From positions 186,001 through 250,000 of the forward strand of contig CALMUP010000019.1 in the NCBI GenBank assembly GCA_937872895.1: DNA of 64,000 bases, read 5' to 3'. The stretch is from an uncultured Verrucomicrobiota bacterium. Lineage in GTDB: Bacteria; Verrucomicrobiota; Kiritimatiellia; CAIVKH01. Made by a program: the position numbers and the translations under genes. Of the stretch, positions 1 to 64,000 are shown one piece after another; the first letter of the stretch is position 1, and every line of letters begins with the position of its first letter. The notes beneath the pieces are model-generated. The model did no database searches, was not told the DNA's origin, and was given only the letters and a program-made list of their open reading frames with translations.

Positions 1-133
1 GGATGGCAAAACTGTTGCCGCCCGCCGGATTCGGATTCAGCCACGCCCGAAAGGCAAACGCCAACACCACCATCCAGACCAGCGATCCACCGACCAGCAT
101 AAATCCCGACATCGACGACAGAAAACGCTTCAT
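1..133 (-). CDS. Small membrane protein, N-terminal fragment
   Basis: A reading frame starts at the ATG read from position 133 and runs off the left edge of the window, giving 44 residues. A GAGGAG ribosome site lies seven bases before the ATG. The peptide opens with MKRFLSSM and one strongly hydrophobic segment (about residues 8-30), followed by a polar stretch with NPNPAGG. It is therefore a membrane-anchored or exported protein whose function cannot be judged from this piece. Confidence 0.6.
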   Translation of the reverse strand, partial: MKRFLSSMSGFMLVGGSLVWMVVLAFAFRAWLNPNPAGGNSFAI

Positions 134-275
134 GATCAACTCCTCACGAGGCCATTACCCTACCATCATCCCACCCAAACACAAGCCGCGAGTTAAACAT
201 TTTATCAAACCGCTTGAAGATGCTTACCCGCAACATCTTGTGCGCACTACACAAGCAGACATCCCTTCCGCCCGC

Positions 276-331
276 CTCTTCGTTTTCCCTCTTCCCTCTT
301 CTGTCTTCTGTCCTCCCTCTTCCGTCTTCAC
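276..331. repeat. Pyrimidine-rich low-complexity tract
   Basis: The spacer between the divergent genes at 133 and 371 contains a stretch built almost only of C and T on the plus strand, with the repeated words CCCTCTT and CTGTCTT. It looks like slipped-strand expansion. It lies about 40 bases upstream of the aminotransferase start and has no recognisable coding content. Confidence 0.6.
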
Positions 332-370
332 CATTGCCCCGCCGCCGCGCTCCCGGCATGATGCGGTCCC

Positions 371-1498
371 ATGTCGAAACTCCCGAACACCGGCACAAGT
401 ATTTTCACCGTGATGTCCGCCCTGGCCGCCGAACACGGCGCGCTGAACCTGTCGCAGGGCTTTCCGAATTTCCCGATCGATCCGCGCCTGCGCGATGCCC
501 TGCAGCGCGCCGCCGCCGGCGACACCCACCAGTACCAGCCGATGCCGGGGCACCGCGGCCTCCGCGAAAAAATCGCCACCCTCATCGCCCGCTCCTACCA
601 GCGCATGCTCGATCCCGACCGCGAGGTGCTGATCACCGCCGGGGCCACCCAGGGACTTTTTTCCGCGATCCAGGCGCTGACCGTTCCCGGCGACGACGTG
701 GTGATGCTCGATCCCTGCTACGACAGCTACGATCCGTCGGTATTGATGGCCGGTGCGCGTCCGGTGCACGTCCCGCTGGATGACCAGTTCCTCCCCGACT
801 GGGACCGCATCGCCGACACCCTCACCGAACGCACCCGCCTCCTGGTCATCAACAACCCGCACAACCCGTCCGGCCGCGTCTGGCGCACCAGCGATTTCGA
901 ACACCTCGCCGCGCTGCTCGCGCGCCACCCGCGCCTGCTGCTCCTCTCCGACGAGGTGTACGAGTTCATCACCTTCGACCAGCCGCACCGGTCGGCCCAC
1001 CAGCATCCCGCCCTGCGCGACCGCAGCATCGTCGTGTCGTCGTTCGGCAAGACCTTCCACATCACCGGCTGGAAGATCGGTTACGTGACCGGCCCCGCCG
1101 CGCTGGTCGCGGAGATCCGCAAGGTGCACCAGTTCGTCGTGTTCTGCGTCAACAGCGTCGCCCAGGCCGCGCTGCACGAGTACCTCGACCTCGTTGACGT
1201 CAACGCGCTCGGCGCGTTCTACCGCGACAAGCGCGACGCGTTCCGCGCCTTGCTCGCCGGCAGCCGCTTCGACCTGTTGCCCAGCGAAGGTTCGTATTTC
1301 CAGGTCGCGCGCTACGGGGCGATCTCCGACGAACCGGACACCGATTTCTGCCGCCGCCTGATTCTCGAGCACGGTGTCGCCACCATCCCGCTGTCGGTGT
1401 TCCATGCCGACGGGCGCGACGACCGGATGATCCGCTTCTGCTTCGCCAAGGACACCGACACCCTCACCCGTGCCGCGGAGCGACTATGCGCGATCTGA
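371..1498 (+). CDS. Methionine/glutamine-type PLP aminotransferase (YbdL-like)
   Basis: A 375-residue fold-type I, class I/II aminotransferase. Visible family marks are NLSQGFPNF near the N-terminus, YQPMPGHRGLREKIA, the substrate/PLP loop NNPHNPSGR, the SDEVYEF segment, and SSFGKTFHITGWKIGY, whose lysine in SFGKTF should form the Schiff base. These match the YbdL/kynurenine-aminotransferase/glutamine transaminase K group, which transaminates methionine, glutamine and aromatic amino acids. The next gene, an omega-amidase, overlaps by 13 bases. This fits the glutamine transaminase-omega-amidase pathway, in which the oxo-amide product is hydrolysed, often during methionine salvage. No strong ribosome site precedes the ATG, so the start is less certain than the function. 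Confidence 0.85.
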   Translation: MSKLPNTGTSIFTVMSALAAEHGALNLSQGFPNFPIDPRLRDALQRAAAGDTHQYQPMPGHRGLREKIATLIARSYQRMLDPDREVLITAGATQGLFSAIQALTVPGDDVVMLDPCYDSYDPSVLMAGARPVHVPLDDQFLPDWDRIADTLTERTRLLVINNPHNPSGRVWRTSDFEHLAALLARHPRLLLLSDEVYEFITFDQPHRSAHQHPALRDRSIVVSSFGKTFHITGWKIGYVTGPAALVAEIRKVHQFVVFCVNSVAQAALHEYLDLVDVNALGAFYRDKRDAFRALLAGSRFDLLPSEGSYFQVARYGAISDEPDTDFCRRLILEHGVATIPLSVFHADGRDDRMIRFCFAKDTDTLTRAAERLCAI

Positions 1499-2289
1499 CC
1501 CTCACCCTCGTCCAGGCCCGCCAGGCCTGGGAAGACAAGGAGGCGAACCTGCGTCGCTACGACACGTTGCTCGCCGGCCTCGGCCCGACCGACCTGATCC
1601 TGCTCCCGGAAATGTTCCACACCGGCTTCTCCTCCGCTGCCGACCGCCTCGCCGATCCGTGGCCGGAAGGTCCGGGCCTCGCCTGGCTGCGCGGCACCGC
1701 CGCGCGCACCGGGGCCGCCGTGTACACCTCGATGATGGCCCGCGCGGACGGACACGCCCGCAACCGCGGCGTATTCGTCGAGCCGGACGGCACCGTGCAC
1801 GTGTACGACAAGCGCAAGACCTTCGGCCTCACCGGCGAGGACCGGATCTTCACCGCCGGCGACCGCGAAACCATCGTCGCGTTCCGCGGCTGGCGCATCC
1901 AGCTCCAGATCTGCTACGACCTGCGTTTCCCGGAAATCGTGCGCAACCGGCTCGAACCCGACGGCACCCCCGCCTACGACCTGCTCCTCTACGTCGCGAA
2001 CTGGCCGGCCCGCCGCGCCCTGCATTGGCGCACGCTGCTGCCGGCGCGGGCCATCGAGAACCAGTGCTGGGTCGCCGCGGTCAACCGCGTCGGGGAGGAT
2101 GGAAACGGACTGGCCTACGCCGGGGATTCGGTGACCATCGATGCGCTCGGACAAGCCGGGTGGTGCGCGGAGCATGAGGAGGTCGTGGTCACGCGGACCT
2201 TGTCGCGTGCGGCGCTGGAGCAGACCCGCGCCGCGTTGCCGTTCCTCAAGGACGCGCTGGATTCGCGCGCGCCTCGCGCAGCGCGGTAA
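1486..2289 (+). CDS. Omega-amidase, nitrilase superfamily (YafV/Nit2-like)
   Basis: A 267-residue carbon-nitrogen hydrolase. The Glu-Lys-Cys triad of nitrilases is recognisable: Glu in LLPEMFHTGF, Lys in VYDKRKTF, and Cys in QICYDLRFPE. The sequence FHTGFS and the cysteine loop CYDLRFPE are typical of omega-amidases, which convert 2-oxoglutaramate or 2-oxosuccinamate to the oxo-acid and ammonia. Its start overlaps the end of the aminotransferase by 13 bases, so the two are probably translationally coupled and work in sequence. The 3' end runs 44 bases into the convergent rhodanese gene. Confidence 0.87.
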   Translation: MRDLTLTLVQARQAWEDKEANLRRYDTLLAGLGPTDLILLPEMFHTGFSSAADRLADPWPEGPGLAWLRGTAARTGAAVYTSMMARADGHARNRGVFVEPDGTVHVYDKRKTFGLTGEDRIFTAGDRETIVAFRGWRIQLQICYDLRFPEIVRNRLEPDGTPAYDLLLYVANWPARRALHWRTLLPARAIENQCWVAAVNRVGEDGNGLAYAGDSVTIDALGQAGWCAEHEEVVVTRTLSRAALEQTRAALPFLKDALDSRAPRAAR

Positions 2290-2623
2290 AGCCGCCGCCG
2301 TTCACGACGTTCGTGTAGCCGCGCGCCAGCAACGCATCCAGTGCGATGCCCGAGCGGCGTCCGGTCCGGCAATACACCACCACGGCCCGGCCCTTGTCCT
2401 CCCCGATCAGCGCCACCAGCGCATCGGTCTGTTCGTACGGGATGTTCACCGCGCCGTCGAGATGTCCGGCCTTGAACTCCCCATGGGTGCGCGTATCAAT
2501 CAGCAGTGCGCCCTCGCGGATCGCCTCCCACGCCACCCCGGTCGGATCCCCGGCCCAGATCTTCCCGCGCACCGCCACCAAGGCCATCAACACAAACCCC
2601 GCGAACAATAGATGCTTGCTCAT
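2246..2623 (-). CDS. Exported rhodanese-domain protein
   Basis: A 125-residue protein with a hydrophobic N-terminal leader (MSKHLLFAGFVLMALVAV), then a single rhodanese fold containing LIDTRTHGEFKAGHL and the active-site loop VVYCRTGRRSG, whose cysteine would carry the persulfide. The leader suggests periplasmic or membrane-tethered sulfur transfer, but the physiological partner is unknown. It faces and overlaps the omega-amidase by 44 bases. The RAYT element begins just upstream of its start. Confidence 0.8.
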   Translation of the reverse strand: MSKHLLFAGFVLMALVAVRGKIWAGDPTGVAWEAIREGALLIDTRTHGEFKAGHLDGAVNIPYEQTDALVALIGEDKGRAVVVYCRTGRRSGIALDALLARGYTNVVNGGGFTALREARANPARP

Positions 2624-2669
2624 AGGAAAAACCTACTCCACCCCCACCGATCCCGCAAGCCTCCCGCAC

Positions 2670-2699
2670 AAAAAGGGGTCAAACCTATAATTTTCTCAT
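2670..2699 (+). repeat. Left inverted repeat of RAYT element, with hairpin
   Basis: Thirty bases beginning AAAAAGGGGTCAAACCTATA match the reverse complement of 3647-3676 at 29 of 30 positions. The inner end continues into a perfect small hairpin, TTCTCAT-TGT-ATGAGAA (2693-2709). Tyrosine HUH transposases of the IS200/REP group recognise such hairpins next to short guide sequences. The pair most likely marks the ends of the unit that carries the transposase gene. Confidence 0.8.
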
Positions 2700-2734
2700 T
2701 GTATGAGAACCGTTTCGCTAGCATGGTGAGGACC

Positions 2735-3661
2735 ATGCCTAGAAAATCACGCATTGAGTATCCCGGGGCCGTTTACCACATCTTCAGTCGCGGCAACTAC
2801 AGGAAGGCTCTCTTTGATGTTCCCGGTAGTGGCGCATCGTTTGAGAGCACCATGTTCGAGGCCGCGGAGCGGTTTCGCTGGCGCATCCTTGCCTACACCA
2901 TCATGAGCAACCATTACCACATGGCCCTGGAAACACCGGAGGCAAATCTGACCGCGGGCATGCAGTGGCTGCAGAGCACCTTTGCCATGCGCTTCAACCG
3001 ATTCCACGACGAACGGGGGCATGTGTTCCAAGGTCGTTACAAGGCTATTCTTGTCGAAGCGGGCCGTCCTTTGCTCGGTCTGATCAACTACATTCACCTG
3101 AACCCGGTACGTGCAGGCCTGTGCACGATCGAAACGCTCCGCCGGCGACCACTCTCCAGTTATTTCCACTACTGGAGAAAGGATGATCCCGCATGCCTGT
3201 GTCGGGAGGCCGTGTTGACGTTGGCTGAGTTGCCGAATACCACGGCGGGAATGCAAGCCTACGAAACCCTTCTCGCATCACGCGATGAAGCCAACCCCAG
3301 GAAACGTGCGGAGTTGCATGCCCTCTATCAGCGTGGTTGGTTCCTCGGCTCCAAGGAGTCGAAGCGCCAATTGGTGCGGGACCTGACCGCGATAGACCCG
3401 CGCACCGCATGGACCGGGCGCGAGCGAAGGGAAATGAACGAAGAAGCGTGGGACCTCATCGTTCAGAAGGAAATGCGCCGGCTGAAAAAAACCGAGGCGG
3501 ATATTCAGCGAGACCCGAAGGGTGCTCCGTGGAAAGCAACCGTCGCCGCCGTGTTGCGGCATCTTCACAACGCTAGCAATCCCTGGATTGCCCAACGATT
3601 AAACATGGGGCATCCCACGCGGGTCAGCATGGCCACCAGCAAGGCGATGAGAATATTATAG
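2735..3661 (+). CDS. REP-associated tyrosine transposase (RAYT/IS200-like)
   Basis: The start at 2735 gives a 308-residue protein and has a GAGG ribosome site. The Y1 transposase domain fills the first half: PRKSRIEYPGAVYHIFSRGN, then the HUH metal motif in MSNHYHMALETP, and LGLINYIHLNPVRAGL, which is the typical segment after the catalytic tyrosine region. The C-terminal half is the longer charged extension found in RAYT proteins. These proteins cut and join single-stranded DNA at REP hairpins. The last codons and stop lie inside the right inverted repeat. REP-like hairpins in the sulfate region (36.5, 37.4 kb) and at 50.4 kb may be its non-autonomous relatives, though their sequence differs from these ends. 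Confidence 0.9.
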   Translation: MPRKSRIEYPGAVYHIFSRGNYRKALFDVPGSGASFESTMFEAAERFRWRILAYTIMSNHYHMALETPEANLTAGMQWLQSTFAMRFNRFHDERGHVFQGRYKAILVEAGRPLLGLINYIHLNPVRAGLCTIETLRRRPLSSYFHYWRKDDPACLCREAVLTLAELPNTTAGMQAYETLLASRDEANPRKRAELHALYQRGWFLGSKESKRQLVRDLTAIDPRTAWTGRERREMNEEAWDLIVQKEMRRLKKTEADIQRDPKGAPWKATVAAVLRHLHNASNPWIAQRLNMGHPTRVSMATSKAMRIL

Positions 3662-3676
3662 GTTTGACCCCTTTTT
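3647..3676 (-). repeat. Right inverted repeat of RAYT element
   Basis: Mirror copy of the left repeat with one mismatch in thirty. It contains the last four codons and the stop of the transposase gene, so the gene and its right end are physically fused. It lies five bases from the end of the neighbouring ABC exporter gene without disrupting it. Confidence 0.8.
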
Positions 3677-3680
3677 GGGA

Positions 3681-5489
3681 TCAGGCACCCGCCGGGTGGT
3701 GCGAGAGCAGGTCGTAGAGGCGCTTGTAGTAGCCGTCGGCGGCCATGAGGGCGGCGTGCGGGCCCTGCTCGACGATCTCGCCGTGGCGCATGACCTGGAT
3801 CCGGTCGACGTGGCGGATGGTGGACAGGCGGTGGGCGATGACGATGCTGGTGCGGTTCTTCATCAGTTTCTTGAGCGCGTCCTGGATCAACCACTCGGTC
3901 TCGGTGTCGACGTTGGCGGTGGCCTCGTCGAGGATGAGCAGGATGTCCGGGTCCTGGGCGATGGCCCGGGCGAGGGCGAGCAACTGCTTCTGGCCGGTGG
4001 ACAGGCCCGCTCCGCGTTCGCGCAGGACCTCGTCGTAGCCGCCCGGCCGCCGCTCGATGAAAGTATGCGCGTTGACGTACTTCGCCGCGGCGACGACCTG
4101 CTCGCGGGTGATGGCAGGATTGAACAGGCGGATGTTGTCCTCGATGCTGGCCGAGAACACGAACGGATCCTGCAGCACGATGCCGATGCGCCGCCGCAGG
4201 TCACTCTGCCGGTAGTCGCGCACATCCCGCCCGTCCACCCGCACCACGCCGCGCTGCACATCGTAGAAGCGCGAGACGAGGCTGATGATCGAGGACTTGC
4301 CCGCGCCGGTGGCCCCGACGATCGCCACCGATTCGCCCGGGGTGATGCGCAGGTCAATGTCCTTGAGCACCCACTGCTCGTCGTTGTAGGCGAACCACAC
4401 ACGCTCGAAGGCGACCTCGCCGCGGAAGGATTCGAGCAGGGCCGGGCGCTCCGGATCGACCACCTCCTCGGGTACGTCGAGCAGATCAAACACGCGTTCG
4501 GCCGAGGCCATGGCCGACTGCAACAGGTTGGACTTCTCGGAGAGGTCCTCGAGCGGTCGGAAGAAATCGCGCAGGTAGGCCAGGTAGGCGATCAGCACTC
4601 CGATGGTGATGACGCCGTCGCCCGCCAGAAGCGCGAAGCCGCCGATGATCAGCACCAGCGAGAGGGTCAGGGCGTTGAGGATTTCCGTGGCCGGGAAGGA
4701 GTAGCTGAACCAGGCGACGGATCGCAGCAACGCCTCGCGCAACCGATGGTTGTAGTCGGCAAACCGGCCGCGCGTGTGCTCCTCGCGGTTGAACAACTGG
4801 ATGGTCAGCATGCCGGTGATCATTTCCTGCAGGAATGCGTTCATCGCCGAGGTCCGTTTGCGGACCTCGCGGTGCGCCCGCCGCACCTTGACATTCAGGA
4901 AAACGAGCAGGCCGAGCAATGCCGGGAACAGGACGATCAGGATCAGGGCGAGCCGCGGGCTCAGGTAGATCATGTAGCCGAGGATGCCGATGATGGTGAA
5001 GACATCGGCGGCGAGGCCGACGATGCCGTCGGTCAGCAGGCGCTGGATCGCATCGACGTCCGACCCGACACGGGTCATCAGGCGGCCGACCGGGTTGCGG
5101 TCGAAGTAGCGCAACGGCAGGCGCATGATCTTGCCGAAGATGTCGGCGCGCATGTCGTAGATGATGCGCTGGCCGATCCAGGTCATCACGTAGCCATGCA
5201 GGAACCGCAGGATGAAGACCAGCAGGGAGATGACCAGGAAGATCCAGGCGAGCCCGGTCAGTCCGTCGATCCGCTCGGCGGCGGGCAGCGCCACGGCGGG
5301 GGCCATGTACCGGTCGATCGCCTGCTTGACCAGCAGCGGCAGGCTGTTCATGAGCAGCGACATCGGGATCACCAGCGCAAAGGCGATCAGCATGCGCCGC
5401 CGATACGGGCGCACATACTGCACCATACGCCGCAACAACCGCCGGTCGAACAGGCGGCCGGGCACGTCGGACTCGACATGGTCCATCAT
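3681..5489 (-). CDS. Heterodimeric ABC exporter subunit, catalytic-type (MdlB/YheH-like)
   Basis: A 602-residue half-transporter: six membrane helices (about residues 30-320) fused to an ATPase domain. Walker A is GATGAGKSS (about 392), the signature is LSTGQKQ (about 496) instead of LSGGQ, Walker B is ILLILDEA with the catalytic Glu, and the switch is IAHRLST. The upstream gene encodes the partner and overlaps by four bases. The altered signature here and the altered Walker B there fall on the same composite ATP site, as in BmrCD, MdlAB and TM287/288. Exported substrate (drug or lipid) cannot be predicted. Confidence 0.88.
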   Translation of the reverse strand: MMDHVESDVPGRLFDRRLLRRMVQYVRPYRRRMLIAFALVIPMSLLMNSLPLLVKQAIDRYMAPAVALPAAERIDGLTGLAWIFLVISLLVFILRFLHGYVMTWIGQRIIYDMRADIFGKIMRLPLRYFDRNPVGRLMTRVGSDVDAIQRLLTDGIVGLAADVFTIIGILGYMIYLSPRLALILIVLFPALLGLLVFLNVKVRRAHREVRKRTSAMNAFLQEMITGMLTIQLFNREEHTRGRFADYNHRLREALLRSVAWFSYSFPATEILNALTLSLVLIIGGFALLAGDGVITIGVLIAYLAYLRDFFRPLEDLSEKSNLLQSAMASAERVFDLLDVPEEVVDPERPALLESFRGEVAFERVWFAYNDEQWVLKDIDLRITPGESVAIVGATGAGKSSIISLVSRFYDVQRGVVRVDGRDVRDYRQSDLRRRIGIVLQDPFVFSASIEDNIRLFNPAITREQVVAAAKYVNAHTFIERRPGGYDEVLRERGAGLSTGQKQLLALARAIAQDPDILLILDEATANVDTETEWLIQDALKKLMKNRTSIVIAHRLSTIRHVDRIQVMRHGEIVEQGPHAALMAADGYYKRLYDLLSHHPAGA

Positions 5490-7252
5490 GGCGCGTCGCC
5501 CTCCAGCCGCGCCTCAAGGCGTTGCATCTCGTCCTGCTCGCGGTAGTAGCCCGGACGCGCGGCCAGTTCGGCGTGCGAACCGTCCTGGGTGATGCGGCCG
5601 TCCTCGACGACGAGGATGCGGTCGCAGTGCTTCAACGTGGAGACGCGGTGGCTAACCAGGATCGCGGTGCGCTGGCGCAGCACCGGCAGCAGTCCGGCGA
5701 GGATGCGGGCCTCGGTCTGGGTGTCGACGGCGGAGAACACGTCATCGAGGATCAGCACGACCGGGTCGAGGGCAAGGGCGCGGCTGATCGCGGTGCGCTG
5801 GCGCTGCCCGCCGGACAGGGTCACGCCGCGCTCGCCCAGCATCGTCCCGAATTTCAGCGGGAACCGTTCCACATCCTCGCGCAGGTGGGCGATGCCGGCC
5901 GCCCACAGCACCTTCTCCTCGCGGGCGCCGTCGTCCGGCGCGGTTTCGAGCCCGAAGGCGATGTTGTTGGCGAGGGTGTCGGAAAACAGGAAAGCCTCCT
6001 GCGGGGCGAGGCCGATGCGCTGACGGAGCACCGACAGCGGGAAGGCCTTGATGTCGTGGCCGCCGAAGGTGATGCGGCCCTCGGCGGGATCGATCAGGCG
6101 ACAGAGCAGCGAGATCAGCAGGGTCTTGCCGCTGCCGGTCGGCCCGGTAATGCCGAGCACCTGGCCGGCGGGAACGGCGAGATCGATGTCACGGAGCAGG
6201 TCGCGGCCGCCGGCCGCGTAGCGCACGCCGGCCATCCGGATCTCGCCGGGCACGAGGTGCAGGCGCGGGTCGGTCAGCACGCCGTCGCGGATGTCCGGCC
6301 GCGCATCGAAGATCGTCCGCACGCGCCGCCAGCTGGCGATGCCGCGCTGGAACAGGTTGCTCGTCCAGCCCAGTGCGAGCATCGGCCAGTGCAGGATGAC
6401 CAGGTACTGGTTGAACTTCACGAAGTCGCCGAGGCTGAGCGACCCCTCGACCACCCGCCGCCCGCCGGCGAGCAGCAGCAGCAGCGTGCCCATGCTGAAC
6501 ATGAACACCATGAACGGCCAGACCGGCTCCTCGACGCGGGTCAGCCGCATGTTCAGCCGGATGAACGTCTCGTTCAGGGCGCGGAAACGGTCCTTCATCC
6601 GCTCCTCGATGCCGAAGCCCTTGACGGTGCGGAAGCCGCCGAAGTTCTCCTGGCAGAAGTTCGAGATGGTGGAGAACTGCTCCTGCACCTCGTCGTAGCG
6701 GGAGCGGATCATCCGGATCAGGATGAAGAAGACGATGCTGATGACCGGGATGATGGCCATGACGACGAGGGCGAGGCCGGCGTCGAGGGAGAACATGATG
6801 CCGAAGGCGACGGGGAATCCAATCACGATGCGCGATCCCTGGAGCAGGCCCTGGCCAATCATGTCCTTCACCGAAAACAGGTCGGACGACATCTTGGTCA
6901 TGATGTCGCCGGTGCGCTCGCGCTGGTAGAACCCGTGGTCCATCCGGGTCAGGTGCGCGAACACGTCGCGGCGCAGGTCGTGCTCCACCCGCTGGGCGAG
7001 GCCGAGCAGGATGCGCCGCATGAAGATCGAGAACAGCGAGGCGAGCAGCGACACCCCGAGCAGCAGCCCGGTCATCCGCAGCAAGCCGGACCGGTCGAGC
7101 GTGCCCTGCTCCATCGCATCGACGATGTCGCCGAGCACCTGCGGCGCATACATGGTGGCGGCGATCGCCGCGATCACGCTGAAAAATCCAGCCACCGCCG
7201 ACCGCGAGTAGCGGAGGACGTAGCGGTACAGGGGCGTGGTCGGTTCGTTCAT
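5486..7252 (-). CDS. Heterodimeric ABC exporter subunit, degenerate Walker B (MdlA/YheI-like)
   Basis: Starting at MNEPTTPLYR gives 588 residues: six membrane helices, then an ATPase domain with Walker A GPTGSGKT (about 370), canonical signature LSGGQRQR (about 479) and Walker B VVLILDDVFSAVD, in which the catalytic Glu is Asp. That substitution marks the degenerate-site subunit of heterodimeric exporters. The reading frame stays open far upstream, but that extension is antisense to the next gene and has no exporter similarity. An ATG five codons earlier (7267) is an alternative start. Confidence 0.88.
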   Translation of the reverse strand: MNEPTTPLYRYVLRYSRSAVAGFFSVIAAIAATMYAPQVLGDIVDAMEQGTLDRSGLLRMTGLLLGVSLLASLFSIFMRRILLGLAQRVEHDLRRDVFAHLTRMDHGFYQRERTGDIMTKMSSDLFSVKDMIGQGLLQGSRIVIGFPVAFGIMFSLDAGLALVVMAIIPVISIVFFILIRMIRSRYDEVQEQFSTISNFCQENFGGFRTVKGFGIEERMKDRFRALNETFIRLNMRLTRVEEPVWPFMVFMFSMGTLLLLLAGGRRVVEGSLSLGDFVKFNQYLVILHWPMLALGWTSNLFQRGIASWRRVRTIFDARPDIRDGVLTDPRLHLVPGEIRMAGVRYAAGGRDLLRDIDLAVPAGQVLGITGPTGSGKTLLISLLCRLIDPAEGRITFGGHDIKAFPLSVLRQRIGLAPQEAFLFSDTLANNIAFGLETAPDDGAREEKVLWAAGIAHLREDVERFPLKFGTMLGERGVTLSGGQRQRTAISRALALDPVVLILDDVFSAVDTQTEARILAGLLPVLRQRTAILVSHRVSTLKHCDRILVVEDGRITQDGSHAELAARPGYYREQDEMQRLEARLEGDAP

Positions 7253-7387
7253 GGGTCCGCATACCATGGACCAAAAAGGCGTGTTTCGCAACGCCGCGTT
7301 CCGTGATTCCAGACCACCGATGCCGGCAGGTCGGCTGGCCGATTGTAAATCACCCGGGTTGGATGTAGGATGGTTCGAGCGGTTATC

Positions 7388-8080
7388 ATGACGGACTCCA
7401 CCCTCCATATCGGCATCTACAGCATCCCCGAGGCGGCGCAGCTCACCGGGCTGGGCGAAAGCCGGGTGCGGCGCTGGCTGACCGGCTATTCCTACGTCGC
7501 GGCCGGGGCGAAGCGGAAGGCGCAGCCGGTGTGGTCGGGCCAACTGGCACCGGTCCGCGGCCGCCGCGCGGTGTCGTTCCGCGACCTGATCGAGATGAAG
7601 TTCGTCGATGCCTTCCTGCGCGCCGGCGTGTCGTGGAAGACCATCCGCGATGTCCAGGAACTGGCGCGGGGGCAGTTCCATTTCGACCATCCGTTCTCGA
7701 CCAACCGGTTCCGCAACGACGGCCGCCACCTGGTGATGACCGTGTTACAGGGCGACCACCAGGCCAGCCTGTTCGACCTGGCCACGCGCCAGCAGTCGTT
7801 CCTCGAGGCGGCGGATCCCTTCCGCGAGGAACTGGAGATGAACGAGCACGACGCGGTGTGCCGCTGGTGGCCGATGGGACGGCAACGGTATGTGGTGCTG
7901 GACCCGACGCGCATGGGCGGCCGCCCGATCGCCGCGCGGTCCGGCGTGCCGGTGGCCGTGCTGGTTGGCGCGGCCGCGGCGGGCCTGGCCCCGGAGGACG
8001 TCGCCGCGACGTATGACTGCCAGATCGAGGAAGTAACCGACGCGCTGGCCTTCGCCGCGCCGGCGGAGGTGGCGCCGTGA
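7388..8080 (+). CDS. VapB45-like antitoxin (HTH plus DUF433)
   Basis: A protein of about 230 residues. Its N-terminus reads IYSIPEAAQLTGLGESRVRRW, a MerR-like helix-turn-helix that should bind its own promoter. The middle part (SFRDLIEMKFVDAFLRAGVSWKTIRD) and the C-terminal DUF433-like segment (GGRPIAARSGVPVAVL, then GLAPEDVAATYDC) are typical of VapB45 antitoxins. The start is ambiguous: an in-frame ATG at 7370 would add six residues. The stop overlaps the toxin start by four bases (GTGA). Confidence 0.75.
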   Translation: MTDSTLHIGIYSIPEAAQLTGLGESRVRRWLTGYSYVAAGAKRKAQPVWSGQLAPVRGRRAVSFRDLIEMKFVDAFLRAGVSWKTIRDVQELARGQFHFDHPFSTNRFRNDGRHLVMTVLQGDHQASLFDLATRQQSFLEAADPFREELEMNEHDAVCRWWPMGRQRYVVLDPTRMGGRPIAARSGVPVAVLVGAAAAGLAPEDVAATYDCQIEEVTDALAFAAPAEVAP

Positions 8081-8475
8081 ACCTGCTGCTCGACGCCTCG
8101 CTGCCGCCGCGGATCGCCCGCGCCCTGCACCAGTTGAGTACACCAGCCCACCGGGTGGACCATGTGCGCGACGCACTGGGCAATGACGCCTCGGACCAGC
8201 ATGTCGCCGACTTCCTGCGTGACCACGATACGACCGCGCTGGTCGGCATCGACCTCGGCATCACCGAGACGCCGCACCGCCTCGAAGCCCTCGCCGCGCT
8301 CGGCGGGCGCATCGCCCTGCTCCACCACGACTGGCTCACCCTCCCGCCGTGGGACCAGGCCTGGCAACTCGCCGCGGTCCTGCCCGCGCTGTTCCGCAAG
8401 CTGGAGCGCACGCCGCCCCCGTTTGTCCTGCTCACGCCTCGTCCCGTTCAGGGCCGCATCCGGAAGGTCGCATGA
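8077..8475 (+). CDS. VapC45-like PIN-domain toxin
   Basis: A 132-residue protein opening MNLLLDASLPPRIARALHQL, the hallmark of the DUF5615/VapC45 PIN-like family (D near residue 6, PPRIARAL). It continues with VDHVRDALGNDASDQHVADF and VGIDLGITETPHR, where the second set of acidic residues should lie. These proteins are presumed metal-dependent RNases held inactive by the adjacent HTH/DUF433 antitoxin. The GTG start overlaps the antitoxin stop, and its own stop overlaps the start of the next gene (ATGA), so three genes form one tightly coupled transcript. Confidence 0.75.
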   Translation: MNLLLDASLPPRIARALHQLSTPAHRVDHVRDALGNDASDQHVADFLRDHDTTALVGIDLGITETPHRLEALAALGGRIALLHHDWLTLPPWDQAWQLAAVLPALFRKLERTPPPFVLLTPRPVQGRIRKVA

Positions 8476-9395
8476 ACCGACGTGCGTTCATAGCCATGCT
8501 GGCCCTGCTTGCAGCGGCAACGACCGGTTGCGGTCGCCGCGAACCGCCCCCCCCCGCCGACACTGCGCAGCGCGACCAGGAACTGCGGATGTTCCAGGAG
8601 GGGGTGCGCACGGTGCAGGAACGGTATGTCGATGCCGACCGGGTGCAGCTCGACAACCTGATCTCGAACAGCATCAAGGGCATGGTCGCGGAGATCGACC
8701 CGCATGCGACGTTGTTGTTCAACGCCCCACCGGCCACCGGAGGCGCCATCATTCCCGATGATGTGCCGCTGGTGGAGCTGATCGATACCGATGACCGGCG
8801 GTTCACCCTCGTGAAGGTGTACGGATTCCAACCGCAAACCCGCAAGCAGGTACGCAACCTCGAATCGGCGGCGCGGGCCCGCAAACCGGCCGGCATCCTG
8901 ATTGATGCCCGCGGCGCAGCGGGCCTCGACTACCAGGCGGCGGCGGATGTCGCCGCCTGGCTGCTGCCCCGCAACACGACGGTCGGGGCGATCGTGCACA
9001 AGCAAGGGGAGGCGCCGAAGGCGGTGACCACCCGCCGGGGCGCGGTGTGGCCCTCGGTTCCGGTGTTGGTGCTGGTGGACCGCGAGACCGCCGGGCCGGC
9101 CGAATGGCTTGCCGCCGCGTTGCAGTTCCACCACCGCGCCCAACTGGCTGGCGAACCGTCACGCGGGCGGACCGTGCTGCAAACGCCCGTACCCATTTCC
9201 GATCAGTGGACGGTGCTGCTCACCACTGGACGGGCGCTGAACCCGGACGGCCGCGACATCACCGGATCACCACTGACGCCGGACATTCCCCTTTCACCCG
9301 ATCCGGACAACAAGGAGAACGTGGACTGGCTGTTCCTGCGCGGCATGGAGGCGTTGAAGGCGCTGGTCGGCGGGGATATCGCGCATCAACCGTGA
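8472..9395 (+). CDS. S41 protease-like lipoprotein without catalytic residues
   Basis: A 307-residue predicted lipoprotein (lipobox TTGC, Cys20). Residues 41-83 match the N-terminal helices of carboxy-terminal processing proteases (FQEGVRTVQERYVDAD, then GMVAEIDPHATLLF), and 139-240 match the S41 core (GILIDARGAAG, then VLVLVDRETAGPAEWLAAALQ and GEPSRGRTVLQT). The nucleophilic Ser of the family falls on Gly208 and the general-base Lys on Arg233. The PDZ domain that normally sits between the two parts is missing. It is probably a binding or scaffold protein of the cell envelope, not a protease. The start overlaps the toxin stop by four bases. Confidence 0.78.
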   Translation: MNRRAFIAMLALLAAATTGCGRREPPPPADTAQRDQELRMFQEGVRTVQERYVDADRVQLDNLISNSIKGMVAEIDPHATLLFNAPPATGGAIIPDDVPLVELIDTDDRRFTLVKVYGFQPQTRKQVRNLESAARARKPAGILIDARGAAGLDYQAAADVAAWLLPRNTTVGAIVHKQGEAPKAVTTRRGAVWPSVPVLVLVDRETAGPAEWLAAALQFHHRAQLAGEPSRGRTVLQTPVPISDQWTVLLTTGRALNPDGRDITGSPLTPDIPLSPDPDNKENVDWLFLRGMEALKALVGGDIAHQP

Positions 9396-9799
9396 CCGAG
9401 CCGCCCGCTTCTGGCGTGGTTCCGCCAGGCCCATACGGCGAGCACGAGCCATCCGCCGATCAACAGCAGGCCGCCGATCGGCGTGACCGGGCCAAGGGCA
9501 CGCGCCCAGGTGAACCCGGTCAGGTCACGGGTGGCGAGCAGGTAGATCGAGCCGGAAAAGAGCAGCACGCCGGCGGCCACCAGCGATGCGCTCCAGGACA
9601 GCAGCGCGGACGGCGCGTGGCGCATCCACAGGGCGATGATCAGCAACAACAAGGCGTGGATCAATTGGTAACGGACGCCGGTCTCGAACGAAACCAGCAG
9701 GTCGGGCGCGAGTTTACCCTTCAAGCCATGCGCCCCGAACGCACCGAGGATCACGCCGGAGAACCCGTACAGGGTGGCCATGAGAAGAACGAGGCGCAT
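9386..9799 (-). CDS. DUF423 family membrane protein (YgdD-like)
   Basis: A 137-residue protein with four membrane segments. The family marks GFSGVILGAFGAHGLKG near the N-terminus, FETGVRYQLIHALLLL in the middle and the glycine-rich end GPVTPIGGLLLIGGW identify DUF423, an inner-membrane family of unknown function. It converges on the S41-like gene with a 10-base overlap. The start at 9799 was chosen because the family begins at this hydrophobic segment. Confidence 0.88.
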   Translation of the reverse strand: MRLVLLMATLYGFSGVILGAFGAHGLKGKLAPDLLVSFETGVRYQLIHALLLLIIALWMRHAPSALLSWSASLVAAGVLLFSGSIYLLATRDLTGFTWARALGPVTPIGGLLLIGGWLVLAVWAWRNHARSGRLGHG

Positions 9800-9803
9800 G
9801 AGG

Positions 9804-10292
9804 CTACTCCCTCGGCGCTGAACCTGCCGCCAGCACCGCCTCCACATCCGCGGGTGCATCCAGGAACCTTATCTCGGACAACACCTGTTGCTCATCCAGC
9901 ACGAACAGCGCGATCTTGCCCTTCTGGTGAGGATAGGTCTGGGCAAAGCTTTTCTCCGTCGCCAGCAGCAGGGTGAAGGGATACTTCTTCATTTTCGGCA
10001 GGGCGAACATTTTGGTGATGATACCGGGCATCGGTTCGATGTCCGAAACGTATTCGGTTTTGTGCGCGGCCAGGTACCCCTGCTCCTTCGGCTTGAGCCA
10101 TTCGTTGAGCTTTTCCGAAATGCCTTTTTCGCTGGCGACCACGACAAACCGGGTCGAGGGAGACAGGGTGTTGGTATGGCCGAACTGATCCTGCAGCGTA
10201 TACGCGGGAAACGGCTTTCCGACTTCGGCCATCCCGGCATGAGCAGGGACGGACGCCATCAGGACGACAAACAATAGCAGCATTTGCTTCAT
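9804..10292 (-). CDS. Exported thioredoxin-fold-like protein of unknown function
   Basis: A 162-residue protein with a clear signal peptide (MKQMLLLFVVLMASVPAHA) and an AAGGAG ribosome site before the ATG. After cleavage it reads EVGKPFPAYTLQDQFGHTNTL, which resembles the opening of thioredoxin/peroxiredoxin-like domains, but no CxxC is present. A beta-alpha pattern with KYPFTLLLATEKSFA and KIALFVLDEQQVLSEIRFLD follows. Family is uncertain; a YtfJ-like periplasmic role is possible. It ends 4 bases before the DUF423 start. Confidence 0.65.
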   Translation of the reverse strand: MKQMLLLFVVLMASVPAHAGMAEVGKPFPAYTLQDQFGHTNTLSPSTRFVVVASEKGISEKLNEWLKPKEQGYLAAHKTEYVSDIEPMPGIITKMFALPKMKKYPFTLLLATEKSFAQTYPHQKGKIALFVLDEQQVLSEIRFLDAPADVEAVLAAGSAPRE

Positions 10293-10433
10293 GGTTTCAC
10301 TCCTTCGTATCCATGTTTCGCGACACACCGTCGGCCAACGCCCCTCGTTGACGAGGACGAGGTTGCCGCCGGATCGCCACCCCGGGCAAAAGGCGTAGTT
10401 CCGGCATCCTAGCACCTGCGATGAAAAGAGCAA

Positions 10434-12479
10434 TCAGGCCAGCAGCTTCTTCTCCACCAGCTTGAGCAGGCGCGGGAGCAGCAACACCGACAACACCAAG
10501 GCATAGGCCACGCCGATGACCAGCAGGATGGAAAAGGAGGCCAGGCCGCGATGCCGGGTGAAGGCGAGGCTCGCGAAGGCGGCGATGGTCGTCATGGACG
10601 TCAGCACGACACTGCGGCCCGCACCGGCGAAGGTTTTCGCGAGGTCGCCGCGATCATGCATGAACCGATGGACAACATGGACCCCGTCATCCACCGCGAT
10701 GCCGAGAATGACCGGCAGCGCCATGATGTTGAGCGGGTTGAACGGCAACTGCATGGCCTTCATGATCCCGAACATCCCGGCCACGGTCAGGTAGGTCGGC
10801 ATAACGGCCAGGACGGTCGGCAACAGACGCCCGAAATTCAACCAGACGCAGAGGAACAGCAGGATCCCGCCGATCAATCCGGCCTTGAGGAGCGCACGGT
10901 TCGATGCCTCGGTCATGAAGCGCCCGAGAAACGGCATGCCGGTCACTTCGGGGTTGATCTCCCGCATGCGGTTGACAAAGGCCTCCTGCGTTGCCGGATC
11001 CCAGATGTTTCCGGCGGGATACGCATAGACCGCGTAGTGATGGGCGTCGCTGACAAATCCACGGAGGAAATCCGCCGGCCAGGTTCCCGACCCATCCGCG
11101 ACCGGAGCGAGCAGGTCCAGGTCGGAAATCGACTTCACCTCGGAAACGACCGGCTCGTCGAGCAGGCGGTCGGCCAGGTCCACGGCCTCGCCTTTTGACG
11201 CCAGCGTGAAGACGGCGAACTGCGTGGAGAGGGCGGACCGGTCGGCGATGGCGCGCTCAAGCCGCACCGCCTCGGAGTCAACCGGCTGGATGTGGGTGTA
11301 GTCGCCATCAAACCCCGGCCCGCCGATGACACACAAGGCCACACTGGCGATCGCGAGCGGAACCGTCACCGCCGGATGCTGGAGCCGCAACAACAGCCGA
11401 CCCACCCGGCTTTCCCGGCCGCCCGGGAGAACACGGTTCCGCCCCGGAACCAGCACCAGCAACGCAGGCAGCACCGTGGCCATCATGACCATGCAGACCA
11501 GGATGCCGACACCGGCGATCAATCCCAATTCGGCGAAGCCCTTGAATTCCGTCGTCATCAACGCGAAAAAGGCCAGGGCGGTCGTCATGGCGCCGGTGGT
11601 CAGTTCCGGAGCGATGAGACCCACGCTGGCCGGAATCGCCTCCTTCTCGGTCATGCCAAGCCGGACCGATTCCTCGATGCGGTTGATCAAGTGGATCCCG
11701 TAGTCGATCCCGAGGCCGAACAGGATCGAGGCGAAAAAGGCCGACAGCAAGGTCAGGTGCCCGGGATACACGGCAACCGCGCCCAGGATCACGACCACGG
11801 AAAGGGCCAGCGTGATCATCGCCAGCAGCGGCCGGCGCATCGAAACGAACCCGGCGACAAAAATGATGCCGATCAACACGAACGAGACGTAGGACAGGTA
11901 CCGGATGTCGTGCTGGATGACATCGCGGTCGTCGATCGCATATTTCGGGATACCGGTCATTCCGGCCTTGATGCCCGCAGCCTCGAGTCCATACGCGTCG
12001 AGCAACTGCTGGACACCGTCGATCAGCGGCGCAAGGGTCTCCGCCTGCGACCGGGCATCCTCCGGCTGCACGAAGATCATGTACATGCCATGGTCGCGGG
12101 ACGCCAGGTAGGGATCAACGCCGGCCCGCGCGAGGATTTCGTCGTCGAGCGGAACCTTCTCCAGCACGCTGCGCACGCCAGGCAAAACCCGGATGGCCGG
12201 ACCCAGTGCGCCGGCCGCCTTCTCGAGTTCGGCCGGATCCTTCCCCTCCAGCGCGATCACCAGCAGGTTGGGTGTCCCGAACTCCTGCGCGAAGTCGAGG
12301 AACGCCTTCACCGCCGGCAATTCCGGATCGATCAGGTCCAGGTTGGATGTCTTCAGGACCAGCCGATGCCTGGCCACCAGCAACGCGACCACCGACAGCA
12401 GCAGGACCGCGGCCAGCACCATCCGGGGACGATGCACGGCCAAGCGGGCCGCTCCCTCAAACCACCGCTGCCGCATCAT
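10434..12479 (-). CDS. RND/MMPL-family exporter (HpnN-like)
   Basis: A 681-residue membrane protein with two repeats, each a membrane helix, a large periplasmic loop and five more helices. The fourth-helix motifs GLGIDYGIHLINR and GIAVDDGVHVVHR carry the acidic residues used for proton coupling. The single-chain architecture matches MMPL/HpnN lipid and hopanoid exporters more than drug-type RND pumps. It is the last gene of the eight-gene minus-strand operon and overlaps the hydrolase gene by four bases. With a prenyl synthase and a YceI protein in the same operon, an isoprenoid or lipid substrate is plausible but not shown. Confidence 0.85.
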   Translation of the reverse strand: MMRQRWFEGAARLAVHRPRMVLAAVLLLSVVALLVARHRLVLKTSNLDLIDPELPAVKAFLDFAQEFGTPNLLVIALEGKDPAELEKAAGALGPAIRVLPGVRSVLEKVPLDDEILARAGVDPYLASRDHGMYMIFVQPEDARSQAETLAPLIDGVQQLLDAYGLEAAGIKAGMTGIPKYAIDDRDVIQHDIRYLSYVSFVLIGIIFVAGFVSMRRPLLAMITLALSVVVILGAVAVYPGHLTLLSAFFASILFGLGIDYGIHLINRIEESVRLGMTEKEAIPASVGLIAPELTTGAMTTALAFFALMTTEFKGFAELGLIAGVGILVCMVMMATVLPALLVLVPGRNRVLPGGRESRVGRLLLRLQHPAVTVPLAIASVALCVIGGPGFDGDYTHIQPVDSEAVRLERAIADRSALSTQFAVFTLASKGEAVDLADRLLDEPVVSEVKSISDLDLLAPVADGSGTWPADFLRGFVSDAHHYAVYAYPAGNIWDPATQEAFVNRMREINPEVTGMPFLGRFMTEASNRALLKAGLIGGILLFLCVWLNFGRLLPTVLAVMPTYLTVAGMFGIMKAMQLPFNPLNIMALPVILGIAVDDGVHVVHRFMHDRGDLAKTFAGAGRSVVLTSMTTIAAFASLAFTRHRGLASFSILLVIGVAYALVLSVLLLPRLLKLVEKKLLA

Positions 12480-13486
12480 GGTACCGCATCCTCCGTTGGC
12501 ATCCTGGTTGATGAAAGATCGGCCGCGGGCCGGCGGCCCTGTCGCGTCATCGTGACCAGGTCCGTGATCCCGCGTTGGTCGAGGAGAACCGGCATCGTCC
12601 AGTTGAGGTTCAAGGCCTTCGCCGCCGCAGCGAACCGGGGCAACGCCGAGGACGGCCGGTCAAACGACAAGGTGAATGTCCCGAAATGGCATGGAATGAC
12701 CTCGCCTGCGCCGAGCAGTTCCGCGACACGGGCGGCCTCCTCCGGATTGAGGTGATGGTACTTCAACGGGATACGCGGCGCGTAGGCGCCGATGGGGAGG
12801 ATGGCCAGGTCCGGATGGAACCGTTCGCGCAGGTCCTGCCAATCGTTGGCGAACGCCGTATCGCCGGCGACATAGATCGTCTTGCCGTCCGGGCCGCTGA
12901 TCATGTACCCGACGGCGGCGAAGGTGCTCCGGAGCGGATGAAACCGGTTCCCGTTGTGCGCCGCCCGCACCGGCGTGATCCGCAAGGCCCCTGCGGTATA
13001 GGTGGTATCCTTCTCGACCGGAAGAATCACGTCGCGGCCGCCGGAAAAGCGTTCAAGGAAAACCTCGCTTCCCGCCGGAATGAGGATGGACTCGAGTTGC
13101 TCGATACCGGCCAAGGTGTCGATGTTCAAATGGTCGTAGTGCGCGTGGCTGATCAGGACCGTCGCCGGACCGATGCCGGCCAGCGGCGGCGGGAGCTCCA
13201 TCGTCCGCCGGGCAACGGTGCAGCGCCCGCTCAGGTTCGGATCAACCAACAAGGTCTGTCCGTGCCAGTAGATGACGAATCCCGAATGGCCCAGCCACCG
13301 GATCCATGGTTCGCCCTCGCCGCGGGCAGCCTCCGCCGGTCGCAGCTCGCCGGGAATCCGGTTCCACCCGGTGGCTTCCGGCCAGGCGCGCCGCGCTCCC
13401 CACCATCCCAACCGCATCGAAGCGGCCACCACAAGCACCGCGATAACAACGACCATCATGGTACGTCCATTCAAGAGGTTCATCAC
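12476..13486 (-). CDS. Membrane-anchored metallo-beta-lactamase-fold hydrolase
   Basis: A 336-residue protein: an N-terminal membrane anchor (about residues 10-24), then a metallo-beta-lactamase fold of the UlaG/NAPE-PLD kind. The zinc site motif SHAHYDH is at residues 113-119, a further histidine is in RAAHNGNRF, the bridging Asp is in YVAGDTAF, and the late histidine in IPCHFGTF. NAPE-PLD-like relatives cleave phosphodiesters of lipids; others are lactonases, so the substrate is open. It overlaps both neighbours by four bases and is translated as part of the operon. Confidence 0.85.
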   Translation of the reverse strand: MMNLLNGRTMMVVVIAVLVVAASMRLGWWGARRAWPEATGWNRIPGELRPAEAARGEGEPWIRWLGHSGFVIYWHGQTLLVDPNLSGRCTVARRTMELPPPLAGIGPATVLISHAHYDHLNIDTLAGIEQLESILIPAGSEVFLERFSGGRDVILPVEKDTTYTAGALRITPVRAAHNGNRFHPLRSTFAAVGYMISGPDGKTIYVAGDTAFANDWQDLRERFHPDLAILPIGAYAPRIPLKYHHLNPEEAARVAELLGAGEVIPCHFGTFTLSFDRPSSALPRFAAAAKALNLNWTMPVLLDQRGITDLVTMTRQGRRPAADLSSTRMPTEDAVP

Positions 13487-15402
13487 TGGCTCCCGGTCGC
13501 CAGTGTTTTGACATAAGCCACCACATCCGCGACATCACGGTCATCCATGGTTTCATGTCCGGGCATGTGCAACCCGACCAGCCCGAACGTAACGATACGC
13601 GAAAGGGCCAGCGACTGCTCCTGTTCAGGCAGGTTGGCCGGCGCATAGAAAAACGGCCCTTTGGCGAGGTTCATGGCCGGGCGGAAAAACAAGGGGGACA
13701 GCGGGCCATCCCCCCGGCCATCCCGGCCGTGGCACATGGTGCAGTTCCGGCTGAAGACCCGGCGTCCGTTTTCCGCGGACGGAACATGTCCTTCGGCATC
13801 AGGCGTCCATGCCTGGATCACCGACAGCCGCTCGGTGCGTGCCGCGACGCCGAGCGCGGAGAGGTAGAGCACGAGGGACGGGCCGCGGCGATCGCCGGCC
13901 TGGAAGAGATGCGCGTACGAGGGCATCTTCGATCCGGGCGATAACGAGGTCGGTGCGATCAGATGTTGTTGGTGCCACTCCGGGGTGCGGCGCAATCCAA
14001 CGTTCAGCAGGTCGGGTCCCTGGCGACGGTTTCCCACCATCGGCGGGTGCTCGGTCCGATCGATCGCGCGGTACGGACCCCACCACACGACATCGCGCGG
14101 ATTGTTCGGGCGGATGTACTGCGAGTGGCAGTGGATGCATCCTTCCTGCCGGTACACCGCCCGTCCAATCTCCAGCGATGGTTCCCCGGTGACGGCAACC
14201 CTCCCGGTTTGGTCCACCGTGAAGAACATGACGCCTCCCGTCGCGGCCAGAAGCACCGGAGCATAGCGAAGCAGCGGGCGGAACCGGTCATGGTCCACGG
14301 CGGCTCCCAGCAGCACGGGCAACCCGGCCATGACCAGCAACGGCAGCGGAATGCTGTGGAGATGCTGGGCCAGGCCGACACCGAGCCCCGAGCCGATCCA
14401 GCCCGCCACCGCGTACAGGATGGCCGCCCGCCATCGCACCGGAACCCGTCCGGCTTGTTCCTTGTGCAGCGACGGGTAGGCGACCAGCGCCGTGGAATAG
14501 ATCGAGATCCCGATGGCATAGAGGGGCCCGGACGTCCATGCCCCCGGTTCACCGGCCTGCAGCAGGGTGAATGCCGTGGCGAATACCGCAAAGGTCGCCA
14601 CCAGCAATCCCTTCAAGGTGCCGCGGTCGATCATCCACCCGGCGAACACGGCGGCGCCGAAGTGGAAAACCCCCAGCCCCATTTTCATCGACGGGGTTCC
14701 CCAGGTATGGGCACGGAGCTCCCCGGTCAACTGGATGGTGGCGAACGCGGTGGAATCCAGCCAGACCAGGGCGAAGAACATGGCGACAACCGAGGCAAAC
14801 CCCCACCCGGCATAGTCGCGGGAGGGGCGCAGGTTGGAGCCGGTCGACGCGTTTTCCGTCACGGGCGAGGCGATCACGACAGCCGCACCCAGCAGGCAAC
14901 CGAGTGCCGACAGGACGGTCTGCGCGAGCGGGCTGGCATCAAAGACCAGCGGGATGTTGCACACCAGATAGGCCAGTCCGGTTCCGAGTCCCGCCAGCAG
15001 GCCCAGCCTCGGACCGGACAACCATTGCCGCAAGCTGGATGCCAGGGTCACGGTGGCGGCACCGGTTGCTCCGCCGATCAGGAACGCCGTGAGGTAAAAC
15101 CAGGCGGCATGGCGGCCGGCCAAGGTGAGCAAGGCCGATGCGGCACACCCGGTTAGCGCAGCCGCAAGCAGGCGCGCGGGTTTCACGCGGCGCAGCAGGA
15201 GCGGCGTCAGCAGGCTGGACACCAGGCCGCCGAGGCCCATCGCCCCCATGCTTCGTTCCGTGTAGCCCGGATCGGCAAAAAACAGCTTGAGGTAGGACAC
15301 AAAGCCGAATTGCGCATACAGCAGGAAGTAGACATACGTGGCGGCGATGGCCGTCACGCCGGCCCATGCGGGAGCCATGCGAAACCGAGGCGGCAGGGTC
15401 AC
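13483..15402 (-). CDS. MFS transporter - CcoO-like - cytochrome c fusion
   Basis: With the GTG start that overlaps the preceding stop (GTGA), the protein has 639 residues. Residues 1 to about 400 form a twelve-helix major-facilitator-like domain. A CcoO-like haem c domain follows: CIHCHSQYIRP (422-426 is CxxCH), then GPDLLNVG and the ligand Met in GSKMPSY (about 493). A second cytochrome c domain has CTMCHGRDGRGDG (554-558) with a Met in HMPGHE (about 613). CcoO is subunit II of cbb3 oxidases. The CcoN-like gene lies two genes upstream in the operon. Fusion of a transporter to CcoO is unusual. In Rhodobacter the separate MFS protein CcoA imports copper for cbb3 assembly, but no copper-site evidence is claimed here. 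Confidence 0.82.
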   Translation of the reverse strand: MTLPPRFRMAPAWAGVTAIAATYVYFLLYAQFGFVSYLKLFFADPGYTERSMGAMGLGGLVSSLLTPLLLRRVKPARLLAAALTGCAASALLTLAGRHAAWFYLTAFLIGGATGAATVTLASSLRQWLSGPRLGLLAGLGTGLAYLVCNIPLVFDASPLAQTVLSALGCLLGAAVVIASPVTENASTGSNLRPSRDYAGWGFASVVAMFFALVWLDSTAFATIQLTGELRAHTWGTPSMKMGLGVFHFGAAVFAGWMIDRGTLKGLLVATFAVFATAFTLLQAGEPGAWTSGPLYAIGISIYSTALVAYPSLHKEQAGRVPVRWRAAILYAVAGWIGSGLGVGLAQHLHSIPLPLLVMAGLPVLLGAAVDHDRFRPLLRYAPVLLAATGGVMFFTVDQTGRVAVTGEPSLEIGRAVYRQEGCIHCHSQYIRPNNPRDVVWWGPYRAIDRTEHPPMVGNRRQGPDLLNVGLRRTPEWHQQHLIAPTSLSPGSKMPSYAHLFQAGDRRGPSLVLYLSALGVAARTERLSVIQAWTPDAEGHVPSAENGRRVFSRNCTMCHGRDGRGDGPLSPLFFRPAMNLAKGPFFYAPANLPEQEQSLALSRIVTFGLVGLHMPGHETMDDRDVADVVAYVKTLATGSQ

Positions 15403-15803
15403 GCCTTGTCCTTCCCGGCGAGCATGACCAGCAGCACCGCCTGGATCGCCGCCATCGCGGCATCGCTCATCGGCACGGACATCCAGGTCGGGTCGAGGGC
15501 GCCTCGCAGGATCGACCATCCGCTGAACGAGGCGATCACAACGCGCACGATCAGCGTGGTGACCAGGAGGCCGCGCACCATCGCCCGGCGGTCCCGGACG
15601 AGGAACGGGGTGAAGTAGGACAATCCCACGCTGAACACGAAGGCCCCGATCCACTGCATGTAGACCGGCTCGACCAGGGTCGATGCGACGCCCATGACCG
15701 ACAAGGTCCAGACGGGCGCCGCCATCAGCATCACACCCGAAATCGTGTCGCAGCATCCGGCCAGGACCAGGTAGATCAAGGTGGTTTTTTCGAGTCGAAT
15801 CAT
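15399..15803 (-). CDS. Four-helix membrane protein, unknown
   Basis: A 134-residue protein with four predicted membrane segments (about 9-30, 46-67, 76-98, 113-129). No family was recognised. Conserved-looking features are CCDTISG after the first segment and VRDRRAMVRG between helices two and three. It sits between the CcoN-like gene and the MFS-cytochrome fusion, overlapping both by four bases, so it is probably an accessory subunit of the same membrane complex. Confidence 0.75.
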   Translation of the reverse strand: MIRLEKTTLIYLVLAGCCDTISGVMLMAAPVWTLSVMGVASTLVEPVYMQWIGAFVFSVGLSYFTPFLVRDRRAMVRGLLVTTLIVRVVIASFSGWSILRGALDPTWMSVPMSDAAMAAIQAVLLVMLAGKDKA

Positions 15804-17083
15804 GCGGAACTCCCGCGAAGATGGACGTGGCGCAGCCAGAACCAGGATGCGGACAGCATCACCGCTCCCGCCACCCAGCGCAGCGCATACAGCGTGTCGA
15901 TGACCGGATGCGAGAAGAACAGCCAGCCCGGATGTGCGGCCTCGACCAAACCCGCCGCGAGCAGGGCCCCGGCATGCAGCACCGTGCCGGCCTGCCAGGC
16001 GACAAAGGCCTGGCGCGAGACGGGAAAGGAGGACGGGCACAGCACGGACAGCACCAGCATGTTGAAACTGGTGACCATGCCGGCCATGGCGATATGGACA
16101 TGTGCGACCAGGGCGTTGGTGAATTTCCACTGTTCGAGGATATGCGGCAGGAAGGTCAAGATCCCGTCGAGCACCAGCAGGGCGCCCCAGCAACCGAAGG
16201 CGATCAACCAGCCCCGCGAAGCAGCCGGCCAGGTGAAGGACCGCAGGTGGCGGACGAGCAACGGCACCCAGAGGGCGAGGCTGGACAAGGCGATGATCTG
16301 CACCGGTTCATGATGGGAGCGATCGCCGTGATCCAGCAAACCAAACGCGCCGAAATGCAGCACCAGCAAGGCCAGGGACGGTGCAAACGAGCGCCATGCG
16401 CGGTCGGTGGGAAGACGGAGCAGGAATGGCGTCATCCAGTAGATCAGGATGATCGCCAACGTGCTTCCGAGCAGGCTGCCACCGGTCGCACCGCCGCTGT
16501 CCGGATTCACCGGAGGGTACAAGGACGGGTCGGCGGCGAGAACCAGGACGACCGGAACGGAGGACAGGACAACCAGTCCGCCGGTCTTCACCACCACCGA
16601 GCATCGCCTCGTCCACCCGGCGGGAAAACCGGCCTCGGCGGCAAGCCGGCGCGCGTGGGAAATCCACAGGGAAAGCGCGAGGAAGGTCATGCCGGCGAAG
16701 ACCGCGATGCGGGAGGGGCCCGCCCATTCCATGAACAACTTGCCGCTGGTGATCCCCATCAACCAGCCGACGATGGAAAAGGCCAGCATCGCCGACCAGG
16801 CCGAAACCGCCGCGGTGGCGATCCGGTTCTCCCCGTACCGCGGCAGGTAGACGAGGTACAGCAGGCCGATCAGCGGGATGCTCGACCAGCCGTAGAGGCT
16901 GGCGTTGAGGTGAACCGTCATCCACCGGCCATAGGTCAACGGACCGAGCAACGGGCCCAGCGATGGCACGAGCAGCAGCGTTGCCAGGAGAAGCCCGACG
17001 GCGTTGCCGAGGAACAGCCAGAGCAGGCTGTGCCGTGCGATGGCGTCAAACGGCGCCATGTCTGCTGGACAGGACCGGCTCAC
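15800..17083 (-). CDS. CcoN-like haem-copper oxidase subunit I homologue, incomplete Cu site
   Basis: With the GTG start overlapping the prenyl synthase stop (GTGA) it has 427 residues and about eleven to twelve membrane helices. Helix two, YGRWMTVHLNASLYGW (His58), and MGITSGKLF match the equivalent parts of cbb3 subunit CcoN. AHVHIAMAG (His328, His330) matches the haem b3/b ligand pair, and SHHEP (His257-258) matches two of the Cu ligands. The third Cu ligand, in the CcoN motif WWYGHN, is replaced by GGSLLGST, and the cross-linked Tyr is not seen. It may bind two haems but is unlikely to be an ordinary oxygen reductase. Confidence 0.75.
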   Translation of the reverse strand: MSRSCPADMAPFDAIARHSLLWLFLGNAVGLLLATLLLVPSLGPLLGPLTYGRWMTVHLNASLYGWSSIPLIGLLYLVYLPRYGENRIATAAVSAWSAMLAFSIVGWLMGITSGKLFMEWAGPSRIAVFAGMTFLALSLWISHARRLAAEAGFPAGWTRRCSVVVKTGGLVVLSSVPVVLVLAADPSLYPPVNPDSGGATGGSLLGSTLAIILIYWMTPFLLRLPTDRAWRSFAPSLALLVLHFGAFGLLDHGDRSHHEPVQIIALSSLALWVPLLVRHLRSFTWPAASRGWLIAFGCWGALLVLDGILTFLPHILEQWKFTNALVAHVHIAMAGMVTSFNMLVLSVLCPSSFPVSRQAFVAWQAGTVLHAGALLAAGLVEAAHPGWLFFSHPVIDTLYALRWVAGAVMLSASWFWLRHVHLRGSSA

Positions 17084-18066
17084 GCGAAGGTGATGGCCCG
17101 GTTGGCGTGGCACGTCCGGAGCCTCGCATGCACGTTCCCCTGTTCGGTCTCGAGCATGGACTGGAGACGGTCCAGGACCTCCGAGCCGGGAATCAGGCGG
17201 TAGAGCGCGGCGATCACCCCCCGGCTTTCCTCCAGCTGTCCGGCAAGCACGTCGGCGGCACGCGCCACACCCATGACCCGGGGAAGGTTCGGGTGGTCGA
17301 GGTGTTCATCCCGGGCGGTCGTCTTGCCCGTTTCCGCGTCGGACATGACGAGGTCCTTGAAGTCGTCGAGGATCTGGTAGGCCAGGCCCCAGGAGGCGGC
17401 CAGGCGTTCGACGAGCTCCACGACCGCGGGTCCGGCGCCGTGAATATGCACGGGAAGGAGCAACGTCAACCGGATCAAGGTGACCGTCTTGCCCTGAGCC
17501 ACGCGCAGCACGTCCTCCTTCCGGCGATCGCTTTCCGAAAAATGCAGGTCGTACGATTGCCCGTTGAGGATGCCCTTCACACCGAGGCATTGATGGACGA
17601 GTTCGGCCGCCTTGTTGCGGTTATCCCGCGATACGCCGTCAAAGACGGACCAGAGCAGGTTGTACGCCCTGGTGATCAGCGCCAGCGCCCCGAGGATGGC
17701 TGCGGCCTCCCCGTGCACGATATGGGGGCAGGTGGTTCCGCGGCGCATGGTTGCGTTGTCCATGCAGGGCAGGTCGTCCAACAGCAGCGAAGCGGTGTGG
17801 AAGTATTCGATGGCCACGCCCAGGTGCCTCGCCACGTCCGGATCAAACTCGAACGAGCGCATCAGGCTGTAGGCCAGGTGGGCGCGGGCGAGGCTGCCCG
17901 GATGGGACAGGGTATCATCGATCACGCCGCGCAGGTGCCGTTCGACACCGGCATCCACCGGCAGCAATCCGGAAAACCCCGCGGCGACAAACTCCTGCCC
18001 GGCGGCATCGAGCAGGCCGAGCCTCGATACCGGCGCCTTCTTCATATGGTCTGGTCTGGCGATCAT
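17080..18066 (-). CDS. Polyprenyl diphosphate synthase family protein
   Basis: A 328-residue all-alpha isoprenyl diphosphate synthase. The first aspartate-rich motif is LLLDDLPCMDN (DDxxxxD), followed by RRGTTCPHIVHGEAAAILG; the second is AYQILDDFKD (DDxxD). These residues bind Mg and the diphosphates of the allylic substrate and IPP. The Leu/Pro around the first motif resembles FPP/GGPP synthases (IspA/CrtE), but chain length cannot be read by eye. It lies at the head of the tightly overlapping part of the operon. A start ten codons upstream of MKKAPV was chosen; MKKAPV itself is possible. Confidence 0.85.
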   Translation of the reverse strand: MIARPDHMKKAPVSRLGLLDAAGQEFVAAGFSGLLPVDAGVERHLRGVIDDTLSHPGSLARAHLAYSLMRSFEFDPDVARHLGVAIEYFHTASLLLDDLPCMDNATMRRGTTCPHIVHGEAAAILGALALITRAYNLLWSVFDGVSRDNRNKAAELVHQCLGVKGILNGQSYDLHFSESDRRKEDVLRVAQGKTVTLIRLTLLLPVHIHGAGPAVVELVERLAASWGLAYQILDDFKDLVMSDAETGKTTARDEHLDHPNLPRVMGVARAADVLAGQLEESRGVIAALYRLIPGSEVLDRLQSMLETEQGNVHARLRTCHANRAITFA

Positions 18067-18188
18067 ACGTGTTTTCCATTCTTGTCGCGGTGGCTTCGTG
18101 TACCGGTGATTAGACGATGCGGGCGCAGGGAACCGCAAAAGAGATCGACTTACCGTTTCGTAAGGATTGGACGGGCGGCAGGCGGAGG

Positions 18189-18827
18189 TCAGCGAACGGG
18201 GGCCGGCGCGGCAGGATCAACGGGTTCCGAACGGTCCTGCCATCCGGCGGCGGTCAGTGCATCCACCGCATCATGCCGGTCCAGGGCGGAGGAGGTCATG
18301 ACCAGCATGGCCCGGCTCATGTAGTCATCGGAAACATCAACGCGCACAAGCGGGGCATTGGACACGATCGAGAACCCCCCGGGATCACGCGCCACGGTTG
18401 CGCTGCCGAGTTCGATGAAGCTCCGTCCGGGTTGGAATACGAAATCCATCACCAGGGTGTAGGGAAGCCCGGCCTGTTCGGCAGTTCGCGGCACGGCCAC
18501 GACGGCCTGCTTGGCGTGTTCCAGGGCCTCGAGGTACCGCTGCGAGTCGGCGTATCCCTGCCGGTTTTCCGGCCACAGCGCGGCCTCGCGTTCCCTGATC
18601 TCCCTGATCCCGCGCCGGATGCTGGGCGAGTGCAGGATGGTTTGCACACAACACGCGCCTTCGCCGGTGCGCTGCACCCTGGTTTCACCGTGGACATTGT
18701 CCGCGGAAGGAATGTACGCGCGCGCCAGGATCACTGCCGTGGCATCTCCGGCCACGGCGTCGGCGACGACGGGGAGCAGGGCGAGCGCACATCCGGCCAC
18801 CAGGCCGCGCACGGAAGGCCTTGTCAT
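18189..18827 (-). CDS. Exported protein of unknown function
   Basis: A 212-residue protein with a signal peptide (MTRPSVRGLVAGCALALLPVV). The mature part contains GEGACCVQTILHSPSIRRGI with two adjacent cysteines, an alpha-helical stretch (AALWPENRQGYADSQRYLEALEHA, split around residues 95-115) and a beta-rich end. No family was recognised. It lies 11 bases after the YceI gene and 122 bases before the prenyl synthase, on the same strand, so it is probably in the same transcript. Confidence 0.65.
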   Translation of the reverse strand: MTRPSVRGLVAGCALALLPVVADAVAGDATAVILARAYIPSADNVHGETRVQRTGEGACCVQTILHSPSIRRGIREIREREAALWPENRQGYADSQRYLEALEHAKQAVVAVPRTAEQAGLPYTLVMDFVFQPGRSFIELGSATVARDPGGFSIVSNAPLVRVDVSDDYMSRAMLVMTSSALDRHDAVDALTAAGWQDRSEPVDPAAPAPVR

Positions 18828-18838
18828 CGACGGAACTC

Positions 18839-19393
18839 CTATTCCTGCGCGGGGGCGCTCGTGTCGAGCGTCACATGCGACAAGACCTGGACGGTGTCAT
18901 TCACCCGGATGATGCCGATCACGGACGGCGGCTTCAGGCCGAACGCCTTGAGGGACAGCGGGAATTCCATGTCGAAGGAGAGGCGGCCTTCCGAGGAGGT
19001 GACGGCCGTCACCTTGCCGGTCACCGAACGGGTCTCGCCGTGCAGGGTGACGGAAACCGGAAGATCGGCCTCGTCACCGGTCTTCAGTTCCAGCAACGGA
19101 CCGGCCGCGGCCGTCCCGGTGATCAACGGAAACTCGTCGGCGTGGAACATGTGCATCATCTCCTTGTCACGCTTCTTCTTGCCGGTTTCCATCTTCGCGA
19201 TCTCGAAGGTGACGTTGATGGACGGGTCTTCGGGCTGCACGACCACCGGGTTGCCGACCGCTTTTCCGGTGAAGCTGTCGACCGTCGCCTTCACCTTGAA
19301 ATCCGAGGACACCGAACCGTACAGCGGCTCGCGTGCGCGGGCGGAGAGGGACAGCAGGGCAAGGACAACAAGGGCCGGTAACAGGTTTTTCAT
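18839..19393 (-). CDS. Exported YceI-family protein
   Basis: A 184-residue protein with a signal peptide (MKNLLPALVVLALLSLSARA) followed by a lipocalin-like YceI beta-barrel. Family features are FKVKATVDSFTGKA, FEIAKMETGKKKRDKEMMHM, FHADEFPLITG, and TLHGETRSVTGKVT. Crystallised YceI proteins hold an isoprenoid or other amphipathic tail in the barrel. It is the first gene of the operon that also encodes a prenyl synthase, so a role as periplasmic carrier for a prenyl compound is a reasonable inference. Confidence 0.82.
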   Translation of the reverse strand: MKNLLPALVVLALLSLSARAREPLYGSVSSDFKVKATVDSFTGKAVGNPVVVQPEDPSINVTFEIAKMETGKKKRDKEMMHMFHADEFPLITGTAAAGPLLELKTGDEADLPVSVTLHGETRSVTGKVTAVTSSEGRLSFDMEFPLSLKAFGLKPPSVIGIIRVNDTVQVLSHVTLDTSAPAQE

Positions 19394-19509
19394 GGAGGAG
19401 CCTTTCCTATGCATGAGCCGATCCTGCCGGCACAACCCCGGGGGTGAAATGCAAACATCCTTACAAGTTTGTCAGCAAGGGAGGATGGCGGGCATGCGAT
19501 GCGGCCGGG

Positions 19510-20844
19510 TCAGAATGGGTCCGCGAATTTCGGATCCGTGACCAGGGCGGGATCGGTAAGGGTCTTCATGAAGGCGACCAGCGCGGCCTTTTCCTGGGCG
19601 GTGAAATTCGGTCGCCGCACGACCGGCGGCTGGCCGGGAGGTCCGGGCTGCAGCAGCGGCGGGCCGAGGTTGGCGTTCTGCACCACGCCGGTGCTGTAAT
19701 GGTCGACGACGGCCTCGAGCGTGGCGAAGCGGCCATCGTGCATGTAGGGCGCGGTCAGCTCGATGTTGCGCAGCGAGGACATCTTGAACTTGCCCTGGTC
19801 GGCGGCCTGGCCGGTGACCCCGCCCACCCCGAGGTCCACGAACGGGAATTCGAGCCCGTTGTTCTCGATGCGGGCGCCGACGAAGTTCGGACCGGCGTGG
19901 CAGGCCGCGCAGTTGCCGCGCGGACCGTTGAAGAGCTGCTGGCCCTGTGCCTCGAGGGGCGTAAAGTTGGTGAAGCCGACCGGCACGCCGGCATCGAACT
20001 TCGTCTGGTAGGAGACGATGGACCGCACGAACTGCGACAGGGCGTGGGCGACCCGCGTGGTGGTGATGGCCGTGCTGCCGAAGGCGTTGGAGAAGAGCGT
20101 CTGGTAATACGTGTAGCCGGCGAGCCGTTCGACCAGGCCGGTGAGGGTCATGCCCATCTCCACCGCGTGCTGGATCGGCTGGAGCACCTGCTCCTCCAAG
20201 GTGGCGGCGCGTTCATCCCAGAAGAAACTTCCGCGCTGGTAGTAGCGGGCGCTGGTGAGGCCCATCGAATTGCGGTCGGTCAGGCCGCCGAGGAATCCGG
20301 TGCTGAACCGCGCCGGATCACTGAACCCGTGTTGTGGCTGGTGGCAGGAGGCGCAGGAGATCGCATGGTTCGCCGACAGTTTCACGTCGTAGAACAGCAC
20401 GCGGCCGAGCGTGGCGCCGGCATCGGTGACTGGATTGCCCGGCGGCGTGTTGTCGGTCGCGATGACCGCGGGGGCGAGCAGGTGCGCGGGCAGCGGCGGG
20501 TTGGCGTAGGCGTAGGGCGAGACGGGGAGGGAGAGGACATTGGAAATGCTGCTGTCGGCGATGACGCGGAGATACCGGCCCGGCGCAAGCGAGGGTTCGA
20601 GATCAGGCAAGGCCGAACGGCCAGAGCCATCAAGCGTGGTCAGGGAACCAGCGGCGAACCACACGACGAGGTCGGACGATTGCTCCACGCGCCAGTGGGA
20701 CTGGCCAACCGATGCATCAGCGAGGTGCAACAGGAATTCCGGGGCGAAGGGCGACTCCAACTGGAGGGTGGTTTGGGCCGGGGCGTTCAGTACGGCGAGA
20801 CCCGACCACATGAATCCGGCGAGAACCGATCGTAACTGTTTCAT
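19510..20844 (-). CDS. Dihaem cytochrome c peroxidase/MauG-family protein
   Basis: A 444-residue exported protein (signal peptide MKQLRSVLAGFMWSGLAVL). After about 115 residues of beta-rich sequence comes a CcpA/MauG module: haem 1 at CASCHQPQHGFSD, haem 2 at CAACHAGPNF, plus RNSMGLTSARYYQRGSFFWD and APYMHDGRFATLEAVVDHY, all typical of bacterial dihaem peroxidases. These act in the periplasm, taking electrons from small cytochromes to peroxide, or oxidise other substrates in MauG relatives. It is on the same strand as the haem-protein operon but separated from it by about 115 bases. Confidence 0.88.
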   Translation of the reverse strand: MKQLRSVLAGFMWSGLAVLNAPAQTTLQLESPFAPEFLLHLADASVGQSHWRVEQSSDLVVWFAAGSLTTLDGSGRSALPDLEPSLAPGRYLRVIADSSISNVLSLPVSPYAYANPPLPAHLLAPAVIATDNTPPGNPVTDAGATLGRVLFYDVKLSANHAISCASCHQPQHGFSDPARFSTGFLGGLTDRNSMGLTSARYYQRGSFFWDERAATLEEQVLQPIQHAVEMGMTLTGLVERLAGYTYYQTLFSNAFGSTAITTTRVAHALSQFVRSIVSYQTKFDAGVPVGFTNFTPLEAQGQQLFNGPRGNCAACHAGPNFVGARIENNGLEFPFVDLGVGGVTGQAADQGKFKMSSLRNIELTAPYMHDGRFATLEAVVDHYSTGVVQNANLGPPLLQPGPPGQPPVVRRPNFTAQEKAALVAFMKTLTDPALVTDPKFADPF

Positions 20845-20968
20845 GGCCCTACAACGGACGGCATCGGGGATTATTGTCGGACGGCGTAATCTTTCTGCGC
20901 CGATCCGGCGTCCCGCCCGGTGAAGGGGAATCGCGGGTGGTGATCCAGGGACTGGACAATCACCGGGG

Positions 20969-21016
20969 CCGGATGTCCCATGACTGGAACATCCGGCACG
21001 GGCAACGCGGGTTGCC
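20969..21016 (-). terminator. Two hairpins after the giant beta-helix gene
   Basis: Just beyond the stop of the 1867-residue protein are two perfect stems: CCGGATGT (20969-20976) with ACATCCGG (20989-20996), and GGCAAC (21001-21006) with GTTGCC (21011-21016). No U-run follows, so this is at most a weak or Rho-assisted terminator or an mRNA 3'-end stabiliser. Confidence 0.4.
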
Positions 21017-21049
21017 GGACCGGGGCAGTGGCCGTTGCATCCTGCCGGG

Positions 21050-24000
21050 CTACGGGGACTGGACGCGGTAGAAGAGCCGGGGCGTATTGGTATCGATCGG
21101 CAGGGTGGCGCGGAAGAAGGCGGAGCCGGGCGGGGTTTCCGGGACGAGGTTGATCCATTGCCACTGGCTGGCCGGGGTGAACAGGTTGGTGGTGGCGTAC
21201 ACCGAATAGGTCGCGCCGGTAACGCCGCCGGGGAAGTCGAAAGCGAGGGAGCCGGCGGGGCCACCGGTCGGATTCCGCACGAGGCTGGCGAGGGTGACCT
21301 CGTTGGTGGAACGAATAAGCTCATAGGCGCCTATATCGCGCAGGGCGTCGCGGAGATATCCACGCTGGTCCCCGGCAGACAAGGCCAGTAGCGAGCGATC
21401 GATGGCCGGACTCCATGGCAACAGCGCCCGCGTCGGGGTGCGGCCCCCGTAATCGGCCAGCGGGGCAAGACCGGGATCGGCGACCCCGACCAGGTTGCTG
21501 TTCACACCGTCGAGCAGTCCACCCGATCCGCCTGTGCCGACCAGGTTGTAGCTGGAGTCAACCCCGATCGGTACCGGTCCGCCGATATCGGAAGGGTTGC
21601 CGTTGCCGTCCACGTTCATGGCGACCAGCGTTGCCTCCATCGTGGTGGACTTGGATCCGTTGCCGTTGAAGATGCCACCGCCGCTGGTCCCCGCGGTATT
21701 GCCGGCAATGGTCGAATAAACGGTGTGGTTGGTTCCGAAGTTTGCGATGGCCCCACCCCACTCGCCGGCAGCATTGCCGGAAAGGGTCGAGGAGATCACG
21801 CGCAGCGAGGCATTGCTCTCCACGTAGGCCACGCCGCCGGCCTGGATAGCGGTATTGTCCCGGAAGGTGGCAAAACTCATGGTGAGCGCCCCTTGCACGT
21901 ACACGCATCCGCCGTTGGTGGCTTCACCGCCGGCCAGGGTGAAGCCCTGAAGGACGAGCGTGCTACCCGGCACAACGCGGAAGTGGCGCATCGGCGCGGG
22001 TCCGTTGACCTGGAGCGTCACACGCGGTGTCGGTCCGGAGGCCCGGATAAAACGAAACGACTGATTGGTGAAGAGGATTGCGGTGTTGCCGAACAAGGTG
22101 TCGCCGATCTGTGTGAGTTCAACCGTCCGTCCGGCAAGGTTCGTGGAGAAATCGACCGTGGCAGCGGTGTAGTGCATCGCCTCGCGCAGACTGGTTCCGG
22201 TGCCGAAGCGGGCATCGCTGGTCACGTCGAACTCGTCGTTGGTGGTGGTGACCAGGGAAGATTCAAACACGGTCAGTTCGAAGGCCCCGGCATCGGGGGC
22301 GCCGGCGCTGATGCGGGCATTGCCGCGTTGATCGGTCGTGAAGCCGGCCAGCGCGGAGCCGCGGTTGAAGGCGGGGCTGTTCGGCAAGAGTGCAACGGTC
22401 GGGGTCGATCCGCCGTTGGTCAGCGAGAGCCCTTCGACGAGCAGCGCGGCCCCGTTGATCCCCGTGATGTTGCCGTTGATGCCGTTGGTGATACCCGCCG
22501 AGTTGCCCGTTCCGAACACGTTGCCGGAACTGGTCGGGGCGAAGACGCCGCTGCCAAAGGTTGCCACGCCGTCGCTGGAGTTCCCGGCAACGATGGAGTT
22601 GTCGATCGGCACCACGGTGTCATACAGCCACAAGGTTCCGTTGGGACCGCTGTTCGCGGTGACCGTGATGTGTTTCAGCGAGTTGGAAATCGCGCCGGTG
22701 CCGATCGCGCTGGCCACATTGGCGGAGGTGTTGCTGACAAAGGTCGCGTTCTCGACAACGAGCAGCGGTGAGCCACCCCATACCTGGATCGCCCCGCCTT
22801 CGCCGCCCGCGCTATTGCCGACAAACGTGCACCGGCGAACGGTGAGCGCGCCGAGGTAGTTCCAGATGCTCCCGCCGTAGTCGGGCGAATAACCGCCGGA
22901 CAGGGTGAGGTCCTGCAGGGTCAGCGCAGCGCCGGGCTCGATCAGGAAGTGGCGTTTCTGCGCGGCTGGCGCGACGGCCAGCGTGATCCCCGGCGCATTG
23001 GTCGGACCGTTGAGGGTGATGGCATTCGTCACGCGCAGCGCACTCGCGTCCGAGGCGTTGGTCCACCCGGCGTTCAGGGAGATGGTCTGTCCCGCCAATG
23101 CGGGCGCGAAGGTGATGGTCTGCGGCCCGCCAAGCGTCTGTGCATACGCCAGCGCCTCGCGCAGGCTGGTGCCGGTGCCCTGCTCGGAATCCGCGTTGCC
23201 GTCATTCTCGTCGATCGCGGTCGAGACGACGAGCGGATCACGCGGGAAGACCTCGAACGCGCCGATGTCCGGGATCGTATGGCGGGCCACGCCGCGTTGA
23301 TCGGTAGTCAGGCCGGGAATTACCGCGCCTGCCTTGTGCGCGGCGCTGGCGGCCGTGATTGGGAATGTGGGCGTCGGTCCGCCATAAAGTCCGAATGTGC
23401 CAAGGCCGGGATTGGAGAACAGGTTGCTGACGCTACCCGCGAGAAGGGTGACATCGGCCGCGTCCGCCACGATGGAGTTCCGCAGGAGGTAATTTTTATT
23501 CAACCCGCCGATACCGCCCGGATGGTTGCCTCCATTGCCGAAAACCGTGCAGGCGACGAGTTCGATCTGGCCGCTCGACCAGTTCCAGACCGCCCCGCCC
23601 GGATAGTTCCCGGCAACATTGTAGGCGAAGGTGCTGTTGGTCACGGCCAGCGTGCCGTTGTTTAATATGCCACCGCCGCCCGCCGTCATCCCGCGGTTGG
23701 CCACCGTGGAGTTGGAAACGATGGTGGACGAGGCCACCGACAAGGTTCCGGTATTAAAGATGCCGCCGCCGGCCGCGTCGGCCGTGCTGGAGGCAAAAAT
23801 GGTCCGCGCTACCCTGCCCGTACCGGCATTCCGAAGTCCCCCGCCCCGGCCCGCATAGCCACCAGCCAGCACGCTATCCTCGACGACCAACGAACCGTGG
23901 TTGTCGATAATACCACCCAAATTCGAGGCTGAAACACGTCCGTTCTGAAGCCGCACGTTGCGCACAACGAGACTGCCGATGGGGCGTACACTGAACAGGC

Positions 24001-26653
24001 GCATATCCCCGACAGACCCTCGGGCGATGGTCAGCGCGCCCGTGGTGGTGTTCTCGATCACAATGTCCCGGTTCACGACGAGGGCGGTGTTGCCGTCCGC
24101 GGAGTCGCCGACCTGCTGGAGGCTGATGGTCGCGCCGGCCAGCGCGGGAGCGAAGCGGATCACCGACGGCCCCGGATAATTATTCGCGGCGGTAAGGGCG
24201 TCGCGCAGGGTCACATTAGTCCCGAGCGTGCTGAAGATCAGGTTGGTATTAAAGCCGGCCGGGTCGGAGGCGTCGGTCACGATGACCGTGGATGTGGCGG
24301 AGAGCGAGGTAAACGAGAAGTTGCTCACGCGCTGGGTCGCGGTCGCGCCGCCGGTGGCCGCAGTCAGGCCGATCCATGCCTGGTTGGCGAGAACAGCACC
24401 CGGAATATCCACGACAAAGTTGGTGGTGAAGGTGGTGTTGGACGTCAGGTTTGTCATGGTGACATTCAAAACGCCGTTCAAGTAGAGCAGGTCGAACCGG
24501 ATCGGATTGGTGGAGGCGGGGTTGGCCTCCGGCGTGGGGATGTAGGGGTTGTTCGTCGTGATGCCCGCCCCGCCGGTGGAAACCTGGATGCCGGGTCCGC
24601 CGGGTGCGCCGTTGAAGATGTTGATCATGAAGGCGAAGCTCGGGCTGATGCCCAAGTAACCGAGCCCGCCGCCTCCGCCGCCCTGTGCGGAAGGGCCGGC
24701 CGAGGCATTTTGAATGACAAAGGCCACGCCATCAGCTCCGCCACCACTGGCATTCAGGTACTCGAACGAGGCCTGGAAGGCATTGATATCCTGCTTGAAA
24801 AGGTACCAGGCGCTGCGGCTCTGGCCGAAACCGCCATCGGTCAGGGTAAAAACCTGATTGGTGTATTCCGCGCCGTTGTTTAACTGCCACGAAAACCGGT
24901 CATCGGTGGTGCCGTCGGTGATGATCAAAGAGAATAGACGATCGGTGAGATTGTACGCATTGAACGCGCGCACCAGGATCTGATACAGCCCGCTGGGCAC
25001 GGCCGGGTTGCCGGAGAGAAGGCCGACCGGGGTGAAGTTGAGTCCTCCCGGAATCGGCGTGAGGGGTGCGAAGGACAACGGCAACCCACTATCCGCCGTG
25101 AACTGGAAGTTGTTGGACTGGCCGATCAAGAAGATCGTCGATGTCGGCGAGGTAAAGACCGGCGCGAAGGTGGGAAGCTCATACGAGCCAAGGTCGGGCG
25201 CTTCGTAGCGCGGCTGGCCGCGGGCATCGGTGGTCAGACCGGCCACGGCGAATCCGGCATTCACCGCAGTGCTGCCAATGGGTAGCGCCATGGTTTTTAC
25301 CGGGCCGCCGTTCGTGGTCAGGACACCGAGCATGACGTTGGTGTTGCCGACGAAGTTGGTGCCAGTGGTGGTCATAACACCCGTGAGATTTGCGGGGACA
25401 AAACTGCTCGTGTTCGGATCCCACCGGTCGTTTTCGATCACGAGGTTGTTTTCGAGGGTGTTGACGAACGCGCTACCAACATCCAGTGCGAAGGTTTCCG
25501 GCAGGTTCTGGATATTGCGGGCAACGGTACAGTTCACCATCCGCATGGCCACGCCAAACTGATTATCCACCGCCGACCCGTAGCGCGCACTGTTGCCGGC
25601 GAAGGTGATGTTGGTGAGGCCGAGCGTTCCATCGTTGAAGATGGCGCCGCCACGGCTTAAAGCTCCGCTGGATTGGTTGCCCTCAAAGGTGGAATCGGCA
25701 ACCGAAAGGGTGCCGCGATTCTGTACCGCACCGCCCCACTGCGCGGTCAATACGGTGTTGGATGCAAAACTGCTCGCAAAAATCGCGAGGGTGCCGACAT
25801 TCAGAACCGCCCCACCTCCCGCATATACGGCTGGCGTTGGAAAATTACCGACATATTCCACGCGGTTGCCCTTGAATACGGAATGGGTAATGAGCGAAAG
25901 GCCGTTGGTGGATTCCGATCCAATGGCCGGTCCGGAAAATTCCGAAATATTGCTTTCGAAGGTGCAGTTGGTGACATACATGGATGCCTCAACCGTGCTG
26001 AAGAGTGTGCCCGAATTCTGGCCGTTATTGAAACCGAAGAAGGAGTTGCGGGCAACGAGCCGCCCCCGATTGAACACGGCGGCGCCATAGCCGAGGTCAC
26101 TGCCGTTGCTGATGAACAAGGACGATGCGACAAACGAGGTCATGGTGACCTGGTCGAGGGTCAGGTCGCCTTCATTCCAGAAGCCGGCGCCGTTGTTCGC
26201 GACGCCGCCGCGCAGGGTCAGGCGCTCGACCCGCACGGTCGCACCCGCCGCGACATCAAACAGGCGCAGTAACCCGCTGGGGCGGATGTCCACGCCGCCC
26301 GCCGGCGCAACCAGTTCGATGTTCGAGGTGATGCGGAGCGCGGTCGGCCCGCCGTTGTTGCGCGGCGACCCGTGGGGATCCATCGTCGAAGTGCTCTGGA
26401 TCAGGCGGATGATCGCACCGTTTAGCGAGGCGTCAAAGACGATGGTGTCATCCCCCGGGGTATTGTTCGCGGCCGTGACCGCATCGCGCAGGGTCACCGT
26501 CGGACCGAGCGTGCCCACCGTCAGGTTGGTATTGAACCCGGCCGGATCATTGGTGCTGTTGACGGTGATGGTGGCGGCGTGACCATTGCCAATCATACCC
26601 ACGACGCCAAGCAGGAAACATACAGAACGAAGCGCAACCCGGATACGGATCAT
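21050..26653 (-). CDS. Giant exported four-module beta-helix protein with lectin-like insert
   Basis: An 1867-residue protein with a signal peptide (MIRIRVALRSVCFLLGVVG, ending GHA). Four modules each begin with a CSLREA-like segment (VTLRDAVTAANN at about 50; VTLRDALTAANN at about 815; TSLREALAYAQ; TSLREAMHYTA), continue as right-handed parallel beta-helix coils rich in NxGTL and FxxNxA steps, and end with a choice-of-anchor Q motif (TTDARGQPRYEAPDLGSYEL, TTDQRGVARHTIPDIGAFE, and two more). Between modules one and two is a legume-lectin-like domain (SWQLNNGAEYTNQVFTLTD, then GADGVAFVIQN). The C-terminus has YSVYATTNLF, a common verrucomicrobial tail. Such proteins are cell-surface adhesins or polysaccharide-active proteins; no catalytic residues were identified. 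Confidence 0.85.
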   Translation of the reverse strand: MIRIRVALRSVCFLLGVVGMIGNGHAATITVNSTNDPAGFNTNLTVGTLGPTVTLRDAVTAANNTPGDDTIVFDASLNGAIIRLIQSTSTMDPHGSPRNNGGPTALRITSNIELVAPAGGVDIRPSGLLRLFDVAAGATVRVERLTLRGGVANNGAGFWNEGDLTLDQVTMTSFVASSLFISNGSDLGYGAAVFNRGRLVARNSFFGFNNGQNSGTLFSTVEASMYVTNCTFESNISEFSGPAIGSESTNGLSLITHSVFKGNRVEYVGNFPTPAVYAGGGAVLNVGTLAIFASSFASNTVLTAQWGGAVQNRGTLSVADSTFEGNQSSGALSRGGAIFNDGTLGLTNITFAGNSARYGSAVDNQFGVAMRMVNCTVARNIQNLPETFALDVGSAFVNTLENNLVIENDRWDPNTSSFVPANLTGVMTTTGTNFVGNTNVMLGVLTTNGGPVKTMALPIGSTAVNAGFAVAGLTTDARGQPRYEAPDLGSYELPTFAPVFTSPTSTIFLIGQSNNFQFTADSGLPLSFAPLTPIPGGLNFTPVGLLSGNPAVPSGLYQILVRAFNAYNLTDRLFSLIITDGTTDDRFSWQLNNGAEYTNQVFTLTDGGFGQSRSAWYLFKQDINAFQASFEYLNASGGGADGVAFVIQNASAGPSAQGGGGGGLGYLGISPSFAFMINIFNGAPGGPGIQVSTGGAGITTNNPYIPTPEANPASTNPIRFDLLYLNGVLNVTMTNLTSNTTFTTNFVVDIPGAVLANQAWIGLTAATGGATATQRVSNFSFTSLSATSTVIVTDASDPAGFNTNLIFSTLGTNVTLRDALTAANNYPGPSVIRFAPALAGATISLQQVGDSADGNTALVVNRDIVIENTTTGALTIARGSVGDMRLFSVRPIGSLVVRNVRLQNGRVSASNLGGIIDNHGSLVVEDSVLAGGYAGRGGGLRNAGTGRVARTIFASSTADAAGGGIFNTGTLSVASSTIVSNSTVANRGMTAGGGGILNNGTLAVTNSTFAYNVAGNYPGGAVWNWSSGQIELVACTVFGNGGNHPGGIGGLNKNYLLRNSIVADAADVTLLAGSVSNLFSNPGLGTFGLYGGPTPTFPITAASAAHKAGAVIPGLTTDQRGVARHTIPDIGAFEVFPRDPLVVSTAIDENDGNADSEQGTGTSLREALAYAQTLGGPQTITFAPALAGQTISLNAGWTNASDASALRVTNAITLNGPTNAPGITLAVAPAAQKRHFLIEPGAALTLQDLTLSGGYSPDYGGSIWNYLGALTVRRCTFVGNSAGGEGGAIQVWGGSPLLVVENATFVSNTSANVASAIGTGAISNSLKHITVTANSGPNGTLWLYDTVVPIDNSIVAGNSSDGVATFGSGVFAPTSSGNVFGTGNSAGITNGINGNITGINGAALLVEGLSLTNGGSTPTVALLPNSPAFNRGSALAGFTTDQRGNARISAGAPDAGAFELTVFESSLVTTTNDEFDVTSDARFGTGTSLREAMHYTAATVDFSTNLAGRTVELTQIGDTLFGNTAILFTNQSFRFIRASGPTPRVTLQVNGPAPMRHFRVVPGSTLVLQGFTLAGGEATNGGCVYVQGALTMSFATFRDNTAIQAGGVAYVESNASLRVISSTLSGNAAGEWGGAIANFGTNHTVYSTIAGNTAGTSGGGIFNGNGSKSTTMEATLVAMNVDGNGNPSDIGGPVPIGVDSSYNLVGTGGSGGLLDGVNSNLVGVADPGLAPLADYGGRTPTRALLPWSPAIDRSLLALSAGDQRGYLRDALRDIGAYELIRSTNEVTLASLVRNPTGGPAGSLAFDFPGGVTGATYSVYATTNLFTPASQWQWINLVPETPPGSAFFRATLPIDTNTPRLFYRVQSP

Positions 26654-26873
26654 ACCAGAACCCCCACGATGACGGACACTGATTAAACAACGGCCCGCAC
26701 ACCGGCGTGCCTTTTAAAAGGTAGGCGAATATCCATCCGCCATCGAACTGTCAATTTCAAACGATGATGCATCCAACCTCTACCGCGGCTGCCGGGACAA
26801 CCCTTCGTGGATGATGATTTCCTGGTTTCACACCCCCGCCTTTCGGGGTAGGATACCGCAACCGCAGGGCGTT

Positions 26874-29780
26874 ATGGGTTTCTGTCGTTTCCTACTCATG
26901 GTGATGGCTGTTACGGGATTGCTTCCCGTCGCGGCTACGACCCGGCTTTATGTGAGCGAATATGCGACCGGCAACCTGCGGGCGTTTGATCCGGCCACCG
27001 GCGTCTCGAACGCCTTGCCCCCCCACTACACGCCGGTTGGCGGGAATGCCAGCGGGGCGGACGGCATGGTGACCGATGCGCAGGGACGGCTCTATGTGAA
27101 CCGCGGTGACGGCACGGTCTACCGGCGTAGTCTCGACGGGATCTCGTTCACCGTATTTGCCGACCTCAACGTGGATTACCTGCTCGACCTGACCCGCAAC
27201 GACACCCACCTGTTCGCCGCCCAGTTCGGCGAAAACGTGATCCACCGCATCACCCTTGCCGATGCCACGACCTCGACCATCCCCGGGCCTCCAGGAACCG
27301 ATCGCTTCGACGGCGTGCGTATCGGACCCGACGGACGCCTTTACGCGGTGGAATCCGCCGACGGCGGCATCTACGCCTACGATCTTACCAACGCCACCTG
27401 GTCCACCTTCCTCGCCCCCGACAACGCCGGCGATGCGTCGCAGCTCGCCTTCGGTTCCGATGGCCGCGTGTTCCTCAGTCGCACCATCGGTGGCCAGGCC
27501 CGCATCAATGCGTACGAACTGAACACGCCCGGCCTGTATGCCTCGGGATTGAATGCGGGCTCCGCCATCCTGATCGGCTCGTTCGGCAACACCACCGCCA
27601 CCGGCATCCGCATCGGTCCGGACAACCGGCTGTACGCGAATGCCTTCGGCGCCGGGCAGGTGTGGCGTTCGAACGCGGGCATCACCGCGATGGAAGGATC
27701 GCCCTTCCTCACCGGCCTGAACGAGCCGGGTTCCCTGTACTTCGAGACCACCGAGGCACCGCCACGCACCGTGTTGATCGATTTCGGCATCACCAACCAC
27801 CCCGCCCCGTCGCCGGATCAGAACGGACGCTTCTGGAACAACCTCGCCACCGACCTGGCCACCGCACCCACGTCCACCGTAGGCAACCTTGTCACGACCA
27901 CCAACGGCACGTCCGGCATCTCCGTTTCCGTCATCGGGTTCGGGGCCGGTGCGAACACCAACGGGACCACAAACCCCGCGCCCGCCCTCGGCTCCCTCGC
28001 CGCCACCAACGCCACCCGCGACAGCTTCTTCGTCGCCACCGGCACCACCGCCCGCGTGGTGTTCTCCGGACTGGCCACCAACCGCCTGTACCGGCTGGAA
28101 TGCTTCGGGTCCCGCGATGCCGCCGATGTGCGCGTCACCCTGTATGCCGCACACGGATTCACCACCACCTCGGCCACCCTGCAAACCTCGGGCGCGAATA
28201 TCGGAGCGCCGCCCCTCACGAACGCCAACCGCTCCGCCCTGGCCGTGCTCGACACCGTGCGCGCCACCGCCAGCGGCGTGGTCACGTTGTCGGTCAGCGT
28301 GGCTGCCGGCCCCTTTGGCTACCTCGGCGCGCTGCACCTGACCGAACTGTCGGAAATCGCAACAACGAACGAACCGCCGAACGCCACCGACGTCTTCTGG
28401 GTCGGGGCTCCGGTGGCGGGCGAAGCCCTCGCGGCGTACTTCACCTACAGTGACACCGAGGGCGATCCCGAAGCTGGCAGTATCATCGAGTGGCAGGTCG
28501 ATGTCCCGCCGTTCACCAACACCTTCCTCGCGCTGAACCAGACCAACCGCTCGTTCGTCGTACCGGACCAGGCCGGCGCATTCATCCGCGTCGCCGTCCA
28601 GCCGCGCGCGGCATCCGGATCGACCAACGGCACCTGGGTATTATCCGACTGGCGCGGCCCGATCACACCGTCCAACAGCCTCGCCGTGTTCCATGTCGGC
28701 AACAGCTTCACCCGCTGGGGGCATATCCCGCTCCAACTCCAGAACCTCGCCACCGACGCCGGATTTTCCCACACCTTCGGCGAACAACTCGCCGACGGCC
28801 AGGGCCTCGGGTACCACTGGACCAACGGCCTCGCCGGTGGCGTGTTGACCCGCGGCACACCGTCACGCCTGGAACTGGCCACCGGTGGTTGGGACTGGCT
28901 GGTCCTCCAGCCGATGAGCCGCGAATGGCAACCGGCGAACCTTCCCGCGTTGCTCGATTTCGCCGCACGCTTCGCCGCGCTCGCCGCATCGAACAACACC
29001 CGCGTCGCGTTGTACCAGTATTGGAATTACCTCGACGAGGGCGCGACCGAGCAGGATGCGATCAACGCGGCGTTCGAGACGGTGCGCACCGCGTTGGCCT
29101 CGATCGGGATCGATGCGGTGATCATCCCCGCGGGCATCGCCTTCTCCAACGCGGTCGCGGCGATCCCGTCGCTCGAACGCCCCGAACTCTACCAGGACAA
29201 CCTGCACCCGACCGATGCCGGCTATTACCTCGGCGCCCTCACCCACTTCGCTACCCTGTACCGCCAATCACCGGTCAGCCTCACCAACGGGGCGATCTCC
29301 GCCGATGTGAACCTCGACACTCCGGTCGTGATCGACCCGACCCTCGCCGCCTCGTTGCAGCGGGTTGCCTGGGACAGTGCACGGTACCATCCAGCCTCCG
29401 GGGTGACCCGCGGCCGTTTCGATCTTTGGGCCGCCTCGCTGCCCGTCGGTCAACGCGATTGGTTCGATGATCCATACACCAACGGCCTGCTCAACCTGGT
29501 GCGGTGGGCCTATGGCATGTCTCCGCTGGCCCCGGATGAACCCGGACGCCACCTGCACATCGGCACCGATGGGAACGATCCGGTCATTCGCTACGAGATC
29601 GGCGCCGACGCCGAGGATGCCGGCATCCGGATCACGGAACAAACGACCACCAACCTCGTGGCGTGGACGGATGGCATCCCGGACGGCATGGCCGTGCTGC
29701 GGTCGAACCAACAGGTGCGGATCAGCGGAGCCGGCAACCACGACCTCGAGGCGGTGCGCCTGCGCATCCAGCACCCGTAG
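26874..29780 (+). CDS. Exported propeller - carbohydrate-binding - SGNH-hydrolase protein
   Basis: Starting at MGFCRFLLMVMAVTGLLPVA gives 968 residues with a signal peptide. Residues about 24-310 are an NHL/SMP30-like beta-propeller with repeats such as RIGPDGRLYAVE and RIGPDNRLYANA. A beta-sandwich of carbohydrate-binding type follows (about 320-510), then an Ig-like domain (about 520-600). The SGNH/GDSL-type hydrolase comes next: AVFHVGNSFTRWG with Ser near 611 and the Asp/His pair in DNLHPTDAGYYLG near 775-778. A verrucomicrobial C-terminal segment ends the protein. A secreted carbohydrate esterase is the likeliest role. It is divergent from the giant beta-helix gene, with a 220-base spacer that must hold both promoters. 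Confidence 0.78.
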   Translation: MGFCRFLLMVMAVTGLLPVAATTRLYVSEYATGNLRAFDPATGVSNALPPHYTPVGGNASGADGMVTDAQGRLYVNRGDGTVYRRSLDGISFTVFADLNVDYLLDLTRNDTHLFAAQFGENVIHRITLADATTSTIPGPPGTDRFDGVRIGPDGRLYAVESADGGIYAYDLTNATWSTFLAPDNAGDASQLAFGSDGRVFLSRTIGGQARINAYELNTPGLYASGLNAGSAILIGSFGNTTATGIRIGPDNRLYANAFGAGQVWRSNAGITAMEGSPFLTGLNEPGSLYFETTEAPPRTVLIDFGITNHPAPSPDQNGRFWNNLATDLATAPTSTVGNLVTTTNGTSGISVSVIGFGAGANTNGTTNPAPALGSLAATNATRDSFFVATGTTARVVFSGLATNRLYRLECFGSRDAADVRVTLYAAHGFTTTSATLQTSGANIGAPPLTNANRSALAVLDTVRATASGVVTLSVSVAAGPFGYLGALHLTELSEIATTNEPPNATDVFWVGAPVAGEALAAYFTYSDTEGDPEAGSIIEWQVDVPPFTNTFLALNQTNRSFVVPDQAGAFIRVAVQPRAASGSTNGTWVLSDWRGPITPSNSLAVFHVGNSFTRWGHIPLQLQNLATDAGFSHTFGEQLADGQGLGYHWTNGLAGGVLTRGTPSRLELATGGWDWLVLQPMSREWQPANLPALLDFAARFAALAASNNTRVALYQYWNYLDEGATEQDAINAAFETVRTALASIGIDAVIIPAGIAFSNAVAAIPSLERPELYQDNLHPTDAGYYLGALTHFATLYRQSPVSLTNGAISADVNLDTPVVIDPTLAASLQRVAWDSARYHPASGVTRGRFDLWAASLPVGQRDWFDDPYTNGLLNLVRWAYGMSPLAPDEPGRHLHIGTDGNDPVIRYEIGADAEDAGIRITEQTTTNLVAWTDGIPDGMAVLRSNQQVRISGAGNHDLEAVRLRIQHP

Positions 29781-29804
29781 CGCTGGGCGGGATTGAGCTA
29801 CGCA

Positions 29805-30857
29805 TCAGGGGCGCGCAGCGGGACGTCCGCCACCGGCCGCCATCATCGCCTCGCGGCCGGACTGACAGCAGTTCGGCGGGCAGACGTCGTGGTTGGGTCC
29901 GCGGTCGCCGAGGGCGCGTTTGGGCAGGGACGGGTCCATGCGTTCGCGCATCAGCTCGACCACCATCTGCACAAAGCGCGGATGCACACCCGGTGTCGCG
30001 GCCCGCGCCATGGGCATGCCCAGCTCGTCGCAGAGATCCTTCGCCTCGTGGTCGAGGTCGTAGAGGACCTCCATATGGTCGGAGATGAACCCGATCGGCT
30101 GGATGACCAGGCCGGGAACGCCCTGTTCGTGCAGGGTGCGGATGTGGTCGCCGATGTCCGGCTCGAGCCACGGCTGGTGGGGTGGGCCGCTGCGGCTCTG
30201 GAAGACGAGTTTCCAGTTCGCGATCCCCGCTTCGCGCGCGGTGAGTTCGCAGGCGGTGCGCAACTGGATCTCGTAGTTCGAGCGCTCGGCCATGGCCATC
30301 GGGATGCTGTGGGCGGTGAAGGCGGTGTGGGCGCCGTCGCGCGCGGCGGGGGGCAGGGCGGCGAGGGCTTCGCGCCACCGCTCGGCCGAGACGGCGATGA
30401 AGTCCGGATGGTTGTAGTACACGCGGATCTTGTCGAATGCGGGGGCGTCGGGACCGACCACCTCGCAGGCGCGCAGGATGTCCTCACGGTACTGGCGGCA
30501 GCCGCTGTAACAACTGAAGCCGGAGGTCACAAAGGTCAGGAATTTCTTCACGCCGCGCTCCTGCATGGTGCGGACCACATCGGTGACGAACGGCTTCCAG
30601 TTGCGGTTGCCGAGATGGACCGGGATGGTGATGCCGTGGCGGGCGAGTTCCGCCTCGATCGCCGCCTTCAATGCCTCGTTCTGCCGGTTGATCGGGCTGA
30701 CCCCGCCGAAGAGTTCGTAATGGTGGGCGACTTCGCGCTTGCGCTCGTCAGGGACGTTTTTCCCGCGCAACACATTGTCGAGGAACGGCATGACGTCGTC
30801 CATGCCTTCGGGCCCGCCGAAGGACATGATCAGGATGGCATCGTAGGAATTGTTCAT
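29805..30857 (-). CDS. hemH: Ferrochelatase
   Basis: A 350-residue protein of the HemH/CpfC family, which inserts iron into protoporphyrin IX or coproporphyrin III. Diagnostic stretches are ILIMSFGGPEG, YELFGGVSPINRQ, FVTSGFSCYSGCRQYREDI, the catalytic His in FTAHSIPMAM, SRSGPPHQPWLEPD, and the acidic face in ISDHMEVLYDLDHEA. The C-terminus carries a cysteine cluster, DVCPPNCCQ, which with other cysteines could hold an iron-sulfur cluster as in several bacterial ferrochelatases. The start MNNSYDAIL was chosen because the longer open frame is antisense to the spacer and to SppA. Confidence 0.9.
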   Translation of the reverse strand: MNNSYDAILIMSFGGPEGMDDVMPFLDNVLRGKNVPDERKREVAHHYELFGGVSPINRQNEALKAAIEAELARHGITIPVHLGNRNWKPFVTDVVRTMQERGVKKFLTFVTSGFSCYSGCRQYREDILRACEVVGPDAPAFDKIRVYYNHPDFIAVSAERWREALAALPPAARDGAHTAFTAHSIPMAMAERSNYEIQLRTACELTAREAGIANWKLVFQSRSGPPHQPWLEPDIGDHIRTLHEQGVPGLVIQPIGFISDHMEVLYDLDHEAKDLCDELGMPMARAATPGVHPRFVQMVVELMRERMDPSLPKRALGDRGPNHDVCPPNCCQSGREAMMAAGGGRPAARP

Positions 30858-30978
30858 GCTCCCAGTATCCGCCATGCCGGACGGACTTTCAACCGCCAAG
30901 CACAAGCCGGAGCGGCAAGCCCCGGGCCCGCATCGCTGCCGAACTTGATTCCCGGCAGGCTCCGTGTAGGGTAGCGCC

Positions 30979-31995
30979 ATGGATACACCACCGCCTCCCC
31001 GCCGCTCTTCCGCCGGATTCTGGATCGCCATCGTCCTGCTGGTGCTTGCCCTCGGAACCAGCCTGTTCCTCAACCTCGGCATGGGTGTGGCCCTGCTGGC
31101 CCTGACGCCTACGTTGCACCAGTCAGGCGACACGCCCGTGGACGAGGAACCCGCCTTCGAGGAGGAGTGGTCGTTCGGTAGCGGCACCACCAAGGTGGTG
31201 CGCCTGCAGTTGTCGGGGATCATCACCCGCGAAACCGAAGCCGGCCTGTTCCAGGTGCCGCTGGATCCGATCGAGGAGCTGCTGCGCGCGATCCGCGCCG
31301 CCGACCGCGACGAGGAGGTGCGGGCCATCCTGCTCGAGGTCGATTCCCCCGGCGGCGGCATCACCCCGAGCGACGAGGTCTACACCGCGCTGATGCGGTT
31401 CAAGGCCGGAGGCGAAGACCGCAAGATCATCGTGCTGATGCGCGACCTCGCCGCCTCGGGCGGGTACTACGTGGCGATGGCCGGTGACTGGCTGATCGCC
31501 CAGCCGACCACGGTGATCGGCTCGATCGGCGTGATCATGCAGAGCCTCAACTGGAAGGTGCTCAGCGACAAGATCGGCGTCACCGATACCACCATCAAAT
31601 CGGGCGACAACAAGGACATGCTCAACCCGTTCCGCGAAACCGACCCCGAGGAGGTCGCCCTGCTGCAGGACATGATCGACCGGATGCACACCCGCTTCCG
31701 CGGCATCGTCGCGCAAAGCCGGGGCATCGAACCGACCGCCCTCGCCGAGATCGCCGACGGGCGCATCTTCACCGCCGACCAGGCCATGGAGCTGAGGCTG
31801 ATCGACCAGGTCGGCTACTGGGACGATGCCGTGGCCAAGACCGCCGAACTGCTCGGCGAGGAGTCGGTCCGCATCGTCCGCTACTACACCACCACGTCGT
31901 TCTGGGATATCCTCGCCGGCATCCAGCAACCGTTCCCCGCCCCGTTCGCCCGGCTGAACGAGGCCCCGCGCTTCCAGTACCTGTGGAAGCCGTAG
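30979..31995 (+). CDS. sppA: Signal peptide peptidase SppA, S49 family
   Basis: A 338-residue single-domain SppA of the Bacillus type. One N-terminal membrane helix (about 12-40) anchors it. The peptidase core has ILLEVDSPGGGITPSDEVY, the nucleophile Ser in RDLAASGGYYVAMA, and IGSIGVIMQSLN. A lysine downstream in IKSGDNKDM is a likely general base, as in the short SppA enzymes. It degrades cleaved signal peptides in the membrane. Divergent from hemH with about 120 bases between the starts. Confidence 0.9.
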   Translation: MDTPPPPRRSSAGFWIAIVLLVLALGTSLFLNLGMGVALLALTPTLHQSGDTPVDEEPAFEEEWSFGSGTTKVVRLQLSGIITRETEAGLFQVPLDPIEELLRAIRAADRDEEVRAILLEVDSPGGGITPSDEVYTALMRFKAGGEDRKIIVLMRDLAASGGYYVAMAGDWLIAQPTTVIGSIGVIMQSLNWKVLSDKIGVTDTTIKSGDNKDMLNPFRETDPEEVALLQDMIDRMHTRFRGIVAQSRGIEPTALAEIADGRIFTADQAMELRLIDQVGYWDDAVAKTAELLGEESVRIVRYYTTTSFWDILAGIQQPFPAPFARLNEAPRFQYLWKP

Positions 31996-32007
31996 TACGG
32001 ACACCCG

Positions 32008-33156
32008 TCAATAGACCGGCACGCTCGGATCTACGTCCATGGACCAGGCGGTAATGCCGCCGACGAGGTTGATCAGCGTGCCGGTGTAGCCGGCCTTGCG
32101 CAGGTCGTCGATCGCCTTCGCGCTGCGCGCTCCGCCACGGCACATGACCACGGTTTCGCGCGCGGGGTTGAACTGGCCGCGCTCGGCAACCACGGTGGCG
32201 AGCGGGATCAGCCGCGCCCCGGGGATCTTCGCCACGGCGTATTCGTGCGGCTCGCGCACATCCACCAGATCGACCTCGCCCCGGTCGAGGCGACGCTTGA
32301 GTTCAACAGCGGTTATCTGCTGCATGGAAACGGACTCCTTCGGTTGACGGTCATTCGGACAGGGTTCGGTTGAAACATCGGATATCCCGGTGATCGTCGG
32401 ATTGGTTCCGCACACCGGACACGCCGGGTTGCGGGCATGGCGCAACGTGCGGAACTGCATGGTCAACGCATCGACCAGCAGCAACCGGTCAACCAGCGGT
32501 TCGCCGATCCCGAGTACCAGCTTCAAGACTTCGTTCGCCTGGATGCACCCCACGATCCCCGGCAACACCCCAAGCACGCCGGCCTCGGCACACGACGGCA
32601 CCAGCGCGGCCGGTGGCGGCACCGGATAGAGGCAACGGTAACAGGCACCGCGGCGCGCATCAAACACCCCGACCTGTCCCTCGAAGCGGAACACCGAGCC
32701 GTACACCATCGGCTTGCCAAGCAGCACGCAGGCATCGTTGATCAGGTACCGCGCCGGAAAATTGTCGGTGCCATCCACCACCACATCGTACGCCGACACC
32801 ACCGCGCACGCCTCCGCCGCGGTCAACCGGAACGGATGAAGCACGACCTCCACCTCCGGATTGATCGCCGCCAGGCGGTCACGCGCGGAATCCACCTTCA
32901 GCCGCCCGACATCGTCCGTACCGTGGATGACCTGGCGCTGCAGGTTCGAGAGCTCCACCACATCGCCATCCACCACCCCCAACACCCCCACACCCGCCGC
33001 CGCCAAATACATCGCCACCGGCGATCCCAGACCACCCGCCCCCACGACCAACACCCGGGCCACCTTCAAGCGCCGCTGCCCCGCCTCGCCCACCTGCGGC
33101 AACAACATCTGCCGGTGGTAACGCACCCGTTCCGCAACGCTCCAATCGGTGTCCAT
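32008..33156 (-). CDS. MoeB/ThiF-type adenylyltransferase with rhodanese domain
   Basis: A 382-residue protein. The N-terminal E1-like domain has the ATP loop VLVVGAGGLGSPVAMYL, NLQRQVIHGTDDVG and paired zinc-binding cysteines (CYRCLYP, CPVCG). A linker leads to a rhodanese domain (LVDVREPHEYAVAKIPGA, active cysteine in VVMCRGGARSAKAI). Such fusions adenylate the C-terminal Gly-Gly of small sulfur carriers (MoaD, ThiS, CysO-like) and deliver sulfur. It lies beside the sulfate assimilation block, with its start about 150 bases from the divergent Rrf2 gene. Confidence 0.9.
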   Translation of the reverse strand: MDTDWSVAERVRYHRQMLLPQVGEAGQRRLKVARVLVVGAGGLGSPVAMYLAAAGVGVLGVVDGDVVELSNLQRQVIHGTDDVGRLKVDSARDRLAAINPEVEVVLHPFRLTAAEACAVVSAYDVVVDGTDNFPARYLINDACVLLGKPMVYGSVFRFEGQVGVFDARRGACYRCLYPVPPPAALVPSCAEAGVLGVLPGIVGCIQANEVLKLVLGIGEPLVDRLLLVDALTMQFRTLRHARNPACPVCGTNPTITGISDVSTEPCPNDRQPKESVSMQQITAVELKRRLDRGEVDLVDVREPHEYAVAKIPGARLIPLATVVAERGQFNPARETVVMCRGGARSAKAIDDLRKAGYTGTLINLVGGITAWSMDVDPSVPVY

Positions 33157-33255
33157 AGTGCCTGCAGCATACGTCGCACGACCCGCGCCGCGCAACGGCG
33201 GATCCGCCGAAAACGCGGACAGGACGACGCGGAAACAAAAAATTGAAAAGACCTG

Positions 33256-33300
33256 TTGACACGTCCCCGCAAATAGACTACCAATCTAGTATATTAGTCG
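33256..33300 (+). promoter_or_regulatory. Candidate promoter/Rrf2 operator upstream of rrf2
   Basis: This AT-rich stretch contains TTGACA at 33256 and a near-palindrome CTAGTATATTAG at 33286-33297, immediately before the Rrf2 start. The TTGACA is too far from the TATATT-like box for a standard promoter, so the elements cannot be paired with confidence. A similar TTAGTATA word recurs at about 33769 before yezD. Autoregulation by the Rrf2 protein is inferred. Confidence 0.35.
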
Positions 33301-33304
33301 TATT

Positions 33305-33754
33305 ATGCTCACGAAAAAGACAAAGTATGCCTTGCGGGCATTGATATACCTGGCCAACCAGCGGAATGGGCAGCCGGTGTTGATCAGCCGCTTGGCGGCG
33401 GACGAGAAGATCCCGCGCAAGTTCCTGGAGCGGATTTTGCTCGAGTTGAACAACGAGGGGATCCTGCAGAGCAAGAAGGGCAAGGGGGGCGGGTATTCGC
33501 TGCTCCGCCATGCCGACGAGATCAAGATCGGCGACGTGGTCCGCCTGATGGACGGCCCGCTCGCCCCGGTGTCCTGCGTGAGTAAAACCGCCTACGCCCG
33601 GTGCAAGGAGTGCGGGAATGAAGCCAATTGCCAGATCCGGGCGGTCATGCAGGAAGTGCGCGATGCGATCGCCGAGATCCTGGACAACACATCCCTGGCG
33701 GACATGATGAACATGGGGCCCTCCACGGAAAGCGCTTGGTTTTACGTCATTTAG
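33305..33754 (+). CDS. Rrf2-family transcriptional regulator with four cysteines
   Basis: A 149-residue winged-helix regulator: KKTKYALRALIYLANQ, the recognition region ISRLAADEKIPRKFLERILLEL, and the wing KGKGGGYSL. Near residues 91-109 it carries four cysteines in CVSKTAYARCKECGNEANC, suggesting an iron-sulfur or thiol sensor like IscR/NsrR. It heads the block of sulfate uptake and reduction genes, so it probably controls sulfur assimilation in response to cysteine, sulfide or redox state, in the way the cysteine-less Rrf2 protein CymR does in Firmicutes. Confidence 0.88.
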   Translation: MLTKKTKYALRALIYLANQRNGQPVLISRLAADEKIPRKFLERILLELNNEGILQSKKGKGGGYSLLRHADEIKIGDVVRLMDGPLAPVSCVSKTAYARCKECGNEANCQIRAVMQEVRDAIAEILDNTSLADMMNMGPSTESAWFYVI

Positions 33755-33793
33755 GATTTTTTTACCTTATTAGTATACCGAAATGGTGGATTT

Positions 33794-33991
33794 ATGAACG
33801 AGCCGAACAAACAGAAACCGACGGCGCACGACGTGACGGACGCGGACCTTCGTATCCTGCGTGCGGTGCGCGAGGTGGCATACGGTTCCGTGGAGATCAC
33901 CATCCACAACGGCCGTGTGGTGCAGGTGGAACGCCGCGAGAAGATACGGATGCCGCAGGAGTCCAGTGCTCCGCATTCCGGCCGAGATTAA
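33794..33991 (+). CDS. yezD: YezD family small protein (DUF2292)
   Basis: A 65-residue protein with the family core ILRAVREVAYGSVEITIHNG and RVVQVERREKIR. YezD proteins are small, of unknown function, and repeatedly found beside sulfate or sulfonate assimilation genes, exactly as here between the Rrf2 regulator and the porin/sulfate transporter. The preceding spacer holds TTATTAGTATACC, which resembles the site before the regulator. Confidence 0.85.
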   Translation: MNEPNKQKPTAHDVTDADLRILRAVREVAYGSVEITIHNGRVVQVERREKIRMPQESSAPHSGRD

Positions 33992-34100
33992 TTTTTGCCG
34001 ACCAGTTCCCTGGAGGCCCAAACAAACCAAACCGAAACGAATGAATGAAGTGCCGACAGACCGGACCTCCGGACGTTACTCGCACACCAGGAGTAACACC

Positions 34101-35462
34101 ATGCGAACCTTTCGCACCATCGTGACCACCGCCCTTGTGGGCGCTTCGGTTGGCGCGGTTTCCCCGAGCCATGCCGAAGACATCAACAACCAGATCCAGC
34201 AACTCGACCAGAAGGTCCGCATTCTCGAGCGCAAGCTCGAGATCGCCGACGAGAACGCCAAGGCGGCCGCCGAGAAAACCCCCGTTGCGAAGGCCGACGC
34301 GTCGGGCTTCTCGTTTGCCGCCCCGGACAAGTCCTTCGAAATCAAATTCCGAGGGCTCATCCAGCAGGACGCGCGCTTCTGGTTCAACGACGACGAGAAT
34401 CCGCAGAGCGACACTTTCCTGCTGCGCCGCGTCCGCCCGACCATCGAAGGCACCGTGGGCAAGAACGGGGAGTTCCGCTTCACGCCGGAATTCGCCGGGA
34501 GCAGCACAACCCTGCTCGATGCCTACACGGGGTACAAGTTCTCGGATGCGGTCCGCCTGCGCGCCGGTAAATTCAAGTCCCCGCTGGGCCTCGAGCGCCT
34601 GCAGTCGGGTTCGGACATCCGCTTCATCGAGCGGGCCCACCCGACCAGCCTGGCCCCGAACCGCGACGTCGGTCTCCAGCTCTCCGGCGACCTCGTGAAG
34701 GACGTGCTGACCTACGAGGCCGGCGTGTTCAACGGCGTGGTCGATGGCGGCAGCGCCGACAGCGACATCTCGGACGACAAGGACTTCGTCGGCCGCCTGT
34801 TCGCCACCCCGTTCAAGACGACCGATATCGACGCCCTGCGCGGCCTCGGCCTCGGCATCGCCGGCAGCATCGGCAAGGAAGAGGGCTCCGGCACCACGAC
34901 CGGCCTCGCCTCGTACCGCACGCCCGGCCAGGTCCGCGTGTTCAGCTACCTGACCTCGACCAATGCCGCCGACAACGTGCTGGCCGACGGCGACCGCACG
35001 CGCATCGCGCCGCAACTGACCTACTACTACGGACCGCTGGGCGTGATCGGCGAGTACATCGTCTCCTCCCAGGAGGTCCGCAAGGACGACCAGACGACGA
35101 CACTGGACAACGACGCCTGGCAGATCGCCACCACCTACGTCCTCACCGGCGAGGAGAATTCGTTCCGCGGCATCAACCCGGCGCGCCCCTTCGACCTGGC
35201 CAAGGGCCAGTGGGGCGCCTTCGAACTGGCCGCCCGCTACAGCGAGTTGAATGTGGACGACCAGACCTTCCCGACCTACGCGAATCCGAACCGCTCGGTC
35301 GCCGGCATCCAGTCCTGGGCGCTCGGCCTGAACTGGTACCTCACCCGCAACCTGCGGTCCTCGCTCACCTACGAACAGAGCGCCTTCGACGGCGGCGCGG
35401 CCAAGGGCGCGGACCGCGAGGACGAGGAAATCCTCTTCGCCCGCTTCCAGGTCTCCTTCTAA
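34101..35462 (+). CDS. OprP/OprO-like outer-membrane porin
   Basis: A 453-residue protein with an AGGAG ribosome site, a signal peptide ([20 protein letters not shown] ending SHA), a short coiled coil ([20 protein letters not shown], about 28-60) and then a beta-barrel of the phosphate-selective porin O/P family: [51 protein letters not shown]. The C-terminus ends in RFQVSF, an aromatic terminal residue as BamA substrates require. It lies 19 bases before the sulfate-binding protein gene, so it probably lets sulfate cross the outer membrane. Confidence 0.87.
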
Positions 35463-35481
35463 CCAACCAGGAATCAACCCC

Positions 35482-36483
35482 ATGAAACACACCATTAAAA
35501 AAACACTGACTGTTCTGACGGCCGCCCTGCTCGCCGTCAGCGCCACCGCCAAGGACATCACCATCCTGAACGTCTCGTATGATCCGACCCGCGAGTTCTA
35601 CGATGAGTTCAACCAGGTCTTCGCCGCGAAGTGGAAGGCCGAGACCGGAGAGAACGTGACGATCAAGCAGTCGCATGGCGGCGCGGGCAAGCAGGCCCGC
35701 GCGGTCATCGACGGCCTGCAGGCCGACGTGGTGACCCTGGCGCTGGCCTACGACATCGACGCCATCGCCGAGAAGGCCCGGCTGATCCCGAAGGAATGGC
35801 AATCCCGCCTTCCCGACAACAGCTCGCCCTACGTCTCGACCATCGTGTTCCTCGTCCGCAAGGGGAACCCGAAGGGCATCAAGGACTGGGGCGACCTCGT
35901 GAAGCCGGGCGTTTCCGTGATCACGCCGAACCCGAAGACCTCGGGAGGCGCCCGCTGGAACTACCTGGCGGCGTGGGCGTATGAACTCGGACGCAACGGC
36001 GGCGATCAAGCCGGCGCGCAGGAATTCATCCGCAAGCTCTACAAGAATGTTCCGGTACTCGACTCCGGCGCACGCGGATCGACCACGACCTTCGTGCAGC
36101 GCGGCATCGGCGACGTGTTCCTCTCGTGGGAAAACGAAGCCTACCTCGCCATCAAGGAGTTCGGGGACGACTACGAGGTCGTTTTCCCCTCCGTGAGCAT
36201 CCTCGCCGAACCGCCGGTCACCGTGATTGACAAGGTGGTGGACAAACGCGGCACCCGTGCCGTCGCCGAGGCCTACCTGAACTTCCTCTACTCGGAGGAG
36301 GGCCAGGAACTCGCGGCGAAGCACTTCTACCGTCCGCGCCTCGCCTCGGTGGCGGCGAAGCACAAGCAGCGCTTTCCCGACATCAACCTGATCACCATCG
36401 ACGACGTGTTCGGCGGCTGGCAGGAAGCCCAGGCAACGCACTTCAACGACGGAGGCACCTTCGACCAGATCTACGGCAAGTAA
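35482..36483 (+). CDS. sbp: Periplasmic sulfate-binding protein
   Basis: A 333-residue binding protein with signal peptide. Sbp/CysP signatures are [69 protein letters not shown] and [12 protein letters not shown]. It delivers sulfate (or thiosulfate) to the CysTWA permease encoded downstream. A REP-like hairpin in the following spacer may dampen read-through to cysT or protect the sbp mRNA 3' end, giving more binding protein than permease. Confidence 0.93.
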
Positions 36484-36532
36484 ACCTGACACCTGACGGC
36501 GTCACTACCAACGCACGACACCATCGACGTTC

Positions 36533-36554
36533 GTAGTGCGCCCGTCAGGGCGCA
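36533..36554 (+). repeat. REP-like hairpin, GTAG + 7-bp stem
   Basis: In the 83-base spacer between sbp and cysT, GTAG is followed by a perfect stem TGCGCCC-GTCA-GGGCGCA. The layout (GTAG tetranucleotide next to a GC-rich hairpin) matches REP elements mobilised by RAYT transposases. No U-run follows, so it is not a classic terminator. Confidence 0.65.
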
Positions 36555-36566
36555 TCTTCATTCCTT

Positions 36567-37391
36567 ATGACCACCATCACCCGCAAATCCAACGTGCTCC
36601 CCGGCTTCGGCCTGACCCTGGGCTTCACCCTCTTCTACCTCAGCGTGATCGTGCTGATCCCGCTGTCGGCGACCTTCCTCCGCTCGGCGTCCCTGACCTG
36701 GCCGGAGTTCTGGGACACCGTGACGAACGCGCGTGTGGTGGCCTCGTACAAGCTGAGCTTCGGCGCCTCGACCCTCGCCGCCCTGATCAACGGCGTCTTC
36801 GGCTTCATCGTGGCCTGGGTGCTGGTGCGGTATTCCTTCCCCGGCAAGAAACTCGTCGATGCCCTGGTCGACCTGCCGTTCGCCCTGCCCACCGCGGTGG
36901 CCGGCATCGCACTGACCGCGGTGTACGCGAAAAACGGCTGGATCGGCTCCCTGCTCGAACCGCACGGCATCAAGGTGGCGTTCACGCCACTCGGCGTCCT
37001 GCTCGCCCTGATCTTCATCGGCCTGCCCTTCGTCGTGCGCACCATCCAGCCGGTGCTGGAGGACCTGGAGGCCGAGATCGAGGAGGCGGCCGCCAGCCTG
37101 GGCGCGAACCGTCTGCAGACGTTTTTCCGGGTGATCCTGCCCACCGTGTTTCCCGCCCTGCTCACCGGCGTGGCGATGGCCTTCGCCCGCGCGCTGGGCG
37201 AGTACGGGTCGGTGGTGTTCATCTCCGGCAACATGCCGATGAAGACCGAAATCACCCCGCTGATGATCATCACCAAACTGGAGCAGTACGACTATGCCGG
37301 CGCCACCGCGATCGCGGTGGTGATGCTGGTGATCTCGTTCGCGCTGCTGCTCGGCATCAACCTGCTTCAGGCATGGAGCGCACGGCGATGA
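36567..37391 (+). CDS. cysT: Sulfate ABC transporter permease CysT
   Basis: A 274-residue inner-membrane permease with about six helices. The EAA loop, which contacts the ATPase, is visible as [23 protein letters not shown]. Also characteristic are [19 protein letters not shown] and [17 protein letters not shown]. It pairs with CysW to form the channel for sulfate. No clear ribosome site precedes the ATG. Confidence 0.93.
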
Positions 37392-37402
37392 CGAACGGAA
37401 CG

Positions 37403-37471
37403 GTAGCCGGCGTAAAGCCGGCTCTACGGATGAACAACGCGGGCGAACAGTAGAGCCGGCTTTATGCCGGC
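37403..37471. repeat. Pair of inverted REP-like hairpins
   Basis: The spacer between cysT and cysW holds a hairpin (37403-37427: GTAG, stem AGCCGGC/GCCGGCT, loop GTAAA, CTAC) and its inverted copy (37450-37471). The two match over 22 bases with one difference, so each can fold alone or the pair can form one long stem. This is the BIME-like arrangement of REP elements. A third copy with a compensating base-pair change is at 50446-50470. Confidence 0.8.
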
Positions 37472-37486
37472 AATGAAAAGGAACGT

Positions 37487-38383
37487 ATGGCTGGAACCAT
37501 TTCACGTCTTCAACACGCCGGCGGCCACCGCCGCCTGACCGTCACCGAACCGCTGCCGGTGCGCCTCCTGCTCATCGCCGTGGCCCTGCTGTTCCTCGGC
37601 CTCGTGCTGGTGGTGCCGCTGGCCGCCGTGTTCAGCGAGGCGCTGCGCAAGGGCGCGGCCGCCTATGGCGCAGCGCTGGTCGATCCCGACGCGATCGCCG
37701 CGATCAAGCTGACCCTGCTGACCGCCGTGATCGCGGTCCCGCTGAACCTGGTCTTCGGCGTGGCCGCGTCATGGGCCATCGCCAAGTTCCATTTCCGCGG
37801 CAAGAACCTGCTCATCACGCTGATCGACCTGCCCTTCGCGGTCTCGCCGGTGATCTCCGGCCTGATCTATGTGTTGCTGTTCGGCGCGCACGGCTGGATC
37901 GGGCCGTGGCTGCAGGAGCGCGACATCCAGATCATCTTCGCCGTGCCGGGCATCGTGCTGGCCACGATCTTCGTCACCTTCCCCTTCGTGGCGCGTGAAC
38001 TGATCCCGCTGATGGAATCGCAGGGCACCGACGAGGAGGAATCGGCCATGGTGCTCGGGGCGAACGGATGGCAGACCTTCTTCCGCGTCACCCTGCCCAA
38101 CATCAAGTGGGGCCTGCTGTACGGGGTGATCCTCTGCAACGCCCGCGCGATGGGCGAGTTCGGCGCGGTGTCGGTCGTGTCGGGCCACATCCGCGGCCTG
38201 ACCAACACCATGCCGCTGCACGTCGAGATCCTCTACAACGAATACAACTTCGTCGCCGCCTTCGCGGTGGCGTCGCTGCTGGCCGCGCTGGCCCTGCTGA
38301 CCCTCGTCATCAAGAACATCATTGAATGGAAGGCCCACCGCGACGCGGCGCCCCAACCCGAACACGGAGAGAACCCCGCATGA
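37487..38383 (+). CDS. cysW: Sulfate ABC transporter permease CysW
   Basis: A 298-residue permease with an AAGGA ribosome site. CysW features are [40 protein letters not shown] and the EAA loop [20 protein letters not shown], plus [20 protein letters not shown]. Its stop overlaps the cysA start by four bases (ATGA). Confidence 0.93.
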
Positions 38384-39171
38384 GCATCCAAGCCAAGAAC
38401 ATCACCAAGACCTTCGGGTCCTTCGTCGCCCTGAACAACGTGTCGATCGACTTCCCGTCCGGGCAACTCGTCGCCCTGCTCGGACCGTCCGGCTCGGGCA
38501 AGACCACGCTGCTGCGCATCATCTCCGGACTGGAGGCGGCCGACGGCGGATCGATCTACTTCGACGGCGAGGACGCGACCAACCGCAACGCCAAGGACCG
38601 CCGCGTCGGCTTCGTGTTCCAGCACTACGCGTTGTTCCGGCATATGAGCGTGTTCGACAACATCGCCTTCGGCCTGACCGTCAAGCCGCGCCGCGACCGC
38701 CCGTCGAAGGCCGACATCCGCGACCGTGTATTCAGCCTGCTCAAGCTCGTCCAGCTCGACTGGCTGGCCCACCGCTACCCCTCGCAACTCTCCGGCGGCC
38801 AGCGCCAGCGCGTCGCCCTCGCCCGCGCCCTCGCCGTCGAGCCCAAGGTGCTGCTGCTCGACGAACCGTTCGGCGCCCTCGACGCCAAGGTGCGCAAGGA
38901 ACTGCGCCGCTGGCTGCGTCGCCTGCACGACGAGATCCATGTCACCAGCGTCTTCGTCACCCACGACGTCGAGGAGGCGCTGGAAGTGGCCGACGTGATC
39001 GTGGTCATGAACAACGGCGGCATCGAGCAGATCGGGACCCCCGAGGAGGTCTGCTCCCGCCCGGCCACCCCGTTCGTCCGCGATTTCCTGTCCGATGTGG
39101 ACCTGCCCGCCGTTCAGGACCGCCGCCAACGGGAACTGGCCGCGCCGATTCAACTTGCCTCCCCCGTCTGA
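38380..39171 (+). CDS. cysA: Sulfate ABC transporter ATPase CysA, short form
   Basis: A 263-residue ATPase: Walker [10 protein letters not shown], signature [15 protein letters not shown], Walker [13 protein letters not shown], and the switch [10 protein letters not shown]. The sequence [20 protein letters not shown] and [23 protein letters not shown] are typical of sulfate/molybdate importers. E. coli CysA is about 365 residues; the C-terminal regulatory (TOBE-like) part is largely absent here, so trans-inhibition through that domain is not expected. Confidence 0.92.
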
Positions 39172-39212
39172 ACCAATGTATCCAACGGCATCCATCCGAG
39201 CGACCGGCACCC

Positions 39213-39273
39213 CGAAAACCTTGATTTATTGGAATTTTACGCCACTATACGAAACCACGATAAGGAGATCGAG
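39213..39273 (+). promoter_or_regulatory. cysK upstream region with CymR-like half site
   Basis: Before cysK lie TTGATT (39221) and, 17 bases on, ACTATA, a weak but properly spaced promoter pair. Between them is ATTGGAATTTTA, close to the ATMGGAATTTAW half of the Bacillus CymR (Rrf2) box that controls cysK there. The left half of that box is not clear. An AAGGAG ribosome site sits nine bases before the ATG. Confidence 0.45.
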
Positions 39274-40233
39274 ATGAGCAAGATATTCGCTGACAATTCG
39301 CAGTCCATCGGCGGCACCCCGCTGGTGCAGTTGAACCATGTGACCAAGGGTGCGAAGGCCCGCGTGCTGGCCAAGATCGAAGGCCGCAACCCGGCCTACT
39401 CGGTGAAATGCCGCATCGGTGCGGCGATGATCTGGGACGCCGAGAAGCGCGGCGTGCTCAAGCCCGGCACCGAGATCGTCGAGCCGACCTCCGGCAACAC
39501 CGGCATCGCCCTCGCCTTCGTCGCGGCCGCCCGTGGCTACAAGCTGACCCTGACCATGCCCGAGACGATGAGCATCGAGCGCCGCCGCGTGCTCGCCGCC
39601 TTCGGCGCGAACCTCGTGCTCACCCCCGGCACCGAGGGCATGAAGGGCGCGATCAGGAAGGCCGAGGAGATCGCCAACAGCGAGCCGAACAAGTACTTCA
39701 TGCCGCAGCAGTTCAAGAACCCGGCCAACCCGGCCATCCACGAGAAGACCACCGGCCCGGAAATCTGGGATGACACCGAAGGCGCGATCGACGTGCTGGT
39801 CTCCGGCGTCGGCACCGGCGGCACCATCACCGGCGTCTCCCGCTACATCAAGAACGCGAAGGGCAAGAAGATCGAGTCCGTCGCGGTCGAGCCGAAGGAA
39901 AGCCCGGTCATCACCCAGAAACGCGCCGGCCAGGAACTGAAGCCCGGCCCGCACAAGATCCAGGGCATCGGTGCCGGCTTCATCCCCGACACGCTGGACT
40001 TGAGCATCGTGGACAAGGTCGAGCAGGTCTCGAGCGAGGAAGCCGTCGAAATGGCCCGCCGCCTCGCCACCGAGGAAGGCATCCTCGTTGGTATCTCCTG
40101 CGGCGCCGCCGCCCACGTCGCGGTGAAACTGGCCAACGATCCGGCCTACGCCGGCAAGACCATCGTGGTCGTGCTGCCCGACGCCGGTGAACGTTACCTC
40201 TCGACCGTGCTGTTCCAGGGCATCGGCGCGTAG
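39274..40233 (+). CDS. cysK: Cysteine synthase A (O-acetylserine sulfhydrylase)
   Basis: A 319-residue PLP enzyme that makes cysteine from O-acetylserine and sulfide. Visible marks are [12 protein letters not shown], the PLP lysine in [11 protein letters not shown] (usually PSSSVKDR/CR), [18 protein letters not shown] for substrate binding, [11 protein letters not shown] for the phosphate, and GISCGAA near the end. The start at MSKIFADN has an AAGGAG site; a frame open 45 bases earlier is not needed. It closes the sulfate block by fixing the sulfide produced. Confidence 0.93.
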
Positions 40234-40272
40234 GCGAAGACGCAACTTCCTACAAGCAACAGCCAACATTCA

Positions 40273-40308
40273 ACCCCGCACCAGAGCGATTTGCGCACGG
40301 CGCGGGGT
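40273..40308 (+). promoter_or_regulatory. Upstream hairpin in cysK-PPIase spacer
   Basis: A perfect 7-bp stem ACCCCGC (40273-40279) with GCGGGGT (40302-40308) precedes the larger hairpin that covers the next gene's start. It could be an independent stabilising fold or one arm of an alternative structure. No protein or riboswitch class was recognised. Confidence 0.4.
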
Positions 40309-40309
40309 C

Positions 40310-40367
40310 AACTTCCAAGGATTGGAAAATGAATCGCTTCATTGGTCCAATCCTTGGAAGTTTTTTT
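40310..40367 (+). terminator. Strong terminator hairpin spanning the next gene's start
   Basis: AACTTCCAAGGATTGGA (40310-40326) pairs perfectly with TCCAATCCTTGGAAGTT (40346-40362), an inner stem AATGAA/TTCATT extends it, and seven T follow. This is the best intrinsic terminator in the window, ending transcription from cysK. Its left arm and loop contain the AAGGA ribosome site and ATG (40329) of the PPIase gene, and the right arm encodes part of that protein's signal peptide. Confidence 0.75.
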
Positions 40368-41186
40368 ATCTTCCTGGTCGGCCTCGCAGCCTCCGCCAAC
40401 ACGCTGGCCCTCTTCCGCACCTCGCTCGGCGACATGGCGTTCGAGTTGTACGACGCCGACAAGCCGCGCACGGTCAGCACCTTCATCCAACTCGCGAATC
40501 TCGGCTTCTACACCAACCGTCCGCTGTACCGGCTGGAGCCCGGCTTCGTCGTGCAAGGCGGCAACATCGGCGTGGCCGATCCCGCCTCGACCAACCTCGC
40601 CCAGAACTTCACCGGCAACAACCTCGGCCTGATCCCGAACGAGTTCGCGGTTGGCGCGCGGCTCAGCAACACCTTCGGCACGTTGGCCATGGCCAAAAGC
40701 GCATTCAGCACGAACTCCGCCGCCAACACCTGGTTCATCAACCTCGGCGACAACAGCGCCTCCCTCGATGCGCAGAACGGCGGCTTCACCGTGTTCGGTC
40801 GCATCGTGCAGGGCGCGGACATCCTCACCGCCCTGAACACCCGCTCGAACGGGTACGGCATCGTCGACCTCAGCGGCAGCAATGCCCCACCGCTCAACAC
40901 CGTCCCCGTCATCTACACCGGCACCAACCTGCCGCGTTACGACCAACTCATCTACGCCTCCATCGAACTCCTGCGCACCACCCTCACCGCGCTGCCCGAC
41001 CAGACCCGCACCGTGCAGTGGAACAGCCCGACCGGGCTGGTTTGCCGGATCGAGGTCAGCGACCTCGGGCCCGACGGCCCTTGGTCATTGCTCCACCAGA
41101 CCAACGGCAACGGCTTGACCCAATCCCTCCTCGACACCAACACCGCCGCCGAAGCCCGGCTCTACCGGATCCGCATCGCCCCGTGA
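40329..41186 (+). CDS. Exported cyclophilin-type peptidyl-prolyl isomerase
   Basis: A 285-residue protein with a signal peptide (MNRFIGPILGSFFIFLVGLA ending ASA) and a cyclophilin domain: LGDMAFELYDADKPRTVSTF, FYTNRPLYRLEPGFVVQGGN, GTLAMAKSAFSTNSAANTWF, and FTVFGRIVQGADIL. Asn-Ser-Ala replaces the usual Gly-Ser-Gln in part of the active site. About 90 residues at the C-terminus (TVQWNSPTGLVCRIEVSDLG) form a small beta domain common in this phylum. Its start codon is inside a terminator hairpin, so expression may need disruption of that fold. Confidence 0.85.
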   Translation: MNRFIGPILGSFFIFLVGLAASANTLALFRTSLGDMAFELYDADKPRTVSTFIQLANLGFYTNRPLYRLEPGFVVQGGNIGVADPASTNLAQNFTGNNLGLIPNEFAVGARLSNTFGTLAMAKSAFSTNSAANTWFINLGDNSASLDAQNGGFTVFGRIVQGADILTALNTRSNGYGIVDLSGSNAPPLNTVPVIYTGTNLPRYDQLIYASIELLRTTLTALPDQTRTVQWNSPTGLVCRIEVSDLGPDGPWSLLHQTNGNGLTQSLLDTNTAAEARLYRIRIAP

Positions 41187-41240
41187 CCCGCCCCGCCCTG
41201 CATGCTTGTTCCCCCACCCGCGCCCTGCTAGGATGAACCC

Positions 41241-41678
41241 ATGATTTCCAACCGCTGCCTCTATGCCCTCAAGGCCATGCTTGAACTCAGCCTGCGCCAA
41301 CGCCAGGGCCCGATCACCATCGGGCAGATCGCCGAGGCCCAGCACATCCCGGTGCGGTTTCTCGAAGCCATCCTGCGCCAGCTCAAGCAGGCCGGCCTCG
41401 CCAATTCGGCGCGCGGCAAGGAGGGCGGCTACCAGCTCGCGCGCGAGCCGCACCGGATCACCATGGGCGAGGTCATCCGGTTGTTCGAGGGGCCGCTGGT
41501 CGCGGTGAGCAAAGCGGAATCCAGCGAGACCGCCAACGAAGCGCCCGATGTGTTTGCTCCGGTGTGGCAGGAAGCCGAACGCGCCCTCGCCGGGGTGTAC
41601 GATGAAACGGATTTCGGGATGCTGATCGACCGCGAGCGCAACCGCTCCGAAGCCCAGGCCACCAACTTCACGATCTGA
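41241..41678 (+). CDS. Rrf2-family regulator without cysteines
   Basis: A 145-residue regulator: SNRCLYALKAMLEL, ITIGQIAEAQHIPVRFLEAI (recognition helix), KEGGYQLAREPHRITMGEVIRLFEGPL (wing and dimer helix). It lacks the central cysteine cluster of the first Rrf2 protein, as CymR does, so it would need a partner or ligand for sensing. CymR senses cysteine through CysK, and cysK lies two genes upstream here, so a CysK-CymR-like complex is a testable inference. Confidence 0.85.
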   Translation: MISNRCLYALKAMLELSLRQRQGPITIGQIAEAQHIPVRFLEAILRQLKQAGLANSARGKEGGYQLAREPHRITMGEVIRLFEGPLVAVSKAESSETANEAPDVFAPVWQEAERALAGVYDETDFGMLIDRERNRSEAQATNFTI

Positions 41679-41680
41679 CC

Positions 41681-41707
41681 CGCCACGAGGCCGGCAACCG
41701 TGGCGGT
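41681..41707. terminator. Hairpin between convergent genes
   Basis: A perfect 8-bp stem CCGCCACG/CGTGGCGG with an 11-base loop begins two bases after the Rrf2 stop and lies 22 bases from the end of the convergent AI-2E gene. No U-run is present on either strand, so it is a weak bidirectional terminator at best. Confidence 0.45.
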
Positions 41708-41728
41708 ATTGCTTGCCCAGCCCAGAGG

Positions 41729-42823
41729 CTAGGCCGACGATCCCGGCGGCTCTGACGACGCACCCGCGGCCACCTCCGGCACCTCCGCATGCGTGCCCAT
41801 CAGCAAGGCCAACCCGCGCGTCTCCGGCAAACTCTCCAGCGCCACCTTCAACGCCATCGTCAACGGCACCGCCAGCAGCATGCCCAGCGGACCCAGCACC
41901 CACGCCCAGAAGATCAGCGTGATCACGATCACCATCGGCGACAAGCCAAGCCCTCGCCCCATGTAACGCGGCTCGATGACATTGCTAACCCCGACATTGA
42001 TGACCAGGTAACCCACGGCAACGACCACCGCACGTCCCAGGCCGAATTCAATGAACGCCAGCAGGATGCCCGGCACCGCCGCCATGATCGACCCGATGTT
42101 CGGAATGAAGTTCAGCACGAACGCCAGCACACCCAGCAACACCGGATTGTCCACCCCGCACACCCAGGCAAACCCGCCCACCAGCACGCCCGTCAACAGA
42201 CTCATCACCGTCTTCATGCCCATGTACTTCCGGACATTGTCGATCACCAGGGTCAGCCGCCCGAACGACTCCTCCGACAACCCCGGCAGGCTGCGCAACT
42301 TCTTCGGCAGGATCGCCGCCTCCAGCAGGATGAAGATCGCGATCAGCAACACCACGAATGCCCGACCCAGCACATGGGTCGCCGCCGTGATGCCATCGCG
42401 AATCACCCGCACCGACGAATTCTCCACGATGGCTCGGCGAATGCCCTGCTCCGGCATCTCCACCCCATGCCCCTCCAACCACACCAGCACCGTACCCACC
42501 TGCTGCTGCAAATTCTCCTGGTACCGTGGCAACTGCCGGGCGATGTCCTCCAACGAAATCCGCACGGCATGAACCCCCACCGACACCACCACCGTCAATC
42601 CGACAATCAATACCAGCATCGCCACCCACGACGGCATGCCCCGCCGCTGCATCGCCAGGAACATCGGACCCACCAACACCACGATGAACACCGACAACAA
42701 CAGCAACACCACCAGCGACGAGGCCGCCTTCATGCCCGCGACAATGATGACGAACGCCGCGAGATTGATCAGGATATCCCGCAACGACATGCGCCTTTTC
42801 ATGGAAACCGGGGCCGTCGGCAT
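41729..42823 (-). CDS. AI-2E family (TqsA/YdiK-like) transporter
   Basis: Starting at MPTAPVSMKRRMSL gives 364 residues with about eight membrane helices. The family signature region is near the C-terminus: GVLAFVLNFIPNIGSIMAAVPGILLAF, split as FVLNFIPNIGSIMAAVPG, then VIEPRYMGRGLGLSPMVIVITLIFW. Members are inner-membrane efflux proteins, some exporting autoinducer-2, others Na/Li-H antiporters. ATG at 42802 (MKRRMSL) is an alternative start. Confidence 0.87.
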   Translation of the reverse strand: MPTAPVSMKRRMSLRDILINLAAFVIIVAGMKAASSLVVLLLLSVFIVVLVGPMFLAMQRRGMPSWVAMLVLIVGLTVVVSVGVHAVRISLEDIARQLPRYQENLQQQVGTVLVWLEGHGVEMPEQGIRRAIVENSSVRVIRDGITAATHVLGRAFVVLLIAIFILLEAAILPKKLRSLPGLSEESFGRLTLVIDNVRKYMGMKTVMSLLTGVLVGGFAWVCGVDNPVLLGVLAFVLNFIPNIGSIMAAVPGILLAFIEFGLGRAVVVAVGYLVINVGVSNVIEPRYMGRGLGLSPMVIVITLIFWAWVLGPLGMLLAVPLTMALKVALESLPETRGLALLMGTHAEVPEVAAGASSEPPGSSA

Positions 42824-42910
42824 GACACCTACGCTACCACCCGAAAGCCCTCCGCGCCACCCTTTCCCGTTATCCAGCAAGAACTCGACGAAAATTAGCC
42901 ATTGCAATCC

Positions 42911-42925
42911 CTATCATTTTGATAG
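42911..42925 (+). promoter_or_regulatory. Palindrome upstream of cysH
   Basis: CTATCA-TTT-TGATAG is a perfect palindrome 12 bases before the cysH ATG, followed by ATATAGTCG. A very similar ATATTAGTCG stands just before the first rrf2 gene. The position suggests an operator overlapping the -10 region of a short-leader promoter. Confidence 0.4.
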
Positions 42926-42937
42926 ATATAGTCGTGT

Positions 42938-43678
42938 ATGAACCTATCCGACCAGCACATCGATCCCGCCATCTGGGCTTCGGTGGACCCGCACGACCCC
43001 CGCGCCGTCCTGGCCAAGGCCCTGGAGCTCTGGCACCCGCGCATTGCCCTCGCCTCGAGCTTCAGCCTGGAAGACGCCGTGGTGACCCACCTGCTGATGG
43101 AACAGCGCAAGGATGCCGTGGTGTTCGCGCTGGATACCGGTCGCCTGAACCCGGAAACCTACGAATGCGCCGAAGCCCTGCGCCGGCGCTACGGCCTGAC
43201 CATCCAATGGTACTTCCCGGAACGCGCCTCCGTGGAAACCCTGGAACGCGAAAAGGGCCTGTTTTCCTTCCGCGACAGCATCGACCACCGCAAGGAATGC
43301 TGCGGCATCCGCAAGGTCGAACCACTGCGCCGCGCCCTGTCCGGCCTCGACGCCTGGATCACCGGTCTGCGCCGCGAGCAAAGCGTGACCCGCTCGGACC
43401 TCCAGGCCGTCGAGATCGACCGGGCGAACGGCGGAATCGTCAAGGTCAACCCGTTGGCGGACTGGACGTTGGAGCAGTTGTGGGCCTTCGTCCACGAACA
43501 CCGTATCCCTTACAACCGGCTGTATGACCAGGGCTACACCTCGATCGGCTGCGCCCCCTGCACCCGGGCCATCCAGCCCGGCGAAGACCAGCGCGCCGGT
43601 CGCTGGTGGTGGGAGAATCCCGAACACAAGGAATGCGGCCTCCACCCCGGCATGCGCGCCTTCAACCCGTCGATCTAA
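42938..43678 (+). CDS. cysH: APS reductase (assimilatory, iron-sulfur type)
   Basis: A 246-residue CysH-family enzyme that reduces adenylylsulfate to sulfite. SSFSLEDAVVTHL and FALDTGRLNPETYE form the nucleotide site. The cysteine pairs in RKECCGIRKVEPL and GCAPCT are those that hold the [4Fe-4S] cluster in APS-type reductases and are absent from PAPS reductases. The catalytic cysteine is in HKECGLH. The absence of an APS kinase (CysC) in the window agrees with direct use of APS made by CysDN, encoded next. Confidence 0.92.
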   Translation: MNLSDQHIDPAIWASVDPHDPRAVLAKALELWHPRIALASSFSLEDAVVTHLLMEQRKDAVVFALDTGRLNPETYECAEALRRRYGLTIQWYFPERASVETLEREKGLFSFRDSIDHRKECCGIRKVEPLRRALSGLDAWITGLRREQSVTRSDLQAVEIDRANGGIVKVNPLADWTLEQLWAFVHEHRIPYNRLYDQGYTSIGCAPCTRAIQPGEDQRAGRWWWENPEHKECGLHPGMRAFNPSI

Positions 43679-43756
43679 TCCGGGCGGGGTGAACGCTTTA
43701 ACAGTTTGAAATTTCCGGTTTGCTATGACATACAGGTTGTTTTGACAGGAAGGTTT

Positions 43757-44659
43757 ATGAAAGCACACACCTTATCCCACCTCGATGTGCTCGAGGCGGA
43801 ATCGATCCACATCATGCGGGAAGTGGCCGCGGAATTCGAACGCCCGGTGCTGCTGTTCTCCGGCGGCAAGGATTCGATCTGCATGCTGCGCATCGCCGAG
43901 AAGGCGTTCCGCCCGGCGAAGTTCCCGTTCCCGCTGATGCACATCGACACCGGCCACAACTTCCCCGAACTGATCGAGTTCCGCGACAAGCGCGCCGCCG
44001 AACTCGGCGAGAAGCTGATCGTCCGCACCGTCGAGGACGCCCTGGCCAAGGGCATCGCCCGCCAGACCCCCGGCGAAACCAGCCGCAACCGCCTGCAAAC
44101 CCCGACCCTGCTCGCCGCGATTGAGGAGTTCAAGTTCGACTGCGCCCTCGGCGGCGCCCGCCGCGACGAGGAAAAGGCCCGCGCGAAGGAACGCGTGTTC
44201 TCGTTCCGCGACGCCTTCGGCCAGTGGGATCCCAAGAACCAGCGCCCCGAACTGTGGAACCTCTACAACGGTCGCATCAACCCCGGCGAACACATGCGCG
44301 TGTTCCCGCTGAGCAACTGGACCGAGCTCGACATCTGGGAATACATCGACCGCGAACGCCTCGAAATCCCGAACATCTACTTCAGCCACGACCGTGAAGT
44401 GATCCGCCGCGACAACCAGTGGCTGCCGGTCAGCGACCTCCTGCCGAAACGCCCGAACGAAGCCTCGCACGTGCTGAAAGTCCGCGTCCGCACCATCGGC
44501 GACATCTCCTGCACCGGCTGCGTGGAATCACCCGCCGTGACCGTCGCCGACATCATCAACGAGATCGCCGCCGCCCGCGTGACCGAACGCGGCAGCCGCG
44601 CCGACGACAAGCGCTCGGAAACCGCGATGGAAGACCGCAAGCGCGAAGGCTACTTCTAG
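43757..44659 (+). CDS. cysD: Sulfate adenylyltransferase small subunit
   Basis: A 300-residue ATP sulfurylase subunit of the ATP pyrophosphatase fold: FSGGKDSICMLRIAEKAF (SGGKDS loop), MHIDTGHNFPELIEFRD, ALGGARRDEEKARAKERVFSFRD, FPLSNWTELDIWEYI, and the late CTGCVES. An AGGAAGG ribosome site precedes MKAHTLSH. It forms APS from ATP and sulfate together with the GTPase CysN encoded after a structured spacer. Confidence 0.94.
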   Translation: MKAHTLSHLDVLEAESIHIMREVAAEFERPVLLFSGGKDSICMLRIAEKAFRPAKFPFPLMHIDTGHNFPELIEFRDKRAAELGEKLIVRTVEDALAKGIARQTPGETSRNRLQTPTLLAAIEEFKFDCALGGARRDEEKARAKERVFSFRDAFGQWDPKNQRPELWNLYNGRINPGEHMRVFPLSNWTELDIWEYIDRERLEIPNIYFSHDREVIRRDNQWLPVSDLLPKRPNEASHVLKVRVRTIGDISCTGCVESPAVTVADIINEIAAARVTERGSRADDKRSETAMEDRKREGYF

Positions 44660-44804
44660 CGAAGACGCAACATCCAACTTCCAACATCCAACATTCAACG
44701 TTCAAACAAGGAAGGAAGCAATTTTCACTTAAATCCAGCCCGATTCAATCATCCGCCATTGGAAGCTGGATGTTGAATGCTGGAAGTTGGACGTTGCGTC
44801 CTCG
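44660..44804. repeat. Long imperfect inverted repeat between cysD and cysN
   Basis: CGAAGACGCAACATCCAACT, just after the cysD stop, begins a 44-base arm that matches the reverse complement of 44761-44804 at about 36 of 44 positions. The transcript can fold into one long hairpin with a 60-base loop. A shorter copy of the arm follows cysK (40235-40272), in both cases directly after the stop codon. The arms are built of TCCAAC/TTCAAC steps, so they may be a mobile intergenic repeat. Confidence 0.7.
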
Positions 44805-44812
44805 TATAGCTC

Positions 44813-46111
44813 ATGGAAAACACCGAACTCCTCCGCTTCACCACCGCCGGTTCCGTTGACGACGGCAAGAGCACCCTGATCGGTCGCCTGCTGTATGACA
44901 CCAAGCTGATCATGGAAGACCAGCTCGAGTCCCTGCAGCGCTCGTCCGACATCACCGGCGACGGCCAGATCAACCTCGCCAACCTGACCGACGGCCTCCG
45001 CGCCGAACGCGAACAGGGCATCACCATCGACGTCGCCTACCGCTACTTCGCCACCCCGAAACGGAAGTTCATCGTCGCCGACACCCCCGGCCACGTCCAG
45101 TACACCCGCAACATGGTCACCGGCGCCTCGACCGCGAACCTCGCCATCATCCTCGTCGATGCCCGCCAGGGCGTGATCCAGCAGACCCGCCGCCACGCCT
45201 ACATCGCCTCCCTGCTCCGCATCCCCCACCTCGTCCTCTGCATCAACAAGATGGACCTCGTCGCCTACTCCGAGGACATCTTCAACCGCATCCGCGAGGA
45301 CTTCTCCAGCTTCGCCGCCGGCCTCGCCATCCGCGACATCACCTTCATCCCGGTCAGCGCCCTGAACGGCGACAACATCGTGGAGAAGTCGGACGCCATG
45401 CCCTGGTACTACGGCCCGCCGCTGCTCCGCCACCTCGAGGACGTCTACATCGGCAACGACCGCAACCTGCGCGACGCCCGCTTCCCCGTCCAGTACGTGA
45501 TCCGCCCCTACAAGGACGAATACCACGACTTCCGCGGCTTCGCCGGCCAGATCGCCGGCGGCGTGTTCCGCAAGGGCGACAAGGTCACCATCCTGCCCTC
45601 CGGCAAGACCTCCACCATCACCCAGATCCACACCCACGACGGCGAACTCGACGAGGCCTTCGCCCCCCAGTCCGTCACCCTCCAACTCGCCGATGACATC
45701 GACATCAGCCGCGGCGACATGATCGTCAAACCCGACAACGTCCCCTACACCGCCAACGAATTCGAGGCCATGGTCTGCTGGATGCACGACGAACCCATGC
45801 GCAAGGGCATGAAATACGGCATCAAGCTCGGCACCAAGAGCGCCCGCTGCATGCCCGCCGACATCCTCCACCGCGTGAACATCGACACCCTCGAACCGGA
45901 CGTCGGCGCCACCTCGCTCGGCCTGAACGAAATCGGCCGCATCAAGTTCAAGACCACCGTCCCGATGGTCTTCGACCCCTACAACCGCAACCGCGCCACC
46001 GGCGGCTTCATCGTCGTCGACGAAGCCACCAACCTGACCCTCGGTGCCGGCATGATCCTCGAACCGAAACGCGCCATCCCCAACACGGACGACGCGGAAT
46101 TCGTCATCTGA
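44813..46111 (+). CDS. cysN: Sulfate adenylyltransferase GTPase subunit
   Basis: A 432-residue EF-Tu-like GTPase: G1 GSVDDGKST, G2 region EREQGITIDVAYRYF, G3 ADTPGHVQY, G4 INKMDLV, then two beta-barrel domains. The length matches CysN alone; there is no C-terminal APS kinase as in NodQ-type fusions. GTP hydrolysis drives CysD to form APS. Confidence 0.94.
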   Translation: MENTELLRFTTAGSVDDGKSTLIGRLLYDTKLIMEDQLESLQRSSDITGDGQINLANLTDGLRAEREQGITIDVAYRYFATPKRKFIVADTPGHVQYTRNMVTGASTANLAIILVDARQGVIQQTRRHAYIASLLRIPHLVLCINKMDLVAYSEDIFNRIREDFSSFAAGLAIRDITFIPVSALNGDNIVEKSDAMPWYYGPPLLRHLEDVYIGNDRNLRDARFPVQYVIRPYKDEYHDFRGFAGQIAGGVFRKGDKVTILPSGKTSTITQIHTHDGELDEAFAPQSVTLQLADDIDISRGDMIVKPDNVPYTANEFEAMVCWMHDEPMRKGMKYGIKLGTKSARCMPADILHRVNIDTLEPDVGATSLGLNEIGRIKFKTTVPMVFDPYNRNRATGGFIVVDEATNLTLGAGMILEPKRAIPNTDDAEFVI

Positions 46112-46250
46112 TCCGGCCCCTGCGAGCCGACCAGCTCCGCGTCCGTCCCGCCATCCCACCGGAGCGGACCGGCGACGCCAGAGGCGGGTAAACGTCCCGG
46201 TCCGGCGTAGCCGTCGCGAATGGACACACCTTGACGCCATCCCTCGACCA

Positions 46251-46280
46251 TGTGATACTGTGAACGTGAAAAATATCACA
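46251..46280 (+). promoter_or_regulatory. Inverted repeat over the antitoxin start
   Basis: TGTGATA (46251-46257) and TATCACA (46274-46280) are a perfect inverted repeat with a 16-base gap that contains the GTG start of the antitoxin gene. This is the expected kind of site for autorepression by a ribbon-helix-helix antitoxin. Confidence 0.5.
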
Positions 46281-46508
46281 GTTTCCATTGACGACCACCT
46301 CTACCGGCGCGCGCGCATGCGCGCCGCCGAGCAGGACACCTCCGTCTCGGCCCTGGTCCGGTCATTCCTCGCGTCCTACAGCGGCGGCGAAACCGAATTC
46401 GAGCGGCGCAAGCGCCTGCAGCAGGAAACCCTCGCGCAGATCCATCAATTCCGGGGCGGCGACCGGCTGACCCGAAGCGAGGTGCACACCCGTCATGCGC
46501 TTCGTTGA
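46260..46508 (+). CDS. Ribbon-helix-helix antitoxin (VapB-like)
   Basis: An 82-residue protein with GTG start (a second GTG six bases on is possible). The N-terminal ribbon VKNITVSIDDHLYRRARMRA and helix DTSVSALVRSFLASY match the RHH fold that binds operator DNA as dimers. The C-terminal charged tail (FERRKRLQQETLAQIHQF) should wrap the toxin. It overlaps the toxin gene by 14 bases. Confidence 0.8.
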   Translation: MNVKNITVSIDDHLYRRARMRAAEQDTSVSALVRSFLASYSGGETEFERRKRLQQETLAQIHQFRGGDRLTRSEVHTRHALR

Positions 46509-46905
46509 CACCAACATCCTGCTCTACGCCATCAGCAAAGACCGCCGGGATGCGGCGAAATCCCGGCAAGCCCTGACGCTGCTTGACGCCGAAGACCTCG
46601 TGCTGTCCACCCAGGTCCTGCAGGAATTCTATGTGCAGGCGACCCGGCCGACCCGCAAGGACGCCCTGCCCCACGAACTCGCCGCAAACCTGATCGAGGC
46701 CTGGCGTCGCTTCCCCGTCCAGGAAGTGAATGCCGACATCGTGGTGGCCGCCCTGTCCACCAAACTGCGGTGGAACATCGACTACTGGGACGCCGCCATC
46801 GTCGAGGCGGCCCGCGCCGCGCGCTGCTCGGAAATCCTCTCGGAAGACCTGCAGGATGGCATGAACTTCGGCGGCATCCGCGTCCGCAACCCGTTTACCC
46901 CGTGA
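46495..46905 (+). CDS. VapC-family PIN-domain ribonuclease toxin
   Basis: A 136-residue PIN protein. The acidic metal ligands are recognisable: Asp in MRFVDTNILLYAIS, Glu in TQVLQEFYVQ, Asp in NIDYWDAAIVEAA and Asp in EILSEDLQDG. Such toxins cleave tRNA or rRNA when released from the antitoxin encoded upstream. This pair stands between cysN and the sirohaem operon, whose first gene starts 13 bases after the toxin stop. Confidence 0.87.
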   Translation: MRFVDTNILLYAISKDRRDAAKSRQALTLLDAEDLVLSTQVLQEFYVQATRPTRKDALPHELAANLIEAWRRFPVQEVNADIVVAALSTKLRWNIDYWDAAIVEAARAARCSEILSEDLQDGMNFGGIRVRNPFTP

Positions 46906-46918
46906 ACCCGCTGTACCC

Positions 46919-47584
46919 ATGACGGACACCTTTCCCCCCTATACCACCCCGTACCACCGCGCCCTGCCCATCGGCCTGGTGACGACCTGCCGCACCCTGC
47001 TGGTCATCGGCATCGGCCGCGACATCGGTCCGCGCCTCCAGCACGCCCGCCTGTTCGACTGGCACGCCATCCACCTGATGTGGCCCGAACTGCCCCGTGA
47101 ACTGGTCGAACTGACCGAGGGCGATCCGCGCTTCCACCTCCACCTCCGCCTCCCCACCGAGGATGACATCGCCCGCGCCGACGTCATCATCGAGGACTGC
47201 GAGGACCACGAGCTCGCCACCCGGATCACCGCCTGGTCCCGCCAGCACCGCCGCCTGATCAACGCCATCGACAAACCCGAACTGTGCGATCTGTACTACA
47301 TGTCGCTCGTCTTCCGCGACCCCCTGATTCTCGCCATCACCAGCGGCGGCGACGCCCCCGCCCTGGCCGCCCTCCTGCGCAAACAGTTGGAGCAGAACCT
47401 CTCCCCCGGCTGGTCCACCGCCTCCACCCTGATGGCCGAAGCCCGCCAGCAGTTGCCGGGTGGACAAAAACGGAAGGACTTGTTACGTTCTGTAGCTCGG
47501 CACCCCGACCTGTTGCGGCTGATTGAAGCCGATGATAAACAGGGGCTTAAGGATTTGATCGAAGATGCAGTTCATCGGTTGTGA
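46919..47584 (+). CDS. Precorrin-2 dehydrogenase/sirohydrochlorin ferrochelatase-like (CysG N-terminal)
   Basis: A 221-residue protein. INAIDKPELCDLYYMSLVFRD and ILAITSGGDAPALAALLRKQLE are the clearest family stretches, shared with CysG-N/Met8/SirC, which oxidise precorrin-2 with NAD and insert iron to give sirohaem. The usual dinucleotide motif GGGxVAxRK is changed to IGIGRDIGPRL, so NAD binding may be altered. It leads a three-gene tetrapyrrole operon, overlapping hemA by 20 bases. Confidence 0.8.
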   Translation: MTDTFPPYTTPYHRALPIGLVTTCRTLLVIGIGRDIGPRLQHARLFDWHAIHLMWPELPRELVELTEGDPRFHLHLRLPTEDDIARADVIIEDCEDHELATRITAWSRQHRRLINAIDKPELCDLYYMSLVFRDPLILAITSGGDAPALAALLRKQLEQNLSPGWSTASTLMAEARQQLPGGQKRKDLLRSVARHPDLLRLIEADDKQGLKDLIEDAVHRL

Positions 47585-48461
47585 ATTGGAAATAACGGAC
47601 CCCGCCCGGCGCGAGGAAGTCGTACAAACCCTGTCCCGCCGCGCCCACGCGCCCCTGCTGGTGCTGAACACCTGCCAACGCCTGGAATGCTTCGGCCACC
47701 CGGTCGATGAAGACCCCCGCTGGCGCATCACCACCCGCTACGACAGCCGCGCCGCCTTCGAACGCATGGCCCGTATCGCCGCCGGCCTCGAAAGCCGCGT
47801 GATCGGCGAACTGGAAGTGCTCGGCCAAGTCCGCACCGCCTACAAACTGTTCCGCGAAACCACCGGCGGCCAGGCGAAGATCCTCGACCGGATCTTCCAG
47901 GACGCCCTCGCCCTCGGCCGCGAAGCCCGCCGCATCAGCGAGGTGGACCGCAACCTGACCTCGCTGAGCGCCCTCGCCGCCACCACCCTGATGAAGCACA
48001 TCCCCGCCACCGCGCCCGTGGCCGTGGTCGGCGCCGGCTCCCTCGCCGGCTCGGCCGCCCGCTACCTGAACAAGCGCGGCAACCACCCGGTCCGGATCAC
48101 CAGCCGCTGCCCCGACAACGCCTTCGTGCTCGCCCTCGAACTCGGCGGCTTCAGCACCGGCCTCGACAACATCGGCCACCTGTTCACCGGCGTCGCCGGC
48201 ATCATCTCCGCCACCGCCGCCCCGCACGCCCTGATCTTCCCGAAACACCTGGAACACGCCGCACGCCCCCTGACCATCATCGACCTCGGCGAACCCTCCG
48301 ATTGCGACGACGAGGTGAAATCCCTGCCCGGCGTAACCTACATCTCGCTGCTCGATATCGAACGCAAGGCCCATATCAACACCGAAGACCGGGTCCGCCG
48401 CGCCGAAATCGCCGCCCAGGTCATCCGGGATGGAGCACTGGCGTGGACCGCCCGAAGCTAG
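47565..48461 (+). CDS. hemA: Glutamyl-tRNA reductase, short form
   Basis: A 298-residue HemA. The catalytic cysteine lies in LVLNTCQRLECFG; other family marks are ARIAAGLESRVIGELEVLGQ, VRTAYKLFRE, RNLTSLSALA, and the NADPH loop VAVVGAGSLAGSAARYL. Standard HemA proteins have about 420 residues, and the C-terminal dimerisation domain is almost entirely missing here. It makes glutamate-1-semialdehyde, the first dedicated precursor of tetrapyrroles. It overlaps both neighbours by about 20 bases. Confidence 0.87.
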   Translation: MQFIGCELEITDPARREEVVQTLSRRAHAPLLVLNTCQRLECFGHPVDEDPRWRITTRYDSRAAFERMARIAAGLESRVIGELEVLGQVRTAYKLFRETTGGQAKILDRIFQDALALGREARRISEVDRNLTSLSALAATTLMKHIPATAPVAVVGAGSLAGSAARYLNKRGNHPVRITSRCPDNAFVLALELGGFSTGLDNIGHLFTGVAGIISATAAPHALIFPKHLEHAARPLTIIDLGEPSDCDDEVKSLPGVTYISLLDIERKAHINTEDRVRRAEIAAQVIRDGALAWTARS

Positions 48462-50440
48462 TCATCGCCGCGCGCGAAAGCCCCCTCGCCATCGCCCAGG
48501 TGCACGAAGCGCTCGACGCCCTGCGGCCCGTCCTTCCCGCAGCCACCCGGCTCGAGATCAAAACCTGCACCACCCCCGGCGACCGCGACCTCACCACGTC
48601 CCTGGCCGACCCGGCCCTCGCCACCGATTTCTTCACCCGCGACCTCGACCGGATGCTGCTGCAGGGTGAGGCCGATCTCACCATCCACTCGGCGAAGGAT
48701 CTCCCCAACCCGCTGCCCACCGGCCTCGCCCTCGCCGCCCTGCTGCCCGCCCGCGATATCCGCGACGCCCTCGTCCTCCGCCCCGGCCTCGCCTTCGACC
48801 AGGTCCGCACCGTCGGCTCCAGCAGCCCGAAACGCAACGAGGAACTGGCCCGCCTGCATCCGTCGTGGGACCTGAAACCGATCCGCGGCACCATCCAGGG
48901 CCGCCTCGCCCAACTCGACGCCGGCACCTACGACGCCGTGGTCATCGCCGCCTGCGCCCTCGAACGCCTCGGCCTCGCCAACCGGATCGAGCGCTACCTC
49001 CCCTGGGACCCGACCCCGAACCAGGGCCGCCTCGCCCTCGTCGTGCGCGAAACCGACACCGACCTCCGCACCGCACTGCGCCGCCTCGATGTCCGCGAAC
49101 ACGCCGGCCTCGTCGTCCTGCTCGGCTGCCCCGCCGATTTCGCCCTGATCCCCCAACGCGCCCTGCACTACCTGAAGTACGCCGACGTGGTCGTCCATGA
49201 CCGGCTGATCCCCGACGAAGTGACCGCCCTGATCCGCGGCAAATCCATCCCCGTCGGCAAGACCGGCGGCGCCCCCTCGACCCCGCAGACCGATATCCAC
49301 CGCCACCTGCTCCACCACGCCGAACAAGGCCAACTCGTCGTCCGCCTGCACGGCGGCGACCCCGGCATCTACGGCCGCCTCAACGAGGAACTCGACTTCC
49401 TCACCGCCTGGAACCTCCGCGTCGACATCGTTCCCTCCGTCACCGCCGCCCAGGTCGCCGCCGCCCACGCCGGCGCCCCGCTGACCCACCGCGGCGAAGG
49501 CCACCGGCTCACCCTGATCTCCGGCAACCCGCCCGACGGCGCACCCACCCCCGCCATCCCCGGCCCCGACATCGGCAACCTCGCCGTGTACATGGGCGTG
49601 GGCAACGCGGCATCCCTCCAGCAACGCTTCGCGGCCGCAGGCTGGCCGGCTTCCGCCCCGGTGATCGTCGGCGAACGCCTCGGCCACGCCGATGAACGCA
49701 TCCGCCACATCGCCCTCGACCAACTCGGCACCCTCGGCATCCAGTCGCCCGCCGTCTTCATCGTCGGTGCGAAACACCACCCGATCGAGAACCGCCTGCT
49801 CTTCACCGGCACCGACCCCGAACACTTCCTGAAATTCGGCCCGCTGTTGCATTGGCCGATGATCGAACTCAAGCCGATCGACCTCGCCACCCGCGCCGCC
49901 ACCCTCCGCCGCCATCTACCCCACCTGCGCGGCGTGATCTTCCCGTCGCGCTACGCCGTGCACGCCGTCATCGAAGCCCTGCTCGAACTCGACGACACCC
50001 GCCTCCTCGCCGGCAAACGCCTGCTCGCCGTCGGCCCCTCCACCCAGGAGGAACTCGCCCGCACCGGCCTGAAGGCCGATGCCTCCGCCCCCAACCTCGG
50101 CGGCATCGAATCGCTGGTCAAGGAACTCGACCCCGCCGACCGCGGCACCTACCTGTACCCCTGCTCCAACGAATCACCCAAGACCGACCGCGTCACCCGC
50201 ATGCGCGACGTCGGTATCGACCTCCTCCCCGAGGAATTCTACCGCAACCAGCCCACCGCGGTCCGCCCCCTCCCGCGCCTCGCCTTCTCCCGCGTGCTCT
50301 TCACCAGCAGCAGCACCGTCCACGCCTACTTCGCCCGCTACCCCGACGAACAACAAGCCCCCCGCACCTGGATCGCCGTCGGCCCCTCCACCCTGAAGGC
50401 CCTGCAACAACGCAACCTCGCCGCACAGCTGCTGGGATAA
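48443..50440 (+). CDS. HemC - uroporphyrinogen-III methyltransferase - HemD triple fusion
   Basis: The GTG start at 48443 (GGAG seven bases before) gives 665 residues. Residues 1-221 are porphobilinogen deaminase domains 1 and 2: AARESPLAIAQ, catalytic Asp86 in IHSAKDLP, VGSSSPKR, PIRGTIQGRL, PNQGRLALVV. Domain 3, with the cysteine that anchors the dipyrromethane cofactor, is absent. Residues 222-447 are the SAM-dependent methyltransferase (YADVVVHDRLIP, RLHGGDPGIYGR, AGAPLTHRG, VYMGVG), with the usual GxGPGD loop altered to LLGCPADF. Residues 451-665 are uroporphyrinogen-III synthase. One chain could thus cover porphobilinogen to precorrin-2, feeding the sirohaem enzyme upstream. Confidence 0.85.
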   Translation: MDRPKLVIAARESPLAIAQVHEALDALRPVLPAATRLEIKTCTTPGDRDLTTSLADPALATDFFTRDLDRMLLQGEADLTIHSAKDLPNPLPTGLALAALLPARDIRDALVLRPGLAFDQVRTVGSSSPKRNEELARLHPSWDLKPIRGTIQGRLAQLDAGTYDAVVIAACALERLGLANRIERYLPWDPTPNQGRLALVVRETDTDLRTALRRLDVREHAGLVVLLGCPADFALIPQRALHYLKYADVVVHDRLIPDEVTALIRGKSIPVGKTGGAPSTPQTDIHRHLLHHAEQGQLVVRLHGGDPGIYGRLNEELDFLTAWNLRVDIVPSVTAAQVAAAHAGAPLTHRGEGHRLTLISGNPPDGAPTPAIPGPDIGNLAVYMGVGNAASLQQRFAAAGWPASAPVIVGERLGHADERIRHIALDQLGTLGIQSPAVFIVGAKHHPIENRLLFTGTDPEHFLKFGPLLHWPMIELKPIDLATRAATLRRHLPHLRGVIFPSRYAVHAVIEALLELDDTRLLAGKRLLAVGPSTQEELARTGLKADASAPNLGGIESLVKELDPADRGTYLYPCSNESPKTDRVTRMRDVGIDLLPEEFYRNQPTAVRPLPRLAFSRVLFTSSSTVHAYFARYPDEQQAPRTWIAVGPSTLKALQQRNLAAQLLG

Positions 50441-50445
50441 TCGCC

Positions 50446-50470
50446 GTAGCCGGGATAAACCCGGCTCTAC
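50446..50470 (+). repeat. REP-like hairpin (third copy)
   Basis: Five bases after the stop of the triple-fusion gene lies GTAG, stem AGCCGGG/CCCGGCT, loop ATAAA, CTAC. It is the same 25-base element as at 37403, with one base pair of the stem exchanged on both sides (C-G to G-C), so the fold is conserved. Confidence 0.78.
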
Positions 50471-50610
50471 CGACGCAGGTCACCGCACGGGGACACACCA
50501 CTCCCATCCGCGCACATCCGCGCAATCCGCGGTTCATCCCTTCAGGTTACCGAATCGACGTACCCCCCCTGCATCTTGATATCATGATGCTTTGATGCAA
50601 TGATGCACGC

Positions 50611-50976
50611 ATGCGCAAACCCCTCAACATCCTCTTCGTCTGCGGCCGCAACAACCGGCGCAGCCCGACCGCCGAGCAGATCTTCCTCCACGACCGCCGC
50701 ATGAACGTGCGCGCCGGCGGCATCGCCGACACCAGCCGCCGCCGCGTCACCGAAGCCGACATGCTCTGGGCCGACCTGATCCTCTGCATGGAACGCAAAC
50801 ACGTCAAACGCCTGCAGGTCCAGTTCAGCAACCTCGACTACCGCGCCCCCATCGAGAACCTCGACATCTCCGACGAGTACACCTACATGCACAAGGACCT
50901 CATCGAACTCCTCCACACCGCCGTGAACGGCGCCCTCGAGGAATACTACGAGGAACTCGAGAAAAACGCCGACTAA
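50611..50976 (+). CDS. Low-molecular-weight phosphatase-like protein
   Basis: A 121-residue protein opening LNILFVCGRNNRRSPTAEQI, in which the C-x5-R phosphate loop of low-molecular-weight tyrosine phosphatases is present (Cys, then Arg six later). AGGIADTSRRRVTEADMLWADLI matches the following helix. The general-acid DP near the C-terminus is not obvious; NLDISDEYTYM occupies that place. Members of this short family are annotated as protein tyrosine phosphatases without known substrates. Confidence 0.75.
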   Translation: MRKPLNILFVCGRNNRRSPTAEQIFLHDRRMNVRAGGIADTSRRRVTEADMLWADLILCMERKHVKRLQVQFSNLDYRAPIENLDISDEYTYMHKDLIELLHTAVNGALEEYYEELEKNAD

Positions 50977-51046
50977 TCCCCCGGGTCGCAAGCGTCGTCG
51001 AACCCGACAACCCTTTCACACGCCGCCAACACACCCTCATCCCCTT

Positions 51047-51083
51047 CCCCTCCCCGGAGGGGTGGCCGCAGGCCGGGGTGGGT
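51047..51083 (+). repeat. Intergenic repeat, module A (copy 1)
   Basis: Stem CCCCTCC/GGAGGGG around CC, then TGGCCGCAGGCCGGGGTGGG with a second small stem GGCC-GCA-GGCC. Near-identical copies are at 55459, 57594, 59948 and 61472, all between genes. Copy 1 is in the 201-base spacer between the phosphatase-like gene and the TRAP operon. Confidence 0.75.
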
Positions 51084-51177
51084 CGGCAATGCACTCCGCG
51101 CCTCCGTGTTCCCGTTCCCCGCCCCCGCTCACGCCAACCTCACTTGCATCATCGCCGTATTCCGGTAAGCTGACCGT

Positions 51178-52122
51178 GTGAATACCCGTTGCCACCCTTC
51201 CGCCGCCGCCCTGCTCACCGCGTTCGCCCTGCTCGCGACCGGATGCGCCTCGATGCGGGATGCCGCCGTACGCGACATGGCCGGCTCGTTGTCCGATGCC
51301 GCCGCCCTGTCCTTCGCCACCGAGAACGATCCCGTCCTTGCCGCCGACGCCATGCCGTTCGCGCTGAAGACCCTCGACATGCTCGTCCTCCAGCAACCGA
51401 AGAATCCCGACCTCCATCTCGCCGCCGCCCGCGCCTATGTCCAGTACAGCCACGCCTTCCTCGACTGGGAGGCGCGCAAACTCGAAGACGAGGACCCCGC
51501 CCGCGCCGCCGCCCTGCGCGCCCGCGCCGCGAACCTGTTCCGCCGCGCCCGCGACTACGCCGCCATCGCCCTGACCCTCCGCCACCCGCACCTGCTGAAA
51601 CGCCTGCCCGAACACCCCCATGCCGCCCTCGATGCCTGCGACGCCAACGACGTCCCCGCCCTGACCTGGTTCGGCATCGCCTGGGCCTCCCTGATCGCCG
51701 CCAATCCGTCCGACATGCAGGAAGTCGCCCGCCTGCCCGTCGTCGAAGCCGTCATGCGCCAAGCCTATTCCCTTGACCCCGATGCCGAGGACGGCACCCT
51801 CCACGAATTCTTCATCGCCTTCGACGGCAGCCGCAGCCCGGCCATGGGAGGCGACCCAACCCGCGCCGAGGACCACTTCACCCGCGCCGTGAAAATCACC
51901 CGCGGCGCCTCCGCCTCCCCTTACGTTACCCTCGCCACCACCGTGGCCATCCAGCAACAGGATGCCGCCCGCTTCCGCGACCTGCTGAACCAGGCCCTCG
52001 CCATCGATCCCGACGCCGCCCCGCAGCTGCGCCTCGCCAATGCCCTCGCGCGCGAGAAGGCAACCTGGTATCTTGCCCGCATCGACGACTTCATCCTTTC
52101 CGACGAACCGGCCACCCCATGA
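51178..52122 (+). CDS. TatT-like TPR lipoprotein of a TRAP transporter
   Basis: A 314-residue protein with GTG start and a lipoprotein signal (lipobox ATGC, Cys in LLATGCASMRD). The helical body shows TPR-like repeats: PDLHLAAARAYVQYSHAF, RAANLFRRARDYAAIAL, GDPTRAEDHFTRAVKITRG, LLNQALAIDPDAAPQLRLAN. It matches the TRAP-associated T-component (TatT), which forms a trimeric periplasmic partner of the binding protein. The binding-protein gene follows with a four-base overlap. Confidence 0.8.
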   Translation: MNTRCHPSAAALLTAFALLATGCASMRDAAVRDMAGSLSDAAALSFATENDPVLAADAMPFALKTLDMLVLQQPKNPDLHLAAARAYVQYSHAFLDWEARKLEDEDPARAAALRARAANLFRRARDYAAIALTLRHPHLLKRLPEHPHAALDACDANDVPALTWFGIAWASLIAANPSDMQEVARLPVVEAVMRQAYSLDPDAEDGTLHEFFIAFDGSRSPAMGGDPTRAEDHFTRAVKITRGASASPYVTLATTVAIQQQDAARFRDLLNQALAIDPDAAPQLRLANALAREKATWYLARIDDFILSDEPATP

Positions 52123-53114
52123 AACACCTCCTGCTGCTCGCCACCACCCTGCTCGCCACCGCCCTCGCCGCCCCGGCCCAAACCATCAAACTGGGCTCCC
52201 TCGCTCCCGAAGGCACCCCATACCACCAGGCCCTGCTCGACATCGCCCAGGCCTGGAAAACCATCAGCGGCGGCAAGGTACAACTCCGCATCTACCCCGG
52301 CGGGGTGGTCGGCGACGATGCCGATATGATCCGCAAAATGCGCATCGGCCAGCTCAACGGCGCCGCCCTGTCGTCGATGAGCGCCATCTCCATCGTGCCC
52401 GACATCGAAGCCCTCTCGTTCCCCACCATGGTCCGCACCGACGAGGAATTCGACCGCGCCCTTGCCGAGGTCGCCCCCGAATTCGAGCGGCAATTCAACG
52501 AGAAGGGCTTCACCGTGGTCTGCTGGACCCTCGCCGGATGGATCCGCTTTTTCGCCCGCGAACCCGTGATCGCCCCCGCCGACCTGAAACGCCAGAAACA
52601 ATTCTTCTGGGGCTCGGATGCCGCCTACCTCGAGCTGCTGAAATCGAGCGGCTTCCAACCCGTCCCCCTCCCCGTCGGCGAACTGCTGCCCGCCCTGCAA
52701 AGCGGCCTCGTCGACGCCTTCGCCGCCCCGCCCACCGTCGCCCTCGCTTTCCAGTGGTATGCCCGCACCCCGCACATGACCGACCTGCCCTGGCAACCGC
52801 TGCCCGGCTGCGTACTGATCGACAACCGCACCTGGAACAAACTCCCCGAAGCCCAGCGCACCGAGATGCTCGCCGCATCGCGCGCGATCGCCACCGACCT
52901 GCTCCGCAAGAGCCGCAGCCTCGAGGCCGATGCCATCGCCGCCATGACCGCCCAGGGCCTGACCGTACACACCGTTCCCGATGCCGTGCGCGAGGAATGG
53001 ATCGCCTTCGTGCGCGAGCAAGGCTACCCTCGCTTCATCGGCCCCCGCTTCTCGACCGCCATCGCCGAACGCATCCAAGCCGCCGTCGCCCCGCTGCGCG
53101 CCTCCGCGCCATGA
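52119..53114 (+). CDS. dctP: TRAP transporter solute-binding protein DctP-like
   Basis: A 331-residue periplasmic binding protein with signal peptide (MKHLLLLATTLLATALAA). Family marks are IKLGSLAPEGTPYHQALLDIA, RIYPGGVVGDDADMIRKMRIGQL, LAGWIRFFAREP and SGLVDAFAAPPTVALAF. The Arg that clamps the substrate carboxylate in most DctP proteins may correspond to RFFARE. The TatT partner suggests a hydrophobic organic acid ligand as proposed for Treponema, but this is inference. The start overlaps tatT and the stop overlaps dctQM by four bases each. Confidence 0.88.
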   Translation: MKHLLLLATTLLATALAAPAQTIKLGSLAPEGTPYHQALLDIAQAWKTISGGKVQLRIYPGGVVGDDADMIRKMRIGQLNGAALSSMSAISIVPDIEALSFPTMVRTDEEFDRALAEVAPEFERQFNEKGFTVVCWTLAGWIRFFAREPVIAPADLKRQKQFFWGSDAAYLELLKSSGFQPVPLPVGELLPALQSGLVDAFAAPPTVALAFQWYARTPHMTDLPWQPLPGCVLIDNRTWNKLPEAQRTEMLAASRAIATDLLRKSRSLEADAIAAMTAQGLTVHTVPDAVREEWIAFVREQGYPRFIGPRFSTAIAERIQAAVAPLRASAP

Positions 53115-55024
53115 CCGCGCGCGACCCAACGCCGGTAGCCCTCACCGCCGCCGGCAAACCGTTCCGCGCCGCGTTCCTCGAGGATGCCGTCATCGCCGTC
53201 ACCCTGCTCGGCATGGCCCTGCTCCCGGTGATCGAATCGGTCGGCCGCACCTTCTTCAACACCGGCATCCCCGGTGCCACCCACTTCCTGCGCCACGGCA
53301 CCCTGCTGCTCGGCTTCGTCGCCGCCGTCGCCGCCACCCGCGACGACCGCAACCTGAAGATCTCCGCACTCGAACTGGTCCTGCCCGGATCCTGGAAACG
53401 CCCCGCCGGGCGTTTCGCCACCTACATCACCCTCATGGCCTGCACCGCACTCGGTTGGGCCGGCCTGCTGCTGGTCATCGCCGAAGCACCTGCCGCCCCC
53501 GAAGCCTGGCGTACCTGGATCCCCGAACGGTTCCTCCCGTTCTGGGAGGACCGCCTGCTCTTCACCGAAGGCAATCCCGAACGCATCGGCAACCTGATCC
53601 CGGTATGGATGGCCGAAGCGCTGATGCCACTCGGTTTCCTCGGCATCATGATCCGCCTAATCCAGCGCGAAGCCGCCACCGTGCCCGGCCGCCTCGCCCT
53701 GCTCACCGCCCTCCCCGCCACCTGGCTGCTCTCCCTCACCCCGCCCGACGCGATCGGCGCCCTGGTGCTCCCCGGCATTCTCCTGCTGCTCGCCGCCGCC
53801 GCGCTCGGCCTGCCCATCTTCGCCCTGCTCGGCGCCATCGCCGCGCTCCTGTTCTGGAACGACGGTGTGACCACCGCCGCCATCCCCGCCGAAACCTACC
53901 GCATCGTCACCTCCGAGATCTTCCCCGCCATCCCCATCTTCACCCTGATCGGCTTCATCCTCTCCGAGAGCAATGCCAGCCGCCGCCTCGAACAACTCTT
54001 CGTCGCCTGGTTCGGCTGGATGCCCGGCGGCATCGCCGTCGCCGCCACCCTGCTCTGCGCCTTCTTCACCACCTTCACCGGCGCCTCCGGCGCGACCATC
54101 CTCGCCCTCGGCGCGCTGCTGCTGCCCATCCTCACCCACCGCGGCTTCAGCGAGTCGTTTTCCGTCGGCCTCCTCACCTCCACCGGCTCCATCGGGCTGC
54201 TGCTACCGCCGAGCCTCGTGGTGATCCTCTTCGCCGTCGTCGCCCAGGTGCCGATGGTCGAGGTCTTCCGCGCCGCCATCGTACCCGGCCTGCTGATGAT
54301 CCTGCCCGTCGTGGTGTGGTGCGTGTGGGTGGCCCGGCGCGACCGCATCCGCCGCGATCCCTTTTCCGCGCCCGCCGCGTGGCGCGCCCTGCGCGGCGCC
54401 GCCGGCGAACTGTCGATCCCGGTGGTCGTGCTCGGCCTGATCTTCGCCGGCTGGAGCACCCCGGTCGAGGCCGCCGCCTTCGGCGCGGTGTACGCGCTGG
54501 TCATCGAGTCGCTGATCCACCGCGACCTCGGACCGCGCGACCTCTACCGCCTCCTCGTGCGCGGCGGCATCATGGTCGGCAGCATCCTCGTCGTGCTCGG
54601 CGTCGCGATGGGCCTGACCAGCTACCTGATCGACGCCGGCATCCCCCAGGACGCCGCTGAATGGGTGCGCACCCACGTCAGCTCGCGCATCGTGTTCCTG
54701 ATCGTGCTCAACCTCGCCCTGCTGCTCGTCGGCTGCCTGATGGACATCTTCTCCGCCCTGATCGTCGTCGTCCCGCTGCTGCTGCCCATCGCCGCCGTCT
54801 TCGGCATCGACCCGGTCCACCTCGGCATCATCGTGCTCGCCAACCTCCAGCTCGGCTACCTCACCCCGCCGGTCGGCATGAACCTCTTCCTTGCCTCCGT
54901 CCGCTTCAACCGTCCGTTACTCCGCGTCGCCCGCGAAACCTTCCCCTTCCTCCTCCTCAACGCCCTCGCCGTCCTCCTCATCACCTTCCTCCCCGCCCTC
55001 ACCCTCTGGGCCGTCGAACGCTGA
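53111..55024 (+). CDS. TRAP transporter fused small and large permease (DctQM)
   Basis: A 637-residue membrane protein. The first about 190 residues are the four-helix DctQ part (DAVIAVTLLGMALLPVIESVGRT region). The rest is the DctM part with about twelve helices: IFPAIPIFTLIGFILSESNASRRL, TTFTGASGATILALGALLLPIL, STGSIGLLLPPSLVVILFAVVA and QLGYLTPPVGMNLFLAS, all family hallmarks. Sodium-driven uptake of an organic acid is expected. Confidence 0.9.
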   Translation: MTARDPTPVALTAAGKPFRAAFLEDAVIAVTLLGMALLPVIESVGRTFFNTGIPGATHFLRHGTLLLGFVAAVAATRDDRNLKISALELVLPGSWKRPAGRFATYITLMACTALGWAGLLLVIAEAPAAPEAWRTWIPERFLPFWEDRLLFTEGNPERIGNLIPVWMAEALMPLGFLGIMIRLIQREAATVPGRLALLTALPATWLLSLTPPDAIGALVLPGILLLLAAAALGLPIFALLGAIAALLFWNDGVTTAAIPAETYRIVTSEIFPAIPIFTLIGFILSESNASRRLEQLFVAWFGWMPGGIAVAATLLCAFFTTFTGASGATILALGALLLPILTHRGFSESFSVGLLTSTGSIGLLLPPSLVVILFAVVAQVPMVEVFRAAIVPGLLMILPVVVWCVWVARRDRIRRDPFSAPAAWRALRGAAGELSIPVVVLGLIFAGWSTPVEAAAFGAVYALVIESLIHRDLGPRDLYRLLVRGGIMVGSILVVLGVAMGLTSYLIDAGIPQDAAEWVRTHVSSRIVFLIVLNLALLLVGCLMDIFSALIVVVPLLLPIAAVFGIDPVHLGIIVLANLQLGYLTPPVGMNLFLASVRFNRPLLRVARETFPFLLLNALAVLLITFLPALTLWAVER

Positions 55025-55160
55025 CCCCCGCCGCAACCCACCCGTCACCTTCGTTGCGCTTGTCACGATATACACAGAACCGGCATGCTTTCCACGTTCT
55101 CACGAAGTACCGGACGCTTCGGTGAAGACCAGCATGACATCGACAAACTGGAGGCCCCAG

Positions 55161-55373
55161 ATGCCGAACGTTGATATGTCTCCTGATGCCGTATACCGAC
55201 GACTGCAGCAAGTGAGCGACCTTCGCGATGCATGCCTTCTGCTCGCTGGCCCCCGATGGAAGAAACCGTGGGGCACCGAACGTTTCGACCTCCACAGGCA
55301 CGTTGCGCACGATCCCCGCGCCACGGTTCCCGGGTATTCCCCGGAACGCCCTACATCCAACCAATCGTCATAG
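55161..55373 (+). CDS. Possible small protein, unknown
   Basis: A 70-residue frame starting MPNVDMSPDAVYRRLQQVSD, with a perfect GGAGG site seven bases before the ATG. Base composition is less GC-rich than nearby genes. A helix-like stretch AVYRRLQQVSDLRDACLLL is followed by a basic, Pro-rich end that runs toward the repeat region. No family was recognised; it could be a remnant whose 3' end was replaced by repeat DNA. Confidence 0.35.
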   Translation: MPNVDMSPDAVYRRLQQVSDLRDACLLLAGPRWKKPWGTERFDLHRHVAHDPRATVPGYSPERPTSNQSS

Positions 55374-55385
55374 GATCCCTTGGCC

Positions 55386-55735
55386 CACCTTGGTCGTTAA
55401 CATCGTCGCCAACCCCGACGAATCCGATCCCGCTCACGACGAAGGAATCCAACCCGATCCCCTCGCCGGAGGTCTGGCCGCAGGCCGGGGTGGGCTCGCC
55501 CACTCGTTGTCTCCGCCTTCTCCACACCCCCATGTTCCATCTCCCCATCCGCGCTCTCCGCGTAATCCGCGGTTCATTCCCCCCTGTCGTGAACGTCGTC
55601 GCTAACCTTGTCGAATCCGATCCCACCCACGACAACCAATCCCCATCCGTGGGCCGCCCCTGGCATCCGTGGGACATCCTCCGCCCCTCCTCACCCGCAA
55701 CAACGCAACCGTCCCTCCGACAGGTCCGCGGTTCC
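55386..55735 (+). repeat. Composite intergenic repeat (modules C-A-C-B)
   Basis: Order here: module C (GTCGTTAACATCGTCGCCAA, from 55394), module A with a GC-rich hairpin (55459-55498), a linker ending AATCCGCGGTTCATTC, a second module C (from 55588) and module B (55641-55735: CATCCGTGGGCCGCCCCTGG, then GGCATCCGTGGGACATCC, CACCCGCAACAACGCAACCG, GGTCCGCGGTTC). The same words recur in the spacers at 56.5, 57.5, 60 and 61.5 kb. Confidence 0.75.
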
Positions 55736-55774
55736 TTGCCCCCTGCATAGTTTGCCTATCTTGACCCCCCGGAG

Positions 55775-55792
55775 GTGATGCGGTAGCATCAC
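55775..55792 (+). promoter_or_regulatory. Palindromic operator before vapB-like gene
   Basis: GTGATGC-GGTA-GCATCAC is a perfect 7-bp palindrome ending five bases before the antitoxin ATG. Its position fits autorepression by the encoded antitoxin. TTGACC lies 15 bases upstream of it and may be part of the promoter. Confidence 0.5.
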
Positions 55793-55797
55793 GCATC

Positions 55798-56040
55798 ATG
55801 AGAACCACCCTCGACATCGAGGACGACGTCCTGCTCGCGGCGAAGGAAATCAGCCGTCGCACCCGGGTCTCCACCGGCAAGGCGCTGTCCGATCTGGCCC
55901 GCCAGTCGTTGACGCGGCCTCGCGCCAAGGCCACCCGGGAGGCGAAAGCGGTGTACGGATTTCGCCCGCTTCCCGCCGCGCCGGGCAAGATCGTCACGAA
56001 CGACCTGATCGACCGGTTGCGCGATGAAGAGGGCGTGTGA
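55798..56040 (+). CDS. VapB-like antitoxin
   Basis: An 80-residue protein beginning MRTTLDIEDDVLLAAKEISRR, the ribbon-helix-helix start of VapB/DUF2191 antitoxins, followed by VSTGKALSDLARQSLTRP. The C-terminal part GFRPLPAAPGKIVTNDLIDRL should bind the toxin. Its stop TGA shares its last base with the toxin ATG (TGATG). Confidence 0.82.
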   Translation: MRTTLDIEDDVLLAAKEISRRTRVSTGKALSDLARQSLTRPRAKATREAKAVYGFRPLPAAPGKIVTNDLIDRLRDEEGV

Positions 56041-56468
56041 TGCGGGCGTTGCTCGACATCAATGTCCTGATCGCCTTGTTTGATCCGATCCACCAGCATC
56101 ATGAACGGGCGCATGCCTGGCTGAAGGCCAACATACGATCCGGTTGGGCCTCCTGCCCGATCACCCAGAACGGCTTTGTCCGCATCATCACCCAACCCCG
56201 GTACATCCGACCCGTCACCACATCCGAGGCGATCGAACGCCTGCGTGAAGCCACCCGCACGACCCACCACCAGTTCTGGCCGGACGATCTCAGCATCACC
56301 GATGTCCACCGCTTCCGCCCCGACCGCATCCACGGACCGTCCCAACTGACCGACCTCTACCTGCTCGCCCTCGCCATCCGCCACCAAGCCCGCTTCGTCA
56401 CCTTCGACGCCGCCATCCCCACCAGCGCCATCCCAACAGTCCAACCCAAACACCTGGTCGTCCTCTAA
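56040..56468 (+). CDS. VapC-family PIN toxin
   Basis: A 142-residue PIN protein: RALLDINVLIALFDPIHQHH supplies the first Asp and the family's His-rich turn. CPITQNGFVRIITQPRY is the second conserved segment, SQLTDLYLLALAIRH supplies the third acidic residue and ARFVTFDAAIP the fourth. It belongs to the VapC subfamily with N(V)LIAL...H..H..A..W. A GTG one codon earlier is an alternative start. Confidence 0.83.
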   Translation: MRALLDINVLIALFDPIHQHHERAHAWLKANIRSGWASCPITQNGFVRIITQPRYIRPVTTSEAIERLREATRTTHHQFWPDDLSITDVHRFRPDRIHGPSQLTDLYLLALAIRHQARFVTFDAAIPTSAIPTVQPKHLVVL

Positions 56469-56799
56469 TTCCGCATCCGCCCTCCGCGCCATCAGGCTTC
56501 GCAAGGCTACGCCCCGACACGTCCGCGGTTCATTCCCCCTTGTCGTTAACGTCGTCGCTAACCTTGTCGAATCCAATCCGCTCACGAACAAGCGCACGAC
56601 AACCATTCCCCATCCGTGGGCCGCCCCTGGCATCCGTGGGACATCCTCCGCCCTTCGTCACCCGCAACAACGCAACCGCTCCTCCGACATCTCACCACCT
56701 CCCCCATCCGCGGATCCGATTTCCTGTAAGGTATCGCGTCGCCCTCCGATTCATCCACGTGCACAACGCACAAGCAACCTATAACCCAGGAGAACAGCC
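56469..56799 (+). repeat. Intergenic repeat modules C and B
   Basis: Between the PIN toxin and the fasciclin gene: GTCCGCGGTTCATTCC, module C (GTCGTTAACGTCGTCGCTAA, from 56541), then module B (56610-56693), which is close to identical with the copy at 55643. The last 90 bases, before the fasciclin gene, are unique and should hold its promoter and ribosome site (CAGGAGAACAGCC). Confidence 0.7.
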
Positions 56800-57315
56800 A
56801 TGCGTACATTCCTCACTGCCACCGTTGCCCTCAGCCTCCTCGCCGCCGCCCCTGCGGTGCGCGCGTACGAAGCCGCCGCGGAAGCCGACGTGAAAACCAC
56901 ACCCGACATCGTTGATACCGCGGTCGCCGCCGGCTCGTTCGGCACGCTGGTCGCCGCCGTCCAGGCCGCCGGACTCGTTGACACGCTGAAGGGCGAAGGT
57001 CCGTTCACCGTCTTCGCGCCGACCGATGAAGCGTTCGCGAAGCTGCCCGCAGGCACCGTCGAAAACCTGCTCAAGCCGGAAAACCTCGACCAGCTGAAAG
57101 CCGTCCTGACCTACCACGTCGTCGCCGGCAAGGTCATGGCCGCCGATGTGGTCAAACTCACCTCGGCCGATACCGTGCAGGGCAAGCCCGTCACCATCAC
57201 GGTCACCGACGAAGGCGTCACCATCAACGACGCCAAGGTCGTCAAGACCGACATCGAGACCAGCAACGGCGTGATCCACGTGATCGACACCGTCATCCTC
57301 CCGCCCGCCGACTAG
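56800..57315 (+). CDS. Exported fasciclin (FAS1)-domain protein
   Basis: A 171-residue protein with a signal peptide ([20 protein letters not shown] ending RAY) and an AGGAGAACAGCC ribosome site. One FAS1 domain fills the mature part: [52 protein letters not shown], and [13 protein letters not shown]. Such domains act in adhesion or ligand binding on the cell surface or in the periplasm. It is followed by a clear terminator, so it is a single-gene unit. Confidence 0.92.
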
Positions 57316-57342
57316 CCGGCCCGCACAGGATCATTCCAAACG

Positions 57343-57374
57343 AGCGGATGGATCACCCGATCCATCCGCTTTTT
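57343..57374 (+). terminator. Intrinsic terminator of the fasciclin gene
   Basis: A perfect 12-bp stem AGCGGATGGATC/GATCCATCCGCT with loop ACCC is followed directly by TTTT. It begins 28 bases after the fasciclin stop. Confidence 0.88.
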
Positions 57375-57453
57375 AGTCATCGGTACTGCCGGGCAACCCC
57401 TCATGAATCCTTGGTTGGGATCGGCACCCCTGATGCACGCGCCCGAACTCAAC

Positions 57454-57712
57454 CCATCCGTGAGCCGCCCCCGGCATCCGTGGGACATCCTCCGCCCTTC
57501 GTCACCCGCAACAACGCAACCGCCCCGCCGACAGGTCCGCAGTTCATTCCACCTTGTCGTTAACCTCGTCGCTAACCTTGACGAATCCAATCCCCTCCCC
57601 GGAGGGGTGGCCGCAGGCCGGGGTGGGTTCGTCCCCTCATCGTTTCCGCGACCTCTGCGCCTCTATGTTCCATCTTCTCCATCCGTGGGCCGCCCTTGGC
57701 ATCCGTGGGACC
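57454..57712 (+). repeat. Composite intergenic repeat (modules B-C-A-B')
   Basis: Module B (57454-57545), module C (about 57553-57590), module A with its hairpin (57594-57640), a linker CTCTGCGCCTCTATGTTCC and a truncated module B (57676-57712) follow each other. This is the most complete tandem of the family. It fills the spacer between the fasciclin terminator and the convergent glycosyltransferase gene. Confidence 0.78.
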
Positions 57713-57763
57713 ATGCATAGTGACCCGTTCCCGGTGCGATGCCGCATCACGGGACCGGCCTCG

Positions 57764-58591
57764 CTACCAGACAAACCCGCCACGAACCACCCGCACAGCA
57801 GCGTGCGCCACCGCGTGCAACAGCCTTCGCTTCTCCCGCCACGGCAGGTTCGTTCGCAGGACCTCCCGGCCGCAGGCCATGACCACCGAGAACCACTTCC
57901 GCCTCCCATGCCGCCATGACTCGGACAAACTGTGCTTTCCCCGATTGCGACGGTACAGGACCTCGGGGACCCGCACCCATTCGCCAAGCAAGGCCATGCG
58001 AAACAACCACACCCAGTCCGCGCCGAACTCGCCGGCCAGGTGCTTCCGCAATCCGCGAAAAGCGCGGACCGCCTCGGCGCGAAACAAACCACGGTAGGGA
58101 ATGCACCACCCGGACATGGGTTGATCCAACCAACGGATGGCCCGACGCACCCGGTCCGTCTCGCCTTCCAGCTCCCGGTACACCTGAACCTCGCGGAATT
58201 GTCCGCTTTCGTAATAATCGAGATCGCTGTAGGCGAGGACCGCCGCCGGTCGACCAACCAACGCGGCCACCAACTTCTCCACATAGCTCGCCGTTAGCAC
58301 GTCGTCGTGCGGCATGAAAAAGAAACAGTCACCATTCGCCCACGCGAGCAGGGCATTGATGTTCCCGATCCATCCCCGCCGCCGCGATTGCCGCACCAAC
58401 CGGATTCGCGGGTCATGCAACGCAGCCTCCGCGATCCTTTCTGACGTCCCATCCGTCGAGGCATCGTCGGAGACCAGGATCTGCAGGTTCGGATAGGTTT
58501 GCGCCTGCAACGAACGCAGCGTTTCCTCCAGCCGCTCGCCGGAGTTGTGTGTCGCCAGCAAGGCCACGACGCGCGGTCGCCCCTCCGTCAT
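57764..58591 (-). CDS. Family 2 glycosyltransferase
   Basis: A 275-residue GT-A enzyme. VVALLATHNSGERLEETLRS opens the domain, ILVSDDASTDGT binds the nucleotide sugar, and FFFMPHDDVL carries the DxD-type metal motif. The acceptor part has WLFRMALLGEW and LYRRNRGKHS. It probably adds a sugar to a surface glycan. The start overlaps the FAD oxidoreductase stop by four bases, so the two are co-translated. Confidence 0.87.
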   Translation of the reverse strand: MTEGRPRVVALLATHNSGERLEETLRSLQAQTYPNLQILVSDDASTDGTSERIAEAALHDPRIRLVRQSRRRGWIGNINALLAWANGDCFFFMPHDDVLTASYVEKLVAALVGRPAAVLAYSDLDYYESGQFREVQVYRELEGETDRVRRAIRWLDQPMSGWCIPYRGLFRAEAVRAFRGLRKHLAGEFGADWVWLFRMALLGEWVRVPEVLYRRNRGKHSLSESWRHGRRKWFSVVMACGREVLRTNLPWREKRRLLHAVAHAAVRVVRGGFVW

Positions 58592-59829
58592 GACGATGCC
58601 CCGGCCAAAACCGCCTCCGCCGCCTCGACGGCGAACCACGGCGCACAGGTATATTTCCCGGTGCTGACACTGTGGTATCCGTCAAACGACCGGACCCCGA
58701 TCCGTGTGCGGTTGTGCAGGCCACTGGACTGGTCATCCACATCGGTGGTGCCGTATGCGCAAATGACCCCCGCATCCACCTGGTACGGGGTCACCTCGGC
58801 CATGCCCGGATACCACGCATCGATGGCGTTCATGATCTCGCGGGCGATCTCCACGGCAAGCTCAGGACTGACCTTCCCCGTCGCGGCCTCGTTCCAGGCC
58901 GCCGGCGGTTGCAGGTCATGGCTCCACCCCTTCATCGCCACCGGATACCACGACAGGTACACCGTGCCATCCGGACGTATGACCACATCGCCATAACGCC
59001 CGATCACCATCGTCACCGACGGACCCGACCGGAGGCGCGGTGGAAGATGGGCCAGCACCCGGTACTTCAGCCGATGCAGCACGCCGGGCTCCGGCTCGAT
59101 CCCCATCGATTGATCAAGCGCCTGCCGGTTGGCCCAGGTCGCATTGACCACCTGTTCCGCTTCCAAGGCCCAGACGCCGTCCGACCCTTCGCCCTCCACC
59201 CGGAACACATCGCCGCAACGGCTGACGGATCGCACCGCGTGCGACGGCAGGAAGGTGATGGCGGGATGGTTGTGCACGGCCTGCCGGATATGCTGCGCCA
59301 CCTCCAGGGTATTCAACGCCCGCTCCTCGGTGGCGAACCCGCCCAGCAGGCACGAGGCTCGGAAATGCCGCGCCAGTTCATCGTTGGGGAGACGTTGAAC
59401 CAGACGATCCGGACGCAAACCGAGGTAGTTCAGCGTACGATCCTCGTCGAGCATACCACGGCAGATGGTTTCGACCTGATGGTAATGCTGCTCCAGTTCG
59501 TCCGGCTTCAGCAGCGAATCCTCGGCGACCAGGTAGAGAAACGGGGTTGATGGCGGAAGGCGATACACCGCCTCGCCCAGCCACCGCGAAAGCAGCGGAA
59601 AAAAGTGCAGCGCCCCCCGCAGCATCAGGTCCGCGGTATGGCCGAGCGGATCATGGGCATACACCAGTCCGAGGTGGATCTTGCCCTCGTTGCGCACACT
59701 CGTCCGGTTCATCGGCTGATCATCCTGATCCACCAACACCACCCGGCAACCCCGCCGCGCAAGCTCCAACGCCACACAGCAGCCCTGTATCCCCGCACCC
59801 AGCACGGCTATAGGTAAACGCGACGACAT
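58588..59829 (-). CDS. FAD-dependent oxidoreductase (DAO family)
   Basis: A 413-residue protein with the dinucleotide loop IAVLGAGIQGCCVALELARRG and VVLVDQDDQPMNRTS at the N-terminus. RNEGKIHLGLVYAHDP and VVNATWANRQALD are seen in glycine oxidase/DadA-like enzymes, and the C-terminal GYHSVSTGKYTCAPWFAVEA region forms the rest of the FAD site. Substrate is unknown. Pairing with a glycosyltransferase suggests action on a sugar or amino sugar, which is inference. Confidence 0.8.
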   Translation of the reverse strand: MSSRLPIAVLGAGIQGCCVALELARRGCRVVLVDQDDQPMNRTSVRNEGKIHLGLVYAHDPLGHTADLMLRGALHFFPLLSRWLGEAVYRLPPSTPFLYLVAEDSLLKPDELEQHYHQVETICRGMLDEDRTLNYLGLRPDRLVQRLPNDELARHFRASCLLGGFATEERALNTLEVAQHIRQAVHNHPAITFLPSHAVRSVSRCGDVFRVEGEGSDGVWALEAEQVVNATWANRQALDQSMGIEPEPGVLHRLKYRVLAHLPPRLRSGPSVTMVIGRYGDVVIRPDGTVYLSWYPVAMKGWSHDLQPPAAWNEAATGKVSPELAVEIAREIMNAIDAWYPGMAEVTPYQVDAGVICAYGTTDVDDQSSGLHNRTRIGVRSFDGYHSVSTGKYTCAPWFAVEAAEAVLAGASS

Positions 59830-60220
59830 GCCCCCACTCTGCGCACACCATCCACCGGGATCAACCCCTATGTCATCCCATGCCACAAGCCCTGTCGAAC
59901 CCGACCACCATTACGACATGACGCACGACCAAGGAAGCATCCCCAATCCCCTCCCCGGAGGGGTGGCCGCAGGCCGGGGTGGTTTCGTCCCACTCCGCGC
60001 TCCCTGCGACTCCGTGCTCCTCCGCCTCCATCCGTGGGTCGCCCTTGGCATCCGTGGGACATCAACCGCGCTTGATCGCCCACGCAACCGCATATCCGAT
60101 ACGTCACGTGTTCTCTATTCGCGTCCTCCGCGCCTCCGGCCGGTTAGGATTGAGCCCCGCGCGCCGGTTTGCTCTACTAGCGGAACCCGGCACCTCGGCA
60201 CGGGATGAAGGACGCGGATC
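59830..60220 (+). repeat. Spacer with intergenic repeat modules A and B
   Basis: Module A with hairpin is at 59948-59990 and a module-B start (CATCCGTGGGTCGCCCTTGG) at about 60030-60068. Flanking bases have diverged C-like words (CCTGTCGAACCCGACCACC). No gene was recognised. The last 40 bases before the MFS start are unique. Confidence 0.7.
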
Positions 60221-61357
60221 ATGATGGCAGGACTTGTGGTGGTAATCGCATCGGTGTTGATGCAGTTGGCGTTGGGCGGCGTGTATGCCTGGAGCGCGTT
60301 TGTGCCGGCGCTCCGCGAGCACCACGCACTGGCCGGCTGGCAGGCCGGGCTCATTTTCGGAACCTCGATTGCCGCGTTCACCCTGACCATGGTCGCGGCC
60401 GGTCGCCACCTGGACCGCGTGGGTCCACGCCGCATGGCCCTGGCCGGCGCGTTGTTCTACGGCGCGGGGTACTACGTCGCCGGCGCATCCGACGGTGAAT
60501 GGCCGTCCCTGTGGATGGGCATCGGACTACTTTCCGGCGTGGGCATCGGCCTCGGCTATGTCTGCCCGCTCACCGCCTGCGTGCGCTGGTTCCCGGCGCG
60601 CAAGGGCCTGGTCACCGGCATCGCGGTGGCGGGCTTTGGCGGCGGTGCGATCATCCTCGCCGAGGTTGCGGAGACGTTGCTGTCCCACGGATGGGAACCG
60701 CTGCGCCTGTTCCGGGCACTGGGCATCTTCTTCTGGTGCTGGCTGGCCGCCTGTGCGCTGCTGATGCGTTTTCCTGCGGCGGTGGCCACAACGGCAGCAA
60801 CCGCGGAGGGTCCATCCGTCTGGCGTGATCCGCGTTTCCTGCGCCTGTTTGCCGGCATGTTCTGCGGAACCTTCGGTGGCCTCCTGGCGATCGGTCACCT
60901 CAAGCCCATCGCCCTCGTGGCTGAGCTGTCATCGCAGGCCGGCGCGCTGGCGGTAGCCGGCTTTGCCGCGGGGAATGCGCTGGGGCGGATCGTCTGGGGA
61001 TCATTGCACGACCGGTTCGGCAGCACCCTGGTTCCGGTCAGCATGGGCTTCCTCGGCTTCGTCCTGCTCGGCTTGCTCGACTCGGGGGTTGCCTGGCGGT
61101 TTGTCGGGGCCTCGCTGGTGGCGGGCTTCGGCTTCGGTTCCTGCTTCGTCCTGTACGCCGCCGAGACCGCCGCCGTCTTCGGTGTCGCGCAGGTGCCACG
61201 CATCTACCCGAAAATCTTCCTCGCCTACGGCGTCGCCGGCATCACCGGACCGCTGCTCGGCGGCTGGCTTTACGACGTCACCGGCGCCTATGTCTGGCCG
61301 GTCGCCACCGCAGCCCTCGTCGCCGCCAGCGGAGCCTTCTTCGCCCGCCGTCCTTAA
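60221..61357 (+). CDS. MFS transporter, oxalate/formate antiporter (OFA)-like
   Basis: A 378-residue carrier with twelve helices. QLALGGVYAWSAFVPALREHH, FGTSIAAFTLTMVAAGRHLDR, GLGYVCPLTACVRWFPARKG and LVTGIAVAGFGGGAII are typical of the OFA group, whose members exchange organic anions. In the second half, GNALGRIVWGSLHDRFG repeats the MFS loop motif. The ATG at 60224 could also be the start. No neighbour reveals the substrate. Confidence 0.83.
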   Translation: MMAGLVVVIASVLMQLALGGVYAWSAFVPALREHHALAGWQAGLIFGTSIAAFTLTMVAAGRHLDRVGPRRMALAGALFYGAGYYVAGASDGEWPSLWMGIGLLSGVGIGLGYVCPLTACVRWFPARKGLVTGIAVAGFGGGAIILAEVAETLLSHGWEPLRLFRALGIFFWCWLAACALLMRFPAAVATTAATAEGPSVWRDPRFLRLFAGMFCGTFGGLLAIGHLKPIALVAELSSQAGALAVAGFAAGNALGRIVWGSLHDRFGSTLVPVSMGFLGFVLLGLLDSGVAWRFVGASLVAGFGFGSCFVLYAAETAAVFGVAQVPRIYPKIFLAYGVAGITGPLLGGWLYDVTGAYVWPVATAALVAASGAFFARRP

Positions 61358-61758
61358 AAGACGCCGGAGAAACGAGAGTCAGCTTCTACACGTTCTCGCG
61401 AACTACTTCGCACGCTTGATCAATCCCGACCAAAATTCCGAGAAAGCATATATTCAGGGAGCCATCCCAATCCCCTCCCCGGAGGGGTGGCCGCCGACCG
61501 GGGTGGGTTCGTTCCCTCGTCGTCTCCGTGTCCTCCGCGCCTCCGTACTCTCACGCCCCCATCGGTGGGTCGCCCTTGGCATCCGTGGTACATGAACCAC
61601 CTTGATCGCCTCCTTTCACCGCCCCTGATGCTCCGTAGGCCACCCGCTCCCGCCCATCGACCACTCCAACCTGCAAAACCGCGCTACCATCGAGCGGCCA
61701 TCAAGAACCCGATCTTTACCTGTACTTTTTGTTCATCGCGCGCCGGAATGGGGGTATC
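61358..61758 (+). repeat. Spacer with intergenic repeat modules A and B
   Basis: Module A is at 61472-61512 (with GCCGACCGG instead of GCAGGCCGG) and a module-B start at about 61558-61610. Between 61390 and 61415 the words CACGTTCTCGCGAACTAC resemble 55097-55113, so a further shared module may exist. No gene was recognised; the region next to 61758 must hold the promoter of the propeller gene. Confidence 0.65.
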
Positions 61759-63378
61759 ATGCGACAAGGAGTGATTCCGTCGAGGGAATGCCGTGTGATC
61801 CAAACACCACGACCAATCCGTTTCGGCAACCGCAGTCCGGGTTTATTCCGGGCCGCACTTTTCTTGTCCCTTCTGCTCGTCGCACCCGCAGATGCCGCCG
61901 ACTGGCCGCAACTTCAATGCGATGCCGCCAAATCCGGATTTCAACCCGGCGAGCGCATCACCACCCTGAACCGCCACCGCACCACCACCCCGACTGGCGA
62001 GTTCGGCGCCGAATTGTGGGGATTCACCAACCGCTGGCTGGCTGGACAACCCGTGGTCGGCCACGGCCTCGTCGTGATCGGCTCGATGACCGGGCGGGTC
62101 TTCGCCCTTGCGGAAACAACCGGGGCACCCGTGTGGAGCACCGACACCGGTGGTGCCATCCTGAACGCCGCCGCGATCCACGCCGGACGCGTCATCATCG
62201 CCACCCAGTCCGGCTTGCTGCACGGACTCGACCCCTCCACCGGCACGATCCTCTGGACCTATACCGGAGCACGCAAAGGGTATGCCGCCGCCCCTACCGC
62301 CGCCGATGGAGTCGTGTATATCGGGTCGAAGGATGGACGTTTCCATGCGGTGGATGCCGCCACCGGAGCGACCCAATGGATCTTCGAGGTGGGCGGCCAC
62401 GCCGATACCGGCGTCGTCCGCGCCGCCATCCTCTGCTCGGCCGCCGTGCTCAACGACCGCGTGTTCTTCGGCGCGGAAAACATGCAGGCCTATGCCCTTG
62501 ACCGTACCACCGGCGCGCGGCTTTGGCGCCGCGCCATCACTGGACAGTCGTTTGTGTTCGGTGCCGAAGTCGGCTCCAACGACGAACGCGCCGGCGTGTC
62601 CGTATCCGCCGGATGGGCCGTCGCATCGCACCAGAATGGCGGCGTCGTAATCTTCCGCACGCAACCGGTCTACAACTTCCATGCCATTCTCGACCGCGGC
62701 GAAACCATCCTCGAACAAGCGACCGGTACCAACTGGCTCGGCAATCCGCTCGGTGACCCCGCCGCATGGCGCATCGAGCAACGAGGCATCAGCCAGGCCC
62801 TCGCCAGCAATACCTTCGAACAGACCTTCTGGGCCCTCGATCCCGCAACCGGCACCGACAAGTACCCGCAACCGATGCCGATCCTCTACACCAGCGGTTC
62901 CGGCAACACCCCCGCACCACCCGTGGTGGATGACACCAGCAACCGCGCCTGGTCCGTCACCCGCTCCGTGTATGCCCGATTCGACAGCGGCAGCATCGTG
63001 CGACCCTACGGCGAACTGTCGAACCTGCACCTGCATTTCGATCCCGCGATCTACACGAACCCTGCACAAGGCCACCTCGCCATCACCCACGTCGCCTGCC
63101 CCGGGTGGCCCGAATGCCAGGAGACCTATGGCGACCTGCACAAGGTGTCCGATGAAGGGGAACTGCTGACCGGTTGCCAGAACGCCATCCTCTCCAGCAC
63201 CTGGGTGAGCGATGGTGGATGGGACACCGAACGCGAACGAAGCTTCAACGTCCGCTACTACAGCCCCGCCGACCTCGGCGAAGCCCCGCTCTATGGCGCC
63301 GCCGCCGGAGCCGTCATTGCCAACGGGCGCATCATCCTGCGCGACACGGAAGGAGTGAAGGCGTATGCGGCGCAGTGA
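61759..63378 (+). CDS. Exported PQQ-type beta-propeller protein
   Basis: Starting at MRQGVIPSREC gives 539 residues with a late hydrophobic leader (FRAALFLSLLLVAPADAADW). Propeller blades are seen as GSMTGRVFALAETTGAPVWS, GLLHGLDPSTGTILWTY, SKDGRFHAVDAATGATQWIF and MQAYALDRTTGARLW, with the Trp-docking pattern of PQQ/BamB-like repeats. The latter half has a less regular insert with CPGWPECQETYGDL. No PQQ ligands or haem site were seen, so a binding or scaffold role is as likely as catalysis. Confidence 0.75.
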   Translation: MRQGVIPSRECRVIQTPRPIRFGNRSPGLFRAALFLSLLLVAPADAADWPQLQCDAAKSGFQPGERITTLNRHRTTTPTGEFGAELWGFTNRWLAGQPVVGHGLVVIGSMTGRVFALAETTGAPVWSTDTGGAILNAAAIHAGRVIIATQSGLLHGLDPSTGTILWTYTGARKGYAAAPTAADGVVYIGSKDGRFHAVDAATGATQWIFEVGGHADTGVVRAAILCSAAVLNDRVFFGAENMQAYALDRTTGARLWRRAITGQSFVFGAEVGSNDERAGVSVSAGWAVASHQNGGVVIFRTQPVYNFHAILDRGETILEQATGTNWLGNPLGDPAAWRIEQRGISQALASNTFEQTFWALDPATGTDKYPQPMPILYTSGSGNTPAPPVVDDTSNRAWSVTRSVYARFDSGSIVRPYGELSNLHLHFDPAIYTNPAQGHLAITHVACPGWPECQETYGDLHKVSDEGELLTGCQNAILSSTWVSDGGWDTERERSFNVRYYSPADLGEAPLYGAAAGAVIANGRIILRDTEGVKAYAAQ

Positions 63379-64000
63379 GTCCACCATCCTCGCCTTGCCC
63401 CTGCTCGCCCTCGCAGGCCTGCTCGCCGCCGCACCGGCAGCCGCGTTTACAACCAACGACACGGCCCGATTCGTGCGCGAGAAAATGTGGCCGCTGCATC
63501 CACTCCATCCCGACACCGCCGACCTCCGCGAGGAGCTCGAGCACGAAATCACCCGGCTGCTCGACCGCTACGACGCCGGTGGCCACCTTGAACCCGCCTA
63601 CTTCACCATCGGCATCACCGGGAGCTGGATCCTGTATGGTTACCCGGGCGAACAGGCGTATATCCTATCCGACGCCCTGCCCTATCTCTCCACCGGCCTC
63701 CAGGCGCGGGTGAAGCACTACCTCGCCGCCGAAATTCGCGCCTACGACCCCACGAGCATCGCCTTCGAACACTGCGACTGGGGATGGGGCTCGTGCGAAC
63801 TCGCCGGCAACCGCCGCGAACTGTTCACGATTCCCACCTCCCCCAATCCACAACCTGTCACTCCGAACCTGTGGCCACCTCCCACCATCCCGCCGGAAGG
63901 CCTGTACATGATCTGGCGGTACTGCGACCGCACCGGCGACTGGCCGTTCATCAGCGCCACCTCCCCCGCCTCCGGCGAGCGCTGGAACCGCATGCTATCC
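63365..64000 (+). CDS. Exported protein, unknown, truncated by window end
   Basis: The ATG at 63365, inside the end of the propeller gene (14-base overlap), opens a frame that continues to the last base (212 residues so far). A signal peptide (MRRSESTILALPLLALAGLL, then AAAPAAAF) is followed by NDTARFVREKMWPLHPLHP and FEHCDWGWGSCELAGNR. No family was recognised from this part. Coupling to the propeller protein suggests that both act together outside the cytoplasm. Confidence 0.65.
   Translation, partial: MRRSESTILALPLLALAGLLAAAPAAAFTTNDTARFVREKMWPLHPLHPDTADLREELEHEITRLLDRYDAGGHLEPAYFTIGITGSWILYGYPGEQAYILSDALPYLSTGLQARVKHYLAAEIRAYDPTSIAFEHCDWGWGSCELAGNRRELFTIPTSPNPQPVTPNLWPPPTIPPEGLYMIWRYCDRTGDWPFISATSPASGERWNRMLS

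Follow-up and report, generated by a model that had tools for sequence, protein, structure and literature searches.

Eight genes on the minus strand of the window, a 64,000-nucleotide stretch of DNA from an uncultured Verrucomicrobiota bacterium, join relatives of the cbb3 oxidase subunits CcoN and CcoO to genes for prenyl-lipid synthesis and export (positions 10434-19393). In our judgement, the chance is slightly better than even that they encode a single envelope system, in which a dedicated prenylated-aromatic (quinone-like) lipid is exported, has YceI as its carrier and stays redox-active through a copper-less CcoN/CcoO/cytochrome c complex. The data support this explanation through one conserved gene block, a dedicated synthase, the fold of the CcoN-like protein, the loss of its CuB ligands, the alternation of two exporters and the presence of head-group genes in seven relatives.

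In the mechanism we propose, the cassette's own prenyl diphosphate synthase would make a chain of C20 or longer, which would be joined to an aromatic head group, yielding a lipid of quinone- or phenol-like type that differs from the housekeeping quinone. Candidate enzymes for this second step are isochorismate synthase, UbiA and a UbiE-like methyltransferase, encoded within the cassette in some relatives and elsewhere in others. The exporter (MMPL/HpnN-like here, LolCDE-like in most relatives) would then pull the lipid out of the inner membrane for YceI, a lipocalin of the periplasm, to ferry towards the outer membrane. Finally, the copper-less CcoN-like protein, with its b haems, and the CcoO-cytochrome c protein would exchange electrons between the lipid and periplasmic cytochromes c, making the lipid an extracytoplasmic redox carrier or antioxidant. 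We infer the lipid product, its destination and the direction of electron flow, together with the roles of the MFS domain, the four-helix protein and the hydrolase. The first-pass annotation had envisaged a redox system that modifies, carries and exports a prenyl compound; one conserved system with prenyl synthase, YceI and exporter stands, whereas modification is one option, use of the lipid as an electron carrier being equally possible.

Searches of open-access full text returned neither a description of this cassette nor any described system in which a copper-less descendant of the haem-copper oxidases is joined to genes of its own for making and exporting a prenyl lipid. If correct, our explanation would give the oxidase fold a second function, supply a natural experiment in copper loss to studies of how respiration evolved, and open a direct route to asking whether bacteria hold a separate redox-lipid pool beyond the inner membrane. 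It would also mean that some 'cbb3 oxidase' annotations in Verrucomicrobiota and Acidobacteriota may mark non-oxidases.

Layout and conservation of the cassette

Six of the eight genes are linked by five 4-bp overlaps, with the YceI gene and a gene for an unknown exported protein upstream. Each junction is exact: GTGA between the prenyl synthase and CcoN-like genes, ATGA between the CcoN-like and four-helix genes, GTGA on both sides of the MFS-CcoO gene, and ATGA between the hydrolase and MMPL genes. The one-strand, eight-gene operon described earlier was thus borne out, and profile scores and folds upheld the family assignments made with it (YceI, prenyl synthase, CcoN-like, MFS-CcoO-cytochrome c, hydrolase and MMPL/HpnN-like).

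Across 84,980 species, the CcoN-like gene has 128 relatives, mostly in Verrucomicrobiota and Acidobacteriota, and the cassette block is kept across metagenome-assembled genomes of Verrucomicrobiota, Acidobacteriota and Bdellovibrionota; because it is conserved across phyla, chance association is ruled out. We counted neighbours over 93 distinct loci of the CcoN-like gene, taking as denominator the loci covered for each given neighbour. CcoO accompanies the CcoN-like gene in 76 of 78 covered loci and the prenyl synthase in 62 of 70; 52 of 58 have YceI no more than 5 kb away. A conserved block containing the prenyl synthase and exporter had been named in advance as the mark of one system, and CcoN-like and fusion genes never found with the prenyl synthase, YceI or exporter as its refutation; the homologues do co-occur with all three. 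Evolutionary distances of the cassette genes also track those of the CcoN-like protein (Mantel r 0.76-0.92, shuffled maximum 0.11), a correlation owed partly to shared species history. Carriers of the cassette are soil and water bacteria from two phyla and a few others; among them are the cultured Terriglobus roseus DSM 18391 (L085) and Haloferula luteola (L110). Three weak matches (L005, L006 and L021; loci L037-L039) proved to be true cbb3 operons and served as controls.

Haem and copper ligands of the redox proteins

The CcoN-like gene (15800..17083, minus strand) encodes a 12-helix protein whose Pfam score of 33.5 falls just below the cut-off of 34.8. Its AlphaFold (AF2) model, predicted like all our structures as a single chain, has a pLDDT of 93 and matches cbb3 CcoN with a Z-score of 28.9, which confirms a haem-copper oxidase fold at the level of the model. 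The low-spin and high-spin haem histidines of subunit I (TM2 His and TM10 HxH) are kept in the window's protein: H58 and H330 are the ligands of a low-spin haem b and H328 that of a b3-type haem, with H257 as a single distal histidine. H58 and H328 occur in all 85 proteins compared and H330 in 71, being lost in L077 and in Terriglobia; the haem arrangement is therefore not uniform, Terriglobia being without this second TM10 histidine.

A CuB site comprises one histidine in TM6 and two in TM7. The TM6 histidine is found in only 4 of the 85 proteins, all four of which carry Asn at 257, and the second TM7 histidine, H258, is variable (58/85). All 85 proteins retain one, and only one, of the two distal histidines, located on TM7 or, in those four, on TM6. 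There is no CuB site, and therefore the CcoN-like protein, judged by its ligand columns, is not expected to reduce oxygen. A divergent cbb3-type terminal oxidase still reducing O2 or NO is accordingly a very improbable reading: CcoN homology and fold, together with the presence of CcoO, speak for it, but the TM6 CuB histidine is missing in 81/85, the cross-linked tyrosine motif is absent, the second TM7 histidine varies, the low-spin haem histidine has been lost in Terriglobia, and no CcoP gene occurs among the recurrent cassette neighbours, the only CcoP-like trace being a weak cytochrome c similarity within the MFS-CcoO fusion. The cassette thus shares with the CcoN/CcoO/CcoP oxidase the CcoN fold, TM2 His, TM10 HxH, CcoO haem c motif and CcoN-then-CcoO gene order, yet differs not only in these losses but also in placing CcoO behind an MFS domain and ahead of its own cytochrome c, and in sharing the operon with genes for prenyl synthesis and export. 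Tentatively, and with appreciable doubt, we suggest that the former oxygen reductase may have become a copper-free lipid:cytochrome c oxidoreductase, in which one former CuB histidine now coordinates the b3-type haem on its far side. It would serve a second, dedicated quinone pool, one that a Lol-like or MMPL machine exports from the inner membrane and YceI carries.

The partner protein (13483..15402, minus strand) fuses an MFS domain, a CcoO-type mono-haem cytochrome c domain (FixO/CcoO, 84 bits) and a second cytochrome c domain (Cytochrom_C, 56 bits). In 70/70 sequences the two CxxCH motifs and the two Met ligands are invariant, including the CxxCH and Met expected of a CcoO mono-haem subunit. 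The MFS sequence match is weak (E 9e-4), but the AlphaFold model shows a full 12-helix MFS fold over residues 1-363 (Z about 30); a role as a CcoA-type copper importer was considered at the level of the fold. These ligands bear on the reading that the redox complex chemically alters the prenyl chain or head group (by oxidation, desaturation or cyclisation) and that the lipid is structural, not an electron carrier. Catalysis could take place at a haem whose distal side is open or holds a single histidine, and the metallo-hydrolase suggests processing; but the ligands that never vary in the fusion protein belong to haem c electron-transfer motifs and a substrate site is not identifiable from sequence, and this reading is unlikely in our view.

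Synthesis, export and carriage of the lipid

The prenyl diphosphate synthase gene (17080..18066, minus strand, starting at 18066 or 18045) encodes a putative all-trans enzyme (polyprenyl synthetase PF00348, 125 bits) with intact DDxxxxD and DDxxD motifs; because Ala occupies position -5 of the first motif, its sequence suggests a product of C20 or longer. In a tree of cassette synthases and further synthases sampled in ten genomes that carry the cassette, the cassette enzymes form one clade (support 100/100) apart from the rest, as befits a dedicated paralogue.

Seven relatives add a head-group gene, either isochorismate synthase (four) or a UbiA-type prenyltransferase (three), and these seven point to a putative aromatic, quinone-type head group. 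Isochorismate synthase forms a fusion with the prenyl synthase in L042 and is adjacent in L044 and L040; a weaker match in L061 overlaps the cytochrome gene, and a 139-aa ORF after it, considered as MenA-like, matched no family. In L057 and L086, whose genomes keep a separate UbiA, the cassette's UbiA gene overlaps that of the MMPL protein, and in L102 it comes after the hydrolase; in L057 it is followed by BstC-like and UbiE-like genes. A UbiA in L084, far away on the opposite strand, was excluded from the count. Alternatively, these head-group genes, UbiA and isochorismate synthase, could supply the ordinary menaquinone pathway. It also counts against the one-system explanation that head-group genes are confined to these seven relatives, with none in the window's own cassette, and that the prenyl synthase is missing from eight covered loci. 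The co-occurrence of export machinery, a redox complex and aromatic head-group genes would also suit an exported quinone shuttle delivering electrons to extracellular acceptors or outer-membrane partners; no outer-membrane cytochrome conduit appears among the recurrent neighbours, however, and we regard such a shuttle as distinctly improbable.

Export appears to be served by two interchangeable, mutually exclusive machines: a LolC/E- and LolD-like permease and ATPase pair in 76 loci and an MMPL/HpnN-like protein in seven, window included, never both. The window's MMPL/RND protein (10434..12479, minus strand; PF03176, 107 bits) is related to HpnN and BstA but scores below the cut-offs of both models (HpnN TIGR03480, 317 bits against a curated 752; BstA, 241 bits). 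It belongs to the same subfamily as the exporters of hopanoids (HpnN) and sterols (BstABC; PMC10942540), and L057 has the BstC-like gene; unlike those systems, the cassette has YceI in place of BstB and an exporter replaceable by the ABC pair. A search limited to SQS_PSY found no squalene/phytoene synthase gene in the window's genome (95 percent complete), and therefore hopanoid or carotenoid export was rejected. For the ABC loci the best-scoring models are LolC/E and LolD, with scores under the cut-offs (97 of 362 and 215 of 308 bits); these loci differ from LolCDE in having a single permease gene and YceI, not LolA, as carrier. A membrane-anchored metallo-beta-lactamase-fold hydrolase (12476..13486, minus strand; PF12706, Lactamase_B_2, 84 bits; metal-site motif SHAHYDH in the translation) accompanies the exporter in six of the seven MMPL-type loci.

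The YceI-family, lipocalin-fold protein (18839..19393, minus strand; PF04264, 52 bits) has an N-terminal signal sequence visible in its translation. YceI proteins bind octaprenyl compounds and ubiquinone-8 and have been linked to cytochrome b561 (PMC9113575); by analogy, we presume that this one carries an isoprenoid or prenyl lipid. The same comparison raises the possibility, which we rate as a minority one, of a defence against lipid peroxidation like Burkholderia BcnA (YceI)-LcoA (cytochrome b561), in which the exported prenyl lipid would be an antioxidant quenching outer-membrane radicals and re-reduced by the cytochrome complex, a sub-case of the one-system explanation set apart by purpose. 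In its favour, both systems genetically pair a carrier of the isoprenoid-binding YceI family with a b-type cytochrome of the membrane (PMC9113575). The window also has a di-haem peroxidase gene upstream, and in 18 of 63 fully covered loci the cassette is followed by a two-component system most similar to regulators of the heavy-metal and envelope-stress kinds. Against it, LcoA and the CcoN-like protein are not homologous, and only the cassette has a dedicated prenyl synthase, an exporter and c-type cytochromes, the BcnA system having no dedicated synthesis and export genes.

Accessory genes

The four-helix membrane protein (15399..15803, minus strand) is distantly DUF4345-like, with matches to that family in 9 of 41 members (best E 5e-5); a sequence search found no solved relative. 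In L022 a 598-aa ORF joins it in frame with the CcoN-like protein; a 1133-aa ORF in L036 was rejected as a single-protein fusion, since it contains the four-helix gene out of frame. The unknown exported protein (18189..18827, minus strand), without a Pfam or NCBIfam match, is present only in the window and in one family member (G003/L022). Directly downstream of the cassette, outside the span first annotated, a ninth gene (9804..10298, minus strand) encodes a probable accessory exported protein without a Pfam or NCBIfam family. It may belong to the cassette, because 19 gene-called loci, window included, have homologues of it next to the cassette, nearly all of them on the opposite strand.

A conserved cytochrome and prenyl-lipid gene block

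The cassette occupies 10434-19393 on the minus strand, running from YceI to the MMPL gene; the host genome belongs to the phylum Verrucomicrobiota and measures 3.87 Mb. The first-pass annotation had described eight genes here, six of them joined by 4-bp overlaps, and this layout was confirmed, with five exact overlaps (GTGA, ATGA, GTGA, GTGA, ATGA) linking the six genes that begin with the prenyl synthase and end with the MMPL exporter. Family scans agreed with its product assignments, and structure prediction (single-chain models, haems absent) settled the two doubtful ones: the CcoN-like protein (pLDDT 93) aligned with cbb3 CcoN at Z 28.9 and with nitric oxide reductases at Z 27-28, and residues 1-363 of the fusion protein formed a complete MFS fold (Z about 30), followed by a CcoO-type domain and then a second cytochrome c.

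Strong CcoN-like matches (E < 1e-50) were found in 14 genomes besides the window's own, of 289 Verrucomicrobiota genomes searched, with one further match within the window's own family. Among 247 Acidobacteriota genomes there were 5 with such a match, counting the genome used as centre. With so few carriers per phylum sample, the cassette is a patchy, accessory trait. When 84,980 species genomes were scanned, 128 CcoN-like relatives emerged, and 80 loci were fetched. Carriers include Opitutaceae, Akkermansiaceae, Verrucomicrobiaceae and others among the Verrucomicrobiota; Terriglobus roseus, Edaphobacter modestus, Acidipila rosea, Granulicella and Thermoanaerobaculia among the Acidobacteriota; two MAGs of the Bdellovibrionales; and a MAG that groups with Terriglobus and whose label, Rhodanobacteraceae, may be wrong.

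Neighbours were counted over 93 non-duplicate loci, using a home-made gene caller and stop-to-stop ORFs; the counts depend on score thresholds set for this analysis. Some contigs end within the cassette, and denominators comprise only loci with enough flanking sequence. A prenyl synthase lay within 4.5 kb of the CcoN-like gene in 62/70 covered loci and YceI within 5 kb in 52/58; CcoO (76/78), an MFS domain (72/78) and the 4-helix gene (77/87) were likewise nearby. All-against-all clustering added a two-component system, the metallo-hydrolase and the protein encoded at 9804-10298 as further frequent neighbours, PAP2 and sulfatase-fold genes as frequent ones in some Opitutaceae, and a few other families whose recurrence was limited to four to six loci. 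For every cassette protein, distances between relatives follow the CcoN-like distances (Mantel r 0.76-0.92; shuffled maximum 0.11), a correlation part of which must reflect shared ancestry of the hosts. CcoN-like and fusion homologues thus do co-occur with prenyl synthase, YceI and exporter genes, and the conserved block and correlated distances uphold the earlier proposal of one system.

Haem ligands of the CcoN-like protein

Ligand columns of 85 CcoN-like proteins were compared with those of true CcoN proteins. All 85 have the TM2 histidine and the first of the two TM10 histidines. The second of these is present in 71/85, the window's protein included, and lost in Terriglobia and at one further relative's locus (L077). 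The TM6 CuB histidine is absent from 81/85, the tyrosine motif of true CcoN has been lost, and the second TM7 position carries a histidine in some proteins only. Since the four proteins with the TM6 histidine carry asparagine at the TM7 position, exactly one of the two distal histidines is present in 85/85, and a tree built without these columns needs each distal-histidine change twice. A bis-histidine b3-type haem is a possible consequence of the single distal histidine. Canonical O2 reduction is not expected of the CcoN-like proteins. In 70/70 fusion proteins the two haem c motifs and the methionine of each are unchanged, which makes electron transfer, in either direction, between the complex and periplasmic cytochromes likely.

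Exporters, synthase and the putative lipid

In 76 loci, the prenyl synthase gene is separated from the CcoN-like gene by genes for an FtsX/MacB-type permease and an ATPase, a representative pair scoring best against LolC/E and LolD, both below cut-offs. Seven loci, the window's included, carry an MMPL protein in place of the ABC pair, as a rule after the metallo-hydrolase, and none of the 93 non-duplicate loci combines the two. This exchange of two unrelated lipid-extracting machines around the same synthase and carrier is the best evidence for the predicted lipid export. On the CcoN tree, MMPL-type loci form one clade (SH-aLRT 97), in which the window's family is intermixed with Acidobacteriota and Bdellovibrionota, a pattern suggesting spread by horizontal transfer. 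No squalene/phytoene synthase was found in the window's genome, which makes hopanoids and carotenoids improbable substrates of its HpnN-like protein.

Each of ten searched genomes encodes the cassette synthase and at least two other prenyl synthases. In a tree of 94 synthases, the 75 from cassettes form one fully supported group separate from all 19 others, on a long stem branch that leaves their exact sister group uncertain. Catalytic motifs are intact in readable cases, with alanine five residues before the first aspartate motif. Alanine at that position favours C20 or longer over C15, and would do so for the cassette product.

Seven relatives carry an aromatic head-group gene inside the cassette. 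A chorismate-binding enzyme is fused to the prenyl synthase at L042 (782 aa) and encoded beside YceI and the prenyl synthase at L044 and L040, all three scoring over the TIGR00543 (isochorismate synthase) cut-off; L061 has a weaker match, below cut-off, in a gene whose start overlaps the cytochrome gene end. A UbiA-type prenyltransferase (TIGR01475) scores over cut-off at L057 and L086, where its gene overlaps the MMPL stop codon by four bases, and under cut-off in a partial sequence at L102, where it comes after the hydrolase; at L057 the UbiA-type gene is followed by genes for a BstC-like protein and a UbiE-like methyltransferase. The L057 and L086 genomes each hold one more UbiA-like gene, and these two share 70 percent identity, against only 46-50 percent with the cassette copies, which are therefore extra paralogues. 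The simplest reading is that the cassette product would be a prenylated aromatic, quinone-like lipid; no head-group gene lies in the cassette of the window itself, so for the window this reading comes from its relatives.

Known systems, variants and flanking genes

YceI lipocalins hold octaprenyl compounds or ubiquinone-8, and in Burkholderia they act with LcoA, a cytochrome b561, to counter lipid peroxidation (PMC9113575). The HpnN-related MMPL protein BstA is proposed to transport sterols to the outer membrane with BstB and BstC (PMC10942540). By analogy, the cassette would work like a combination of the two, with the differences that its cytochrome descends from an oxidase and that it brings its own prenyl synthase. 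Tests for CuB and CcoP both set it apart from the cbb3 oxidase, and its exporters score below the HpnN and Lol cut-offs. No description of the cassette was found in open-access full text. Each part, taken singly, belongs to a known family or is a variant of one; the system as a whole has only YceI in common with its nearest working analogue.

Directly upstream of YceI, on the same strand, the window encodes a di-haem cytochrome c peroxidase (19510-20844, minus; CCP_MauG, 158 bits), which did not recur as a cassette neighbour among relatives, and an exported repeat protein of 1867 aa with a weak legume-lectin-like match lies at 21050-26653 (minus). The exported protein at 9804-10298 (minus) had no family match in Pfam or NCBIfam; 19 loci have a homologue beside the cassette, most often oriented divergently from YceI. 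In several Opitutaceae (L024, L027, L030, L033, L056, L069, L079), genes of the sulfatase/LTA-synthase fold and for lipid A-type PAP2 phosphatases adjoin the cassette. Reduced versions at L028 (8049-11046), L029 and L062 have CcoO-cytochrome c without the MFS domain, the first two also with neither 4-helix nor exporter gene in the stretch read. A minimal version at L023 (9131-11184) comprises YceI, the ABC pair, the CcoN-like and 4-helix genes and a lone CcoO that lacks the second cytochrome c, with no prenyl synthase nearby. At L046 (11657-19217) and L076 (11680-19121), an opposite-strand run of histidine-biosynthesis-like genes sits between the CcoN-like/4-helix genes and MFS-CcoO.
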